A stretch of 64,000 nucleotides of DNA from Prorocentrum cordatum (lineage: Eukaryota > Sar > Dinophyceae > Prorocentrales > Prorocentraceae), in NCBI GenBank assembly GCA_963575745.1, contig CAUYUJ010005747.1:230001-294000 (forward strand), given 5' to 3'. This document shows positions 1-64,000 of this stretch, piece after piece; position 1 is the stretch's first letter; each line of letters starts with the position of its first letter. The translations under genes and the position numbers were made by a program. The notes below the pieces were generated by a model. That model worked only from the letters and a program-made list of their open reading frames with translations, was not told the DNA's origin and did not search any database.

Positions 1-380
1 CCCAGGCGAACATGGGAAAATATGGGAAGTGGGGGGGAAGACGAACATCCAGAAAATACGGATAAATCTGAAACATATTGAAACATCCAGAAAGTATGGA
101 ACGAATATTGGGAATCCTGTGATCTGTGTGTGTCTATGTGTGCGTCGTTGGGCAACCATTGTTACATAAAAACCACCTACCAAAATTCAAGGCATTATTT
201 GCTGGCGGGTCTGCAGACTATTTACCTCCCCCTCCTCGGCCTCTATACAGAGAGCACAAGAGGTACCAATTGCTTTCTTTCAAACATGAATATGTCATAT
301 GGGTACACCAAAACATGTAAGGCGCCATGCCTTCAGTCTAGAGAGCATGACGTGCCGAGCAAACACCAAGAACGGATGCA
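1..380. other. Non-coding, with a dispersed repeat at the start
   Basis: No credible gene. Bases about 9-45 (a run of AATATGGG-type words followed by a G7 tract and GAAGAC) recur in inverted orientation at about 10342-10400, so this is one copy of a dispersed repeat. Confidence 0.5.
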
Positions 381-388
381 TCAACAAC

Positions 389-633
389 GCACGTGCAGAT
401 TGCCATTTCCTCCTCCTCCTCCTCCTGCATCCTTTACCTGACCCCCATCCCCAGTGGCATGGCCTTGGCCCCACTGGCCAATTCACCCCCCCTAGATGGG
501 GATGTAGACCGTTCCCTTCGGGCTTCGAGGGGTGTATCTCCAACTGGGGTGGTATTTTGGTGGGGGTCTCGAAGGGGATGAGGATGGGGATGGGGGTCGG
601 TTAAACGATACTGAGCACGTGCAGATTGCCATT
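389..633 (-). mobile_element. SINE-like insertion with 19-bp target duplications (copy 1)
   Basis: The direct repeat GCACGTGCAGATTGCCATT is present at 389-407 and again, identically, at 615-633. It brackets a 207-bp insert (408-614). Read on the minus strand the insert starts TCAGTATCGTTTAAC and ends in a (GGA)n tail next to the left duplication. Long target duplications plus a simple-sequence 3' tail are the hallmark of target-primed reverse transcription. The core recurs at 3905-4046. No certain pol III A or B box was identified. Confidence 0.6.
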
Positions 634-1200
634 GGCAGTGCATGCCACAAGTAAAAAATCGAGAGCCTACACCGAGAACGGGCATCCATAACCTACACCA
701 GCACACACGGAGCCGTCAACAATAACCTACACACATAACCAACATCACAACCGTACACAACAATCATCCGCTTACCATATGAATCAGCGAGATATACCAG
801 CGCCATACACCAATGACAAGCATCAAACTTAGTCATCATTTCTTTACGGCACCTATATACACATATAACAGCCATCGTTAGTATGCAGACACCAAACGCA
901 TGCATGCATGGCGCACGCCGAACACAACGATTACCACGTTACACTGACACCATACATGTAATAAGTACATTGAGGTAACGCACATCATACACCTAACACT
1001 GCCACTAACAACATGTACCCAGTCCCCCCACATATATATACATATATATATACATATATATGTAGACATGAATATATATATATATATATATATATTACAT
1101 CAGTCGATGGACCACATACATGGGCACGCCACACATATAAGGTGATGCAGGGCATGAATAAGATACAACCATGTTAGCCAGCGTAGACCCCAGACTGTGG
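634..1200. other. Non-coding interval with an (AT)n tract
   Basis: No gene. Alternating AT/ATAC dinucleotides lie at about 1027-1098, including an uninterrupted (AT)n run at 1070-1094. The rest is ordinary sequence of lower GC than most of the window. Confidence 0.5.
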
Positions 1201-1209
1201 TGTCTAGCA

Positions 1210-1385
1210 ACCTGCATGGTGCACTAAATGTGGTTTAACCGATGTGGTCCAATCTACGTGGTGCAATCAACGTGGTCCAATACACGAGGTGTAAGCTCGA
1301 TGGTGCAATCGAAGTGGTACACTCTGGGTGGTGCTATCTATGTGATGCAACCTATGTGTTGCAATATATGAGGTGCAATTGATTT
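1210..1385. repeat. GGTGCAATC minisatellite, block 1
   Basis: A degenerate 14-16 bp unit related to GTGGTGCAATCTATG is tandemly repeated about ten times. The same unit makes a second block at 2783-2958, on the far side of the (GAC)n and 290-bp repeats. Confidence 0.6.
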
Positions 1386-1464
1386 TACCCATGATCTGCC
1401 ACATCCCATGCTCTTGCAAACGTCCCACCCACCCACCCGCAACTTGGTTTGCAACACCTCTTAA

Positions 1465-2112
1465 GACAGACTACGACGGTACCGACGACAACGACTACGA
1501 CGACACCGACGACGTCTCCGACGACTTCGACGACGACGACAACGACGACGACGACAACAACGACGACGACGCCGACGACGACGATGACGACGCCGACGAC
1601 GACGCCGACGACGACGTCGACGACGACGACGACGACGGCGGCGGCGACGGCGGCGCCGACGTCGACGACGACGAAACCGACGACGACGCCGACGCCAACG
1701 CCGACGACGACGACGTCGCCAACAAAGACGACGACGACGAGGGAAGAGGGAGGACGACGACGGCGACAACGACGACAACGACGAGGGAGGAGGGAGGACG
1801 GCGACGACGCGAACGACGAAGACGAAGGAAGGACGGCGACGCCGACGACAACGACGAGGGGGGAGGGAAGAAGACGACGACGACGACGGCGACGAAACAG
1901 GAGGGACGACGACGAGACACCGACGACGGACGACGACGACGACGAGGGAGGGGGAGGAAGGACGACCACGGCGACACCGACGACGGAAACGACCACGACG
2001 CCAAAGAGGACGACGACGACGAACACGAGGAACGACAGAGGACGACGTAGGCGACGACGACGCGGGAGGAGGGAGGACGGCGACGGCGACGACGACGACG
2101 CAAGAACGCGCG
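1465..2112. repeat. (GAC)n-rich trinucleotide tract
   Basis: About 650 bp built mainly from GAC/CGA triplets with GGA and GGC variants. It is open in several frames on both strands (Asp-rich, Thr-rich, Arg-rich or Ser/Val-rich), which is expected of a trinucleotide repeat and is no evidence of coding. The reverse-complement composition forms the tract at 51604-52450. Confidence 0.75.
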
Positions 2113-2600
2113 CGCACGCTCTTGTTGAAAATCCGTGTTGCGAAACCTTGCGTTGTTGTATTTTTTTTGGACACACGATGTTGAAATCCTTCCGACACCG
2201 ATGGGTTTTGAAGGATTTCGGCATACTCGCGCGACGACGCGCGCGTCTGCACTTCGTTTCATGTTTTGCAGAGGATTTTCGCGACGGCACGCGCGCAAGG
2301 GCGCTCGACAGATTTCGACATGCGCGCGCGCGAAGTCCGTTCGGTAGCATGTTGTGAAAATATTGAGAAACCTATGGTTTTCTTAAGATTTCGCAAGAGC
2401 TCGCGCGTAAGCTTTTTTAGCACATCAGTGTTGCGAAACCCTGTGCTTTTGTATGTGTTTGGGAAACTCGTTTGCAAAATCCTTCCGAGACCGAAGGTTT
2501 TTGAAGGATTTCGGCATGCGCGCGCGACGACGCGCGCATGTGCACTTCGTCGAATTTTTGTTGCGAGGGATTCGTGAAAAAGTCTTCTGTTAGAACAAAC
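2113..2600. repeat. Two-unit tandem repeat of about 290 bp
   Basis: The block beginning at about 2127 (GTGTTGCGAAACC, then AATCCTTCCGA, TTTTGAAGGATTTCGGCAT, GCGCGACGACGCGCGC) is repeated at about 2419-2550 with the same word order. A shorter, more diverged block around 2345-2410 lies between them. TCCTTC...GAAGGA forms an internal inverted repeat in each unit. Confidence 0.6.
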
Positions 2601-2782
2601 AATTGCCCCGCGTATGGTTTTTTACAAGGGAACCTCAGGGGTAGCGATACGGGCCCCCCTGGGATAGTGTAAATGTATATTTAGGATGGACATGTGGTCA
2701 ACATCAGGTTTGATTTGCATATCCGAAAGGGGGGGGGGATAACGCCGGGGGGGTCGTATTCTCTTTCTAGAAAGGAGAATCT

Positions 2783-2958
2783 ATGTGGTGCAATATGTGT
2801 AGTGGATATGGTGCAGTTTGTGTGGTGCAGTCTAGGTGGTGCAATCTAGGTGGGGTAAGTTATGTGGTGCAATGCATGTGGCGCAGTCTGGTTGCTACAT
2901 GGGGCAATCTACGTGGTGCAATCTATATGGTACAGACTGTGTGGTGCAATCTAGATCG
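2783..2958. repeat. GGTGCAATC minisatellite, block 2
   Basis: Tandem 14-16 bp units (GTGGTGCAATCTAGG, TGGTGCAGTCTAGG and variants) of the family seen at 1210-1385. Confidence 0.6.
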
Positions 2959-3300
2959 GGTGGCGAAGAGGCGGCGACGGTGCGACGACGGCGACAACAA
3001 GGCGGCGGACCCGGTAATGGAGCCTGGACGACGGACGGCGACGAAGTGGCCACGCGGCGGCGACGGCGACAACAAGACCGCGGACCCGGCAATGGGAGCC
3101 CAGACGACGGGCGAAGACGAGGCGTCGACGGAGACAACAACATGGCGGACCCGGCGCTGGAGCCGAGCCGACGGGCGGCGACGAGGCCGCGACGAGGCGG
3201 CGACGGTGACAAGAAGGCGGCCGATCCGGCAACGTAGCCCAGACGACGGGCGGCACGAGGCGGCGACGGGGCGGCGGCGGCGGCAACAAGGCGGCGGACC
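2959..3300. repeat. GGCGACGG-rich low-complexity tract
   Basis: Imperfect repeats of GGCGAC/GGCGACGG with the recurring word GCGGACCCGGC. Open in several frames through composition only. Confidence 0.5.
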
Positions 3301-3830
3301 CAACAATCGAGCCCAGTTCCTTGGAACAGAAGTAAGAGTCCCTAAGTGCAAGCACCGCTTGGAGAATGACAGACGTCAGGAGCTGCCACCAATGACCTGC
3401 AACAATAACGTATATCAATCACAGACAGCAAGGCTACACACCAAATACATACTGCACTCGAATACGCCAATGAAGGTCATCAGCGCCATACACCAGACGC
3501 ATCTTCTATCAAGGTCAGACATCCATACAAGTAAACAAGGTGCACCAAGAACATGCAATAAGAACATCCACTAATGACATGAGCCGGCGAACTTAACAAA
3601 TACCAGACATCACTGACGAACAACGATGATGCCAGACTTCAGTAGCCGCTACGTCCGAACCAGACATCATGGCTAAAAGCCGAAAGAGTAAACCCAGATG
3701 AGACACAAGGAACAATGATACGCATCAGACGCACATAACAGACCCAAAACCACATGCATCAACATAGATGCAAGGAGCAGATACGAGCAGCCATCGAGGA
3801 CAGGCATTCCTTTAAACAAACAGAGAACGA
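3301..3830. other. Non-coding interval
   Basis: I see no gene and no strong repeat. Base composition is lower in GC than the neighbouring repeats. Confidence 0.4.
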
Positions 3831-3835
3831 ACATC

Positions 3836-5011
3836 TTAAACTACTGAAGCGCCTTGGTGGGGATCGTTCGAACCTGAACGAATTCTTCTTCGAGCCCCAC
3901 GCGGCGTCGCCTGGGCCCCACTGGCCGATTTACCCCCCCTAGATGGGGATATAGGTCGTTCTCTTCGGGATTCGAGGGGTGTATCCCCAACTAAGGTGGT
4001 AATTCGGTGGGAGGAATGGGGATCGATTAAACGATACTGACTCTCACCTCCCCTCCTCACCCTCGTCCTCCTCCCATGGAGGCCCGGCGGCTCGCCTGAG
4101 GGCGGCAGGCCCGAGGGGGGCGGCAGCTCGGAGGGGCAGCCCCGCTGGGCCGTCTTGCAGCAGTACAATTTCTTCTCGCCGGACCAGCCGCGCACCCACT
4201 GCAGCGGGTCGAGGTCGTTGTATCCTGCGTTGCAGTCGATGGGGCAGGGCGACGTGGACGTAGTCGGGCACCCCTTGTTCTCCATGAGGCAGCACTGAAC
4301 CTTCTTCGCCTGGTCCCACGACTCCGGGGCACCCTCGCCACAATTGATCTTCTTCTCGGTGGTCGTGGGCGGCGGCGGGGGCGGCGGCGGGGGCGGAGGC
4401 GGCGGCGGGGGCGGCGGCGGGGGGGGCGGCGGGGGAGGCGCCTGCGTCGTCGTCTTCTTGGTCGTGGTCGTGTCGGGTGGCGCCGTGGTCGTTGGAATAA
4501 ACGGCGTGGTCGTCATCGTGGTCGTCGTGGTCGTGGTCGTGGTGCTCCCCGGGGCGAGCGCGAACAGGAGCAGCGGCAGCAGCAAGAGGGACAGCAGCCC
4601 TGGGATGAGGAGGCACAGGCAGCAGTTGGGGCCGCGGCCGGGAATGCGGAGTACCCCGAACTCGCCCGCGCCCGCTCCAACGTACCTGTAGGTCGTCTCC
4701 TGCGCGTAGTCGCCACCAGGACCCACGTAGCTCAAGATCGTGCCTCCCCCTGTGCCGCATCCGCTGCCCATGCCGCCACCCATGCCGCTGCCGCAGCCCG
4801 ACGCCTCGGCGCACCCGGCGCCACAGGCAGGACCGCAACCCAGGGCGGAGGTGGTCCCAGCGCAGCAGGCGGTGCCACAATCGGCACCGCCGCCGTACAT
4901 GCCCGCGCCGTGCATGCCGCCGGCATAACCCGCACCAGCATAACCCGCACCAGCACCGTACCCGGCGCCGTAGCCGCTGCCCCAGGCTCCGCCTGAGCGG
5001 ACGTACGCCAT
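3836..5011 (-). CDS. Single-pass membrane protein, Gly/Cys-rich N-terminus, Thr/Pro stalk, Cys-rich C-terminal motifs
   Basis: Intact 391-residue frame from an ATG (MAYVRSGG). In order: a Gly/Ala/Tyr- and Cys-rich head (about 1-100); the block TYRYVGAGAGEF; a strongly hydrophobic segment around residues 130-152 (CLLIPGLLSLLLLPLLLFAL), probably one membrane span; a Thr-rich stalk; a run of about 25 prolines; then two Cys-rich modules, the second reading CPIDCNAGY...GWSGEKKLYCC...RGC. I recall the TYRYVGAGAGEF block, the span, the Thr linker and the CNAGY/KKxxCC module as a recurrent dinoflagellate protein type of unknown function; that is memory, not a search. The last 65 residues or so are read out of a SINE-like repeat (3905-4046) that is non-coding elsewhere, so the native C-terminus was probably near 4047, or an intron begins there. 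Confidence 0.75.
   Translation of the reverse strand: MAYVRSGGAWGSGYGAGYGAGAGYAGAGYAGGMHGAGMYGGGADCGTACCAGTTSALGCGPACGAGCAEASGCGSGMGGGMGSGCGTGGGTILSYVGPGGDYAQETTYRYVGAGAGEFGVLRIPGRGPNCCLCLLIPGLLSLLLLPLLLFALAPGSTTTTTTTTTMTTTPFIPTTTAPPDTTTTKKTTTQAPPPPPPPPPPPPPPPPPPPPPPPPTTTEKKINCGEGAPESWDQAKKVQCCLMENKGCPTTSTSPCPIDCNAGYNDLDPLQWVRGWSGEKKLYCCKTAQRGCPSELPPPSGLPPSGEPPGLHGRRTRVRRGGESQYRLIDPHSSHRITTLVGDTPLESRRERPISPSRGGKSASGAQATPRGARRRIRSGSNDPHQGASVV
3905..4046 (-). mobile_element. SINE-like repeat, copy 2, at the 3' end of the membrane-protein gene
   Basis: Shares CCCCACTGGCC, CCCCCCTAGATGGGGAT, TTCGAGGGGTGTAT and the end TTAAACGATACTGA with the copy at 408-614, in the same order and spacing. No clear target duplication is visible here. 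It supplies the frame and stop codon for the C-terminus of the overlapping gene. Confidence 0.55.
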
Positions 5012-5188
5012 AGCGGGCTCGTCGGAAGCAGGCCGAGGGCAAGCAGAAGAGTGCAGAGGAGGAAGCGCACTTCGAGTTAGAGAGGCTTGAGACAGAATGG
5101 CTGCTGAGGAGGGGGGTGAGACGGACGTGGTGGCTCACGGAGCGCCACTATGCGCATAGCCCAGAGCGAATGAAAGCCATGATGCTCA
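5012..5188. other. Region upstream of the membrane-protein gene
   Basis: Presumed 5' flank of the minus-strand gene. No TATA-like element or spliced-leader relic is recognisable. Confidence 0.3.
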
Positions 5189-5364
5189 GCCTAGATTTAG
5201 GTCGGGCATGTCCTCTCACAGGCAGATTTTGGGCGAAAAATGAAACATTGTCCAACAATTCTCAACAATAGAAAACAAAGCATCGAAACATCGTCCCCAG
5301 ACTATGTTTTGACTATGCTTGAATTTTCCTCCAGTAGAGGGACACGCCCGACTTAAGCCTAGAG
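5189..5364. mobile_element. MITE family 1, copy A (hAT-like)
   Basis: Element 5197-5356. The left end TTAGGTCGGGCATGTCC and the right end, read in reverse complement as TTAAGTCGGGCGTGTCC, are inverted repeats. Flanking octamers GCCTAGAT (5189-5196) and GCCTAGAG (5357-5364) match at 7 of 8 positions. The interior carries CATCGTCCCCAGACTATG, common to the family. Confidence 0.75.
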
Positions 5365-5480
5365 CGCGGCACTGCAGCCCAAGCCACACTCCAAGTCGGT
5401 CGCTTCCCTGGGCACTGGGCATGTCCTTCAGGCCTCCCCCGCAGATGGATGTTGCCACAAGCGCAGGGCCTGTAGCTCGG

Positions 5481-5655
5481 GCCTAGCATTAGGTCGGGCA
5501 TGTCCCCCTACAGGCGGCTTTTGGACGACAAATTACTAATAGCCAAAACGATTCAAAAAACTCAAACAACAAATAGATACATCGTCCCCAGACTATGTGT
5601 TGACTACTTTTGAATGCTCCTCCTGTAGAGGGATGTGCCCGCCTTAAGCCTAGCA
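5481..5655. mobile_element. MITE family 1, copy B (hAT-like)
   Basis: Element 5489-5647 (159 bp) with the family inverted ends, flanked by a perfect 8-bp duplication GCCTAGCA (5481-5488 and 5648-5655). Eight-base target duplications with short inverted ends fit non-autonomous hAT elements. No transposase is present in the window. Confidence 0.8.
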
Positions 5656-5674
5656 ATAGGTGAAGTACGTTCTC

Positions 5675-5819
5675 AGAGAGTGACAGGGCTGGTTTCGATG
5701 TGTTTTCGTTTTGTTGTTTGTTTTGCTCTACCTGTCTTCCTGGACCTCCCTGCTAAAACGAAACACGAAACACAGCCGAAGTCCAGCAAACCAACGTTCA
5801 GGTCCAGCCCTGGAGAGTG
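5675..5819. mobile_element. MITE family 3, copy 1
   Basis: Element about 5683-5812. The ends ACAGGGCTGG... and ...CCAGCCCTG are inverted repeats. Flanks AGAGAGTG (5675-5682) and GGAGAGTG (5812-5819) are near-identical direct repeats. The interior TGCTCTACCTGTCTTCCTG is shared with the copy at 8920-9064. Confidence 0.6.
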
Positions 5820-7130
5820 GCACCCACTGTGAGGGTCAAGCAATACGAAACGCTCCATTTGCCACAGAAATCCCGGACACGGCGCTCACGCCACGGAGCG
5901 TGCCGCCCCTGTGCGCTGTGCTCACATCTGGTGCCGTGTGTGAAGGCGCCAGGAAGACAACAGACTGACAGAGCCCTCGGCGCAGGATCCAACTTCCCGG
6001 AGACCCGAAGGCGCCGAAAAAGATCCCGAGCGGAAACAAGACTCACTCCCATCCTTCTGCTGCCATTCTGGAGCCGGATCGATCCTCGAAGGTCCCCGGG
6101 CGAAGGCGCGGAAACATCGCGGACCCCAGACACAATCCAATCCTTCTGCTACTCTTCTGGAGCCGGATCAATCCTCGAAGGTCCCTGCGCCCTCAAACCA
6201 GGCGAAAACGTGCGGAGAGAAACGCTAGCGACACGCGGATATTTCAGGGTTGCGCAATTCTGAAGCCGAGAACGTCTGGTCCCCATCCCTGTACGGGGCT
6301 CGATCGATTCTTAGACTGCGAGGTGCACGGAGGGCATCCAGAGTTCACGGGCCCGTGATGGCCCGACAAGGCCACCAAGACGATGCCGACGGCCGCGGGG
6401 GGGGGGGGGGGCGCCAGGACAGCGCGGGTTGCCTCCGGGAAGGCTGAGGGAGCCCCCCAAGAAGCCACCTGCAGCCCAATTCACCATTTCCGTTCAACGT
6501 GGTCTGCTTTCCAGCCGAGCGTTCGATGGAGAGCTCTCGAGGGCCCCACAAAGGCTCAACGAACCCCAAAGACGGACCAAGGCAGCCCCAATGAGGCCCC
6601 GAAACTACCCAAAGAGTCCTCAAGGGGCACCCGGTATCGCACGCAGCCTGAGGATAATCCAAGACTGCCCCCACGGCGGCACTCGAGCACGGTGTCGGCG
6701 CATGCCCCGCTTCGCCATGAGTCGAACCGCATGGCGCCCACGAGAAAGGATCATAGGCCCTCGCAGTATCGGATCAGGGTCGTGGGTTGCGGGCCGCAGG
6801 AACGATGCTCGCAGGCGGATCGCCGAAGGGTCGCATGTGGGGTGTTCTGAAGCATCCTGAAGCCAATGCAAAGCAGCCCGCCGCGGTGACTGATTCCCTC
6901 TCCGTCGTTCAAGCCAGTGGGAGTGGGTCGCTGGTGGGCCGTCGGCGGGTGTGCTTAGAGTGGGGGGGCGGCTGAAGCGACGGGCGGCCTGCGGGTAGGT
7001 CGCCTGGCGGGCCCTGGTGGGTCGCGAGTGGCTCGTATTTAGGTCACGTGGCGGAACTTCGCGTGGTGGAGAGTGGCTCGCAATCAAGTCGATGGCGGGG
7101 TGGTCCGTATAAATGCACACGCAAACGGGT
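5820..7130. other. Non-coding interval with an 88-bp direct duplication
   Basis: A block containing TTCTGGAGCCGGATC, ATCCTCGAAGGTCC and ATCCTTCTGCT occurs at about 6049-6095 and again at about 6137-6183. Otherwise only a G12 run (6399-6410) stands out. The short open frames here look random. Confidence 0.45.
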
Positions 7131-7179
7131 CACTAAGGGAGGGACATCAAGAACAAGGGCAACACACTCTGCGGCTCAT

Positions 7180-7540
7180 ACCTGAACTCCTCCCCACATA
7201 CTTCAGCTCTAATTGAACTCCTCTCTGGGGTCGCTACAACTCTAATGATTTTCGGTTCGGGGTGCTATAGTTAGAAGGGTCCGGTTAAGGACCGGATACA
7301 ACTCTCAACGGATCCCAGAAACATCGCCTGCAACTGCACAACATCCTGATACGGGAGGCTACGCCTCTACTCGGGTCTTGCTATGGTGGGCTGCCAGTCT
7401 ATTGGGGCCCAGCTCGGAATGGCTACAGGACTTCTCGGATCCCACTAGGCGTGGCGACAATTCAACGATGCTCCTACTAGGAGTTGATACAACTCTCACG
7501 GATTCCAATACGAAATGCCTACAGCTCTGGCAGGAGTGTT
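7180..7540. repeat. Degenerate minisatellite around CTACAACTCT
   Basis: The words CTACAACTCTAA, ATACAACTCTCAACGGATCCC, GATACAACTCTCACGGATTCC and CCTACAGCTCTGG recur at intervals of roughly 30-40 bp. Copies are diverged, so the unit boundary is uncertain. Confidence 0.4.
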
Positions 7541-7973
7541 TCTCTTCTGTTCCTGTGTTTCCTGGCACGTTGCGACATTTTGTTGCGGTGGCCTGAAGAC
7601 AGAACTGGCCTTCCACCTGAGATGGGGAGGACTACGACACATTGGTGAAGATGGCATCACATAAACACGGCTTCGGCGGCGGCGTCGTCATCATCCTCCT
7701 CCCCCTCGGCGTCATCTGCCTCCTCCCTCCTCCAAATAAGGAGCCCTCAATATCCACACGGGAATCATAACAATTCCAGGTGGAATACGAAGGATGTCCC
7801 CTGGGCCCTGAGGAATCCTCTCAGGATGCACCCAGATTTCCGGAGGAAGTCCTACACAATCGTAGATGCCCGATCTGGCGATTCCCGTGTGTGCGCGGGG
7901 CGAGACAAGCAGTGACCCAGAAAACCCACCCAGCACGAACCGACCCCTCTTCAAATGTCCTGGGCCCAACAGG
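7541..7973. other. Non-coding interval
   Basis: No gene recognised. A short run of GGCGTC/CTCCTC triplets lies at about 7675-7735. Confidence 0.4.
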
Positions 7974-8105
7974 GGCTGGGGTTAGGTCGGGCGTGTCCTC
8001 CGACAGGCGGATTCTGGATGAAAAATCAGAAATAGTACCCAGACTATTGTTTGACAATTTCTGAGCATTCCTCCTATAGGGGGACACGCCCAAGTCAGGC
8101 TGGGA
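7974..8105. mobile_element. MITE family 1, copy C, shortened
   Basis: Element 7982-8097 (116 bp), the shortest copy. It starts TTAGGTCGGGCGTGTCC and ends in the complement of a diverged TGACTTGGGCGTGTCC. Flanks GGCTGGGG (7974-7981) and GGCTGGGA (8098-8105) match at 7 of 8 bases. Confidence 0.7.
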
Positions 8106-8187
8106 TGAGCGGAGTGGCAGTGATGGGGACGGTACCTTGCGGGCCCCCCCACCATCGGGCGTCGAGAAATGTGTGGTGGAGGGGGGC

Positions 8188-8392
8188 GGTAAATGGAGGA
8201 GGAGGAGGAGGAGTAGGAGGAGGAGAAGGAGGGGGGGCGGAGGAGGAGTAGGTGCAGGAGGAGGAGGAGGAGGAGGAGGAGGAGGAGGAGGAGGCGGAGG
8301 AGGAGGAGGAGGAGGAGGATGAGAGGAGGAGGACGAGAAGGAGGAGGAGGAAGAGGAGAAGGAGGCGGAGGAGGAGGAGGAGCTCCTGATGG
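8188..8392. repeat. (GGA)n purine tract
   Basis: About 200 bp of GGA/GAG triplets with few interruptions. Purine-only strand; open frames through it are compositional. Confidence 0.75.
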
Positions 8393-8911
8393 GCGCCAGG
8401 GGGCCCCTTCAGGGCACAGAACGTGCACCTTTCCGTCGTACCCACCCTCCCCATGTTCTGGTGATGTGTACTGGGTGGCGCCCCCCCCTCCCCGCCCCCC
8501 CCTCGCCACCCTCCACTGACGGGAACTGCCGTCACCCGAAACACACCATATGCAGGCAGACTTGGTTTTGCAATTCTGGCTAATTTGGAGGGCTTCGTGG
8601 CCCAATCATTAACCAGCTCCCCTTCGTAACCGGGGTCCTCTTGGTTGACCCAAGGGGTCCAGCTGACAAAAGGAGGCGCAATAGATTTGGGGCAATTGCA
8701 TAGCAAATGCACTGCGCCGGAAAAGTGTATTGCATTGTATTTCAACCAATCTGCATTGTCCGCGAACATCCAGCAACACACTTGCGCCTCGGAATGCATT
8801 GCACGATCCACACCTTCTGCAAGTCACAAGAATGCAGCGCGGGAGAGGCCGCAAGAAGCCCTCGCAGGAAACCTAGCACTGAAACTCGCAGGCGGGAGAT
8901 GCAAGTCGGGG
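8393..8911. other. Non-coding interval
   Basis: I see no gene or repeat that I can support here. Confidence 0.35.
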
Positions 8912-9072
8912 GAGCCCAGTGCAGGGCTGCACCTGAACGTTGTTGTTCGTTGCGTTATCGTCTTGTTGTTCGTGTTGCTCTACCTGTCTTCCTGTACCTC
9001 CCTGCCAAAACGAAAAACAAAGCACAGCCGAAGTCCAGCAAAACAGCGTTTCGGTCCAGCCCTGGAGCCCAG
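8912..9072. mobile_element. MITE family 3, copy 2
   Basis: Element 8920-9064, bracketed by a perfect 8-bp duplication GAGCCCAG (8912-8919 and 9065-9072). Left end TGCAGGGCTGCACCTGAACG; right end, in reverse complement, CAGGGCTGGACCGAAACG. Interior matches the copy at 5683-5812. Confidence 0.75.
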
Positions 9073-9192
9073 GGCACCGCCCAGCGCAGCTCCCTTGACG
9101 GCCGCGGGAACCCGCTGCGCAGCGCGCGGATCGAAGAAACACCCGGGGCACCCTGGCAAAAAAAAACAGTCCATCTCCTGACGTGCGCCCCC

Positions 9193-9374
9193 ACTGCTCG
9201 GGGATGGACAGAACCCCCTTTAGTAAAACGTGGTTTAGTGAAAACGACCAGAGGCCCAAACCTAGCGGGCGCAAGCCTGGAAAATAACGGCCACAGCGCC
9301 ATCTCGAGAACCGAAAACGGACAATTCACTAATCGACGTGTCACTGTTGGGGGTTCTGTCCACCCCCGAACTGC
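9193..9374. mobile_element. MITE family 2, copy 1, uninterrupted
   Basis: Element 9198-9369 with inverted ends TCGGGGATGGACAGAACCCC / TCGGGGGTGGACAGAACCCC, flanked by the 5-bp duplication ACTGC (9193-9197 and 9370-9374). It shows the family without the palindromic insert present in the copy at 58975-59343. Confidence 0.75.
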
Positions 9375-9400
9375 ACTGCACCAAAATAGAAAAGAAAGGG

Positions 9401-9547
9401 CCATACACATAAACTGTTGGCGCTCCGCGCGGATCTCTTGGATCTGAGCCGGAACCCCCTCCCTGGCGCGCGGAACGCGCCAGGAGCGGCGCCCCAGCGC
9501 GGACCCACGAGATCCGCGCGGAGCGCCGAAAGTTTATGTGCATATGG
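9401..9547. mobile_element. Fold-back element with 40-bp inverted arms
   Basis: The left arm (9401-9441: CCATACACATAAAC then GGCGCTCCGCGCGGATCTC) pairs with the right arm (9506-9547: GAGATCCGCGCGGAGCGCC then GTTTATGTGCATATGG). The centre holds a second hairpin, CTGGCGCG...CGCGCCAG. Related sequence lies at 11893-12050 and around 58660-58960. Confidence 0.65.
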
Positions 9548-9651
9548 TTCGTTATCTTCGGACCATATCTACGGCAAGGCCCTCTCTTCGCTGGACTTGG
9601 GTCCACCAGGGTCCTTTCTGTGCACGGTTTCCCCCGGGCCCATAAGCGCCC

Positions 9652-9815
9652 CGAGGAGGAGGAGGAGGAAGAGGAGGAGGATGCGGTGGAGGAGGGGGAG
9701 GGGGAGGAGGACGAGGAGGACGAGGAGGACGAGGAGGACGAGGAGGACGACAAGGAGGATGGAGCAGGAAGAGGAGGAGGAGGAGGAGGAGAAGGAGGAG
9801 GAGGAGGAGAATGAG
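9652..9815. repeat. (GGA)n/(GAC) tract
   Basis: GGA triplets with an inner block of GAGGAC hexamers. Purine-rich strand; no gene. Confidence 0.7.
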
Positions 9816-11104
9816 AATGATAATGTCAGTTCACTAAGTGAAGGCAAATGGAGCCTTTAAACCAAGGGGGGTGGATGCTTCCCTTCATGGGAGAGTCTCG
9901 CCTTCTCGGCCTTGGCTAAAGACTTGGGCCACAGACCTTGGCGGATCATCCTTAAAGAACCCTCGCCCGTCGGTGTGGCTCGAGATTCACACAACTTACG
10001 CAGCTTCACATTCTGAAGACTGGCGAAGGCGCCGCAACAGCCACAAAAGCAAAGACCCAACTTGGTACTAAGGTTCATACTGCGCAATTCGTGCTCCCAG
10101 ACCCCGGCCACGTGTAGCCTGTGCCCCAACGGAATCGTATGAAAATCCCCACTCAGGCTGAGGGGTTCGAAACACTGGGTCGACGTCCAGACCTCGAGGC
10201 GCTCCTTCGAAGCGGACCCCGGGGTCCTGGCTGTAGCCGGCCACTGCCCCGCCCCCACCGCCCTTCGACGCCCGGCCCCACGGGGGTGAAGGGGAACTGG
10301 AACACACAAATAAATCCACACAAATAAAGATATCCCCCATATTTTCCCATATTTTCTGGGTTTCTGTCTTCCCCCCCACTTCCCATATTTTCCAATATTT
10401 TCTGGGAATCGCCGATGAATTGTGTCTGTGTGTTTCCTCCCCTCCTGAGGGGGGGCGACCCCGCAGGCCGGGGGCTGTGCTGTGTCCCGCCGGCCCCGCG
10501 GGGGGGCCCCGGGTCGGACGGACGCCGACTGCCGCGTCCGCGCGCCGGAGCGCGCGGGCGCGCGCCCTGCAGGCGACGGCGGGGGGGGCTGGAGCCCCAC
10601 GCAGCCCTTCGTGGTATGCTTCGGGCCGTTGGTGGTGCTGTCTATGCGGGCCCCCCGGAGAGTCCAGGATAGAATCGATGAAACGGATCGGCGATCGAAA
10701 CGACTCGGATCGGCGGAAATCGGAAGCCGAGGCGGGAGAAGTCGGATCGGCGGGAATCGGTAGGCTCCAGTATGTCTCCAGGCAAGAATCGGAGTCCAGA
10801 TCGGCATCCGAAGTCGGTTCGAATCGGCATCAGCAGCCGTCGAAAGATCGGACCGAACCCGAGGAACCGAAACGGGCCCTGGGCCCCCCCGCGTGCATGC
10901 CCAGCGGTCCCCCTCCGCGCCCGGCCCTGGCACGCGGCCCCCCCGCCTCCGCGGCACGCGGGCGTGCCCGCGGGCCCCCCCCCCAGCACGCCCAGCGGCA
11001 CGCGGGCACGCCCAGAGGCCGCCCTCTGCCGATGAAGGAGCGCGGGAAGACGTGCCCGCGCCCCCCCCGCGCGACGAGTCGGCGGCGCCCCCAGAGGGGG
11101 AGGG
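9816..11104. other. Non-coding interval with ATCGG-rich stretch
   Basis: No gene supported. About 10342-10400 is the inverted copy of the repeat at 1-60. About 10655-10870 is crowded with ATCGG/TCGGAT words in both orientations. A 366-codon minus-strand frame crosses the interval but is biased by composition and has no domain I recognise. Confidence 0.4.
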
Positions 11105-11260
11105 GAGGGTGAGGAGGCCTTCTCAGAAGGCTCGGGAGTCTGACCTGCAGAGAGGTGTTGGAGCCTCTCGCGAAGACACCGACAAACTCCTCAGAAGGCG
11201 CGCGAGGGCTTCCGAGAAGCCACGCCGCCTTCTGAGAAGGTCTTCTCCTTCTCACTTCAC
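11105..11260. repeat. Cluster of CTTCTCAGAAG palindromes, locus 1
   Basis: Near-palindromic words CCTTCTCAGAAGG, CTCCTCAGAAGG, CTTCCGAGAAG and CCTTCTGAGAAGG occur within 150 bp. The same words cluster again at 57945-58190. Confidence 0.5.
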
Positions 11261-11892
11261 TCGCCCTCGCTCGGCGCCGAATGAGGGGCAACGATGGGGG
11301 GAGACTGGCATTCGCCGAGACGTCGCGGATATATCGGCGATGGGCCCCGACAGCGCAGCCACACGTTCCTGGGTTGGGGCTGTCGGGCCCCCATCGGCGA
11401 TCAATAGGCGATTGGGGTTCGATGAACCCTCCCCTATGCCTTTCCCCCCCAGACCCCCGACGTCGTGATTTTTTCATTACGTCGACCCTTGGAGGTCTCG
11501 ACCCATTCCCCTGGACCGGTTTTTCATTCTGAGTCGTTTTTGATGGTCTCGAGGGCCGGCAAGGGCCCCCAGAGGCCGAGAACAGCAAAAAACCTCACGT
11601 CATGATTTTCTCATTACCCGAAAGGGTCTGGGACGGTCGTTGCCCCTGACGAACGCCCGATCGAACTACTCCACGCGCACGGGCGGAAGCGGCAGCCCCA
11701 AGAGAGAGCCGCCCCCTCCTCCTCGCCATCGTCGTGACCCAGTAATGACGAACACAGACGGGTCTTACGCGAAACGGCGTAGCGACCTTAGGCCGCATTT
11801 TAGGCGGGCCGCTAGCGCGGCACGCTACACTTGAAGCGAGGGCACTTACTCGCGACGCGGTCAGCCCGTTTTTTTCGCACCGTCACTCAAAG
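11261..11892. other. Non-coding interval
   Basis: No gene recognised. It contains ATCGGCGAT words like those near 57380-57500. Confidence 0.35.
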
Positions 11893-12050
11893 GATAACAT
11901 ACACATGAATGCCCGGAGGTCCGCGCGGAATTCTTGGCTCGACGCTGGGCACCCCTTGCGCGCGGAGCGGATCAGGGGCGGCGCCAGAGGCGCCGCCAGG
12001 AGGGCCCTGAGCCGATCAGCGCGTACCTCCGACAACTTACGTGTATGCCA
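11893..12050. mobile_element. Fold-back element, second copy, decayed
   Basis: Arms CATACACATGAATG...GGAGGTCCGCGCGG on the left and ...TACCTCCGACAACTTACGTGTATG on the right are imperfect inverted repeats related to the arms at 9401-9547. The centre holds the hairpin GGCGGCGCC...GGCGCCGCC. Confidence 0.5.
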
Positions 12051-12144
12051 GTCTTTGCTCCCCGAATCCTCACCACTATTAGGAGGCAACTACTTGGAGA
12101 TCTTCTTCGGAAGGACTACGGAGGACTAAGCCCAATTGGGGGGC

Positions 12145-12232
12145 TGCTACGCAAGATTAGGCCGCGGATTAAGCGGGATTAAATAGGATTGAGCGGGACT
12201 AAGCGGGATTTAGCCGGATTAAAACCGGAATT
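12145..12232. repeat. GGATTAAGCGG minisatellite
   Basis: About seven tandem 11-12 bp units (GGATTAAGCGG, GGATTAAATA, GGATTGAGCGG, GACTAAGCGG, GATTTAGCCGG). Confidence 0.6.
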
Positions 12233-12435
12233 CGGACCAGGGCAAAGCCAGAATTAAACCTCCCAAGAATTGCACCCGAACCACTGTCATGCTCCGCCTC
12301 CTCCCCGTCTGCCTCCACCCCCGCCTGCACCCCTCCCGCGCCCGGCGCATCTCCTCCGAGGCGCCAGCGGCCGCTCCGCGCCGGGCGCACGCGGCCAGGG
12401 CCAGCAGGGCTCTGGTCGGCGCCTGCACCCAAAGA

Positions 12436-12540
12436 TGTGAGGAAGGAGGAGGAGGAGGAGGAGGAGGAGGAGGAGGAGGAGGAGGAGGAGGAGGAGGAGG
12501 AGGAGGGAGGAGGAGGAGGAGGAGGAGGAGGAGGGAGGGA
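12436..12540. repeat. (GGA)n tract
   Basis: About 100 bp of nearly uninterrupted GGA triplets. Confidence 0.8.
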
Positions 12541-12597
12541 CCACTGACCACCAACTTTTTGCGGCGGGTCACTGACAACGTGGTACCCACACCGCCT

Positions 12598-13337
12598 TCA
12601 AGCGGGCGCCCACGCGATCGAAACCGAACCGATTTTGTTGAGGCCGGCGATGGCCACTTTTGTTGATCCTTTTTCTTCATCCCATGACATCTGCTCTCCT
12701 CTCGACATGTACGGTACTGAAACGAGCAAGAGTGCGCATACCAACGAAGTGAAACCAACAGACAAACGTTCAATCGAATTTGCAGCTCGTACTCGTCGCA
12801 TACACTTTGTCCTCAAAGACGTACGCCTTATATCAAAACATAAGATGGATGTCAAAACCACACCTTGGTGACAAGGATCGGCGTGGCACTTGTATCAACA
12901 TGGTAGATGGTGGAACGAACACACACGCGCAACAAAAACACACCCAGGTCGTACGTTATTCTGGATGCAGCAGCGAACAAAGAATTCCCACAACGTCCTC
13001 TCCAACTACGGCTACCTCACACTTCACATGATTGCGCTTCGGCTCCGCCTTCGTATACCCCCCGAGTCGACCGATGTGGCACAGTCGCCGTCGACATAAT
13101 TTATGATAGGTGTCCAAAAATATTACGCAACGTCGCTAACACGGCACGACTCGGGCAGTCCCAGCCTACCAGGCGGCCACACGGCAGGCTGGGGTGGGGT
13201 TGCTGCATTCCCCAACGACGTGGGCGACACGACTGCAAAAGGCCACAATGGATAATGTTGGCACAGGTGTCTTGACCATTTTGGTAGGGTATCAACGTTG
13301 AAAAAGGGCACTGCTTCACTTTAATTAAATAACCCAA
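12598..13337 (-). pseudogene. Degenerate non-LTR retrotransposon fragment (possible)
   Basis: This stretch is lower in GC than its surroundings. On the minus strand its 5' part (KVKQCPFSTLI, 13337 leftward) is matched by the plus strand at about 47290-47335 (TVKQCPLQYQ), including flanking non-coding bases, so both belong to one dispersed family. Near 12598-12861 the minus frame reads RRVRAANSIERLSVGF...LLVSVPYMSRG, which resembles a strand of the endonuclease domain of RTE-like LINEs. Frames are broken and no catalytic residue can be assigned. Alternatively it is an unrelated repeat. Confidence 0.35.
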
Positions 13338-14369
13338 AATGTTGCCCCAACGGCTGCCCGATGTGCAGTTTCGTAAAGATACCTCATTTGATGGGTTATC
13401 TTTTTATTTTTGTTTGTCCCCCCCCTCGACGGTCTTGGCCATTCCCCACTCCTTCCTGCAGCGAGCGAAACATATACAAAGGCATATACATATACGAGCG
13501 AGCGACTCCTGCGTCCAATGGCATTTGCCTTGAAAGAACATCTCGGGCCCACCACGGTGACTCAACAACGGGGCGCGCGAAGTTAGACGGGCAAGATTGG
13601 GGGGGGGGGGTGCGGGGATGAAGCGCAGTGCCGATGCAAACTTGGGGCGGGGGGGGGCCTAAAGAAGATTGCAAATAGAGCCTGGGCGCACAGTGGTGGC
13701 GTCTCTCTTCTTTCTTTATCCAAGCGCTCACGATGGCTGGGGGCCCAGCCGAAACTTCCGAGGTACTCCAGAACGCGCGCCGCCGCCAGCCGCCGAGACC
13801 CACCAGGGGAAAACTTCAGGACAAAAGAAGAGGGCGAGTGGAAGGATCTGTAACTCGGGGGCGGGAGGAGGACAGACAAGGACATGCCAGAGAGAGAAGG
13901 ACAGAAAGGGCGAGGGAGGGGCGGGGGGAATAGGATCACGAAGACGAGGAGAGAGGACGCCATACACGAACACCGTCGTGCATCAACGGGCGGCAGCCAG
14001 CCGCCCTGCGGCACGCAAAACGGAGTCCTCGACGGTGGAGGATCGTGGTGTTCATTGCTCGTGGTGTCCCTTGCTCTTGCATCGTTCCTCTATTTCCCGT
14101 CGTGGTCCCATCCCCTCCCTGCCCTCGTGATCCCCTCACCTCTGTCCCCGAAGCCTTGTTTCGTACGGTTCCGCCCTCCAGGGCCAAAACCAAGCGACAA
14201 AATTAAGAAATGGTGACGCTTCGTTTTGAACCGATTTCAATATTCAAACGATCGCCCTCCTCCTCCCCCCCATCGCCGTCCACTTCGTCACGTGCTTTAT
14301 CCCTCACACCGCCCCCCTTACGATGTCAGCCCCTATGGGTCCTCTTTTGACCGTCTCAAGCCTCAACTC
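13338..14369. other. Non-coding interval
   Basis: No gene recognised. It contains G9-G10 homopolymer runs and CCCCC-rich stretches. The 3' flank of the minus-strand gene that ends at about 14370 probably lies here. Confidence 0.35.
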
Positions 14370-17290
14370 TCACGCAGAGCTGGGGCACCTGGGGGCCTTG
14401 AAGGGGGTCTTCTTTGGCGCCTTCGCGGCGTCGGGCGAGGGCTCAGGGCCGTCGCCGCCGCTGGCGCAGACCGCCGCGGCGGCGCTGGGCGCCGAGGTCG
14501 AATCCTCGGAACCGACGACCTCCACCAACTTCGGGGGCAGGTCAGCGAAGTTGACCATGACCCTCTCCGTCACGCACTTCCGAGCATCGTTCTTGCCGAT
14601 GCCAGTCAAGCAGGCATTGCACAAGACGGTGCTGCACATCAGCACCGCCGCGGACTTCTTGAGCCCCCTTGCCCGCGGCAGGTTCACGATGGCCTCGTTC
14701 AGGCGGTTGGCGGACAGGGGGTCGAGCCAGTGCAACGAGCTGCGAGCGACCCCCAAGTCCTCGAGCGCACGCTCCACGGGGCCGAAGGACATCACGAAGG
14801 ACCCGACGGCCTTCATATCCTGCTCCTTCGTGGGGTCTCTGGTCGGCGACGCCAGCCACGACTGCTTGCCCTCTCCGCCGAAATCCCACGCCGATATCAA
14901 AGCCAGGAGGTTCTCACCATCGGGGCCGTACTTATTCAAGAAGGCCTGGGTGCCCCAGAGGTCGACCTTCTTCAAAATGTCTTGGAACCGCTTCCCCCAT
15001 TCGCCGATGAGCACGGGCTTCCACTCCTTCAGCTCCGCCTTATCCCCAACTGGGGCAACCAAGTCAGCGTGCGACTTCAGCGCGCTCGTCGCCTGCATGC
15101 AGCCAACCAACTTCCCCTGAAGGCAGGAGGTCGCGGTGCCCTTGATCAAATTGTAGGCTCGAACTGCGGCGACGTGCAACTGGACGTCGGGAGGCAACGC
15201 GTCCTTGAGTTCGGAGGCCACCTGCAAGAACTTAGGCGTCGCCCTGAAGCAACTGTCCGAAGCAACGACGTGGCCGACCCAATCTAGACCGGCTGGCTCG
15301 AGGGTCGGCAGCACACTGCCTTGTTGAACGTCTCGGCGCGCATCGCGGGCAAGGCGTCGTCCGACGGCAACTTCGGCGCGCAACTGATCACCGACTCGTC
15401 CTGCCAGGCATCGCTCCACTGCATCAAGCTGCTTTCACAGGGCTTCATGCCGCACTGGGTCTTCACGATGTTCACCTTCACGATCACATCACACCTGCTC
15501 TTCATATCCTTGATGGTTGCCCTCGCGGGTGGCGGGATATCGAACAGCAGGATGGGCCAAGCAACTTTAGACAAAACCTTGAACGGGTCCGCATCGCCAC
15601 AATCGCCTCGGCTAGAAAGACACTCCAAAGCCACGCCATGGTATACCGCCTCGAGCGAGGCCCATGGAGAAGTTGTTGTCGTACCCCAGGATGCGCGAAA
15701 TTGAATCGCACAGCAAACGGACGACATTGTCCCTGAGCGCCACGTGCGCGGCGTAGTCTACGTCCTTGGTGTCGCCGTTGTCGTCGAGGCCGTCGAAGTA
15801 CTTCGAGAAGGCCTCGACGCTGGCGAGGATCTCGTCATCAGCAGCCATGCCCCCGATCATCCCCCAGAGTGAAGCGATGCCGCGTTGGTTGTCAAGCCTG
15901 CAGATCGCATCTCCGAGGCCTTCAACAAATTGCCGCACCGACTTGACGACGGAGTCCTGCAGGACACAGTCGCCAGCGCACCCCGCTGACGAAGAGGTTG
16001 GCAAGCGGTCCCATGCAGCCTTTGCCCAGCAAGCGGTGCCCGCACTGACGCGCATGCACGCGCGAAGCCGAGAGCTTAGCTTGCCCTTGTTGTTCACGAG
16101 CTGCACTCCCAAAACCCAGAGGGCGCGCGGGGGCTTATCCTTCGGGTCGGTTGCATGTACCTGGGCGAAACAACGAAGGGCGTGTAGGTCGGCTAAGGCC
16201 ACTGGGCACCACCCAGTTGCATCGTTGATGCCTTGGCTGCTGGTGTCGATGGCGTCCATATCGCACTCCACAAGAATGGCGCTGCAACTGCCCATGATGT
16301 CGATGAAACTCTGCATGCTGTTCTTTTTGATGACCTTGTCGGTGAACGTCTAATGTTCATCTGGACGGCAGCCGACTGATCGGAAGACCCACCGATGATT
16401 GCGACTGAGAGTGCTTTATCGTCGTCCTTCTGGTACTTCGCCACCTGCAGCCCGAGCTTCACGACGTCGGCGGACGAATGTGAGACCAGCGTCAGCATCA
16501 GTGTCGAAGAGACGTTCGCCATTGTGGCCTCGTCGATCTTCTTGAAGAAGTCGATGCCAGTCTCGCCCAGCTGAAGCACCACCGACTCAGGCGAATCCCT
16601 CAACATCGCCACGAAGTTGCGGGCATCCTCAAACTGCACCGAGAGCTGGTAGAGCTCCTCGGCCACGGCGGCCGCGCCCTCCTGGTCCAGGGACGACGTC
16701 TTCGATGCTCTTGCGCTCAGGCGGGTGAGGAGGTTCTCGAAGTCGCGGTTCCTGTACTTCCTGGACCAGAGCAACGAGTTCCCCCAGTTGGACTCGCCTT
16801 CCTCGATCAGCTGGCGCCCGCCATCGACGCTGTTGGCGTTGGTCTGCTTGTGCTTCTTGGGCTTCGCAGTCGGCGGTTCCTCCGGGCCCTCGGACGCCTT
16901 GATCTTGGAAACCATGCAGGGCGTCCTCGGTGAAGGCCCCGAGGAGCAGCCCGCGTCGCTCCGCGGGCCGCCCTTGTCATTCTGGTACCTGCGGAGCCCG
17001 TGCCCGAGCGACTGCGGCCGATTGCTGCGACAACTCAGAACGCTGCTGGCGCCATCAAGCTCCGAACCGTCTGAGATCGACACTAGGGCCCGACTTGACG
17101 CAGACGATCCTCCGGCACCAAGACCCATCTGCGCGCCGACAGGGTTGCGAGGGCGCCTCGTCGCTCGCACGATGCCGACTCCTTCGGCGTCTCCCCGATG
17201 CTGCAATCTGGCGGTCTCTTCGTCCTCGTGCATCTCCTGCGCGCCGAAGCTGGCGGACTTCTTGGCGGCGCGCTTGAAGCGGCAACTGCC
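14370..17290 (-). pseudogene. Exon 2 of an unknown protein gene, broken by three frame changes
   Basis: Continues the gene from 18165. The first part (GSCRFKRAAKKSASFGAQEMHEDEE...) runs open to near 16350, then reading moves to other frames at about 16350 (MNI to TFTDKVIKKNSMQSF), 15665 and 15310, and ends ...KAPKKTPFKAPRCPSSA near 14370. Protein-like sequence continues on both sides of each switch without a gap, so these are 1- or 2-base indels and not introns. The second switch restores the frame used before the first. Frame changes can be mutations in a dying copy or assembly errors; they do not lie in long homopolymers. The product is hydrophilic and globular in character. I do not recognise a domain, and no membrane segment or catalytic motif is evident. 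Confidence 0.5.
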
Positions 17291-17505
17291 CTCCAGATTT
17301 TGTTTTGGGGGGCGGTGGCGCCATGGCGCGCCAGCGGGACGCTGCGAGTCGAAGTGGGGGGCCGGAGTCCCGAGATGGGGGGTGGGGACCAGGAAGTCCC
17401 GAATACACACCTTTTCGTTCAATGGAGCCGCGAGGCCCCTCGGATTCGGATCCTCAGACGCGGCGTGCCAAGACGCCCCCGCCCCTCCGAGCCCCCTCAA
17501 CAGAC
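17291..17505 (-). other. GT-AG intron
   Basis: On the minus strand exon 1 ends ...AAG CCG GAG and is followed by GTCTGTTGA. Exon 2 starts GGC AGT TGC after AAAATCTGGAG. Splicing GAG to GGC is phase 0 and removes an immediate TGA stop (17499-17497), joining two protein-like frames. Length 215 bp. Confidence 0.55.
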
Positions 17506-18165
17506 CTCCGGCTTCTCGACGACGAAAACCCCGTACTCGCCCGTCTCGCCCCAGCCGCGCTCGAAGCCCAGCTCCTTCTCGATGTGACCGACGAGCTCGT
17601 CCTCGTCGTCGAAGTCCAAGTTGCGCGACTCCGCGAACTCGCCGAGCTCTTCAAACACGCCCTCCTCGAATGCCTCATCGAAGCGCTCCTCGCCCTTCTT
17701 CGACGTCGCCGACGTGTTAGCCGAATGCTCGGCCTGCATCCTGTTCTCCCATGAGGCTCTGTCCTTCCTGAGGTTCTCCTGGCGCCCCTGCTCCGCTGGG
17801 TCCTTCTCCCCCCGCATCCTCAAGACATCCGCCTGCTTGGTTCCGACTGGGAAGTACTTCTGCCTGACGTAAATGCAATGGCCGCACTCGTTACCCATGG
17901 GAACCTTCTCTCCAGCTTTATTCCGTTCGCACTTCGGCCACCACAAGTAGACGCTGCCCTTGCAGTGCCTGTCGTTTTGGTGAGTGGTCTGATCGCAGCT
18001 TTTGCACAGCCTCGCGCGCGCGAGCAAGAGCTCGCGCTTCGCAACCAGCTCAGACTCAGGCTCCTCGCCCTCGGGCACCGCGGAACTCTTCTCTATTCGC
18101 CTCCTCCTGGAAGCCTGATCCCTGTCCTGCTGCTTGCCGACGCGGGCGACGCCGCGCTTGCCCAT
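17506..18165 (-). CDS. Exon 1 of an unknown protein with a Cys/His cluster
   Basis: Starts at an ATG (MGKRGVARVGKQQ). The first 50 residues are Lys/Arg-rich and could be a nuclear signal. Then comes a probable zinc-binding cluster, CKSCDQTTHQNDRHCKG ... WPKCERN ... GNECGHC (CxxC, H/C and CxxC spacing), followed by YFPVGTKQADVLRMRGEKDP and a long acidic, probably helical tail (GEERFDEAFEEGVFEELGEF). I do not recognise the family; proteins with such a cluster ahead of charged helices are, from memory, numerous in dinoflagellate genomes. The exon ends at a GT donor in phase 0. The longer open frame up to 18324 lacks protein-like sequence before this ATG. The downstream exon is frame-broken, so the gene as a whole may be dead. 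Confidence 0.55.
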
Positions 18166-18324
18166 GGCGGCGGGCGCGCTGGCTGCAGCGCTGCAGCGAC
18201 GAAGGAGGCTGGAGGCTGGCTGGGCTGACTGGCGAGCCCTGGCTCGCGGAAGGCCCCAAAGGCCCTGCCCGAATCCCGAGCTCAAACGGTTGCGGACATT
18301 CAAGGGCAATGCGGTGGACGGCAC

Positions 18325-18894
18325 CTCCAGGCCAAAACCAAAGGCGACATGCCCTGGGCGAGTGAGCGGGGCAGAGCAGGGCCAACCCTGAACGCTTTCG
18401 GTTCTGCCGAAGAATGCTCAGAGCATCTCCGATACGTATTCATACTGAGAACGGACCAGCCCCGCGATGTAAACGCGGGAAGCGCCAAAGGAGGACGACA
18501 AGGGCGTGCGATTAAGCAAGCCAAGCTGGAGTCCTGAACGGCCTGCCCACTCATGGCAGAAAGACTGGCTCAAGTACGCATGTTGACGATTCCTCACGTT
18601 GGCCATGGGAACGACATTGGGGGGGGGGCACTCCGAATCACTCGAACGGGCTCGTCTGGGCCAGTCTCGGCCCCGGCCAACGCCACATCATCATGGCAGA
18701 ATGGTAGCCCGTAAGAGACACAGTTGCACGTTGCCTACTGTGTGAGGCTGTCTCAAGCGAAACGACTCAGCGGCCACGCGGTGGGTAATGCCGTTGTTGG
18801 AAACACCAGGTGCTATTATGTGCGTTGGTGTGAGCATATACAAACGGTCATGCACATCCTCCGCGCGCGCCGCATAGCGCCTACAGTTGTACGC
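18325..18894. other. Non-coding interval
   Basis: 5' flank of the minus-strand gene. I found no full spliced-leader copy; the words CAGGCCAAAACC here are only weakly similar. A G9 run lies at about 18620. Confidence 0.35.
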
Positions 18895-20335
18895 AACGAA
18901 AGCGATGTGAACTCGAAAACCCACTAGAGAAAACCCAATGTAAATCTTTGTTTATCCGATCGGGAGCGGCGGCCATCTCAAGGTGCGAATATCAAAACCG
19001 CATGCGCCAGTGCGTGCGCGGTGTTATGTGTGTAGCGCGCACGCAAGGCTATACCATGGGGACGATGTTACCCTGAAAACCCAATTTGGAAAACCCGATG
19101 TAACAGCTCATTTTCTGATCTGAAGACGCGGCCATCTGAATGTGCGACTATCACAATACGATTACGCAAGCACGCGCCGTTCCGCGTGTCGCGTGTATGC
19201 AGTTCTATACATCGTGAGCGATGTTAACTCGAAAACCCAATAGGGAAACCCAATGTAAATGTTCATTCTCTGAGCGGAAGAGGCGATCATCTGATTCCGC
19301 GTTTTTTTTTCGTTTTTTTGATAAAAAAAGGCTTACGCCAACGCAAGACGCGAAGCGCGCGCGCCGATCCGTTCCGTGGGTAGTGTGTATGCAATTCTAT
19401 ACCATGGGGATCGATGTTAACTCGAAAACCACATAGGGAAAACCCAATGTAAATTGTCATTCCCTGAGCGGGAGAGGCGATCATCTCAATGTCAAAACCG
19501 CGTGAACCAGCGCGCGCCGCGGCGCGCCCGCGAACCTCCGCGTGTGTAGCGTGCGCGAAGTGCTATACAACGTGACGAAATTAGCTCGAAAACCCAAAAG
19601 GGAAGTCCGCAAGTAAATCTGCATTACATGAGCGGATGACGCGGCCTTCTCAATGCGCGAGTACCAAAAACTGCTGACGCAAACGCGCGCCGCGGCGCGC
19701 GCGCGCGCCGTTCCGTTCCGTGCGCAACGCGTCTGAAATTCTATACAATGTGAGCGATGTTAGCTCGAAAGCCCATAATGGGCAAAACCCAATGTAAGTT
19801 TCCATTGCCTGAGCGGACGAGGTGGTTATCTCGTTGTGCGGTTAGCAGAACCGCTTGCACGAAACAGCATGCGCCGCGGCGCGCGCGTGCGCCGCTCCGT
19901 GCGCAACGTGTCTGCAATTCTATACAACGCGAGCGATGTTAGCTTGAAAACCCAATGGGCAAAACCCAATGTAAATATTCATTCTCTGAGCGGAAGACGC
20001 GGCCATCTCACTGAGCGATTACCAGAAACCACTGACGCCAAGGCGCGCCGCGGCGCGCGCGCGCGCCGTGGCGCGTGTCGCGTGCATGCAATTCTATACC
20101 GCGGGAGCGATGTCAACTCGAAAACCCAATGGGGAAAACCCAATGTAAATTTTCATTCGCTGAGCGGAAGAGGCGATCATCTCACTGCGCGATTTTTTTG
20201 TATAATAACAAAAAAAAACTTAGGCGCGCCGCGGCGCGCGCGCGCGTTCCCGTTTCCGTCTGCAGCGCGCGCGCAGTTTGTTCTGTTCGATACAATGTGA
20301 GCGACGTTAACTCAACAACCTAATGGAGACAACTC
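18895..20335. repeat. Satellite array, about 160-195 bp units, nine copies
   Basis: The word GATGTTAACTCGAAAACCCA (or a close variant) starts units at 18903, 19063, 19223, 19413, 19578, 19757, 19935, 20109 and 20303. Each unit continues AAAACCCAATGTAAAT, CATT..CTGAGCGGA, GAGGCGATCATCTCA, then an alternating CGCG-rich block (GCGCGCCGCGGCGCGC) and CAATTCTATACAA. Unit length varies mainly in the CG-rich block and in short A/T runs. No coding potential. Confidence 0.8.
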
Positions 20336-21260
20336 GCACGTAAATGCTTTTATCTTCTCATCGGGGAAGGGGTAGTCCCAATGCGCGCGACACGCAGGAG
20401 GTACATGCACCACGCACAGCGCGCGCGGCGCGAACGATGTTTTTGCATCTTGAAGCGCAGACAAGCCACCATGTTGGTTTGGGAAACGAAGTGATTCCAT
20501 AGCGGTGGCCGATCGGATGTCAAAATACCATAGACCCGCTATGTATCTATATATAAACACGTTTAGCCATCATGAGTGAGGGGGGGGGGGGGGGGGGGGG
20601 GGGCTCGCGCGCGCGCCGTTCGATGGCTGGGCCAGCTGGACGTCTATGGTGGCGGTCAATTTTAACTGGGGGGCCCAGAAGCCAAAGCCGTCAGGGATCA
20701 GGTTTATGCTGCATGCCAGCATGTCGGCGTCTCTCTTGCAGAGGGTACACTGATCCATCGCACGCGCCACGCGCGCGCCATGCAAAGGCTGGGCTTCTAC
20801 ATATCTGCCCCATGTTAACATGAACGTTGCACGGTGGGCTCAATGTACCGCGAACAATGATCTACGCACGCGCACATGGCACGTGCTGTGGTTCTACAAG
20901 CGACCATGGAGGCTGACATGTTGGCCGCTGACCTCGACAGCTGAAGTGCGCCACCAACGACGACCGAACCGAACCAATTTCCAAATTCTAGATAACATTG
21001 GCCATCGGGGCGCACATGGAGCCCGTGGAGTCTTCCAATGCGAACGCGACCGTCGCGAAGGCTGAGCCGAAATCCAAGTGATGATGACTTAGCTTCGCGA
21101 CCAGCAAGACACCTATTCTTCTGCGCGCCATCTGGCATGTGACACCTGGCATCTGGCATATGTCTGGCAAAGCTGCGCGCTCTGGCATCGGTCATATCAA
21201 AATGCGCGCGGCCTGGTGTCAAACATGGGTCACCATTGTGAAGGAAACCTGCTTATTCCG
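20336..21260. other. Non-coding interval with a G23 homopolymer
   Basis: An uninterrupted G run lies at about 20580-20603. No gene recognised. Confidence 0.4.
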
Positions 21261-21269
21261 GTCTGTTCA

Positions 21270-21492
21270 AGTTTATACAGGCCGCAATCAGGTTTTATTC
21301 AGGCGCATTCAGGTTTTTTTAAATTTATTCAGGGTTTATTCAGGTTCAGGCAGTGTGTATTCAGGTTCATTCAGGGTTTGTTCAGGTTCATGCAGGTTTA
21401 TTCAGGTTCCATTCAGGTTAACCATGACAAAACCTGATTATTCAGGTTCGTTCAGGTCATTCATGCTTATTCACGTTCATGCAGGTTTATGA
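21270..21492. repeat. TTCAGGTT minisatellite
   Basis: Some 18 copies of a roughly 10-bp unit, TTCAGGTTYA with TTTATTCAGG variants, in one orientation. Confidence 0.7.
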
Positions 21493-22734
21493 TGACTGGT
21501 CTGCTACAGCTTCTGCGCGCACGCGTGCGCGATCGCTGCGACGACCGCAGCGAAAATACAATGGACTGCGCAATGGCCAACGCGAGTATTGCGCAGTCCC
21601 GCCGCGGTTGTCGGGTCGGCGCAACGGTTGTTGGGTCCGCGAGACGGCGAATCGGCTGGCGAATCGCCAAACCTGGCGCGCGATGTCCCGCGGCGCAACG
21701 ACGTCCGGCGCCTCCGGACACGTCGCGACGCCGACGGCGCGCCCCCGGCCCCCGCGGCGACCCCGACGGCCCCCCGACGTTGCGAACTCTGGCTCGCGGC
21801 CCGTGGCCCTGCGCAACTGCTTTCGCTCTGGGCCTGGGAAGCGCACGGGGGGGGGGGGTCGCGGCGTCGGGCGCGCCTTCCCGCGCCGTTCAGGGCGCGA
21901 GAAACCACCGATCAGGTGGCAAAAAAACACCATTCAAGTTGCAAAATGCGCTGCCCAACCCGTTTTGCCAGATCCAATGGGCCCCATCCAAAGTGGGCGG
22001 CGCGCTGCCCCAGGACGCAGCGCCACCCATTGGGGCGCGCGGTTTCGCGGCCTCTCGGGCGGCCAAGCCATCGCGAGCCCGCGGTCAGGCATGCACTCTC
22101 TTCGCGGGGCAACAATTCACGCGCTCAATTTCGCGCTGGCGCGTTTCGCGCGTTTCGCGCGAATAAGTTTGCATATCAGATACATCTGCGTTTTGTCAGT
22201 GGGAAAAAAGGCTGAACAGTACGCGGTCACGATTGGACACATCTCTGTAGAAGCTGAGCTCCGATGCTGGGGATCGCGTCCGTCACCGCCATATGCGGGC
22301 GGATCCTCTGCTTCATATGGTGATGCTATTTGCTATGATTAAACCAATAATTACCGGTACCTTTGCATTGCAACTCTAACTGGTGCGTCTGCTCACGATG
22401 CCGTTGCTAGTGCGGCTGCAACCGCTACGACGAATGCAATTGCTGCAGTTCTTGCTAGTGCTACTGCGTGAGTCTCGAATCATTCTTTGGTTGTGCAATC
22501 TATATATGTGCCACTGCGACTACGAGGACCCCACCACTACGCCTGCTAAGGATACTGGTGGTGGTAATGCCACTGATGCGGCTACGGCCACTAATTTTAC
22601 TACGGCCAGGACTACAATCACGGATGGGACTACAGGGCATGGGTAACATTTCGATTGCGACGACAGTTGCGCAGTTGGCAGCTCCCCCCGCATGGGGGCC
22701 CAACGTCCCAGCGAGGAAGAAGGCAGCGGGATAA
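21493..22734. other. Non-coding interval
   Basis: Several long frames on both strands (for example 21479-22342) reflect high GC. No recognisable protein feature supports any of them. Around 22385-22560 CTACTGC/GCTAGTGC words recur. Confidence 0.35.
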
Positions 22735-22985
22735 CGGAGGAGGGAGGAAGAGGAAGAGGGAGAGAGAGGAGGAGGGAATGGGGGAAAGAAAGAGGAGGAG
22801 GAGGAGAAGGAGGCAAAGGAAGAGGAAGAGGAGGAGGTCAGAGGGAGAGGGGGAGGAGGGAGGAGGAGGAGGAGGATGGGGGAGGAGGAGGAGGATAGAG
22901 AGGGATAGGAAGAGGAAAGAGGAGGATGGTGGAGGAGGTGGCGGGGGAGGAGTGAGGAGGGGGAGGGGGTGGAGGAGGAACAGGA
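22735..22985. repeat. (GGA)n purine tract
   Basis: About 250 bp of GGA/GAG with GGGA and GAAA variants, immediately upstream of the (TC)n tract. Confidence 0.75.
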
Positions 22986-23034
22986 TGGCGGCGGCTCAGC
23001 GATTGCCGCCTCTCTCTCTTTTAGTCTCTCTATG

Positions 23035-23353
<319 letters not shown>

Positions 23354-23488
23354 GTCTCGGCTCGAGAGTGCCCTGCACTCAGACCGCAGCCGCGACGCGA
23401 AGCGCCCCGCCTCGGAGTCAGACTCCCAGGGGTCCCAGCAGGGCCCTACTGATTCGCGTCACCTCTCCTCACCAGAGCGCCCGCAGCA

Positions 23489-26221
23489 ATGGCCCCCAAG
23501 AAGCCGGAGCGCCGTCGCTCTTCTAAGCAGCCTCCGAGTTCCCGTCCTGCTGCTGAAGGGTCTCTCCTCCAACGCAAGCAGGACTGCATCGCAGCGTTCA
23601 AGCAAGCGGGGTCTGACCGCCCCACGGCCGCATGCAACGGGCTTGCCGAACTGAACGCGGACGAGCTCCAGGCAACGTACGACATGCACAAGTCCAACAC
23701 GAAGAAGCTTGGCAGCGCCCTGATACGCATGTGCGCCGCCAACTAGATCAGCTACACGCTTGATCATCACCAGCGCAGCAAGCCCAAGCGCATTGGCGGT
23801 GACACATCACACCCACCAGCGGGTTCCGCACGTCTTCAGGCTGCGGACACCCAATTCATCGCCTTGGACCCGGCCTTTTGGAAGGTCCCTGTCCTCGCCG
23901 AACCCACATCACCTGACGACGGCAAGACGTACAAGCCCAGTATCAGCCTCCACGACTACGAGAGCGGTGAACGGCTGCTGCAACACCACCTCGAGCAGGG
24001 CAAGCGAGCCACGGGTCAGCTCGCGATTGCTGTCATGGGCCCAAAAAACGACAACTACGTCGGTACCGAGCTCGCCGTCCCCGTCCTGAAGCGTCACCCC
24101 AAGGCGCCCAAAGTGGTCCACACGCACGTCCCCGTGACCGTGTACCAGCTGGGCACCAAGGAGGTCGCCTGCACGGAAAAAGTAGCCGTCGCCACCATCG
24201 ACCCTGCCGACCACGTATGCTGGATTCGGGCGACCATACATGAAACCGAGGCCATTGCCGCAGTCCCCTCCATGCATCAGGCCTTCGAGGACCAGTTCTC
24301 GGGAGGTGCCCCCGTGAACGGTGGTCCACGCGCCAAGGGCCCTTTTCGAGGGGACTCCGCTCCACAGGACAAGGCGCGCCAAAACCAAAAGCACAGGGAG
24401 TCCAAGAAAGACGCTCGCCGCCAGGAGCTCGATAGTCAGCTTCAGGACACCTTCAAGGCCCTCTTCCACGGCAACTTTAAAGCCGTCACCATCCTCGAAC
24501 CCTGCAAAAGCCTAGGCAGGTTTGGATCGGGCGTCGGAAAGAGGTCCCTGGCTGCCACCTTCGGCGTCAGTCTCCAAGCGGTCGACAAGGTCCTGGCGGG
24601 ATCAGGGCAACTCGGTGCCACCTACGACCTCAGCAACGTAGGTGCAGACGAGCCCACCGCCGACAAGTATCAGACCGTGTGGTTCCCTGAGGACCAGCCC
24701 ATCACGATGGCAGACGCGTTCCAGAAGTCGGTGGAGTTCAAGGCCCTGGGAGTCGTCAGGCACGGCAAGTCAGGCCTACTGGGGATCCGTGTTCCACGGG
24801 GGTCAGACGCCGCCAAGGCTGCTGCCGTCAGCATCCGTGGCTGCGAGGCTACCCTCGCCAAGACGCGCTACCGCATCACTGGCATTGCGGCACGCCACGC
24901 CACGCTGACCCAGCTCGCCAAGACCCTCACGGGCCCGTCCGTTAAATGGGACTGTGAGGTCTACCACACCGCCTGGGACCCAGCCACTGCGGCCCAGTTT
25001 GCCTTAGTGCGCGCCCATCGGCCCCCACTCACCTATACGGTACAGGTCGCGGGGTGCCCCATCCCGTGGAGCATCACCGAGGCCCCGCTGGCTGAGGTGG
25101 TGCCGAAGCGGGACAACGTTACCATCGTCACGCCTACCACCATCACAGAGCCTGTGACGCCGCCAGCCCGTGGTGGCGGCTTTAGCCCCGCCACCGGCAC
25201 ACTCCTCACCAAAGCGGCCCAGAGCCCCTACCTCCACGACCTCATGACTGCCACGCCCAAAGGCAAGGGCGTCGCACCGCTCCTGATCCCCAAGGAGGAG
25301 CCTTCAGCCAAGCGCCACCGATCCTCCAGCGGGAAACGTGACGCCACGCCGCACGCAAGGTCACCCTGCGCCCCAGGCCGCAGCTCCTCTGCACCCCCGC
25401 ACGGCACGGACGGAGCCGCTGAACCGACGGCCGCCCCAGGATCAGGTGGCCATGACTCTCGGCTTGGCACGGTGGCGGCAGAAGGTGGGGGCCACACCGA
25501 AGGCGACGCTGCCACAGCCGCCGAAGTACCAGGCGACGCCGACGACGTCGAGATCCTCTCATCAGGTGATGAATACAGCGTGGCCTCCCACGAACTCAAC
25601 ACCTTCGGCGAGCGCTTCGCATCGGCCTCTAAACCGCCAGATGCTGCCACGACCCGCATCCAGCACATGGAACAGCAGCACGAGCTGCTAGCCAACACGG
25701 TGGATAACATGCAGGTACAGCTTGCGGGCGTTCTCTCCTCCCAGGCCACACTCACGGAGCACGTCTCAGGGTTGGAACGGGGGCTTGCCACCGTTGTCAC
25801 CCAGCAACAGACGGCAACCGCCGACGCCGCTGCACTGCGCGGCGACATCCAGACCCTCCTCGGGCACCTCACGGGAGGCACCATCCACCTGCCACAAGTG
25901 GCCACTCTGGAAACTAAGAAGGAGGAAGCTGCAGCGGCCGCCGAACCCGTGGCTGCCTGCGGTGGATCGACCAGCCAGGCCAGGTCACCCCAGGGACGGG
26001 GCCCCCAGGGGCTGACAAAGGCAAGGACAAGGGTCGGGCCACCCAGGAACCCTATTGAAGGTGCCTCAGAGAGCCCGCCTCAGCCCTCCGAGGAAGCGCC
26101 TTCAGAGGCATCTCTTCCCTCTTCGCGTCGTATCTCTTTCTTGTCACCTCATGTCTGTTTTGGCAGCAGCACGCGCAAGCTATCTGGTGTAGGGACACCC
26201 GTAGTCTTGCAGGGGGCGTGA
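23489..26221 (+). CDS. ORF1: basic, coiled-coil protein of the retrotransposon, one in-frame TAG
   Basis: Starts at ATG 23489 (MAPKKPERRRSSKQ, strongly basic). After 85 codons an in-frame TAG (23744-23746) interrupts it, but the same frame continues as protein-like sequence (ISYTLDHHQRSKPKRIGG...) to TGA at 26219-26221; the two parts together make about 910 residues. The next ATG after the stop is at 23864. The middle (about 24400-25140) looks globular, with LGVVRHGKSGLLGIRVP. A Pro/Ser/Ala-rich stretch follows, then a clear coiled coil (HMEQQHELLANTVDNMQVQL... to ...DIQTLLGHL, about 25665-25875). A basic start plus a coiled coil fits an ORF1-type RNA-binding protein that coats element RNA; that role is inferred from position and composition. 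No zinc knuckle is seen. Confidence 0.7.
23744..23746 (+). other. In-frame TAG within ORF1
   Basis: TAG followed by ATCAGC. Flanking reading is IRMCAAN*ISYTLDHHQ, protein-like on both sides in the same frame. It may be a nonsense mutation or a readthrough codon; the bases after it do not match the CARYYA context typical of viral readthrough, which favours mutation. Confidence 0.7.
23825..23847 (+). other. Bulged-C hairpin 1
   Basis: Arms TCCGCA / TGCGGA (6 pairs); unpaired C at 23831; core GTC-TTCA-GGC. It lies just upstream of the main ORF1 body. Confidence 0.6.
25168..25197 (+). other. Bulged-C hairpin 2
   Basis: Arms GTGGTGG / CCGCCAC (7 pairs, one G-T), extended by CC/GG past one bulged C; unpaired C at 25177; core GGC-TTTA-GCC. 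Located between the globular part and the coiled coil of ORF1; translated GGFSP. Confidence 0.65.
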
Positions 26222-26229
26222 TTGTTGCA

Positions 26230-29200
26230 ATGTACATGAGCATTCAGGGGTATTTGAGGACGTGTGCTGACATGCAGCTTTCGGCTCATCGCTCGCGCCG
26301 CCCGCCAGGCCTCGCCATCATGTGGCGCATTGCCTGCAGCCTGGCCCTCCCCTCGCTTGCTGGAGCACGCCCGTCTTCAGGCGGTGCGCCCCAGCATGGA
26401 GGAGAGGTTTTCCTGCGACACGCTGAACGTGGGACGCTCTTCTACCTTTACGATGACAGCATCTACAAGTACGATCACCGCACCATTTTGGACCCGATCG
26501 TGAACAGCACCGCCGCCGTGGGTCCGTGCGGCAACGGACCGCTGGGCGCCATCGCGAGCGCCTGGCTTGAGCAGCACCAGGGGCCCTGCCCCACGCGCTG
26601 CCCCCCTGGGACTCCGACGGCCACTACGACGGCTACGGCGAGTACCAGCATGCCTCCTACGAGCACGCCCTCGTCAACTACGACACATGCATCGCAGTCC
26701 ACCCTCAGCGTGGCCTCGACCGTCGCGCAGCACATCCTCGACGGGGCCGCTGACAAAGCCCAGGCACGCAGTGGCGGCTTCAGCCCCGCTGTCGTGCCCC
26801 GCTTTAGCCCCACGGGTCTCACTGCCCCTCTGCGCGCCAGGGGCGAACCCGAGGAGGACCCCGCTTTCTGGCACCTGATGATGATCCGAGCACGGCTCAT
26901 ACCGTGCGCCGCGGCGTGGGCACCAGGTGAGGACCACCAGGACGTGTTCTGGGCATGGCTTGAGGACTGCGTCCCGTGCATCCTGGCGACGCTCCATCTG
27001 CCACAGTACGACCACTTTCTCCAGGAGGACTCCGAGGAGAAAAACGACGCCCTGCGCCAGCGCACCGCGATCGACATGTGCGAGGACATCTGGCACAGAG
27101 CAGGCCCTGACAGACAGCGCACCAACCGCAACCTCACTCGTACCCAGGGCAGCCGCGAGTACCCCACCCGCTACTTTGGCCTCCTTCTGGAATACCAGGG
27201 CGCTCGTGCTCAGCTCTTCGGCCCTGAGGCTTTCACGGCACCATTGCCGCCATACCTCTCACGGGCCCACGCCTTGCTGCCAAGAAGCCTCCCTCCACCC
27301 GACCAAGACGCCCTGGCGTACCTCGCGGATGCGATCCTGCACCACCCGCCAGACATGCAGCCGCTTGTCGAGGCGGAGCTCGCCGCGGCACCGATGGAAC
27401 CGCTAAACCTACCACCGCCAGCTGGCCCCCTCGCCCAGCACGCCACGTGTGACCAGCCCGCGGCCGACGCCGAACCGCTTCTGCTCCAGCACATCGCGGC
27501 CAGTGATATCAGCAACATATCCCTGGACTCGTTCCACGCGTCGGACGATAGCCAGGACGACATGGAAACCCAGGATCGCAACGGCACGGCACCGCCAGGT
27601 GACACGGCCCAGCGTGACCGTGATAGCGAACCCTACATAGGGCGCCCCCCGTCGCACAGCAGTCCGCCTAACAACTCTGCCCAGGCCGACCCCAGCGCAC
27701 AGTTCAACGACGCTGAAGGCGCCACTGCCGCCGACGAGACAAGCCATCCCACTGCATCGCCAGCTCTAACCAACCCGCGCAGTGGCGGCTTCAGCCCCGC
27801 TGCAGCATTGGCTGGACCTGGACGCCTACAGACCGCAGGTGGCAGAACCACGCCACGCACCCTTGTCTGCCGTGCTAACGCGACTGACTCCAATCCCAGC
27901 GCCGTTGACCACTGGCAGGCTGACATCGACAACGACCCCATCGACGACGCGAGCCCAGACGCCAGCGGCTCCTACGAGGCCCCGCACAGCGCAGCGGCCT
28001 CACGACACTGTGGCTGTCTCATTTGCCTCTTCGTGGCCACGTATGCCATCGTGATAGCCATGCCGTACAAGGACCAGATCGACGGGTACTTGCCGACACC
28101 GAGCCGAGACCCCAGCTACCGGCAGCGACGACGACGTGAAGCGGCGGCACCAGGCCCATCTGTGTCCATTACACCCCGACGCACAACGGCATACAACGTC
28201 ACGCCCGCCTTGTGGGGTATTCTCAAGTGGACCAGCGCCAAACTCAGAGATATCGTCTCGGGCGGAGCCAGCGCAGTCGGGTTTGGCCTCGGGGGTGTCC
28301 TGAAATGGGCCAGTGGCAAACTCGGAGCTATTGCCACTGGCGGAGTGGTGTGCGGTCTTCTTCTGGTCGGCGCCAAACTCCTCGCTCAAGGAGCCGTCGG
28401 ACACGTAGGAGCCCGCATCTGTGCGCGCGCCCTGGACTCATCCACGGCCCAGTGGTGCCTCCGCTGTTGCCAACCGAGCAGGAGGCCGCGTGATGAGGCC
28501 ACATACACAATGCCGCGCACGCTTCCCGACGAACCCGAGAGCCAGCACGTGCACGCACTTCGACATCCGCTGCTACAGGAACACTACGCTGCTGCAGTTG
28601 CCGCCGCAGTCGCCGATGTCACCACCGCCACCACCGCCGCCATTGTCGAAGTCACTGCCGCGGTATCGCGAGCCTCGTCTGTCACACCACGATCGACCAG
28701 CCCGTCCCCGCGAGACGGCCCCATAAGCGGCGCGGCTTATGGTAACCCACCGACTCACGAAGACGCCACAGCCCAGGCCAGCGACGCCGAGGCAAGGGAA
28801 ACACGTGAGCGCACCCTCGACAGCCCGTGGTCCATCTTCCGACATGCAGATGCTCGTGGTTCCTCTTCCGACATGGACACCCAACCACCACGACGGCGAG
28901 CACGCTACGCATCACCCGCCAGGCCCCAGGCGCCTCCAGGCCCTGGTATGCCCCACCCAGCCCTCAGGCCACCGACGCGCAACTTACGCAACACCATCCA
29001 GCGCGACCCAGCGGTCCCCGTGCCGCCGACGAGCATCCACACCGCCCTGTACCAAAACGGCTTTGCGCTTGGTAACAGTGGCGTGTCTACAGAGGACATC
29101 AAAGACGCTCTGCGACTCCACGACCATCCTCGATTCACCCATGATCCAACACTCCAAGCGCTGGTGCCGTGGACTGACATCATGCAGAGGCCCCCGAACC

Positions 29201-30585
29201 GCCTCACTTGGGTGCTGGAAGACTCGGGCGGGAACTCAGGCGAGACGATCTTCCCCTACCTCACGTGGGACCTCCGTCAACCCACCACCGACACGCCCAC
29301 GGTCTTCTGGCACGGGACCCGCGGCGACCTTGCGGCCCGTCTCGCTTTCAACGGAGGGCACCTCCTGCCAGGCCCCCGCCGTGAAGCGAAGGGTCGAACT
29401 GCCACAAATGTTGGCCGCACGTACGTGAGTGTGCACCCGTCGCTGGCCGCGTGGTACGCAGTGCCGCCCCACCCGCCCTACAGCCTCGAAGACGACACCC
29501 TCGCGTGGGGACCCATCGCGCTCTGGATGTGCGAGGCCACCCAACCGCCGCGCGGTGAGAACTGGCACAACTTCGTGAAAGGGGAGGCCCATGGAGCGCG
29601 CCTCATCTACCCTCGGGTCCTGGGCCTCCTCATCCGCATGGACTGGTGTGCCCCCACGGAAGCTGCCTCCAGGTGCCGTGCCCTACCACAAGCCTATGGC
29701 ATGGGCGACTGTGCGCACGCCCTCCACATCGCTGGCTACGATCATCCAGATCTCCGTGAGGCGGCTGAAGCCCACGACCAGGAAGCTAGCACCCGGCGCA
29801 GGCTGGACATCGCGGCAGCGTGGCCACCGCCGCAGGCACTATACTCGCCAGAGGCAGCGCGAGCATGGGCCAAACAGCACTACGACACTGAAGCCGCCAC
29901 CAGGGCCGACCCCAACCAGCCCCGTCCACGCGTCTCGCTTCGCAAGCTCCAGCTGGACCCGCAGCCACTGATCGACCTGGTGTACACTGGCTTGCAAGCC
30001 GCCCCGTGCGGGGGCAGTCCGACGCACGTGAGTCGCGCCCCAGCGGCTCCAGCCCTGGGGCCGCGTCTGGCCCACCGCGCACCTACCAGTCAGGTGCCGC
30101 CCTGGCACACAGTCCAGACCGCTCATCGACGACATCAGGAGCCGACGACCGCCGTACGCCGTCCCTCATCAGCGCGGCCGCCGCCCTCGCCCGAGGCCAT
30201 GCCCGCCCACGGCGATCCGCCTCCCGTTCGTCACGGCAGAGCGGCGGAAACTCCACCTCGGACAACAGCGACATCGAGACGTGGGAGCACATCGAGACGG
30301 AAGAGGAGCCGACCGCCTACCACGTCCTCGCCTTCCACGTCCGCGATGTGCGGGCCCGTGTCAATGCCCCTGGCATCGAGGTCTGGCTTGACCCTGGCGA
30401 TCACCACGACGGCGCCTACTTACCGTGGGGGACGACCGTCATGGGCCATCGCGTTATCGACCCTGCGGTGGCGGGTCGCGACGGCTGGGTCATCCTCCAC
30501 CACGACCATGGCGATACCACTACCAAGCTCTGGGCACCGACCCAAGTCCACGTCAAGGCGGACGACACTTGGCGCACGGTCATGA
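26230..30585 (+). CDS. ORF2: secretion-signal-like start, hydrophobic segments, PARP-like ADP-ribosyltransferase-fold domain
   Basis: Frame -1 relative to ORF1, overlapping its stop. ATG codons lie at 26230 and 26320; the latter starts MWRIACSLALPSLAGARPSS, like a signal peptide. A hydrophobic span CLICLFVATYAIVIAM lies near 28010-28060, and a longer Gly/Ala-rich region (VGFGLGGVLKW...GVVCGLLLVGAKLLAQGAVG) near 28270-28400. At 29302-29640 a segment reads FWHGTRGDLAARLAFNGG, then GRTYVSVHPSLAAWYA and LGLLIRMDW. The HGT, about 37 residues, Y-V-S, A-x-x-Y-A pattern is that of PARP-type ADP-ribosyltransferases (H at 29311, Y at 29422). A third catalytic Glu cannot be placed with confidence. Real coding appears to stop near 30005; the remaining 190 codons are a shadow of ORF3. 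The function is unknown; modification of host or element proteins is speculation. Confidence 0.65.
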   Translation: MYMSIQGYLRTCADMQLSAHRSRRPPGLAIMWRIACSLALPSLAGARPSSGGAPQHGGEVFLRHAERGTLFYLYDDSIYKYDHRTILDPIVNSTAAVGPCGNGPLGAIASAWLEQHQGPCPTRCPPGTPTATTTATASTSMPPTSTPSSTTTHASQSTLSVASTVAQHILDGAADKAQARSGGFSPAVVPRFSPTGLTAPLRARGEPEEDPAFWHLMMIRARLIPCAAAWAPGEDHQDVFWAWLEDCVPCILATLHLPQYDHFLQEDSEEKNDALRQRTAIDMCEDIWHRAGPDRQRTNRNLTRTQGSREYPTRYFGLLLEYQGARAQLFGPEAFTAPLPPYLSRAHALLPRSLPPPDQDALAYLADAILHHPPDMQPLVEAELAAAPMEPLNLPPPAGPLAQHATCDQPAADAEPLLLQHIAASDISNISLDSFHASDDSQDDMETQDRNGTAPPGDTAQRDRDSEPYIGRPPSHSSPPNNSAQADPSAQFNDAEGATAADETSHPTASPALTNPRSGGFSPAAALAGPGRLQTAGGRTTPRTLVCRANATDSNPSAVDHWQADIDNDPIDDASPDASGSYEAPHSAAASRHCGCLICLFVATYAIVIAMPYKDQIDGYLPTPSRDPSYRQRRRREAAAPGPSVSITPRRTTAYNVTPALWGILKWTSAKLRDIVSGGASAVGFGLGGVLKWASGKLGAIATGGVVCGLLLVGAKLLAQGAVGHVGARICARALDSSTAQWCLRCCQPSRRPRDEATYTMPRTLPDEPESQHVHALRHPLLQEHYAAAVAAAVADVTTATTAAIVEVTAAVSRASSVTPRSTSPSPRDGPISGAAYGNPPTHEDATAQASDAEARETRERTLDSPWSIFRHADARGSSSDMDTQPPRRRARYASPARPQAPPGPGMPHPALRPPTRNLRNTIQRDPAVPVPPTSIHTALYQNGFALGNSGVSTEDIKDALRLHDHPRFTHDPTLQALVPWTDIMQRPPNRLTWVLEDSGGNSGETIFPYLTWDLRQPTTDTPTVFWHGTRGDLAARLAFNGGHLLPGPRREAKGRTATNVGRTYVSVHPSLAAWYAVPPHPPYSLEDDTLAWGPIALWMCEATQPPRGENWHNFVKGEAHGARLIYPRVLGLLIRMDWCAPTEAASRCRALPQAYGMGDCAHALHIAGYDHPDLREAAEAHDQEASTRRRLDIAAAWPPPQALYSPEAARAWAKQHYDTEAATRADPNQPRPRVSLRKLQLDPQPLIDLVYTGLQAAPCGGSPTHVSRAPAAPALGPRLAHRAPTSQVPPWHTVQTAHRRHQEPTTAVRRPSSARPPPSPEAMPAHGDPPPVRHGRAAETPPRTTATSRRGSTSRRKRSRPPTTSSPSTSAMCGPVSMPLASRSGLTLAITTTAPTYRGGRPSWAIALSTLRWRVATAGSSSTTTMAIPLPSSGHRPKSTSRRTTLGARS
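26368..26406 (+). other. Bulged-C hairpin 3, longest arms
   Basis: Core GTC-TTCA-GGC with unpaired C at 26382. Arms of 14 positions (26368-26381 with 26393-26406), 12 of them paired (one G-T); the two mismatches are both A/C, as left by single transitions. Confidence 0.65.
26763..26798 (+). other. Bulged-C hairpin 4
   Basis: Arms CAGTGG / CCGCTG, then GGCACG / CGTGCC beyond a single extra T: 12 pairs, one G-T. Unpaired C at 26775; core GGC-TTCA-GCC; translated GGFSP. Confidence 0.65.
27777..27806 (+). other. Bulged-C hairpin 5
   Basis: Arms GCAGTGG / CCGCTGC (7 pairs, one G-T), two further pairs past a bulged A; unpaired C at 27786; core GGC-TTCA-GCC. Same subfamily as hairpin 4. Confidence 0.65.
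28926..28946 (+). other. Bulged-C hairpin 6
   Basis: Arms CCAGG / CCTGG (5 pairs); unpaired C at 28931; core GCC-TCCA-GGC. It lies upstream of the ADP-ribosyltransferase-like segment. Confidence 0.6.
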
Positions 30586-33500
30586 TCCCAGCGGACATGG
30601 GGCCCCAGTGGATCGAGCGCCATGCTGACGACGCTCGCCTCCCCGCCGAGGTGGTCCGCACTACAGGCCAGTCCTGGTTCGCCGACGTCTGGCCCTTGTG
30701 GGATCGACCCCGACCCCACCCAGACGACCCAGGCACAAACGAGCAAGCGCTCCCGCCCCTACCAGGACGCTGGTCATGCCTACAGTGCCGATTCCAATGC
30801 TGTCAGTACTGTGCGGCCCGCCGCAACACGCAGCTCGGCACCACGGGCCAACCAACGTGCCCAGACTGCTCCCTCAGCGGACTACGTGCACTTATGGACT
30901 GGTCCACGGACTACTCTTGCAACAGCTGGACGTGTGCATACAGCACCGACAACAGGGACTCCGACACATGCTGCCTCTGCAGCAGGTGCCCCCATCCGCC
31001 TAGTCCGCACAGCCTGTTCGACGTCCGTGCCACAGGGATGCCTCCGCACACCCTTGCCCGCCAATGCGGCAACGCGCCAGCCCATCACGACCTCAAGGAA
31101 CCCCCCCGAGCGCCTTCAGGCCCCGGGGGGGAGCCTCCACAACCAGGCCAAGCAGGTTACCAGGGTCAATGGTATCTTCCACCGAGGCCGCGTCGCGTCC
31201 CCAGGCAGGGATTGCCAGACGGCACGAGGCGGCCACCTGGGTTCACAGGAACGGGGATGCCTGAAGACCCGTCCCCCGACCAACCGCTGTGGAGGGAAGG
31301 CTACGTGCTCTTCGGCCCCCACCAGGCCCTCAAGGAGGACTTCACCTTCAACAAAACGGTCCGCCGACCTTACTCCCTAGCCATCACCAACATGCATAGG
31401 GATCGTGTCACAGTCAGGACCGTCTGCGAGTCTATCGCCGAGCGCATCCACACTACCCGCACCCGTTGGCGAGATGTGGTACTGTACTGGGATGCCGAGG
31501 GCGGCCCTGGGCCTCAAGCCCTCGACTATGACATGCGCCTCTGCGACGCCATGGTGAGCCGTGCCACGACCGAAGCCGAGCTGAACCACGACCGCAGCAA
31601 CCGTGGTAGTTTCTGTCTCTATGGACCAGCGCACCAGCGAGCTGTAAACATCACGGTGCTCCCCGAGCCGCAGAACATTGACTACATGGAGCATGTGCGG
31701 CGATACTCACCCGTCGGGGAGACCTACCCAGACCACGCCTTCGAGCGCGTCTATCAGGGCTGGCGGCGGCCCGACGTGCCCACCATCCTCCCCGACACCC
31801 GCCCGCTCTCGAGAGCCGACCAGCAGCGCTACCAACAGCGCCAGCAGCGCATGCAGCAGCGCGACCAACGCGACGCAGGTCAGCCGAGCACGCCACGCAA
31901 CCGCTCCCCCGCGCGCGTCCCGACAGGCGACAGCACGGTGTACGGCGGGGGTGCCGCCTATCACCGTGGCCCCATTGGCGCCAGGCCCGCGGCGGCTGGA
32001 GCAGCCGCCTCCAGCTACGGCCATGCCCCCCACGCCAGGGTGCACCCAGCGGTCATCGGCTACCCGCGTGCACTCGTGCAGGCTCCCCCACGGGCCACCT
32101 CGCCCGTGCCAGGGTCCACGCGTGCCTGGGGCCATTACCCAGGCCGCCATGACAGCACCGCCAGCAACCAGCCCGCAGTGGTAACCCCTGCGGCTTCAGC
32201 CCAGGGGGCTGCACCAAGCCGTGGCAGGACAGGGCGCCCTGAAGGATGGCGCGATGCGAACGTGCGTGCCTGGCAACCGCGCCAACACACGCCCCCGCCA
32301 AACGTGGCCGCAGCGCTGCGCCCTGCCCAGGCAAAACCTGCCCCACCTGAGCGCGAGAGGCAGCCGCTCGTCCCGCTCGTCCTCACGTACACCCAGGCGC
32401 ACCACAGCGCCTCCCCGCGGCACAGCGAGGGAAGTGCCCATCACGTCAGCCCCCGCCCTGACGCTGTCGACCCTGACCAGGCTGCAGCCTCGGCGGCGGG
32501 CGGCACAGGCGGCTCCCGCCAGCCCAGCCCAACACCCTGCGCAGCGCCGATCCGCTCCCCGAGCAGGGCGGACTCTGCGCGCGCTAACGCCCAGGCGACC
32601 TCGCCACGCGACCGCCACACGGGCGGGCGCGTCCCGCGCAGCCGGTCCTGCAGCCGCCACAGCTCGCGCAAGGCCCCTGGGAGCTCCACGAGCTCGCCGC
32701 CCCGCGAGACTCAGGCTGATGGCCAAGCCCCCGAGGTGGTGCCACGCTTCGGTGCCAGCGCCATCGAACCTGGCCAGGTCGACCTCGAGCCGACGCCGTC
32801 CACGGACCAGGAGCTGCCGCCGCCCACCCGCGTTGTCGTCCCCATCGACGAGGCGCCGACCTTCGACCCCTTCAAGAACAAGTACCGCGTCAAGGACCTC
32901 GCGGCGGGCTTCGGCGGCGGCTCACCGCTCTCTCCACAGAGTCGTGGCGGGGCCCCCGCCACTTCAGCCGCTGCCGCGGCAGCGGCGGCCCCGCGTGGAG
33001 TCAGCCCTGTCCGCAACGCGTGCCTCACGGCAGCGGGCATGGACGAGGCTCAGCGCCAGGCCACCGACCGCGCTGCTCGAGCTGTTCCACCCGATGCTGC
33101 TCATCACGGTACTGACGGGGCGGGCGCGCCGCCGCAGGACGGACCAGCGGTGTCGCGTGCGCAGTATATGCGCGCGCGTTGCGCCGCTGCCGCGCCGAGC
33201 TGCCGCCGCTGGTTTGCTTTTGCTCTTGTGTTCGGCAGGACGGATCGAGGAGTCGCCTCCCTCTCCCTCTGCTGCCGTCTCACCTCTCCTCCCCTCGTCC
33301 CCCACGGTACAGGAGTGAGGAGGATTTTTCGAGGCAGTTTTGCTGATGTTTATGAACCCCCCCTGGCGCAGTGTCGACCATGCCTCGCCTATACTTCTGG
33401 CCTGACGGCGGCTTCAGCCCCGTTCAAGCCAATCTGCAGGGACGCCATGAGCTCCTACTGTGGCCAAGCCTTCTACCTGGGTGAGGGCCAGGCTGCCCTC

Positions 33501-36500
33501 CACCGTGCGGGGCGTGCCAACCCCAGCTCCACCGACGGAGACGGGCCAGGTCGCTCCATCCACCTCGTCAGCCTCAACATCACGAGTCTCCCAGCGAACT
33601 GGCCAACCATCACCGCTCTAGGTGTCGACCACAACGCCGCAGTCATAGCACTGCAGGAGACCCGACATGCCAAGCCTACCAGACAAGCCATCGCTACCAA
33701 CGCCGCCAATCCACACCACGGGGGATATCATGCCAGTCTGGGACCTGACCTGGATCTGGCGCGAGCCCAGCGCAAAGCTGCTCACGGCGGCACAGACCAC
33801 ACGGTCGAGGGCAACACAGGCGCCTCGGGAGGGGTCGCCATCCTCTCTAAGGACGCCATCGTCGACTCCACCGTCGACGACACTGCGTCCTGTATCGCCA
33901 CCCTCAAGGCCAAGAAAAGATGGCACGAGGCCTTCCTCCCGCTCTGCACCCAGCACCGCCGCAGGCGGCGACGAAACAACCACGGGCCCGCTGGGATCTA
34001 CATAGCGAGCCTCTACGGGGTCGCTGGAGGAGACAGCACCGATTTGTTTCGGCTTGCTGACTGCGCCGCCGCGAGGGTCGGCTCAGCCCCGTATTTCATT
34101 TGCATGGACGCCAACACGAACATCGACGACAATCCACACCTGCTGCACATGATGCAGCACGGATGGTTTAACGTCGCTGAAGGCACACCAGACCACACCA
34201 TGCACACATATGGCAATATCCCTGACTGGGACCGCGTCACCAAGTGCCCCCGCACTTCGCGCATCGATTACATCATCGCCAACCAAGCGGCGCGATCCCT
34301 TGTCACCGACTTCTGCTATCTGCGTGACTTGCCAGCGAAGTCCCATGTTGGCCTGCAGGTCACGCTCGACCTTAGCCGCCTCGACCATACGGCCCGACGC
34401 CTTCTTGCCCCCACGCCTTACCCTCCTAACGACGGAGCTCATGAGGACCACGAACTTCAGGCTTTAGGGACCCTCATCGCAGGGCGATACCATGACCGCA
34501 TGGAGCAGGCCGACACACGCGGCGATGTGGAACGCATGTTCGCCCTGGCAAACGAGGCCAGCCATGAGTGCCATCTCACCCGGCTGCGCGACCTGCCACC
34601 TCCACCGCCAGACCACCCAAAAAAGAAGCCCCCTACCATGCACGGGCTCACACCCACGTTCGAGGAGCGACCCGCTGTCCCCCGCGCCTTTCCCACCTAC
34701 GGAGCTTCCACGATTCACATGAACCGCCTTCGCAAGCTCCATCGGCAACTTTGTGAGCTTCGCTTCATCGGACAGCACCATCATATCGACTGCCGTGCCA
34801 TCCCGCCGTACCTGGCGCAGCGCATCGACTGCACGTGGACCGCGGCCCGCCTTCTCTGCCACAAGCTGCGCCCCACGGTCCTCCTGGCCTTTCCCGAGGC
34901 CTGGGCCCCCGACGTGCCAGCACCACACGGAGAGCACCTGGACCGTCTGATCCAAAACCTTGACTCAGAGCTGGCGCGACGTGCAAACCGAGTCAAAGCT
35001 GAACGCATCAAGATTTGGGCTGAGGGTGTCCGCGAGCCAAGCGGGCGAAAGGCGGCCATATACGCACGGGCTGCCGACTGCTCGCCCACGGCGTATCTCC
35101 GCACGCCTACCACTCCCGACGATGCACAGCTCCACTGCGACACCACCGCCTTCAACCCTGACCAAGCTTGCACGGACGATAGTGATGCCGACACCGACGC
35201 TGGCGGCTTCAGCCCCAGCGACGGTAGCTCGCTCGACACGGACAACGACGAAGGCCACACTTGTGACCCACCACCTGCCCAGGTTCCCGACGCCCTCCCC
35301 GCCAACGCCATTGTTGCCAATACCAAAGACATGCTTAAGCTCATGGTCGACACCTGGGAGCCCATCTTGGGCAGGTACCGCGCTCGTGCAGGCCATGATG
35401 CCGAAGCTATGCCGACGTGGGCAGACTTCTACCACGAGTACCGACAAGAGCTGCCTACGCCAACACCAGCTGCCCCTTTCCACCTCACCGACGACCAACT
35501 CATCCACTTCATTCGCACCCGTTCACCGCGCCGCGCGGGGGGACTCGACGGCTGGACTACTAAGGAGGTTAAGGAGTTACCCGACGACATCCTTCGCCTC
35601 TTCGCCAGCGTCTTACGTGCTATGCAACGCACTGGCACCATCCCAGAGCCCCTCCTGCACGTGCCAAACCCGTGCCTCCGAAAAGGCCGAGGGGAACTCC
35701 CGACGGACCAACGACTTCTCTCGGTTCTTTCCGTTTGGATGTACGCGTGGGAAGCGCCAGCCTACCGTAGCCTCACGGACTGGCGGAAAGGATGGACCCA
35801 CGCCACGAGCTTCGGCGCTGTTCCCAAAGCCACCATTGGGGATGTCAGCACCTCTCTCGCCCTGCGCATCGAGCACGCCAGGGCTTTACTCCTCCCCTTA
35901 GCTGGAGCTGCCCTTGACCGACAGAAGTGCTTCGACTACCTCATCACGGACATCTGCCTTAACCTTGCGCTGCACGCGGGGTGCCCTCAAGACATCGTTA
36001 CTGTCCGCCGAAATTTCTACAGTCACCACAAACGCTACATCCGCATGAACGGAGCGTACTCTAAGGACTTGGCCAGGACTAACGGTCACCTCCAGGGAAG
36101 CTCGTGGTCCCTGGACGACATCAAGCTGCTCATGTGCGTGTGGACAAAGAGGCAGCATCGATACGTTCCTCGATCACTCAGCACTACCTTTGTTGACGAC
36201 AGCAACTCCACTACCCACACCGCGTCTGAGCTGCAGAAATCTCTGGACGAAACCGCCAAGTTTGATCGATTCTCAGGTCAACGCATTCACCCTGGTAAAG
36301 TGGCAGGGTGGGCGCTCACCGACGAGCTTCATGCCGCCGTTACCCAGCTCACACTGGCGGAGCGCCCCCTACGTGTGGTCGATTCCTTCAAGCTCGTCGG
36401 GAGCTACATCAACGCAGAGGCAGCGCCGGCTCCAGCCGCGCTTAACCTCACGGCCACCGCAGACGCCCGTGTACGGAGGGCGACTATTCGCCTGCCGCGC

Positions 36501-39113
36501 ATTGGCAAGCTCCCATCGCCGATGCTTATAAAGGCGCGGCACGCCCGTTCCCTTGCTGCCAGCGTCTGCACCACGGGCACCGACATTCAAGCACCATCAG
36601 GCCCAGCCAAAACTGCCTACAACCACGCCCTCAAGGCGGCCATTCGCCCCAAGGGGAACAAGTGGGTCGAGTTCTGGACTCTCATGGCCGTGTGCGTCCC
36701 AGGACACGCCCTGGAGATCGACGCCATCACGCAGCGTGAAGCATTCCTGTGCCTGCGGCGACAGGTTAACCGCGACGTTACACTCTGCGGGCTCGCCAGA
36801 GACCTCCAACACCACGTCCAGACCCTGTTTGGTGGAGGACCCGTCGGACGACTCGTCCAGTCGCTCCAGCAGCTCCGATGGACCTGGCCCACATTTGGCA
36901 TCATGTACGACGACTGGGGCTGCCAGATCAGCTGGCTGAATTTACCCCAAAACGCCTTCCTACACATGCTGCGGGCCTCACAACGCAGGGCTTTTCTGCG
37001 GAGGATCAAGCCACGGCGACACGACCTTGGCTACCTTGCCTCTGTCAGACAGGGCCTCGACCTCTTCGCCAGCACGTGGCTCGCCCGAACTAAAGGAGCA
37101 GCCAAATGCACTGCCTGGCAGCTGGCGCTCCTCCTGAACTACCTGTCGGGCGGGGACCACACCCAACAGCGACGATCCCGATCAAACACGTCGGCTGACC
37201 CCAGCCCCATCTGCCGATACTGCGACGAGGAAGAGGAAACTCAGGAGCACACTGTCCGCGACTGCAAGTGCTGGGCCCGAGAAAGACTCCCTCTCACCAC
37301 CCTCATCAGTGACGACCAGTGGGCCCGTCTTCCGCCGCACACAAGACACTGCGGGCTCTTCGACGAAGACCCAGCCCTCCTCGACCTGCAGGCCGACCTC
37401 GCGAGGGACCCGCTGCCACAGCCCATGCCGCGGCCCCCCCCTGAGGGAGATCCTGCGGCTTCAGCCCAGGACACCTACACCACCTACCTTGACCACGACA
37501 CTGGTTGGACATGGGTCTACGCTGCCACGGACGGTGCATGCACCAACCAAGCCATCCCATTGCTAGCACGAGCGGGCTACGGCGTCTACTACGGCATCGA
37601 CCACCGCATGAACTACAGTGCACGCGTTCACGGCCTAACGCAGAACGCCCAGGTTGCGGAGACCCTCGCCATTGTCCACCTTACGGCATGTGCCGAACGG
37701 CCCGTGCACGTTTTCGTGGACAACCAGGCGGTGGTCGATGGGTTCCAAAGCATCATCGACGGACATCCAGCGCCGCAGGGCACGCACGCGGAGCTCTGGG
37801 AAAAGATCCACCGATGTGTTATGGCCAAGCCCAACATGTTTCGCGTCGAAAAAATCGCCAGCCACCTGGGAGACTTGGGCATCGACCTTGGGCTCATCGG
37901 GCCCATTGCGGAGGAGTTCAACCGTCAGGCCGACGCCCTTGCCACAATGGCGGCACGCACTCACAACCTTCCAGACGACATTGTCGAAGCTGCCAAAACA
38001 CGACATCGCCAAGCGACCGTGCTCCATGGGGTCGCTGTCGCTATCTACGAGCGCAGACACCGCGCTCTCCCGCTCCCACACCGCAGGGCTGGGTTTACAG
38101 CTGCGGAACTCAGCACAATGGAACCAAACCCCCTGCTGTCGGACCAGGCACCACCCGCGGCTGGACCATTCATCCCGCAAGACCCGGATGAGCTATGGGC
38201 CGAGGCCCAACGGGCGATGCTCGATGAACAGGAGGACGACCCGGTCGGCTTCGGTGGGGGATTGGACTTCTTGGACGACGGCCCAGCCAACGCCAACCCT
38301 GCCCCGTCGGGCAACTTCTCGACGCCTACCGCGACTCCGCCACCGAGAGCGACATCGCACCCACGTGATGATGTCGCTCACCGTCAAGACGCCGACGATG
38401 ACCTGGTTGATCCCCTCGGACTGAGTGGCAGCATAGACGACGCTCCGCCGACACCCCACGCTGACGACGATGCCGCCCTATCGAGACGCCACCCGACTAC
38501 GCGGCCGACCTCCGAGCCCTCGCACGGCATCATGCTTGGTCCTACCGTGCCACCCACTCCGTCCCCCCACCAGCGCCAGCCCGCGGGGGCGGCTCCAGCC
38601 CCCCCGCAGGGCACCGAGCCAGTCAGGCCGTCGCACCCCGTCCACACTTCCATTGCTGCTGGGCGTGAGGATGCGGTTCTTCCGACCTCACGGGGCGTGT
38701 CCCTAGCGGCTCGAGCCCTGGGGCCGTGTGTTACCATCCAGTCACCTCTCAAGGGTGTCGGCCGTCCGCACACGGAGTGCCGTACTGCGCCAGTCCACCA
38801 CCTGGCCAGGCGCACCGATGACCTCGTCCCTGCCACGAGGCCCGCGGCCGCTGGCACTGAGCAGCCGCCCCTCACCGACCGCGAAACCGAGCTGTCCCAG
38901 GCTATGGCCGCTCTTCAGCAGAGGTGTGCTGCTCTCGCCGCCGACCTTGCCGCTGCTCAAGCCCGTCAAGGCCCTCTGCTCCAGCGCCTCCACCGCGCCG
39001 GGCGTGCCTTCGCCGAGCTGCTTACGCCCTCGCCCGATGGTGCTGCGCCGCCACTCACCATCCAAGCTATGCTGTCATCGCTCCGCGGCGCTCCACCTGG
39101 TGCCCCGCGCTAA
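30006..39113 (+). CDS. ORF3: endonuclease / reverse transcriptase / RNase H polyprotein
   Basis: Open from after TGA at 29889 to TAA at 39111-39113. No ATG occurs before 30441, although protein-like sequence starts at about 30010, so entry by -1 shift from ORF2 is likelier than its own start. Residues counted from 30006: a Cys-rich module (CLQCRFQCCQYC...CPDC...CCLCSRC, about 255-330); a long Pro/Ala/Arg-rich region; an APE-like endonuclease about 1185-1460 (SLNITSL N1191, QETR E1218, DAN D1368/N1370, RIDY D1421, SH H1447); reverse transcriptase about 1850-2160 (ALDRQKCFD D1971, LQGSSWS, FVDD D2064, FSGQRIHPGK, LVGSYI); a zinc-finger-like CRYC...EHTVRDC at about 2400; RNase H about 2505-2650 (D2509, E2552, D2572, D2643); and a C-terminal helix with coiled-coil character. 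All core catalytic residues are present. The variant motifs QGSSWS (usual QGDPLSP) and FVDD (usual YADD) are notable. Confidence 0.9.
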   Translation: MRGQSDARESRPSGSSPGAASGPPRTYQSGAALAHSPDRSSTTSGADDRRTPSLISAAAALARGHARPRRSASRSSRQSGGNSTSDNSDIETWEHIETEEEPTAYHVLAFHVRDVRARVNAPGIEVWLDPGDHHDGAYLPWGTTVMGHRVIDPAVAGRDGWVILHHDHGDTTTKLWAPTQVHVKADDTWRTVMIPADMGPQWIERHADDARLPAEVVRTTGQSWFADVWPLWDRPRPHPDDPGTNEQALPPLPGRWSCLQCRFQCCQYCAARRNTQLGTTGQPTCPDCSLSGLRALMDWSTDYSCNSWTCAYSTDNRDSDTCCLCSRCPHPPSPHSLFDVRATGMPPHTLARQCGNAPAHHDLKEPPRAPSGPGGEPPQPGQAGYQGQWYLPPRPRRVPRQGLPDGTRRPPGFTGTGMPEDPSPDQPLWREGYVLFGPHQALKEDFTFNKTVRRPYSLAITNMHRDRVTVRTVCESIAERIHTTRTRWRDVVLYWDAEGGPGPQALDYDMRLCDAMVSRATTEAELNHDRSNRGSFCLYGPAHQRAVNITVLPEPQNIDYMEHVRRYSPVGETYPDHAFERVYQGWRRPDVPTILPDTRPLSRADQQRYQQRQQRMQQRDQRDAGQPSTPRNRSPARVPTGDSTVYGGGAAYHRGPIGARPAAAGAAASSYGHAPHARVHPAVIGYPRALVQAPPRATSPVPGSTRAWGHYPGRHDSTASNQPAVVTPAASAQGAAPSRGRTGRPEGWRDANVRAWQPRQHTPPPNVAAALRPAQAKPAPPERERQPLVPLVLTYTQAHHSASPRHSEGSAHHVSPRPDAVDPDQAAASAAGGTGGSRQPSPTPCAAPIRSPSRADSARANAQATSPRDRHTGGRVPRSRSCSRHSSRKAPGSSTSSPPRETQADGQAPEVVPRFGASAIEPGQVDLEPTPSTDQELPPPTRVVVPIDEAPTFDPFKNKYRVKDLAAGFGGGSPLSPQSRGGAPATSAAAAAAAAPRGVSPVRNACLTAAGMDEAQRQATDRAARAVPPDAAHHGTDGAGAPPQDGPAVSRAQYMRARCAAAAPSCRRWFAFALVFGRTDRGVASLSLCCRLTSPPLVPHGTGVRRIFRGSFADVYEPPLAQCRPCLAYTSGLTAASAPFKPICRDAMSSYCGQAFYLGEGQAALHRAGRANPSSTDGDGPGRSIHLVSLNITSLPANWPTITALGVDHNAAVIALQETRHAKPTRQAIATNAANPHHGGYHASLGPDLDLARAQRKAAHGGTDHTVEGNTGASGGVAILSKDAIVDSTVDDTASCIATLKAKKRWHEAFLPLCTQHRRRRRRNNHGPAGIYIASLYGVAGGDSTDLFRLADCAAARVGSAPYFICMDANTNIDDNPHLLHMMQHGWFNVAEGTPDHTMHTYGNIPDWDRVTKCPRTSRIDYIIANQAARSLVTDFCYLRDLPAKSHVGLQVTLDLSRLDHTARRLLAPTPYPPNDGAHEDHELQALGTLIAGRYHDRMEQADTRGDVERMFALANEASHECHLTRLRDLPPPPPDHPKKKPPTMHGLTPTFEERPAVPRAFPTYGASTIHMNRLRKLHRQLCELRFIGQHHHIDCRAIPPYLAQRIDCTWTAARLLCHKLRPTVLLAFPEAWAPDVPAPHGEHLDRLIQNLDSELARRANRVKAERIKIWAEGVREPSGRKAAIYARAADCSPTAYLRTPTTPDDAQLHCDTTAFNPDQACTDDSDADTDAGGFSPSDGSSLDTDNDEGHTCDPPPAQVPDALPANAIVANTKDMLKLMVDTWEPILGRYRARAGHDAEAMPTWADFYHEYRQELPTPTPAAPFHLTDDQLIHFIRTRSPRRAGGLDGWTTKEVKELPDDILRLFASVLRAMQRTGTIPEPLLHVPNPCLRKGRGELPTDQRLLSVLSVWMYAWEAPAYRSLTDWRKGWTHATSFGAVPKATIGDVSTSLALRIEHARALLLPLAGAALDRQKCFDYLITDICLNLALHAGCPQDIVTVRRNFYSHHKRYIRMNGAYSKDLARTNGHLQGSSWSLDDIKLLMCVWTKRQHRYVPRSLSTTFVDDSNSTTHTASELQKSLDETAKFDRFSGQRIHPGKVAGWALTDELHAAVTQLTLAERPLRVVDSFKLVGSYINAEAAPAPAALNLTATADARVRRATIRLPRIGKLPSPMLIKARHARSLAASVCTTGTDIQAPSGPAKTAYNHALKAAIRPKGNKWVEFWTLMAVCVPGHALEIDAITQREAFLCLRRQVNRDVTLCGLARDLQHHVQTLFGGGPVGRLVQSLQQLRWTWPTFGIMYDDWGCQISWLNLPQNAFLHMLRASQRRAFLRRIKPRRHDLGYLASVRQGLDLFASTWLARTKGAAKCTAWQLALLLNYLSGGDHTQQRRSRSNTSADPSPICRYCDEEEETQEHTVRDCKCWARERLPLTTLISDDQWARLPPHTRHCGLFDEDPALLDLQADLARDPLPQPMPRPPPEGDPAASAQDTYTTYLDHDTGWTWVYAATDGACTNQAIPLLARAGYGVYYGIDHRMNYSARVHGLTQNAQVAETLAIVHLTACAERPVHVFVDNQAVVDGFQSIIDGHPAPQGTHAELWEKIHRCVMAKPNMFRVEKIASHLGDLGIDLGLIGPIAEEFNRQADALATMAARTHNLPDDIVEAAKTRHRQATVLHGVAVAIYERRHRALPLPHRRAGFTAAELSTMEPNPLLSDQAPPAAGPFIPQDPDELWAEAQRAMLDEQEDDPVGFGGGLDFLDDGPANANPAPSGNFSTPTATPPPRATSHPRDDVAHRQDADDDLVDPLGLSGSIDDAPPTPHADDDAALSRRHPTTRPTSEPSHGIMLGPTVPPTPSPHQRQPAGAAPAPPQGTEPVRPSHPVHTSIAAGREDAVLPTSRGVSLAARALGPCVTIQSPLKGVGRPHTECRTAPVHHLARRTDDLVPATRPAAAGTEQPPLTDRETELSQAMAALQQRCAALAADLAAAQARQGPLLQRLHRAGRAFAELLTPSPDGAAPPLTIQAMLSSLRGAPPGAPR
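30034..30065 (+). other. Bulged-C hairpin 7, at the ORF2/ORF3 frame junction
   Basis: Arms GCCCCAG / CTGGGGC (7 pairs), extended by CGC/GCG past one bulged C; unpaired C at 30044; core GGC-TCCA-GCC. It begins about 20 bases after the G5 run (30010-30014) where reading leaves ORF2. Confidence 0.65.
31101..31131 (+). other. Bulged-C hairpin 8
   Basis: Seven C-G pairs plus G-C, one A/C mismatch and G-C; unpaired C at 31111; core GCC-TTCA-GGC. AGG (31096-31098) and CCT (31134-31136) can extend it. Confidence 0.6.
32185..32207 (+). other. Bulged-C hairpin 9
   Basis: Arms CCCCTG / CAGGGG (6 perfect pairs); unpaired C at 32191; core GGC-TTCA-GCC; translated AASA. Confidence 0.65.
33404..33424 (+). 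other. Bulged-C hairpin 10
   Basis: Arms GACGG / CCGTT (5 pairs, one G-T); unpaired C at 33409; core GGC-TTCA-GCC. It lies just before the endonuclease domain. Confidence 0.6.
35193..35225 (+). other. Bulged-C hairpin 11
   Basis: Arms CGCTGG / CCAGCG, then ACCG / CGGT beyond a single A/A mismatch (10 pairs); unpaired C at 35204; core GGC-TTCA-GCC. It lies between the endonuclease and reverse transcriptase domains. Confidence 0.7.
36422..36442 (+). other. Bulged-C hairpin 12
   Basis: Arms AGCGC / GCGCT (5 perfect pairs); unpaired C at 36427; core GGC-TCCA-GCC. It follows the LVGSYI motif at the end of the reverse transcriptase core. Confidence 0.6.
37451..37471 (+). other. Bulged-C hairpin 13
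   Basis: Arms TCCTG / CAGGA (5 perfect pairs); unpaired C at 37456; core GGC-TTCA-GCC. It lies just before RNase H; same subfamily as hairpin 9 but with a paired T-A where hairpin 9 has C-G. Confidence 0.65.
38580..38610 (+). other. Bulged-C hairpin 14
   Basis: Arms GCGGGGG / CCCCCGC (7 pairs), one C/A mismatch, then CC/GG; unpaired C at 38590; core GGC-TCCA-GCC. In the Pro/Ala-rich tail after RNase H. Confidence 0.6.
38701..38723 (+). other. Bulged-C hairpin 15
   Basis: Arms CCCTAG / CTGGGG (6 pairs, one G-T); unpaired C at 38707; core GGC-TCGA-GCC. The outer sequence (CTGGGGCCG) is shared with hairpin 7. Confidence 0.6.
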
Positions 39114-39477
39114 TTTCCTCCTTCCTGCCTGCCCGTGTGTACGCGTGGCTCCGCGTCCACGGTGTCAGGGCGTGGGGGCGGGGGGTGCCCCGTCCCTGCG
39201 CGCCGCTTTGCGGCCAAGCGCCCAACTGGCGGTCTGCCAAGCCGCCTAGCCACGTGTCAGCACGTCGCCTTCCTTGTTGGGGCCTCTTTCTTCACGCGGT
39301 CTGACATGTGAGATCTTCACCGTCTGTCCGCCGTCTGTAGCGTCTGTCGCATTGCGCCGGGGGAGGGGGTTTTGTTGCCCGCCCTCGTATCTTAAGGCTG
39401 CACCGCCGCAAATAGTGTTTGGCGAGTTGTCGCACCGCAGTGCGCCTCGCGGACGGACCCTGGTCCGCCTACTTGTC
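39114..39477 (+). other. 3' untranslated region of the retrotransposon with terminal stem-loop
   Basis: From the ORF3 stop to the (TC)n tract. Near its end GCGGAC (39449-39454) and GTCCGC (39463-39468) form a 6-bp stem with an 8-base loop, 10 bases before the (TC)n. A terminal stem-loop is the kind of feature LINE reverse transcriptases use to select their RNA; that function is inferred. GTCTGTCCGCCGTCTGTAGCG-type words repeat around 39320-39350. Confidence 0.5.
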
Positions 39478-39634
<157 letters not shown>

Positions 39635-39639
39635 CCCCC

Positions 39640-40150
39640 CCTCCCGCCTGCGCCCTCCATCGTCGGCGTCGCTGTCCGCCGCCGTCGCCACGCGCGCGCC
39701 GTGCTTGCTCGCGCCACGCGCGCGCCGCGCACGCTCGCGCACGCGCGCCCACGGACGCCCACGCCAAGAAACGCTGAGGGCGGCCCTCAGACGCACGCTA
39801 ACGCACGCGCGCTGACACGGCCGGCGGGATGTTTCGCCAGCCTGCCCTCGGCCCTCGCCCTCGCCTCGGTTGGTCGGAGCGGCTGTGCTGTCCAGTGCCC
39901 AGCGGCGACTCTGCTACTCTGCTGGCCACGGCAAAATTCGGCAAAAAGCGCTCGGAATATGGGTCGATGGGATTGGGATGAGGGCGAGGATGAGAGAGGG
40001 GAGGGAAGGCGTTGCGAGCACGCGGCTCAAGAATGATGGCGATCTGTCGGGACCCCGAGGATGGGAATCGCGGGGCGTGGGGGCCCCATCGCAAAATGAG
40101 CATGGGACAGACAGGAGCAGGATGGAAGGCACGACCGCACTAGAACACTA
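39640..40150. other. Non-coding interval
   Basis: GCGCGCC/ACGCACGC-rich at first, then ordinary sequence. No gene recognised. Confidence 0.35.
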
Positions 40151-40156
40151 CCGAAC

Positions 40157-40353
40157 TCACTGAGAGTCACTTGATTCCGTGGCCGCCTCTTTGGTCTCCG
40201 GGCCCTTCACCTGGTCAGCGTGTGCGATGTGTTGTTTCTGATTGGCCGTTAGAGACAAGCGAGTCATGCTCTCTATATCCGCCACCGTCTTCTTGAGCTT
40301 ATTATCCCTCTTCTCCTCGAGTTTGGCCCTCAACTGCGCCGCCTTCAGCTTAC
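40157..40353 (-). CDS. Possible terminal exon of an unknown gene
   Basis: The minus frame reads GKLKAAQLRAKLEEKRDNKLKKTVADIESMTRLSLTANQKQHIAHADQVKGPETKEAATESSDSQ and stops at 40157-40159. This is charged, helical and protein-like, unlike the frame upstream of it. It is preceded by a pyrimidine-rich TTCATCCATCTCACAG that could be a 3' splice site. No upstream exon could be placed; a (CA)n tract begins about 350 bp further upstream. Function unknown. Confidence 0.35.
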
Positions 40354-40685
40354 CTGTGAGATGGATGAACCGCCTGCGAAGACTTGATCGCAGCACGTGA
40401 ATATAGTGCGGCCGAGGCATACTGCGTGCGAGAGTGCGAGCGATGCAATGCCGAAGCGCTGGGCTAGGACCTGAACGGCTAATGCGCATGGCTGGGGTCT
40501 CGAGCGGGGCGCCCGATGGGGTGCTCTTGTGCGCTGAGAGTCCTCGTGGGATGGGCTCTGGGGCGCTCGAGGGCCCCGTTGGAGCCGCGCGGGCCCCATG
40601 CAAACCCTTCTGGGCAAACCAGTGGCGCAATGTGACCTCGTGGCACGTGGGAACTGAGTTAAAGTTAACCAAGCGATTTTCTCGG

Positions 40686-40696
40686 ACCTGCGAGCC

Positions 40697-40727
<31 letters not shown>

Positions 40728-40858
40728 ACACAGCATGCACGCACACGCACACACACGCACACGCACGCACGCGCACACACACTCACACACACACACACGC
40801 ACGCACGCGCACACGCACACACACGCACACACGCAACACACGCACACGCGCACACACA

Positions 40859-40921
<63 letters not shown>

Positions 40922-40931
40922 ACACACACAC

Positions 40932-40976
<45 letters not shown>

Positions 40977-41000
40977 ACGCACACGCACACGCACACACAA
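40686..41000. repeat. C-run and (CA)n tract
   Basis: A run of about 22 C is followed by about 290 bp of CA dinucleotides with CACG and CACAA interruptions. Confidence 0.85.
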
Positions 41001-42015
41001 AATAAATGATATGAGCTTGAACGCATGGGCTGCTAAAGTGAGATATGCCACACATTGCCTTTCGAGGGCCCCACTGGCATCGCGCGCGCGAATGATGCAC
41101 GCGCGTCCTCAGAGCCCATCGGGGCGCCTCTGCGCTGGACTGCCGCCCCCCAAGACCCAAGACCTACACAGCGCCAAGGCTGCCGCCCACCCTGTAGATT
41201 GGCGGTTGCTCGGGGAAGCCCGCCCCCACAAAGGGCGCGGTCCGCGGCTGGAGCCCCCGCGGCCCCCCCGCCCGCGCAGGCGTGCGGGGCATTGCCAGAA
41301 GCCCAACGATGCGAGAGGCGCCTCAGACTCAGGGCCCCGCGAGGCGCGGAATGCGAAAGAGGCCGAGAGGGGGGGGGGGGGGGGGCATGGGCGAGGAGAC
41401 AGGGGGCAGCCGCAGCAGCGGGAGGGGAGGGCGAGCAGCTTGCAACCGCGTCAGCCTGGCGAAGAACCCAACCATATGCAGTTGTGAGTGCCGCATTGTG
41501 GGTGCCAATGCCCCCCCCCCGTGATCGCCCCCTGCCCTTCCCGACCTTGTCTCTCGTCTGCTATCTCCTGCAGCGCTCTCCTCGCCCCCTGACCACCCAT
41601 GCCTTTGCAGCCCGTCATCGGCGGTGGACAAGCGGAAGTAGCGCAACAACGCCTATCTCAACCCAGAGTTGACGCGCCACAAGGCCGTTGGCGAAGAACC
41701 AGCAATCACAAACTTCACGGGGGAGATGCTGACTCAAATAATCCTCGCGTTCAAACTCTTTTTCGCCCCTGTATCTCTCACGCTAAACGCCGGACGATCC
41801 AGCTGCGCCGCCGACGTGCGGCGCCAAGGCCATGGGCGCATCGTCCAGAATAGTGAGTGCCTCAGGCGGTAAATCAGGCAAGCCTAAAAAGAAGTTAACT
41901 GCATTGTAGTCGACGACCCCGGCGGCCAACGGCAATCTCGCAGCGCGCCGGCCGTGTGCGAGCGCGCCGCTTACCCCGCAGGCTATTGGATGCGCGAATC
42001 TGGCAGCGGAAACGC
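41001..42015. other. Non-coding interval
   Basis: A G18 run lies at about 41369-41386. ACCATATGCAGTTGTGA (41472) recurs at 56174. No gene recognised; the 3' flank of the minus-strand gene lies in its right part. Confidence 0.35.
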
Positions 42016-42018
42016 CAC

Positions 42019-43392
42019 TCACCCTTCGCCACGACAGAGTTGCACAAAAAAACAAGTCGACCTGGCCGGGGGCGCCAGCTCGAAAGAAGAAATACCATGT
42101 CTCTCGAGGCCCCCCAGCGCGGGCCCTGGGCCCAGAGGCGGAGGATCGGGGGGAGGAGGCAAGGGGGGAGCAGGCGCAGCAGGCGGCGGCGGAGGTGCAG
42201 GAGTGTCAGCGGGGGGCCCATCGTGCGAAGTGCAGCTCTCGGATTCAACGTGCTCGTCCCCGCTGCGCTCCCCTCGGACGCTGTCAGTGTCAGAGCCAGC
42301 TTCGCTCTCGCTTGCGGGCAACTGGTGGGCAACCGCAGGGGGCTTCGTGAGGGCCGCTGCGCCCTCGTCGTGAGGAGCCGCGACACAACCTAAGCCAAAA
42401 GGAAGCAACGCTGGCTGGTCCACATCTTTGGGCTTCCTCTTCCCGCTCTTGGAAAACAAACTCAGCAGCAGGGGCTCGCCTCGCGCCCCAGCGCGAATGC
42501 AAAAACCAAGTGAAACAGCTGCGCCTGCATCGCAAAACTCCCGGATGCAAACTTGCAAATGCGATGGGTCGGCGAAGCGCGCGGCGCCCGTGCGCCCAGC
42601 CGCCCCGGCCATGATTCTGCGGCCGACAAGGTGAGACGTCGAAATGATGATCGGCATGGCCCCGCCGCATGCTGCAAGCACATAGCACCCCTCTGCCTCG
42701 ACGAGCTGGCGAACCTTCACGAGGACCTGGAGTTCGCCCCTGCCAACCATCTCGGCCAGCACATGCGTCTCCCCGACGCCGTCTGGCCCGCAGATGTCCA
42801 CGAGGACGGGCAGCTTCATGCCAAATCTGCTGGCGTGGAAGTTCAGCACGAAGAAGCCCATGGCGCGGACGCCGTCGGTGGTCCCACATAGACCGCCGCA
42901 CTTCACACAACATGGCGTCTGAGGAATGGCCGTCCCAGGTGGGTTTGGAACTGCGTCATCCCCATGCCAAAATATGCGCTCGGCCTTCCCCCCCAGCTCC
43001 GCCGACGACGCGGCGTCGACCAACTCAGGCCGCAATGCCATCCAGGGGGCGTCCAGCTGAGCCCCAGACCTCCACGTGTCATCTCCGCTGACCCTCCGAA
43101 GAAGTTCATCGAATGCAGCTCTGCGCTGGTTCCCTGCAGCCCTGCGGCCCCCATCTGTTTGAAACAAAGCTGCGCTGCTCTGTGTCTGGACGGCCCGCAG
43201 CCGCAGGCGCTTGTCCAGGGTCGCCCTGTCCGCCACCGCCTCGTAGTGCGCGACAGTGGCAGGCAGCAAGGCGAGAAAATCAGCCCGCAGACGAACTCTC
43301 TCCAAGCGGCTCTGTTCTGACATCGGAAACGGCTTAACAGCTGGGCCCCAGTGGGCGCCGCAATAAACCGACCAGGCCGATTGCTTCGCCAC
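42019..43392 (-). CDS. C-terminal segment of unknown minus-strand gene 2
   Basis: Open frame of 457 codons whose protein-like part starts at about 43390 (AKQSAWSVYCGAHWGPAVKPFP). It contains CCVKCGGLCGTTDG, GFFVLNFHASRFGMKLPVLVDICGPDGVGETHVLAEMVGRGELQVLVKVRQLVEAEGCYVLA, a globular segment with several conserved-looking Cys, then a Ser/Glu- and Pro-rich tail. No family recognised; VLVDICGPDGVGET looks like a nucleotide-binding loop only superficially and lacks GKS/T. It joins the preceding segment (43395-43850) by a frame change of uncertain nature. Confidence 0.5.
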   Translation of the reverse strand: MAKQSAWSVYCGAHWGPAVKPFPMSEQSRLERVRLRADFLALLPATVAHYEAVADRATLDKRLRLRAVQTQSSAALFQTDGGRRAAGNQRRAAFDELLRRVSGDDTWRSGAQLDAPWMALRPELVDAASSAELGGKAERIFWHGDDAVPNPPGTAIPQTPCCVKCGGLCGTTDGVRAMGFFVLNFHASRFGMKLPVLVDICGPDGVGETHVLAEMVGRGELQVLVKVRQLVEAEGCYVLAACGGAMPIIISTSHLVGRRIMAGAAGRTGAARFADPSHLQVCIREFCDAGAAVSLGFCIRAGARGEPLLLSLFSKSGKRKPKDVDQPALLPFGLGCVAAPHDEGAAALTKPPAVAHQLPASESEAGSDTDSVRGERSGDEHVESESCTSHDGPPADTPAPPPPPAAPAPPLPPPPDPPPLGPGPALGGLERHGISSFELAPPARSTCFFVQLCRGEG

Positions 43393-43394
43393 AG

Positions 43395-43850
43395 TGGGTC
43401 TGCGTCTGCGGACGCACCGCCTGGCTCCCCGCTTCCTATCGCGAACTCCCCTCCCCGCCTATGCTGCGAAAGGCAACTCGCTTGCCGAACGAACTTGAAG
43501 CGGGTCGTCTTATCGGGCATCCACTTCATTAGGGCTCTGTCAGTCCTCTTGCGGTTCAGCTGAATGACGAGCTTATGGCACGTTCTGCGGGTAAGCTCAG
43601 CGGCGCGGGCAGCCATGCCACGACTCTTAGGCTTCCTTACTTCCTGGCCCAACAAGTGCTTCTTCTCGACGGAGACGCTAGATACTGGCGTGGATGCCAC
43701 CTGGGCCCGAAGGGCCTCCTGCGCACGGACAACCGCGGCAGCGTCGTCAGACGACAGCCGCCCCAACCATGCGCGAGAGTAGTCTTCAACACACTTGCCA
43801 CACCGATGGAGCATGTCCTGAAGTGGGGCAACGATGTCCGAGATGCCAGA
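43395..43850 (-). CDS. Middle segment of unknown gene 2
   Basis: Frame reading TPSGISDIVAPLQDMLHRCGKCVEDYSRAWLGRLSSDDAAAVVRAQEALRAQ...VEKKHLLGQEVRKPKSRGMAARAAELTRRTCHKLVIQLNRKRTDRALMKWMPDKTTRFKFVRQAS. It is basic and helical. It follows the previous segment with a frame change inside contiguous coding sequence (GEHV to TPSGISD, about 43855), which suggests an indel. Protein-like sequence fades near 43480, so a short intron could start there. Confidence 0.45.
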
Positions 43851-44275
43851 TGGGGTCAACGTGCTCCCCGCGCACCGCCAAAAACTTGAACTTCGGTTGG
43901 TTGAAATAGTACACGAGGCGCCTCCGCGTCATCGCCAAGGACCGCACTACCTCGCGCGCCACCTTGAATTGCTCCGCCCTGCCCCACTCGACGCCGTCCC
44001 ACATGCCGTTCGTGAAATCTCTGAGGCCGTCGACCTGGGCATGGACAGCTCGCTCGCCCCGAGCTCCCGAGAGCACGTCCAAGTTATGCGAGCAAGCTGT
44101 CATCATTTCCTGGCGAAGCGAGTCCGCGCCACGGCGGTCGAGGAGGCCCTCCAAAGGAAAGTCGGACGCAGCATCGGGAACTTCACCAGTCACCTTTCCT
44201 GACCTAAACACATGGTTGAGGCATGGCTGGAGCGGGGCCTGCAACGCCAGGACCTTCCGGGGGGGCGCAGGGCGC
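43800..44275 (-). CDS. Segment of unknown gene 2
   Basis: Reads LLRPAPPRKVLALQAPLQPCLNHVFRSGKVTGEVPDAASDFPLEGLLDRRGADSLRQEMMTACSHNLDVLSGARGERAVHAQVDGLRDF...VVRSLAMTRRRLVYYFNQPKFKFLAVRGEHV. A candidate 3' splice site (CCCCGTCAG then GACTTG) lies just upstream, and a pyrimidine-rich stretch with a C18 run precedes it, so an intron of roughly 100-140 bp probably separates it from the segment beginning at 45504. Confidence 0.45.
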
Positions 44276-44416
44276 AACAAGTCCTGACGGGGCCCACATC
44301 ACCATCGCACTCACTGAATGCACCTCCCTGTGGCGAGGGGGGGGGGGGGGGGGGCAGGGAAGAAGAAAGTCGAACAGCAAACTGTCCGCCCAGGTTGCGC
44401 CATGCCCCCCTCTAGA

Positions 44417-45504
44417 ACTTTCCTGTTGGAGATGCCCTTCGGATCGCGGTCCATATACTGGATGACCAAACCAGCCTTGAGCGTGTTCTTCGCGCCGGCG
44501 GGGACCTCGTTGCCTGCCGCAACTGCCGCAGCCGCAGCAACCGCCGCCGCGTCGGCCAGCGCCTTCTGGTTGAAAGCTAGTCTGAGCGCCCGGTGCAAGA
44601 GATTGTGCTGGGCCCTTCCTCGGTAACACCGTGCATTCGCCTTCCCCATGTGCTTCCATCTGTGCTCCAAGGCCAATGGGCAGTTCGGCCCAATCGAGGC
44701 CTCGACAGCCGATAAGAACCCAGACAACGCCATGGCGCGCGACCTGCCGCAAGAGCAAGAAGGATGGAACCAGCAAGTGAGATCCTCAGATTCGCAATCG
44801 CCGTTGTCGTAAAGCAAGATCGCATCCTTCGACTCCTGGCCCGCGCCGACTCCAGTCAAATCCAAAATGGATTTCGCATGGGCCTGCCATCTGTGAAAAG
44901 CGGCGGGCAGAGCGCCATCGGCAACTAAGCGAAATCTGAATTTCCGTCGTATCTCAGCCTCCAACGCGGACTCGTACTTGTCACTCGACATCGACGACTG
45001 GCAGAGGTGGTCGACCCTGACAACAAAAGAAGAAAGCCCATCATAGAACTTGAGTGGTGGCTTCGTCCCAAGCACACACATATGACCGCTGCAGCTCATG
45101 GAGAACACCGTGGCAACGCCACCTGCCAACTCTAGATGCCCGTTCTCTTCGTGCTGTTCCCTCAACGTTTTGCATTCCCGCCCGCGTGCAGCCACGATGT
45201 TCGAATTCAGCATCAGGCAGTCTCTATCCATGGCCAACGTCTTCCAAACTGGAGTGTCAAAGCTGGCTGTTACAACGCCGTCGGCGTCAACGGAGCTGCC
45301 TGGTCGCCCGCTGCCGTTGCATATGCTCCAACGCCTCCACCGATCCAGAGCCGTCGAGTAATTTGCAACGGGCATCCCCTGAGCTGGAGAACAAACTCTC
45401 GCTGCTGATGTCGTGGGCCTCCCGTCCCAAGTCCAACACTTAGTGACCGTTTCGCGCACGTTCAAAACTGGACAGTGTCGCATAACTCCTTTCGGCGCTC
45501 TCAT
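44417..45504 (-). CDS. Upstream segment of unknown gene 2
   Basis: About 360 codons without a break: RAPKGVMRHCPVLNVRETVTKCWTWDGRP...ARGRECKTLREQHEENGHLELAGGVATVFSMSCSGHMCVLGTKPPLKFYDGLSSFVVRVDHLCQSS...EIRRKFRFRLVADGALPAAFHRWQAHAKSILDLTGVG...CWFHPSCSCGRSRAMALSGFLSAVEASIGPNCPLALEHRWKHMGKANARCYRGRAQHNLLHRALRLAF, then an Ala-rich stretch. Cys/His-rich short motifs (CWFHPSCSCG) might bind metal. Not a family I recognise. The Ala-rich part lies on a GCC/GCA-repeat. Confidence 0.5.
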
Positions 45505-45560
45505 CTGAAGCTTGGATTTGGCATCGTCGTGGGGTGCTGCATCAACGAGGGGGGCGGCAT

Positions 45561-46096
45561 CTATGTATTGGCGAGTCTATAACAATCTGCGCCGCACGGG
45601 CCTGACTCCATCCACGCGTGTAGACCGCGCGCCTGTGCAGTAGCGTGACTGACCAACAACTTTCGGACATCTCTCCTGTCAGTGCGGCGGCGACCTATGG
45701 TGACGGGAACGGCGTGGCCGCCAGCGGTCGGCACGAATTGCGTGCTCTTGTTGGACGCCTCATAAGAAACCGATGCGTTTGTAAGGCTCGTCACAAGGCT
45801 CTCGTCGTGCAATCTCACGCGGCGGCCGACCTCGTCGATGGCCGACTCCCTGGCGCTCTTGACCTTGGCGATCGTCATCTTGAGCCGAGTCTCGGCAGAG
45901 TGTGCGAATCCTCTCGGTCGGCCTCTGCCGCGCCCAGCTGGCGGCGGCGGGGCTGCGGCGCGGCCTCGGCCTGCGGCGCCAGCGCCGCCGCCGCGGCCGC
46001 CGCGGCCTCGCCCCCGACCGCGTCCTCCGCCGCCGCCGCCCGCTGGGGCTGGCGCGCCTGGCGGGGCCGTTGCTGGCAGCGGCGCTCCTGGCGCAT
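45561..46096 (-). CDS. N-terminal segment of unknown gene 2
   Basis: The first in-frame ATG downstream of the spliced-leader relic is at 46096 (MRQERRCQQRPRQARQPQ), reading through an Ala/Gln-rich repeat to ...SHTLPRLGS. A one-base frame change near 45878 then leads into MTIAKVKSARESAIDEVGRRVRLHDESLVTSLTNASVSYEASNKSTQFVPT. The Ala tract is a GCC-type microsatellite. The link to the segment starting at 45504 is inferred from strand and proximity. Confidence 0.35.
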
Positions 46097-46130
46097 CGGC
46101 TGGGCCGCCGGCCTAACATGCAGCGCCGTT

Positions 46131-46160
46131 GCCAAAATGGCGGGCCCAAATGGCTACGGA
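46131..46160 (-). other. Relic of the dinoflagellate spliced leader, apparently doubled
   Basis: On the minus strand TCCGTAGCCATTT (46160-46148) is followed after seven bases by CCATTTTGGC (46140-46131). The dinoflagellate trans-spliced leader begins (A/T/G)CCGTAGCCATTTTGGC. Thirteen bases of its 5' end followed by the inner part of a second copy is the pattern described for genes reinserted from trans-spliced mRNA. It sits about 35-65 bases before the first ATG of gene 2. Confidence 0.5.
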
Positions 46161-47225
46161 CGAACGCGTGGGTTTAAGTTTCACGGCCCCGTCTAGCCCT
46201 TTTGCAGGAGTTGCGCCATAGGTTGCGCCAGGTTTTTTCCCCTCTCCTTTCGCCCTTTGTGTTTGCACGGTTTCACTCGGGGGCAAGGCCACTGGGCGAC
46301 GAAGGCGCAATGACATAACATCGGGGGGAGAAGACGAGGGCACCGATCAGGAAGAAAGCTGCATGGGGGAAGGGAGGTACGTAACCGACAAAGCAGTGGG
46401 AGGACACGGGGGGGCGCCCTGGGCCGTCAATGCGCCACAAGGAGACAGAGAGGAACATCAGGAACGGCGAGGAAAGGAAGATGGTTCAAGAGCAAGAGGA
46501 ATGACATGCAAATCCAGAGCGTCGCTGCTCGCTGCTGCTGCTGCGTTTAATGTCACATGTCACGGCCCCTGACATGAATCAATCGTCCGTCGGGCGCATT
46601 TATGCATTTTGTGAAAGGTCTGAAACCAAATGTCTTACCCGATGGGGCGTCACATTTTTTGAAAATATTGACGCTTATCTCGGCCATGACGTTTCTCACC
46701 GCACTGCACGGCACGACACCACACGGCCCCGCGCCTCCTTCATCTCTCTTCGTCCTCCCTCCTGTCACACCCACGGTTCCGCGGTCGCGCGCAGCGCGGG
46801 GCCGCGGGGCAGCCTCGAACTTGTCGATGGCCGCGGGGCGGGCGGCGGGCGCCGCCGTCCCTCCTCCTCCTCCCCCTCCTCCCCCTCCTTTTCCTCCCTC
46901 CTCCCCCCCTCACTCCTCACGTCGCCACGGCTGCTCCGAAAAGCCGTCAATCGGGGCCCAATGCACGACACCTCGCACAACACCGCCGCGGGAGCAGTAG
47001 AAATGAGTTGAGTTGTGTTTCAGCTGATGGTCTTTGGGGCATTGACGGACATGACGACATGACTGCAGCTACGGAAAGGACGCATTGCTTTACTTTAATT
47101 AAAAACAGCTAGGCAAAGGAGGGCGGCATCGCCACAATGACGACGTAACGGCACGATGTATGTAACCCGCTTGCTCACGCTCTGCAGCGCCGCTGTGATT
47201 TCGGTAGAGCCCCTACCAGAGCCGC
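46161..47225. other. Non-coding interval
   Basis: A (TCC)n stretch lies at about 46860-46912. No gene recognised. Confidence 0.4.
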
Positions 47226-47229
47226 CGCT

Positions 47230-48620
47230 CACGACAACCACATGCGAACCTCATTTGGGCAACGGTTTTTGCAACGCCGCACCCAGCATTTCCCTTATTC
47301 AATTACAGTGAAGCAATGCCCTTTACAATATCAACGTGTTCATTTGCAGGCAAGCCAAGTGATTCCGACGCGGCCGCAGAAGACGACTTGCTTCAGCAAG
47401 GCACCTTTTCACACAATCGATACAAGCTTGACCCGAAGGCTCGACATATTTGTTTTTAGGAAAAAACCCTCAATTGCGGGAAGGCGCCCTTGGCGTACAG
47501 GGAGAAGACGCAAGGTGGCAGTTCACCGACGGTAGCAGAAGCGTATCTGCCTGGACCAGTAACATCGACTTGATTGACCGCTCAAAGCCAGCATTGCGTT
47601 TGGCACTTTATGCAGGCAGCCGTACGCTTCGACTATCACACCGAACTTGTCACGTCACGCGTGTTTGATCTGGTCTGGCGACAGGATAACTATGATTGTG
47701 GCGTCGAGGAAATATTCCGAATGATATACCTGCCACACTTGTGCGAGACGCCACGAACAACCTGAACGACAATGACAAGTTTAACATGCAGTCCTGAAAC
47801 CTTTCCATGCTGCTGTACCCGAAGAAGCCAGACCAGCTTACAGCATCTCTTGGACAACGTCGTCTTGGCAAGGTCGCACGCTCAAATGGAACTACATTGG
47901 GACACATTCCACGTTATCTAAATGAACAACGACGTGACGTTGAGGGCACCGGCCGGGCAGAGCACTGCAGAGAAGCAAGATCTGCCATGTTTCGGTGCTT
48001 CTTTATTACTAAAGGGTGGGCAGATGGGTACCGAACGAATCATCAGAATAATCGGGCCAGCATGGGCCCAATCCTCCAAATATAGTAGAGCATGGAAACT
48101 CACTGCTTTGAGCAAACGTCGAACGGTGAATATATTCCAAGCGTTGGTGACATCCGAAACCTCAAATGAATTAAACACGGCGTTGTCAAACAAAGCTGAA
48201 AGGGAAGGTTGGAAGGATTTCAAGCCATATGCCTAATGAATTGACCTATACCTCCCACCTTCGTGACGCGAGTGCCTCATAGCATGAAGTTGGAGCAAGC
48301 TTGGCAAATGCAATACACCGTGTTACTTCTTCAACAGCAGATAAGAATATTTGGGAAAATTGGTCGGGCTCTGGATGCAACATTTCTTCGACGACTCACT
48401 GCTCAGCCCGGCACCGTTCGTTCAGCCGTGGATGCTCAACAAAAGAGGAGAGGCAGACCCAAACACGAATGGGCAAAATGTCCACACAAGTTGGCCTGGA
48501 ACACGCTTGGTCGCAACGCCTGCAGGACCCCGTCGAGTGGCTAACGATTGCGGGACACATTGCAAGCAAGGATGATGAAGGTGACCACTTGTAGCCAATT
48601 TTACATACATTGCTTGTGAT
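47230..48620 (+). pseudogene. Decayed non-LTR retrotransposon, 3' part of a reverse-transcriptase ORF
   Basis: Lower GC than the surroundings. Near 47950-48236 the plus strand reads ...AWAQSSKYSRAWKLTALSKRRTVNIFQALVTSETSNELNTALS, resembling the region after the RT thumb in RTE-type LINEs (KARIFQALVTS...). At 48320-48480 it reads LLLQQQIRIFGKIGRALDATFLRRLTAQPGT...KRRGRPKHEWAK, resembling their C-terminal L-x-W-x-G-x-I...RGRPRxxW block. Frames change between the two parts and no RT active site remains. The block near 47290-47335 is shared, inverted, with 13285-13337. Confidence 0.5.
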
Positions 48621-49866
48621 GCCCGGTGCCCTGGCATTACATTTGTTTCTGTTTTCGTTCACGCGCTTCGGCGTATGGCGTAGTGTAGCGTAGAGTAGCG
48701 TTGGGGTCCTAAAAACCACCCTCACCCCCAGCCAGGACTCCGTGGATGACCAGGTCGGGAGTGGGGTTCCTGGCCTGGGATGGGCCCCGTGTTCACAGTG
48801 CTGCTCCGCCACCTACTCGGGCGCCTCCTCAGTCTCGTCCGCCTTGCCCCCTTCCCCTGGAACGCATCAACGTGGGCACATTCCTCCATGAAACGGAAGT
48901 CCAGAAGCCGAATGGAAGCTTGGCGCTCGCTGGGAAAACCAAAAAGTGTCGATCCCGATACTCCCCGGATCTCTCCCAAGCGTGTCTGCTGACAGGAATT
49001 TCGAAGGGGAATCCAGCGATTGCGACGAGGGCCTCCCAGGAGGCCCGAGAAAACGAAAACAAAGAAATGGTATCGGTATCTGCACCTTTTCCTCATCTGA
49101 CTCGCCAATGTCTCGTCCGCTGAGGGACCCCAAACCGTGTGGTGACGGACCGCGTGGTGACATTGGAAAATCCCTAACGACCTCACCGCGCAGTCCGTCA
49201 CCTCAAGGTCTAGGGACCACGGAGGTCCCAGTCGCCCGATATGCCCTCGGAGAACGGCCCGAATACCATTCGGTGGGGGGGTTCGTTAAGGAATGTGCCC
49301 AGCAGGCTGCAGACCCTGGAGGATCCCTTAACTGATGAGCGCGGCGGTGATATCCATGGCCGATCCACGATTGGACTTACACGGGCCTCCTTACCCTGGA
49401 TTCCTGATCTAAGGGTTCCTTGTCAAATGCCCCGTATTGGTCCTCCTCCGCATGCTTGGTTTACGGGCCATAACTCGGGTTTCCAGCGGCTGCTCGGGAC
49501 GATCTGCGCACCCCCGGAAAGCTTCTGGCAAGGCGCAGATGCTGGAATGCATCCCGAGGCAAGCACATCCTCCCAAAGACCAGCGACAACGCACGAAAGT
49601 CGGCGAAAACGTACGAACACGTTCCAACACCGCGCGGTGGCCCCGCATCCCCAAGGACGCACCGCACGGAGCGGCCACCACACCGATGGAAAGCCCCCGC
49701 TCCTCCCGCCGCCGCCGCTCCTCCCCAGAGAAGCCCGCCGACCAGCCAACCTGCGCCGGACGCCGGCCGGACTGCGCCGGGCTCCGCGGCGCGCGCATGG
49801 CGCCAGGGCTCGAGCGGAGCGGTGTGCTCCGTTCTCGTGCTGTTTTCGCTTTCCCGCGTCCTCGTG
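48621..49866. other. Non-coding interval
   Basis: No gene supported. GTAGCGTAGAGTAGCG-type words lie at about 48678-48705. Confidence 0.35.
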
Positions 49867-50048
49867 TTAGGTCGGGCCTGTCACCCCTGCAGGAGGATTT
49901 TGAAGGAAAAGCTGAAAACAGTCAGAAATTATTTCAAATTGACACACACAAAAAAAGGCCCATGAAAAATCGTCCCCAGGGATTTTTGTTTGACTATTTC
50001 TGAACGTTCCGACCCGTTCCCCCTGTAGAATGACAGGCATTAACTTAA
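49867..50048. mobile_element. MITE family 1, copy D, diverged
   Basis: Starts TTAGGTCGGGCCTGTCACCCCTGCAGG-like (first 17 bases close to the family end), contains ATCGTCCCCAGGGATTTTTG, and ends CCCCTGTAGAATGACAGGC...CTTAA. At 182 bp it is the longest copy. No target duplication is recognisable. Confidence 0.6.
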
Positions 50049-50309
50049 CCAAATCCAAGCGATCCAAGCGCGCCGGCCAGTGCTGGGCGGACCCCCGCGG
50101 GCCCGCACCAAATGTCACCCTGGCTGGGGGCCACTCTTACGCGCCGCCGGCGCCTTTGCTGCAGCACGAGATCAGAAAGAAGACGGCCCACGAAATCGCC
50201 AAAGCACTGTTCGGGGGTCGCCAAAGGTGCCTCTGGCCCGAGGGGCCTAAGCTTTTCGCTCCAGTTTGGAGCCCCTGGGGCCCTCTGGGCCTCGTGAGGG
50301 GTGCTCCTG
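50049..50309. other. Non-coding interval
   Basis: No gene recognised. Confidence 0.3.
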
Positions 50310-50560
50310 GAGGCCGCGGGGGCCTCCTTGGAGATCCTGGGGGCAAATTGGGCCGCGGGAGCCTCCCTGGACCAGTCGACCTCCTGGGAGATCCTGGGGT
50401 CCCCCTTGGAGATCCTGGGGGCCTCCTTGTAGATCCTTTGGAGATCCTGGGAGCCTCCTTGGAGCTCCTGGGGACCTCCCTGCACCAAAGGACCTCTCGG
50501 GAGATCCCGGGGACCCCTCTGGGAGATCCTCGGGGGCCTCATTGAGGAGATGCTTTTGGA
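50310..50560. repeat. GGAGATCCTGGGG minisatellite
   Basis: Units of about 21-30 bp built on CTCCTTGGAGATCCTGGGG (itself containing the short palindrome TCCTTGGA) repeat some nine times. Long frames through it are repetitive and not credible genes. Confidence 0.6.
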
Positions 50561-50627
50561 GATCCCCGGGGCCCCCGAACCCCTTCAGCTCGAGCCCTGC
50601 ATCGCGCGGCGCCCGCCCCGCGGCGAG

Positions 50628-50715
50628 AGGGAGGGAGGGAGGGAGGGAGGGAGGGAGGGAGGGAGGGAGGAGGGAGGATGGAGGAGGGGGGGAGGGAGGG
50701 GGGAGGATGGAGGGA
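50628..50715. repeat. (GGGA)n tract
   Basis: About 85 bp of GGGA tetranucleotides passing into GGAGGGGGG variants. Confidence 0.75.
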
Positions 50716-51600
50716 GGAGGCCCCCCAGGGGCGGGGCCCCGCGGCGCGGCGGGCCGCGGGGCGGCCCCCCCCGCGCCGGCTGTGGGAGGGCAGCGGGCGC
50801 GGCCGCGAGGCTTCTGCAGCGCACCGCCGACGCCCTGGCCTCCATGGGCGGGCAGGACCTTTCCAGGGACTGGAACGGAGGAGGAGGCGGAGGAGGAGGA
50901 GGAGGAGGAGGGCGTGGGAGAGTCTGGGGACTCCCCCCGGAGGACAAATCCGGGGACAACAACACCAGCTTTTTGTGGGGATGTTTGTTGCGGGTCAGGG
51001 GGGGCGGGGGGGGGCTTAGGTTTTCTTTTGGGGGCGCACGGCCCCCGCACAACTAAAAATAACACAATAATGATCCCCATGAAAAACATATATACACATA
51101 GAGAGAGAGAGAGAACAAGCAACTATACACAGTTGTATGTATATATATAATGTATACGTACGTGTGTATATACATATACATAGAGATACGTCTTCATGTG
51201 CAACTGTATAGATCGATGAATCCATATACATGTACAAACACCTTTATACAATTGTGCATCGGTGCACGGACCTATCCTAATCATAACCCCTTTTCGAAAT
51301 TATTGTGGCAGGATTCCCCCACCGCCCTTCCAACAAAAATATTTGCAACATTTGTTTGGGTGGTCTAACGGGTTACCCCTCCGAGACCCCCAACTCTCAC
51401 CACAGCTGGTTTTTGACATGTTTTAAACAAGACCCCCCCATCCGACCCATCCGAAAACCTTCCTCAAGGATGCTTTTTTGGGGGTAGACCGAGCCCACCA
51501 AGCACCCCCTTAGGGGAGGTTTGAAGAACTTCCCCCCGAACCCTCCGAGAAACACATCTCCGGATTTTTGCTCGAAGGGGGGCCCTCCCCGAACCCCCCC
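50716..51600. other. Non-coding interval
   Basis: A (GGA)n stretch lies at about 50880-50910, an A/T-rich stretch with ATATAC words at about 51060-51260. No gene. Confidence 0.35.
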
Positions 51601-51603
51601 ACG

Positions 51604-51732
51604 AGGAATCGCCGTCGCCGTCGCCGTGGCCGTCGCAATCGTCGTCGCCGTCGTCATCGTCGTCGCCGTCGTCGTCGCCGTCGTTCTTCGCCGTCGCCGT
51701 CGCCGTCGCCATCGTCGTCGTCGTCATCGTCG

Positions 51733-51768
<36 letters not shown>

Positions 51769-52064
51769 ATCGCCGTCACCGTCGCGGTCGTCGTCGCCGC
51801 CGTCGACGTCGTCGCCGTCGCCGTCGCTGCCGCCATCACCGCCGCCGCCGCCTTCGCCGTCGCCGTCGCCGTCGCCGTCGACGCCGCCGCCGCCGTCATC
51901 GGCGTCGTCGTCGCTGCTCGCTGTCGCCGGCGCTCGCCGTCGTCGGTTGCAGAGGGTGGCCGCCCCCCCGTTCGACCCCCCTCCTGCAACTCAGGGGAAG
52001 GGGGGGGAGGGTCCAGTGCGCGTCGCCGTGGCCGTCGCTGTCGCCGTCGCCGTCGCCATCGTCA

Positions 52065-52099
<35 letters not shown>

Positions 52100-52450
52100 A
52101 CGGTTGCCATCGCCGCCGCCGCCGCCGTCGTCGTCGCCGTCGTCGTCGTCGTCGTCATCGTCGTCATCGTCGTCGTCTTTGCCGTCGTCGTCGTCGTCGT
52201 GTTCATCGTCGTCGTCGTCGCTGCCCGTAGGCGCCGTCGCAGTCGCCGTCGCCGTCGCCGCCGTCGCCGTCGCCGTCGCCGTTGCCGTCGCGTTGCCGTC
52301 GCCGTCGTCGTCGTCGTCGACGTCCTCGTTGTCGTCGTCTTCGTCGTCGTCGCCGTCGCGGTCGTCGTCGCCGCCGTCGACGTCGTGGTCGTCGCCGTCG
52401 CCGTCGTCGTCGTCGCCGTCGCCGTCGTCGCCGCCGTCCCGACGTTGTCG
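51604..52450. repeat. (GTC)n-rich trinucleotide tract
   Basis: About 850 bp of GTC/GCC triplets, interrupted by a unique block at about 51920-52020. It is the complement of the GAC-type tract at 1465-2112. Open in all frames by composition. Confidence 0.8.
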
Positions 52451-53790
52451 CTGCCCAAAGGCGCCCGCCCCGGCGCTCGCCGTCGTCGTCTGCAAGGGGA
52501 GGGTCACACCCCCGGTTCACCCCCCCCCCCCTTGCAACTCAAGGGGCCCCCCCCCCTGGGGTTCGAAGCCCCTCTTCCCCTTTGAACAGAGAAGGGGGGC
52601 CCACCCCTGGTTCGACCCCCCGCCCTCCTAACAAAGGCGCCCCCCCCCGTTCGATCCCCCTTTTCCGTGCAACTCAGGGAGGGGGCCCCGCTCCCTGGTT
52701 CGAACTCCCCCCCCCCTCTTCCCGTCCCCTGTTTCGACCCCCCCCCTCCCCGTGCTTGCATCTCAGGGCCCCCTCCCTGGTGCGAACACCCCCCGCCCTG
52801 TATTGCGTCCACAGAACGCGCCCTTACAGAGATATCGAATCATGTTAAAACAATGCGCAAGCCAGCCTAAACAGGATTGGGCCGACTCGTGCTGGCTATC
52901 TCGACCAAGCAATAACTGGGGCCAATGCCGAATTCGGCTTCCTGCAAGACGTAGCCTGAGGCACCCATGCGCCGCCACCACCGTGCCTGGCAACGGCCTT
53001 ACTGGGCCCCAGCGTTGCGTAAGTATATGCCCTCTAGGAAGAATGGGCCACATTCCTGGGATCTAACCCATCGAATGCACCATCCGCTTTTTGGTTTGAT
53101 TCAACACTCGATTCCCGCCTCCTCCTAATGCTCGAGCTTCTTTGATCCTCTCATTCGCCATCATCCCGTTCTCCTCACTGTTTGCAGTCATCATGATCCT
53201 CCTCCTCATCCTCCTGGAGAGCTTCGTTATACAGTCGCGCTGCACCCTGACGACATTCACTGATGGTGCTGCGTCATTGCCGCACCCCCATCTTCTGCAC
53301 GGAACTGTACAAAATGGGCATGTCACAACGTAAACAGCAAGAATACCCGTGCCAACCATATGTCTTCTTGCGAGGCCAACATCCCCCTGATCGTATGCCC
53401 AAGCATGCGCTGTGCGGCGAGGCGATCCTGGCAGGCACCCGCGCAGTAGAGTGTACCTCTCGCACGGCTGGGAATCTCCCTCAAACAGACGCGGAACACA
53501 TGCCGCCGACACTTCGCTGAGTTCTACCGCTGACGCCCCCCATCATAGATTGGGCGTTGGGGAGTTGTCGTGGGGTGGTGGCGACGGTCGCTCAGACTCA
53601 GGCGATCGCGCGCAGTGCGCTGTGAAGCACTCTCAACTCAACAGTGGGAGGATGTTTGTTCCCAACCATCCTGTGGTGTTGGGTCCAAATTTTGAAGGCA
53701 CAGCGCCCCGCGTTCCCTCACCTTTCTCCCCCCCCTCCACCTTCCCCGCATCACCGTCAGCATAATAATACGACTGGTAATGATAATGGT
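52451..53790. other. Non-coding interval
   Basis: C-rich low-complexity sequence to about 52790 with GTTCGA words at intervals, then unique sequence. A 149-codon minus frame (53063-53512) has no recognisable feature. Confidence 0.35.
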
Positions 53791-54415
<625 letters not shown>

Positions 54416-54419
54416 ATCT

Positions 54420-55405
54420 CACCCCTCACACGCTTCTTTGCCCCACAGAGAGCTCCACCCCCTGCCCCAACGCTGCCTTTTACATGAGTCCCCCACACTC
54501 ATTTCGGCACACCCCTCACACGTTTCGTGGCCCCACAAGGAGCTCCACCCAAAGCCCCAATGGTGCCGTTCGAATGCGCCCACCACACTCATCTCGGCAC
54601 ACTCCTCACATGCTTCCTGGGCCAATGGGGAGCTACACCGAAGGCCCCACTGGTGCCGTTCGCATGCGTCCCTACACATATTTCGGCACACCTCTCACAC
54701 GTTTCGTGGCCCTATCGGGAGCTCCACCCAAAGCCCCGATGGTGCCGTTCGCATGTGCCCCCCACACCCATTTCAACACACCCCTCACACGCTCCGCGGC
54801 CCGTAAGGAGTTCCACCCAAGGCCCCAATGGTGCCGTTCGAATGCGCCCCCGCACATCAATTTCGACACACCCCTCACACGTTTCGCGGCCCCATATGGA
54901 GCTACTCCCAAGACTCTAATGGTGCAGTTCGCATGCGTCCCCCACACCCATTTCAGCGCACCCCTCACACGTTCTGTGGCCCCATCGGGAGCTCCACCCA
55001 AGGCCCCAATGGTGCCGTTCGCATGCGTCCCGCCACATCCATTTCGGCGCACCCCTCATACGTTTCGCGGCCCCATAAGGAGCTCCACCCAAGGCCCCAA
55101 TGGTGACGTTCGAACGCGTCCCCCACATCCATTCTGGCACACCCCTCACACGCATCGTGGCCCCATAGGGAGCTCCTCCCAAAGCCCCAATGGTACCGAT
55201 CGAATGCGTCTCCAAACACACACACACACACATCAATTTCGGCACACCCCTCACACGTGTCGTGGCCCCATAGGGAGCTCCACCTAATGCCCCCTCGGTG
55301 ACCTTCGCCCGTGTCCCCCACACCCTTGTCGGCACACCCCTCACACGCTGTCCCCCACACCCATGTCATGTCGGCACACCCCTCACACGCTGGCCCCATC
55401 GGGAG
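54420..55405. repeat. Tandem array of an 86-91 bp unit
   Basis: About eleven units, each reading CACCCCTCACACGTTTCGTGG, CCCCAT..GGGAGCTCCACC, CAAGGCCCCAATGGTGCCGTTCG, ATGCGTCCCCCACA. Unit starts are spaced mostly 86 or 91 bp. The same unit, inverted, makes the arrays at 56210-56640 and 62040-62340. Confidence 0.8.
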
Positions 55406-56205
55406 CTCCATCGATGATGATACTCACAACTGCGATGCTCACACCTGCAAATGGTCGTTCGCCAGGCTAATTAAGTGACCGCCGAATTGCTGAAACTTGT
55501 GGCCAAGGCTGCACATGAGTACATACTGGGGAAATTTGGCGGACAACCAGCACGAACGGACACCAATCACAAACCGAGCATGGGCAACCATACACGACAC
55601 CTCACAGGATGCGACGCAGGGTCGTCAAGTGTATGCAACGACGCGTCGCATTTTTACAATCCAGAAACGACCTGCGGCACAGAGAGGCAACGGGGAGGGA
55701 CGTGGGGTGGGAATCCGAGGAGGATTATGCTACAGTCAAAACCCATAGTAAAGGTGCACTTACAGATACAAAACCCTTGGATGTCCGACTTACGATTTAA
55801 AGCTCCCTGGATATAAACCTTGGCTCAAGATGGGCCGAACAAGCAGGGATACGCGGGGGGGGGCGCGATTTCTGTACATACCCCTCACAAACAAGCTGGT
55901 CCGGCGCAAGACCGCGGAGCGGGGGTTGTGTACAAGAATGGCATCCCCTGGTGAACGCTTTCTTATTCGGCGTTTCGACATTGAGCGAAAGGGGGGTGGG
56001 GGAGGGGGGGTCTGGCTTCGGACCTCTGCCGAATGGGACTGTTTACAACAGTGCGTCCTATGGGGGAGGCTCCACCTGCTGGAAACAAGCGCCCAAACCA
56101 GCCAAGATCTACTCCAGGTGGGGGGTTGAAGGTGCGCCGATCACCAAAACAATTATCCCGTCAAGGACCCCGACCATATGCAGTTGTGAATACCGCGCTG
56201 GTGCG
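55406..56205. other. Non-coding interval
   Basis: No gene recognised. ACCATATGCAGTTGTGA at 56174 matches 41472. Confidence 0.35.
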
Positions 56206-56209
56206 TATC

Positions 56210-56640
56210 CTCTTCGGTGGAGCTCCCTATGGGGCACGAAACTTGTGGGGTGTGTGCCAAAACGGGTGCGGTGGTGCCATGCGGGCGCTGCTACTGGGGC
56301 CTCATGTGCAGCTCTCTATGGGGCCCCGAAAAGTGTAAGGGGTGTGCCGAAACGTGCGCGGTGGTGCCATGCGGGCGCTGCCTCTGGAGCCTTAGGTGCA
56401 GCTCCTTATGAGGCCCGAAACGTGTAAGGGGTGTGCCGGTGTGCCGAGAAGGGTGCGGTGGTGCCATGCGGGCGCTGCCACTAGGGCCATCGGTGGAACT
56501 CCCTATGGGGTCCGAAACGTGTGAGGGGTGTGCCGAAACGGGAGCAGTGGTGCCATGCGGGCGCTGCCACTGGGGCCTGAGGTGGAGCTCCCTATGGGGC
56601 CCCGACAAATGTGAGGGGTGTGCCGAAACGGGTTTCTAAA
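56210..56640. repeat. Inverted-orientation array of the 86-91 bp unit
   Basis: Five units reading GGTGGAGCTCCCTATGGGGCC, CGAAACGTGTGAGGGGTGTGCC, GGTGGTGCCATGCGGGCGCTGCC: the reverse complement, diverged, of the units at 54420-55405. Confidence 0.7.
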
Positions 56641-56654
56641 ATAAGGCTCTCGCC

Positions 56655-56965
56655 ATAACGCCGTGCACTTGATCTCAAAACATGTGCAGAAGTTTCACGG
56701 ATTGAGGGCGGGCGGTTTTCAAAATATGGCTCTCGCCATCTCGCCACGCGCATTCGTTTTTTTTATGGAAGAATGTCACGGATTGAGGGCGGCTGGTTGT
56801 CAAAATGTGGCCCTCGCCTGAGCGCTGCACACATTCATGTCGAAAAATATAAGCGACTCACGGACTGAGGGCGGTTCGTGTTCACAATGTGGCTCTCGCC
56901 TTGGCACCGCGCGCATTCGTTAAACAAAATTGCAAGGATTTCACGGATTCCCATGGTCAGCGCGT
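56655..56965. repeat. Tandem repeat of about 83 bp
   Basis: Units starting TCACGGATTGAGGGCGG at about 56695, 56778 and 56860, with a partial unit at 56943. Each continues CAAAATATGGCTCTCGCC and GCGCATTCGTT. Confidence 0.7.
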
Positions 56966-57944
56966 AACAGAAATGGTCGAGGTTGCAACAGTTACGTTGA
57001 TTGGCGGTGTTACAATCCAAGGAGAGGCGTGCTGGTACGTTTCGACCGCCAACAAGTAACATTCATATTGATCCGTGGCGTCCGAGTCCTGGGAATGGTG
57101 TTTTGGCATGCTTCAGGGTCTTCAAACGGTTGTCTCCCAACGAGGCAGTTCCATGTGGAGATGAACCCATGCAGGGGCTTATGAAGAGGGAGCTTGGAGG
57201 GAGGGTTCATTCCAACATCGTTGCTGTGTCTTGGGCTTGCACTGGTCCTCCTCCTCGCCCTGCTCCCACTCCTCCTCCTCCCTCTGAAGCTCTTCCTCTC
57301 CTGCCCCCCCTGCGGCCTCGCCAGAGGCCTCCTGAATGGGGTCCGAGTAGATGGGGTCGGAGGATCGCGCCGCACCGCCGATACGTCGGCGATGCATCGT
57401 CGATGCACCAGCGATGCATCGGCGACGTCGGCGATGCAGCGGATCTCGGCGCGGGGAACCACGGTCTCCGCATCGAGCCGCATCTTCGATGCATCGGCGA
57501 TGCGGCGCGATGCACCGACCCCGCTTACTCCGACCCCCTTTGAAAGGCCTGGACTCGCACCCGCCCCGAATCGAGGGCGTGGGCGCCACGATCTCGGCAG
57601 GGAGTCGATCTCCGCGAACCGGCAGGCCATCGAGAGGTCCTCCACGCGCGCGGGGGGTGGGTGGGGCGAGAGGCGCGGCGAGGCGCCGACGGACGTTCTG
57701 ACGACGAACGGCTCGACGAGAGCACGGCAGATTTGGCCAGAGCCTGGGATGCACGTTTGGACCCCTGTGCGATCCAGGAGCGTCAGAGCTCGCGGAGGAG
57801 GGCGACGACGACGGTGAAGAGCAAAAACCAAGACAATTGGGCACACGACCTGCACACCGGAAGAGGCCGGCCCAGCGCAAACGCGAAGGGGCATTGGGGT
57901 GGGTCAGTCGACGTCGAGCCCAGGGGGGAAGGTGGGTGGGAGCA
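56966..57944. other. Non-coding interval with CGATGCATCGG-rich stretch
   Basis: About 57370-57520 is crowded with CGATGCATCG, GCGATGCATCGGCG and related self-complementary words. No gene is supported despite several long frames. Confidence 0.4.
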
Positions 57945-58190
57945 GGCCTTCTCAGCAGGTGAAGGGGCTTCTCAGAAGTCCTCGCTTCTTCGGAGAAGCC
58001 GTCTGTGGCTCGGTACGGCGAGCCCGGGGGGGGAAGGTGAGAGGGGGAGGGCCTTCTCAGACAGCTGCGGGGCTTCTCAGAAACCCTGGCGCCCCCTGAG
58101 ACGTTTTCTGACCTTCCCGCAACCACAGACGGCTTCTGTGAAGGCGCGAGAACTTCTGAGAAGCCCAGACGACTTCTGAGAAGGCCTGCG
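57945..58190. repeat. Cluster of CTTCTCAGAAG palindromes, locus 2
   Basis: About ten copies of CTTCTCAGAAG / CTTCTGAGAAG and close variants in 240 bp, as at 11105-11260. Confidence 0.55.
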
Positions 58191-58969
58191 TCGGCTCACT
58201 TCCCCCACGGGCTCGCCAGCGACGTGATGCTCTCTCGGCGTGGACCCCGACAGCCTTGGACCCCTCCCCGGGACCCGCTCCCCCTCCCGAGCTGTTCTTC
58301 GACGCCCGAGGCCTGGCGAGAGCTCCCAGAGGCCGAGCACTGCTCGAGCGCCTCCCGCCGTGATTCGGCTCACGACGCGCGGGGGTTCGCAGCATGGCGG
58401 GTTCTCGTGGCGACGGCGTCTCGGAGGGCCTTCGCCCGCTTGGAAAAAAATAAGACGGTCTCGACCAGACATGTTCAGAGAACGTGTCGTGCAAATCACA
58501 GGGTCCTTGCAGCAGTCGTTCGTGGACCTGCAGACAGGCCGCGACGCGTCGCCAATGCTTGAAAGGCGTCGACTCCCGTCCCGACGAAAAAGAGGTCCGG
58601 GGCAAGCTCGCGTCGCGAGGACTGCAGGAGCAGCAGGAGCAGCGTAAACGGACGCCTGCGGAGCTCCGCGCGGATTTCTCGAATCGGCGCTGGACGCCCC
58701 CTAAAACAGGGCTAGGATCGGGATAAATCGCTCCAGAGCGTTCCGGAGCGCTCTCAGAGCGTTCCGGAACGCTCTGGAGCGGCCGCGGCGCCCAATACAT
58801 AGTCCAAACCCGCCGATTCTCAGAGATTTCGAGTTATCCCGATCCGATTTTGTCCCGATCTTCGCGTCGTTTTACCCCCTCCCCCGGCGCGCGGAGCGCG
58901 CCAGGGGGCGGCGCGGGAGGCGCATGCACAGGGGGCCCAGCGTCGATCCAAGGAGTCCGCGCGGTGCTC
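58191..58969. other. Non-coding interval
   Basis: No gene recognised. TCCGGAACGCTC/GAGCGTTCCGGA palindromic words occur at about 58725-58785. Sequence related to the fold-back family lies at 58660-58700 and 58877-58965. Confidence 0.4.
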
Positions 58970-59348
58970 CAAATTCGGGGATGGACAGAACCCCCTTTAG
59001 TAAAACGAAGGATTGCAAAAAAACGAAGGATTGCAAAAAAAAACAAAAAAAACAGAAGGATTGCAAAAAAACCCAGGATTGCAAAAAAAACCATAGGTTT
59101 TTTGCAATCCTTCGGTTTTTTGCAATCCTAGGTTTTTTTTTGCAATCCTTCGTTTTTTTTGCAATCCTTCGTTTTTTTGCAATCCTTCGTTTTTTGCAAT
59201 CCTTCGGTTTAGTGAAAACGACCTCGGGCCCAAACCTGGCGGTCGCAAGCCTGGAAAACGACGGCCGCGGCGCCCTCTCGAGAGCCGACAACGGACAATT
59301 CACTAATCGACGTGTCACTGTTGGGGGTTCTGTCCACCCCCGACAAAT
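58970..59348. mobile_element. MITE family 2, copy 2, carrying a palindromic insert
   Basis: Element 58975-59343 with the family ends and a perfect 5-bp duplication CAAAT (58970-58974 and 59344-59348). Relative to the copy at 9198-9369 it has about 200 bp extra (59006-59206): four direct copies of AAGGATTGCAAAAAA followed by six inverted copies of TTTTTTGCAATCCTT. The bases on either side (AAAACG and GTTTAGTGAAAACG) match the uninterrupted copy. Confidence 0.8.
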
Positions 59349-60074
59349 GCATGTTGTTCGCTTCGAAACGTCTGCAGCCGCGCGCGCCGTGCCGTGCAGC
59401 GCTGAACGATGGTGGCTTCCCGGATGGCGAAGATCGTTCGACCTCGGTGGGCGCCTGGCTAATGGCAGCATTCTGTCCGTGAACGCCCGCGCTGGGCTTG
59501 CCGCCGCGTCGACGGCGGAATGTTTGACATCGACAGCACGGGGGAACACACGCACAGAAGAGAAAGGGGAGAACCAAAGATGAACGACTCCGATTAGCCA
59601 TCAGGGGATTTCAGACCAAGGCCCGACGTCGACTGTAACACCGTCAAGCATAGTATGTCTACCATGGGCTAAACGATTCCAGGAGTGTCGTCTCCCCTGG
59701 GCCCTGTCGGGATGCAGAAGGCGGCATTCGTGGCGGAGACTTCGCACTTGACCGCCGCTGGTTTTTTAAACGCAATGGCGGCATTCAAAAATAAAAGAAC
59801 GATCTGGGCAGTCCAAGAAGATCATCGAATGACCTCGCTCCGGAAAACTGGGAGCGTCGAACCCTCGGATCCAGATCCCTTGACCACCAAGGCAACGCCC
59901 TGGGACCGGCTTTCGGTCGACCCTGGACCCACGGAAGCAACGCTCACACTGCCAGAACCGACCCTGCCAAGTCCAGACGAGCTCAGCATTAGAGGTAGCG
60001 CTTTTGGTTTCCTGCTTAGATAGTTCAACATCACACAAGTCCAGGCGCGGCCAGAGCGGGAGCAACTTATCAGC
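59349..60074. other. Non-coding interval
   Basis: No gene supported. Confidence 0.3.
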
Positions 60075-60214
60075 AAGAGTACCGCGAGCCTGGACGCAAC
60101 AAGACGCTTGGTGAGTCGCTCCCTCAACTCCTCCGTTGGCTCTGGATGACGGGTCGCCGCCAGTTTTGCTAGCTGGTCGGCCACGCCGTTCCCCATCTTC
60201 GAGCAAGCGCGCAC
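60075..60214 (-). pseudogene. Possible RNase H C-terminal remnant of a retrotransposon
   Basis: The minus frame reads KMGNGVADQLAKLAATRHPEPTEELRERLTKRLVASRLAV. GNxxAD-x-LAK is the end motif of LINE-type RNase H. Nothing upstream in any frame completes the domain. Confidence 0.3.
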
Positions 60215-61046
60215 GGTGAAAGGTGGGCCGGATGAGGAGGAGCGGCGGGATCACAAGGGGCAGCTGCTTTTGTGTAGGATAGCGGGGCGCGACCTGCCTG
60301 GCAGGGACCAGGCGGAGCAGGCGAACCCCGTCCAGGAGGACCAAAGCCGCGAAATGTTCGCACGTCAACCTTAGGCTCAGACTCAGACAGGGTGGCTGAT
60401 TCATCGCCATCTGATGACGGGGAATCGGACGACGCTTCTGCCCAAATGAAGAGCTCCTGAAATGCAATGCTTTGCATGACCGTAAACGGGACACACTGTC
60501 GTCGTGCCCCAGAGAGATCCCGATTCTCCAACGCTTCCTTGCGTATACCACTCCGCAGAGTGAGGACAGGTGGGCGACGGAAAGGAAGTGGTGGATTGTA
60601 GGCGAACGAGTATCGCCTCCCAGAGCCCGACACGTGAAAACCCTTGAGCTTCGGTACTTTCTCGGTGCGCGAAATTCTTGCCGGTGATCAAGGCTAAAGG
60701 TGGCGCACTGTAACATAGCGGCCTTGCGCGGTGGCTTACGCAGAGACCGCGGCGCGGCACGCTGCACTGGAGCCCAGGGCGCTTGCGTCGCCCGGGCGGA
60801 CTCCCCCATCCCTGCGCCGAGAGGCAGCCGCGGACTTGGCGGACCCGCTGGCCCCCAGGGGGCTACCCCGAGCTGATGGGCCGATGTCACACCGCCATTA
60901 CGAGAGGTAGGGAGAGGGGGGACGAGGAGGAGGAGGAGGAGGAGGAGGAGGAGGAGGAGGAGCGGCGGGCCCAGCCAGCGCCAACGCCTCCCCGGGCGAG
61001 CGGCCACGGCCTCCGCGAGGCTCCCCGCCCGCGGCAGGTTCGAATC
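60215..61046. other. Non-coding interval with a (GAG)n run
   Basis: GAG/GGA triplets lie at 60924-60965. No gene supported. Confidence 0.4.
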
Positions 61047-61231
61047 GGTTAGACTTAGGTCGGGCATGTCCCACTACAGGCGGATCTTGAGCGAAAAATC
61101 AAACAAATACCCAAACAATACATAGTCAAACATAACAAAACATGCTTAAAACAAACATCGTCCCCAGACTATATCTTGACCATTTGTGCATGTTCCTCCT
61201 GTAGAGGGACAGGCCCAACTTAATGTTAGAC
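61047..61231. mobile_element. MITE family 1, copy E
   Basis: Element 61055-61223 (169 bp) with the family ends, flanked by GGTTAGAC (61047-61054) and TGTTAGAC (61224-61231), 7 of 8 bases identical. Confidence 0.75.
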
Positions 61232-62035
61232 CATTTGGCTCGGCGGAGCGCCACAGACGGCTCCGCCTCCCCAGCGTTGTGCCAGTGTGCTGGCGACCGC
61301 CGCCTCGGCCCAGTCCTCGTCCCCGTCCTTCCTTATTCCGAGCGCGTGATGTTTGCCCCTGAAGACCCCCCCCTCCACATGCAGCTCCTGCTTCGGCACG
61401 AGGGGAGAGGGACCTGGTGGAAACGGGTCCTTGACCCTGGGGCCCTGGGGCTTTCCCAAGGACATGCTGTTCATCCTGAGTCGGTTTCTCACGGTCCTTG
61501 GGCCCTGGGAAGGCCCCACGGAGGCAGAAAACGGTGAAAGAACTTCAGAACCACAAACCTCCACAACCAAGGCATCGATTCCTTCCTCGGGGCAACTGCT
61601 CATGCCGAGTATTGGTGTTGACGGTCCTGGGACCCGGGAAGGCCCCCCAGAGGCAGAACATTGCGAGGGGGTCTGGGTCTCAAAAGAACCATTCAAAGGG
61701 GTGTGTTCGACCAGAAGATCGAATGGAACGAAGCCGTTGCGACGAGAAACCTCTTGGAGGCCCCAAAAGGCCAAGCCTCAAATCTTAAACCTCGACTAAC
61801 TGATTGAATGAGCAAGGGCGGCAGATCGGCCCGTCCGGGCACAGAAGGCTCAGCGGCTTGTGCTCGCCCTCGCCGACGCCCTGCGAGGGGGCCCAACATT
61901 GCTCGGACAGGAAGCAGCACCGCCCTCCAAAGGCAAAGACTGGAACAACCACAGACCTCCATCTCATGTGCAAGGGCCACGAAAGGCTAGACGAAATGTG
62001 CGAGGCTAGACGAAATGTGCGAGGGCCACGAAGGG
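61232..62035. other. Non-coding interval with a duplicated block
   Basis: GGTCCTTGGGCCCTGGGAAGG...GAGGCAGAA at about 61490-61530 recurs at about 61625-61655. No gene supported. Confidence 0.35.
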
Positions 62036-62039
62036 AACC

Positions 62040-62340
62040 ACGGAGGGTGTGAGGGATGTGCAAACTGTTTCCGGTGGTGCCACGCGGACCAAGGCTATGG
62101 GGGCCGCAGGTGGAGCTCCATACGAGGCCACAAAGCGTGTGAGAGGCGTATCGGAATGGGGCAGTGCCCCCACCAGACTTTGCCTCGGACAATGCCATTG
62201 GGGCCTTCAGTGGGGCTCCCAGCGAGGGCACACAGCGTGTGCGGGGTGTGCCAAAATGAGGCTGCGCCGCCATGCGGAAACCCTCACTGGGGCCGTGGGT
62301 GGAGCTCCCGATGGGGCCGCGAAACATGTGATCGCCGAGA
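62040..62340. repeat. Third, diverged array of the 86-91 bp unit
   Basis: Three to four units with GGTGGAGCTCC, GAGGCCACAAAGCGTGTGAGAGG and GGTGGTGCCACGCGG, in the orientation of 56210-56640. Confidence 0.6.
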
Positions 62341-62371
62341 TGGGGCGGCGCCGCCATACGCACGCACCCAC

Positions 62372-62521
62372 CTGGCCCCCTACAGGCGGAATTTGGATGA
62401 AAACAATAAATAGCAAAAAAATGCTCCAACATTGTCAAAGAATATTTTAAACCAATCGTCCCAAAACTATGTGTTACTATGTTTGAATGTTCCCCCTGTG
62501 GAAGGGGCCGGCCCGACATAA
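62372..62521. mobile_element. MITE family 1, copy F, left end decayed
   Basis: CCCCCTACAGGCGGAATTTGGATGAAAA near the left end, AATCGTCCCAAAACTATG inside, and ...CCCCCTGTGGAAGGGGCCGGCCCGACATAAG at the right. The terminal TTAGGTCGGGC is not preserved on the left. Confidence 0.55.
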
Positions 62522-62592
62522 GAGTAGGGGGGGGGAGTGTGAGGAGGCGAGGCGGGGAGCGGCGCTGCGGACTCAACACGAGGACCCACCAA

Positions 62593-62663
62593 CGAAGGAT
62601 TGCAACAAAAACCAAAAACCAAGGATTGCAACAAAAACCAAGGGTTTTTGTTGCAATCCTTCG
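62593..62663. repeat. GGATTGCAAC palindrome
   Basis: CGAAGGATTGCAAC+AAAAACC (62593-62613, with a second direct copy at 62621-62639) is perfectly complementary over 21 bases to 62643-62663. It is related to the insert inside the MITE at 59006-59206. Confidence 0.75.
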
Positions 62664-64000
62664 AGGGTTTCAAAACAAATGGTTTTCACCAATTTCGGCC
62701 CGCGGGGCCCGTTTTGGGTCTCCGGGGCCGTCGCCCACCGACGACGGGGCGAACAAACCCCCATGGGGAAAGCGTCGAGCTTTCTGGATACCCCGTGTTG
62801 AAGAGAGAAGGGCATCGTTCGTCTGGGTCGGACGATGCGGGGTGGCTGGACAACGGTTCGGGGCGGACGATGCCGGGTGGCTGACAAAGAGGGGGGGGGG
62901 GGGAACCCGCTGAATCCAGATGTTTTTTCCTGCGCCTCGCGGCGCCAGCGCTGGCCATGCATCGAAGAATGTGCTTGTCAGGCGGCATGCCCGAATCCAT
63001 GACTTGTTGTTCAATCTTCGAGCCCCAAGGTTACGACGCCTTCCCCAAGGGGCAACTTTCCACCCTGGGTCCACCGTCGGTGTCCCTGGATCCGATGAGC
63101 AATAGGCATCTTCCACTGTTCGGCGATAGCCTGGCTATCCGCGGGGGGGTGGAGGTACCAGCCGATATCCTAACCTTTTCGCCATGGACAACCCCAAGTA
63201 TACCCGCGCGCACCGCGTGCCGCTTCGGACCTGCGCAAGGGGGGAGGGGGGGGGCAAGCGAGCCCGATAACCCGGATTATCGCTGGACCCTCAGGAAAAA
63301 GTTTCTAGAGGAACAGCTCTGGGACGAACAAGAACACCAAGAGCAGGAAACTCCCTGCGCGCAGCTGATATCGTCCTCGACAGACGGGTTCGAGGGCCTC
63401 TGCGACATCGAGCGGCCCCCGGCTGTCGCTGTCAGGGAGCTGTCGCGGAGGAGGAGGAGGAAAGGGAGGAAGAGAACGATCGATCGATCGAGCCGTGGGG
63501 ACGAGTTTCACTGCCGTGTGTCAGTGGGCAGCTTCATAAAATTACTTTCGAATCGTCCTAGTTGGGTTCTCTTCGTACGCTGGTTGAGCAAGCGCCATTG
63601 AGCGCTCGGGCCCAACCCGCACCTGAAGCCCCACGCAGAGGCGGAAGGGTGGGGTAGCGCCCGCCCCTTGCGGAAAACCTACCTCGCCTGCTGTCCCTGG
63701 TTTTTTACCTCGGGCTCGCCCCCCCTTGCCTCGACCATTTTGTTTGGGTTCTGGCGGGGGAGGAGGGCGGTGCATCAAAAAGTAATCTGGAAAACCTTGG
63801 CCTCTGAACTGGAAAATCTCGGGGGCGCTCTGAAAAGGAGGTGGGGTGAGGCTACCTCTGGCCGCGAGCTCTCTGGACCGCGCGCTTGTTTCAAAAGCTC
63901 TGGGCACTGTGCAGGGCAACCTCTCACTCAGGATTTGGCGTAAGCCCATATGATGCTGGCCTTCTCCACCCCCTCTCAACCGTTGACCGGGCGGCCCAGC
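62664..64000. other. Non-coding interval
   Basis: A G12-type run lies at about 62891-62902. I see no gene or repeat that I can support. Confidence 0.35.

Follow-up and report, generated by a model that had tools for sequence, protein, structure and literature searches.

A dispersed array of bulged-C hairpins in the coding region of a Prorocentrum cordatum LINE as candidate cis-acting RNA signals

The cis preference of LINEs for their own RNA is an old question, which has mostly been studied at a 3′-tail hairpin or without a specific site. UnaL2 is, like the zebrafish elements described below, a stringent-type LINE with a 3′-tail stem-loop. Among bulged hairpins of other systems, in the MS2 operator an A is bulged out two pairs beneath a tetraloop of the ANYA type, and in the iron-responsive element (IRE) five pairs separate a bulged C from the hexanucleotide loop CAGUGN above it. 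For the zebrafish LINEs ZfL2-1 and ZfL2-2, an excerpt of a published study describes a 3′-tail stem-loop that is bound by the part of the element's own protein between endonuclease and RT (PMC4176376), and another excerpt describes a 3′ end common to LINEs and SINEs (PMC6510757). According to excerpts of two further papers, the genomic RNA of positive-strand RNA phages and viruses is dotted with numerous stem-loops that have a recognition motif in common (PMC6281560, PMC4751978).

In a window of 64,000 nucleotides from Prorocentrum cordatum (the whole stretch of DNA analysed here), we find a LINE whose plus (coding) strand folds at 15 places into the same shape: arms of variable sequence, a single bulged C, then three pairs and a UYCA-type loop. 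As with the 3′-tail stem-loop these are hairpins of a LINE RNA, and recognition by an element protein, as in ZfL2, would be a further likeness; here, however, some 15 of them are spread over the coding sequence, and the search of the 3′ UTR found none. A non-autonomous partner also exists here, and it shares the hairpins, the 5′ start and the 3′ UTR. The array resembles MS2-type packaging signals in its multiple dispersed stem-loops with a common motif, here 15 in 16 kb, and the MS2 operator in having a bulge on a single strand below a tetraloop, but the bulge is a C (an A solely in the non-autonomous element), it lies three pairs below a UYCA loop, and the carrier is a LINE without a recognised capsid protein. 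Viral packaging signals are degenerate, whereas the LINE hairpins are more strictly conserved. The IRE is likewise a short hairpin with an unpaired C in its 5′ strand; here a tetraloop stands three pairs above the bulge, and an Rfam search of the element gave no family match at E up to 1. The likeness to phage operators and IREs that the initial annotation had drawn therefore holds for the bulged-hairpin geometry and goes no further than analogy. Excerpts listed as matches in the open-licence PubMed Central literature describe no such array in a LINE. We favour, at a probability of roughly 0.6, the reading in which the hairpins serve one LINE family as cis-acting signals at the RNA level, as dispersed docking sites at which an element protein would select and pack the RNA.

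The body of this LINE-type (non-LTR) retrotransposon, as read from the sequence, occupies about 23353..39480 on the plus strand; other copies align across it, its borders are a (CT)n stretch on the 5′ side (~23060-23352) and a (TC)n stretch on the 3′ side (~39480-39632), and its exact ends are uncertain. ORF1 starts at the first ATG past the leader (23489..23746, plus strand) and is broken in this copy by a stop at 23744-23746, after which the frame resumes at 23747 and stays open to 26221; its counterpart is uninterrupted in two other copies (856 aa in L159 and 857 aa in L157). A second long open frame (26059..30585, plus strand, 1508 aa stop to stop) probably codes over ~26230-30000, judged by eye, and the relative P0010 matches the stretch coded by 26740-27852 at 73% identity over 98% of that stretch. 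The third frame (29892..39113, plus strand, 3073 aa stop to stop) encodes an endonuclease/RT/zinc finger/RNase H polyprotein. It comprises an APE-type endonuclease domain (33624..34292; Pfam Exo_endo_phos, E 2.3e-6), a reverse transcriptase domain (35859..36311; Pfam RVT_1 at E 0.011, under the curated cut-off, with FVDD at 36189 recognised by eye) and an RNase H domain (37524..37955; Pfam RNase_H, E 2.2e-7), and this order within a single frame is that of a LINE with RNase H. The 3′ UTR (39114..39480, plus strand) is ~87% identical to that of the non-autonomous element. The family is a high-copy one, with about 700 copies for one subfamily and an estimated total of roughly a thousand. When the P. 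cordatum genome was queried with the RT or with P0007, the matches belonged to the young family itself, and the queries led to no more distant autonomous family. A protein search of IMG/VR with the element gave no relative; an exact 15-mer has 115 matching stretches in viral_contigs, a 15-mer alone being uninformative on the arms.

All 15 hairpins of the initial annotation, with the loops it had counted (TTCA 9, TCCA 4, TTTA 1, TCGA 1), are present on the plus strand, and the bulged base, three pairs below the loop, is C in 15/15. The scores given here are those of a covariance model (R1) trained on the same 15 sites, which thus score high by construction. Hairpins 1 (23825..23847, core CGTC-TTCA-GGC, 32.4 bits), 2 (25170..25194, loop TTTA, 34.0 bits), 3 (26365..26389, core CGTC-TTCA-GGC, 30.7 bits), 4 (26768..26792, 36.1 bits), 5 (27779..27803, 39.7 bits), 6 (28926..28946, core CGCC-TCCA-GGC, 32.3 bits), 7 (30037..30061, 39.9 bits), 8 (31104..31128, core CGCC-TTCA-GGC, 32.3 bits) and 9 (32185..32207, 34.9 bits) are followed by hairpin 10 (33404..33424, 33.9 bits), ~200 nt before the endonuclease match. 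Hairpin 11 (35198..35220, 37.0 bits) lies between endonuclease and RT, hairpin 12 (36422..36442, 31.5 bits) ~110 nt past the RT match and hairpin 13 (37451..37471, 33.7 bits) ~50 nt before the RNase H match; hairpins 14 (38583..38607, 35.4 bits) and 15 (38701..38723, loop TCGA, 32.8 bits) complete the array. The start of hairpin 11 had been placed at 35195; the site is real and begins at 35198. Complementary arms of at least five pairs had been claimed throughout, which is correct for the 13/15 hairpins whose outer arm is unbroken over 5-7 pairs but not for hairpins 3 and 8, each of which contains an A.C mismatch: the arm of hairpin 3 consists of 4 pairs, the mismatch and further pairs, and in hairpin 8 the mismatch lies one pair below the bulge, with 6/7 positions paired. 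Neighbouring hairpins are 1000-1350 nt apart in 11/14 intervals, i.e., ~1.1 kb, and the coefficient of variation of the spacing is 0.36 compared to 0.91 for random placement.

Chance does not readily produce this geometry. In 300 dinucleotide shuffles of 23431-39400 the mean was 0.04 hairpins and the maximum 1, against 13 unbroken-arm hairpins observed, so shuffled sequence does not show an equal density; 300 synonymous-codon permutations gave a mean of 0.05 and a maximum of 2. When right arms were exchanged among the 15 sites, the observed pairing was reached in 0/20000 permutations. Counted irrespective of bulge and loop type, bulged hairpins total 21 on the element's sense strand and 17 on its antisense strand, and 40 shuffles averaged 3.45; since this general class exceeds the shuffles on both strands, shuffles underestimate hairpins in general. 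The excess of the bulged-C geometry on a single strand has support beyond the shuffles. Strict scans of the element's minus strand found no hairpin of this geometry, and a relaxed scan gave a single weak match, at about 36169, whose core is dissimilar. Over both strands of the window, R1 separated the 15 sites (30.7-39.9 bits) by a gap of 12 bits from the next best match (18.4 bits), and at E up to 1 it had no match within the 3′ UTR 39114-39480. Exact CGGCTYCAGCC cores occur 9 times in the window, all on the plus strand and all within bulged-C hairpins, in agreement with the earlier impression that the core is not seen elsewhere. Isolated copies of CGGCTTCAGCC elsewhere lacked such arms in 5/5 cases (L116-L120, the first five listed, contig C1).

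The arms had been described as covarying, and the numbers bear this out: across the 15 sites 90.7% of paired cells are paired compared to 62.1% after shuffling, and the covariation score is 0.702 compared to 0.165, with 0/500 shuffles as high in either case. Both sides change at 8/10 pairs, a measure (one of five covariation measures) that was equalled in 40/500 shuffles. A separate set of 7 non-autonomous hairpins was 97.1% paired, with a covariation of 0.610 compared to 0.204 (0/500 shuffles). The alignment contains no common sequence beyond the core and the paired arms, and we rejected a tandem or periodic DNA repeat on this ground. G-U pairs show only a modest surplus over A.C (9 vs 5), too weak for a strand test, which we set aside; the assignment to the RNA strand therefore rests on orientation and folding. 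The predicted pair probability on the sense strand averages 0.86 with 60-nt flanks and 0.83 with 150-nt flanks; the average for the corresponding antisense pairs is 0.56 (60-nt flanks; RNA parameters). In context, hairpins 3 and 13 drop below 0.5 with 60-nt flanks, and hairpin 15 does so with 150-nt flanks. Folded alone, 5/15 sites have z values higher than -2 relative to shuffles of the same site, and for hairpin 3 the target fold is not the optimum.

In the assumed frames the bulge occupies codon phase 0, 1 and 2 at 1, 9 and 5 sites, respectively; the hairpins are thus read in all three codon phases and are not a peptide motif. Across 6 diverged loci, 2/151 fourfold-degenerate sites changed inside hairpins and 665/5295 outside (2/84 and 512/2836 when counted by distinct site), a roughly ninefold lower rate of silent change within hairpins, and 0/5000 random hairpin placements showed a change as low. 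The three phases and the retained silent sites led us to reject the encoded GGFSP motif as the cause. Searches for protein relatives gave 1, 5 and 1 in three runs, all as protein sequence in which the hairpin can be judged solely through GGFSP. The peptide AGGFSP of hairpin 11 is kept in the relatives P0006 and P0009 and absent in P0005 and P0008, a related subfamily whose endonuclease-RT linker is without GGFSP, so that the hairpin 11 site is not universal.

Loop changes among copies remain in or revert to UYCA (TTTA to TTCA, TCGA to TCCA, TCCA to TTCA), with TCCA to TCCG in one copy as the sole exception. Of three other copies compared at hairpin 2, one has the loop TTTA and two have TTCA; at hairpin 15, both other copies compared have TCCA. 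Among 11 distinct within-hairpin changes, 3 disrupt a pair and 1 departs from the loop pattern; the pair-disrupting change at hairpin 11 is present in 14 copies. In a survey anchored at hairpin 13, 5/86 listed copies changed over 21 nt, compared to 5/99 over 19 nt at a nearby non-hairpin control, and we dropped the invariance of this hairpin as evidence.

A separate repeat family shares with the LINE solely the 5′ start, the 3′ UTR and the hairpins. The search for this family gave 135 matches, and 40/1117 candidates were scored. A reverse transcriptase was sought in it and none was found, the Gag_p24 match of its ORF is non-significant (E 0.22), and blastn and tblastn against the LINE interior revealed no similarity past the hairpins. 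L154 and L165 carry 6 hairpins each together with the 5′ start and 3′ UTR of the LINE; L166, which ends before the 3′ end, carries 7 together with the 5′ part. Their arms differ from those of the LINE and the bulge is sometimes A, likewise three pairs below the loop; one pair of hairpins sits inside a 114-nt tandem duplication, the sole local repeat. The bulged-C hairpin was absent from 5/5 other RT loci of the same genome, a small and partly masked sample whose members were taken from 150 listed by Pfam RVT_1 and possibly do not represent five different families. Reading frames, silent sites and the sharing with the non-autonomous family support the conclusion that the hairpins are cis-acting nucleic-acid signals and not a peptide motif.

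The initial annotation had seen in the hairpins covarying coding-strand structures of one retrotransposon and sites for its own protein; the structures and their cis-acting nature are upheld, and the binding we infer. Every hairpin would then be a docking site of one RNA-binding protein, for which the LINE's long upstream ORFs or the part between endonuclease and RT would be the likeliest source. Many copies of this protein along the 16-kb RNA could select it and compact it into a particle to be reverse transcribed, and non-autonomous RNAs showing the same hairpins would be carried along in trans. Pfam scans gave no RNA-binding domain and no capsid domain above cut-off, and structure predictions for two ORF regions (mean pLDDT 37.6 and 34.5) were too poor for use. 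More tentatively, at somewhat less than an even chance, the LINE may have evolved a virus-like array of ~15 evenly spaced, protein-specific docking hairpins within its coding region, kept against the codon table, whose display would license the packing and mobilisation of both the LINE and an otherwise unrelated non-autonomous repeat.

The hairpins could instead recruit a host RNA-binding protein involved in the export, localisation, stability or translation of the long RNA, or be recognised by host defence. Host-factor sites would equally be conserved and common to the non-autonomous element. We nevertheless regard this as unlikely, given that the hairpin is missing from the five other RT loci and from the other 48 kb of the window, and that a target of host defence would not be expected to retain its silent sites.

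It is improbable that the hairpin or its mirror in the first-strand cDNA (bulged G, loop TGRA) acts as a pause, strand-transfer or priming point of reverse transcription, leading to module exchange or second-strand completion. Such signals would fit the fixed orientation and spacing, the possible cDNA hairpin (with its weaker predicted folding, mean 0.56) and the existence of two families that have a different interior with hairpins and ends in common; moreover, a homology break in L159 resumes 14 nt ahead of hairpin 4, and one L165 hairpin lies within a ~130-nt stretch missing from L154. However, the remaining homology breaks between copies, in few alignments inspected by eye, are not at hairpins, and the sense strand is the better folded.

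Stable hairpins in inter-domain linkers might also slow ribosomes while each domain folds, since none of hairpins 10-13 overlaps the Pfam matches to endonuclease, RT and RNase H and the spacing approximates the size of a protein domain. We estimate the out-of-domain position to be non-significant at so few sites; such pacing should require stability and not a fixed bulge, three-pair distance and UYCA loop, and it leaves the sharing with the non-autonomous element unexplained, which makes it a poor candidate. That the hairpins are relics without a function as RNA, left either by a short palindrome that moved or duplicated or by a conserved peptide (GGFSP/AASAP), as the tandemly duplicated pair, the conservation of GGFSP in relatives and the single codon phase of 9/15 sites might suggest, is very improbable and was already disfavoured by the use of three codon phases, the low silent change inside hairpins and arms that differ through changes on both sides.

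The array returns us to RNA-level signals of the LINE family as the preferred reading. Nature provides replicates in some 15 variants per element, the copies of the subfamily and a second family with only hairpins and ends, and a contrast in the other RT loci of the same genome without the hairpin. A repeated, sharply defined motif with natural variants and hairpin-free RT loci makes this RNA recognition open to direct binding assays. If the hairpins are indeed docking sites, dispersed packaging signals would extend from RNA viruses to LINEs.

A LINE-type (non-LTR) retrotransposon occupies about 23353-39480 on the plus strand and is flanked by (CT)n and (TC)n stretches. It contains three long open frames, the third of which encodes an APE-type endonuclease, a reverse transcriptase (RT; recognised by a weak Pfam match and an FVDD motif), and RNase H. 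ORF1 starts with the ATG at 23489 (plus strand) and is interrupted in the window copy by a stop at 23744. The initial annotation had claimed that the coding strand of this element forms at least 15 hairpins with a bulged C. We recovered 13 of them by a direct scan, each with an unbroken outer arm of 5-7 pairs, and two more (26368 and 31106) by a relaxed scan; the loops were also as described, with TTCA at nine sites, TCCA at four, and TTTA and TCGA at one each. Bulge and loop are separated by exactly three pairs at all sites, and UYCA loops with two or four pairs form no series in the element. On its minus strand, strict scans detected no hairpin of the series and the relaxed scan a single unlike match near 36169. 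The direct scan gave an extra match at 60390 that does not resemble the series.

The GC content of the window is 60.8%. Dinucleotide-shuffled versions of the element (23431-39400, 300 shuffles), proposed in the annotation as a check, contained on average 0.04 and at most one hairpin compared with the 13 observed, and 300 synonymous-codon permutations gave a mean of 0.05 and a maximum of two. Shuffles underestimate hairpins in general: when any bulge and any loop were allowed, the element had 21 bulged hairpins in sense and 17 in antisense, whereas 40 shuffles averaged 3.45. We therefore added arm-swap, covariation, and model controls. The two arms of a site pair on average at 6.1 of 7 positions versus 3.4 when the arms are taken from different sites, and none of 20000 arm permutations reached the observed total pairing. 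The claimed covariation of the arms was borne out, with 90.7% of cells paired among the 15 sites versus 62.1% after shuffling (0/500 shuffles as high). In the 15-site alignment, 36 cells were changed on both sides versus 11.6 in shuffles, none of 500 reaching this value; the number of pairs with both-side changes (8/10) was equalled by 40 of 500 shuffles. The covariation signal was lost when the partner was slid along the alignment. The suggested covariance model, built from the 15 sites (R1), separates them from the rest of the window, scoring them at 30.7-39.9 bits versus 18.4 for the best other match on both strands of the 64 kb; since R1 was trained on these sites, only this gap is informative.

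The hairpins are evenly distributed, with a mean interval of 1063 nt and a CV of 0.36 versus 0.91 for random placement, and only 1 in 20000 random sets was as even; 11 of the 14 intervals measure 1000-1350 nt. Both the 5' leader and the 3' UTR of the element were free of hairpins in an R1 scan, and hairpins 10-13 (numbered 5' to 3'; starts 33404 to 37451) do not fall within any of the Pfam matches to endonuclease, RT, and RNase H. Folded in isolation, 10 of the 15 sites had z below -2 relative to their own shuffles, the exceptions being hairpins 3 (26365), 6 (28926), 10 (33404), 12 (36422), and 15 (38701). In context, the mean pair probability exceeded 0.5 at 13 sites with 60-nt flanks and at 14 with 150-nt flanks.

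Translations of the same hairpin DNA read GGFSP, AASA, APAP, or RLQ. With frames assumed by position, and sites 26365 and 30037 close to frame changes, one site has its bulge in codon phase 0, nine in phase 1, and five in phase 2. A peptide motif as the cause of the hairpins was rejected because the bulge occurs in all three phases. Among protein relatives from other samples, GGFSP is kept at both second-ORF sites in P0010, and in the endonuclease-RT linker it is kept in P0006 and P0009 and absent from P0005 and P0008.

The hairpins are under selection as nucleic acid. In six loci (L154-L159) that lie on four contigs and diverge by 4-9% from the window, L154/L155 and L156/L157 being neighbouring pieces, 11 of 626 hairpin positions were changed versus 1898 of 30443 elsewhere; at fourfold-degenerate sites the counts were 2/151 within and 665/5295 outside hairpins. 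As these loci overlap and are related, we added a random placement of 15 blocks, none of 5000 trials being as low as the hairpins, and a count of distinct changed fourfold sites (2/84 inside versus 512/2836 outside). Over all 38 loci compared there were 11 distinct hairpin changes: four altered the loop but stayed in or approached UYCA, one took the loop out of that pattern (TCCA to TCCG, in one copy), three were pair-keeping swaps (G-U to G-C or A-U), and three were pair-breaking arm changes, one of these in 14 copies. Anchored surveys, however, showed no difference in the share of changed copies among the matches listed, with 5/86 for hairpin 13 (37451; 14 of 100 rows dropped as unrelated) and 5/99 for a non-hairpin control (1 of 100 dropped), because both sample very young copies.

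The genome searched comprised 4,128,499,153 bases in 21,875 contigs. In the RT search, matches at 99-100% identity took up all the scored entries (82 of 9340 candidates), and an anchored pattern located some 65 nt 5' of hairpin 13 occurred 718 times versus twice for its reversed control; these sequence matches indicate a young family of at least several hundred copies. The element is bounded on both sides by (CT)n/(TC)n (23060-23352 and 39480-39632), and on contig C2 copies follow one another head to tail with such tracts between them, which suggests insertion targeted to microsatellites or a (TC)n tail. Two copies, L157 (3486-3516; 20.6 bits) and L158 (1924-1954; 24.6 bits), have an additional, weaker hairpin with the core CGTC-TTCA-GAC at a distance of 37 nt downstream from hairpin 5, and none was detected there in the window copy. 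Other repeats in the window are an array whose divergent units recur at intervals of about 155-195 nt (18849-20187; common stretches include CGAAAACCCA and AAAACCCAATGTAA), direct and inverted arrays of ~90-nt units (54400-56630) with similar units near the element copy in L159, two separate arrays of a TGGTGCAATCTACG-like repeat of 14-nt period (1217-1385 and 2809-2956), and a TTTTTTGCAATCCTTCGG-like repeat of ~18-nt period (59080-59230).

Genome-wide, the hairpin core occurred 15054 times, double the 7418 occurrences of its reversed control, and 76 of 100 places among those listed were clustered; the first five isolated cores listed, all on contig C1, lacked such arms. Of 150 listed loci with other RTs, five, perhaps not all from different families and readable over ~33.3 of 50 kb, the remainder being N, gave no R1 match above 15.9 bits on either strand.

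The same hairpins with other arms are present in a 6.4-kb repeat located between two element copies on contig C2 (L154, C2:405001-415000; about 2095-8576, minus strand). This repeat forms its own family with at least 135 matches (40 of 1117 candidates scored). It shares with the element the first bases after (CT)n, 18 of them identical, with similarity to about 23391, and a 3' UTR that is about 87% alike; beyond the hairpins, blastn and tblastn detected no further similarity to the element interior. The common start (23353-23391, TAGTCTCGGCTCGAGAGT) can itself form a small hairpin. The only Pfam match of the repeat's 986-aa open frame is a non-significant Gag_p24 (E 0.22), and neither Pfam nor blastn/tblastn comparison with the element revealed an RT. 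In the copy L166, hairpins lie at 1634, 1763, 2549, 3134, 3887, 5414, and 5527, and L154 and L165 have one further hairpin near the 3' end. In three L166 hairpins the bulged nucleotide is A rather than C, the three pairs and the UUCA loop being unchanged. Seven hairpins of the repeat family, all outside R1 training, had 97.1% of cells paired and a covariation score of 0.610 versus 0.204 shuffled, and the related sites 3134 and 3887 show a compensatory difference, G-C to A-U. If the hairpins were needed in trans, one would expect just such an element, with the ends and hairpins retained and everything else different.

The hairpins are most likely docking sites for a candidate RNA-binding protein. 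Such a protein would recognise the bulged nucleotide and the UYCA loop three pairs away, tolerate different arm sequences, and dock on the sense RNA at about one site per kilobase; docking could then lead to selective coating or compaction of the RNA ahead of target-primed reverse transcription. Rival explanations are a host factor, translation pacing, a cDNA-level signal, or a by-product. For docking, the simplest candidate is a putative protein encoded by the element, since only the element and its non-autonomous partner were seen to carry the sites. The analysis establishes the sites, the selection on them, and their occurrence in both families; the binding protein, a particle, and a role in mobility are inferred.

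Stringent LINEs carry a 3'-tail stem-loop to which the element protein binds through the region linking endonuclease and RT (PMC4176376), and packaging in RNA phages is held to rely on multiple dispersed stem-loops (PMC6281560, PMC4751978). The array has features of both systems without belonging to either, because it differs from the stringent-LINE stem-loop in position and number and from the MS2 operator in bulge distance and loop. We know of no capsid protein for its element. We file the array among the RNA recognition hairpins of self-packing elements, with a putative binder.
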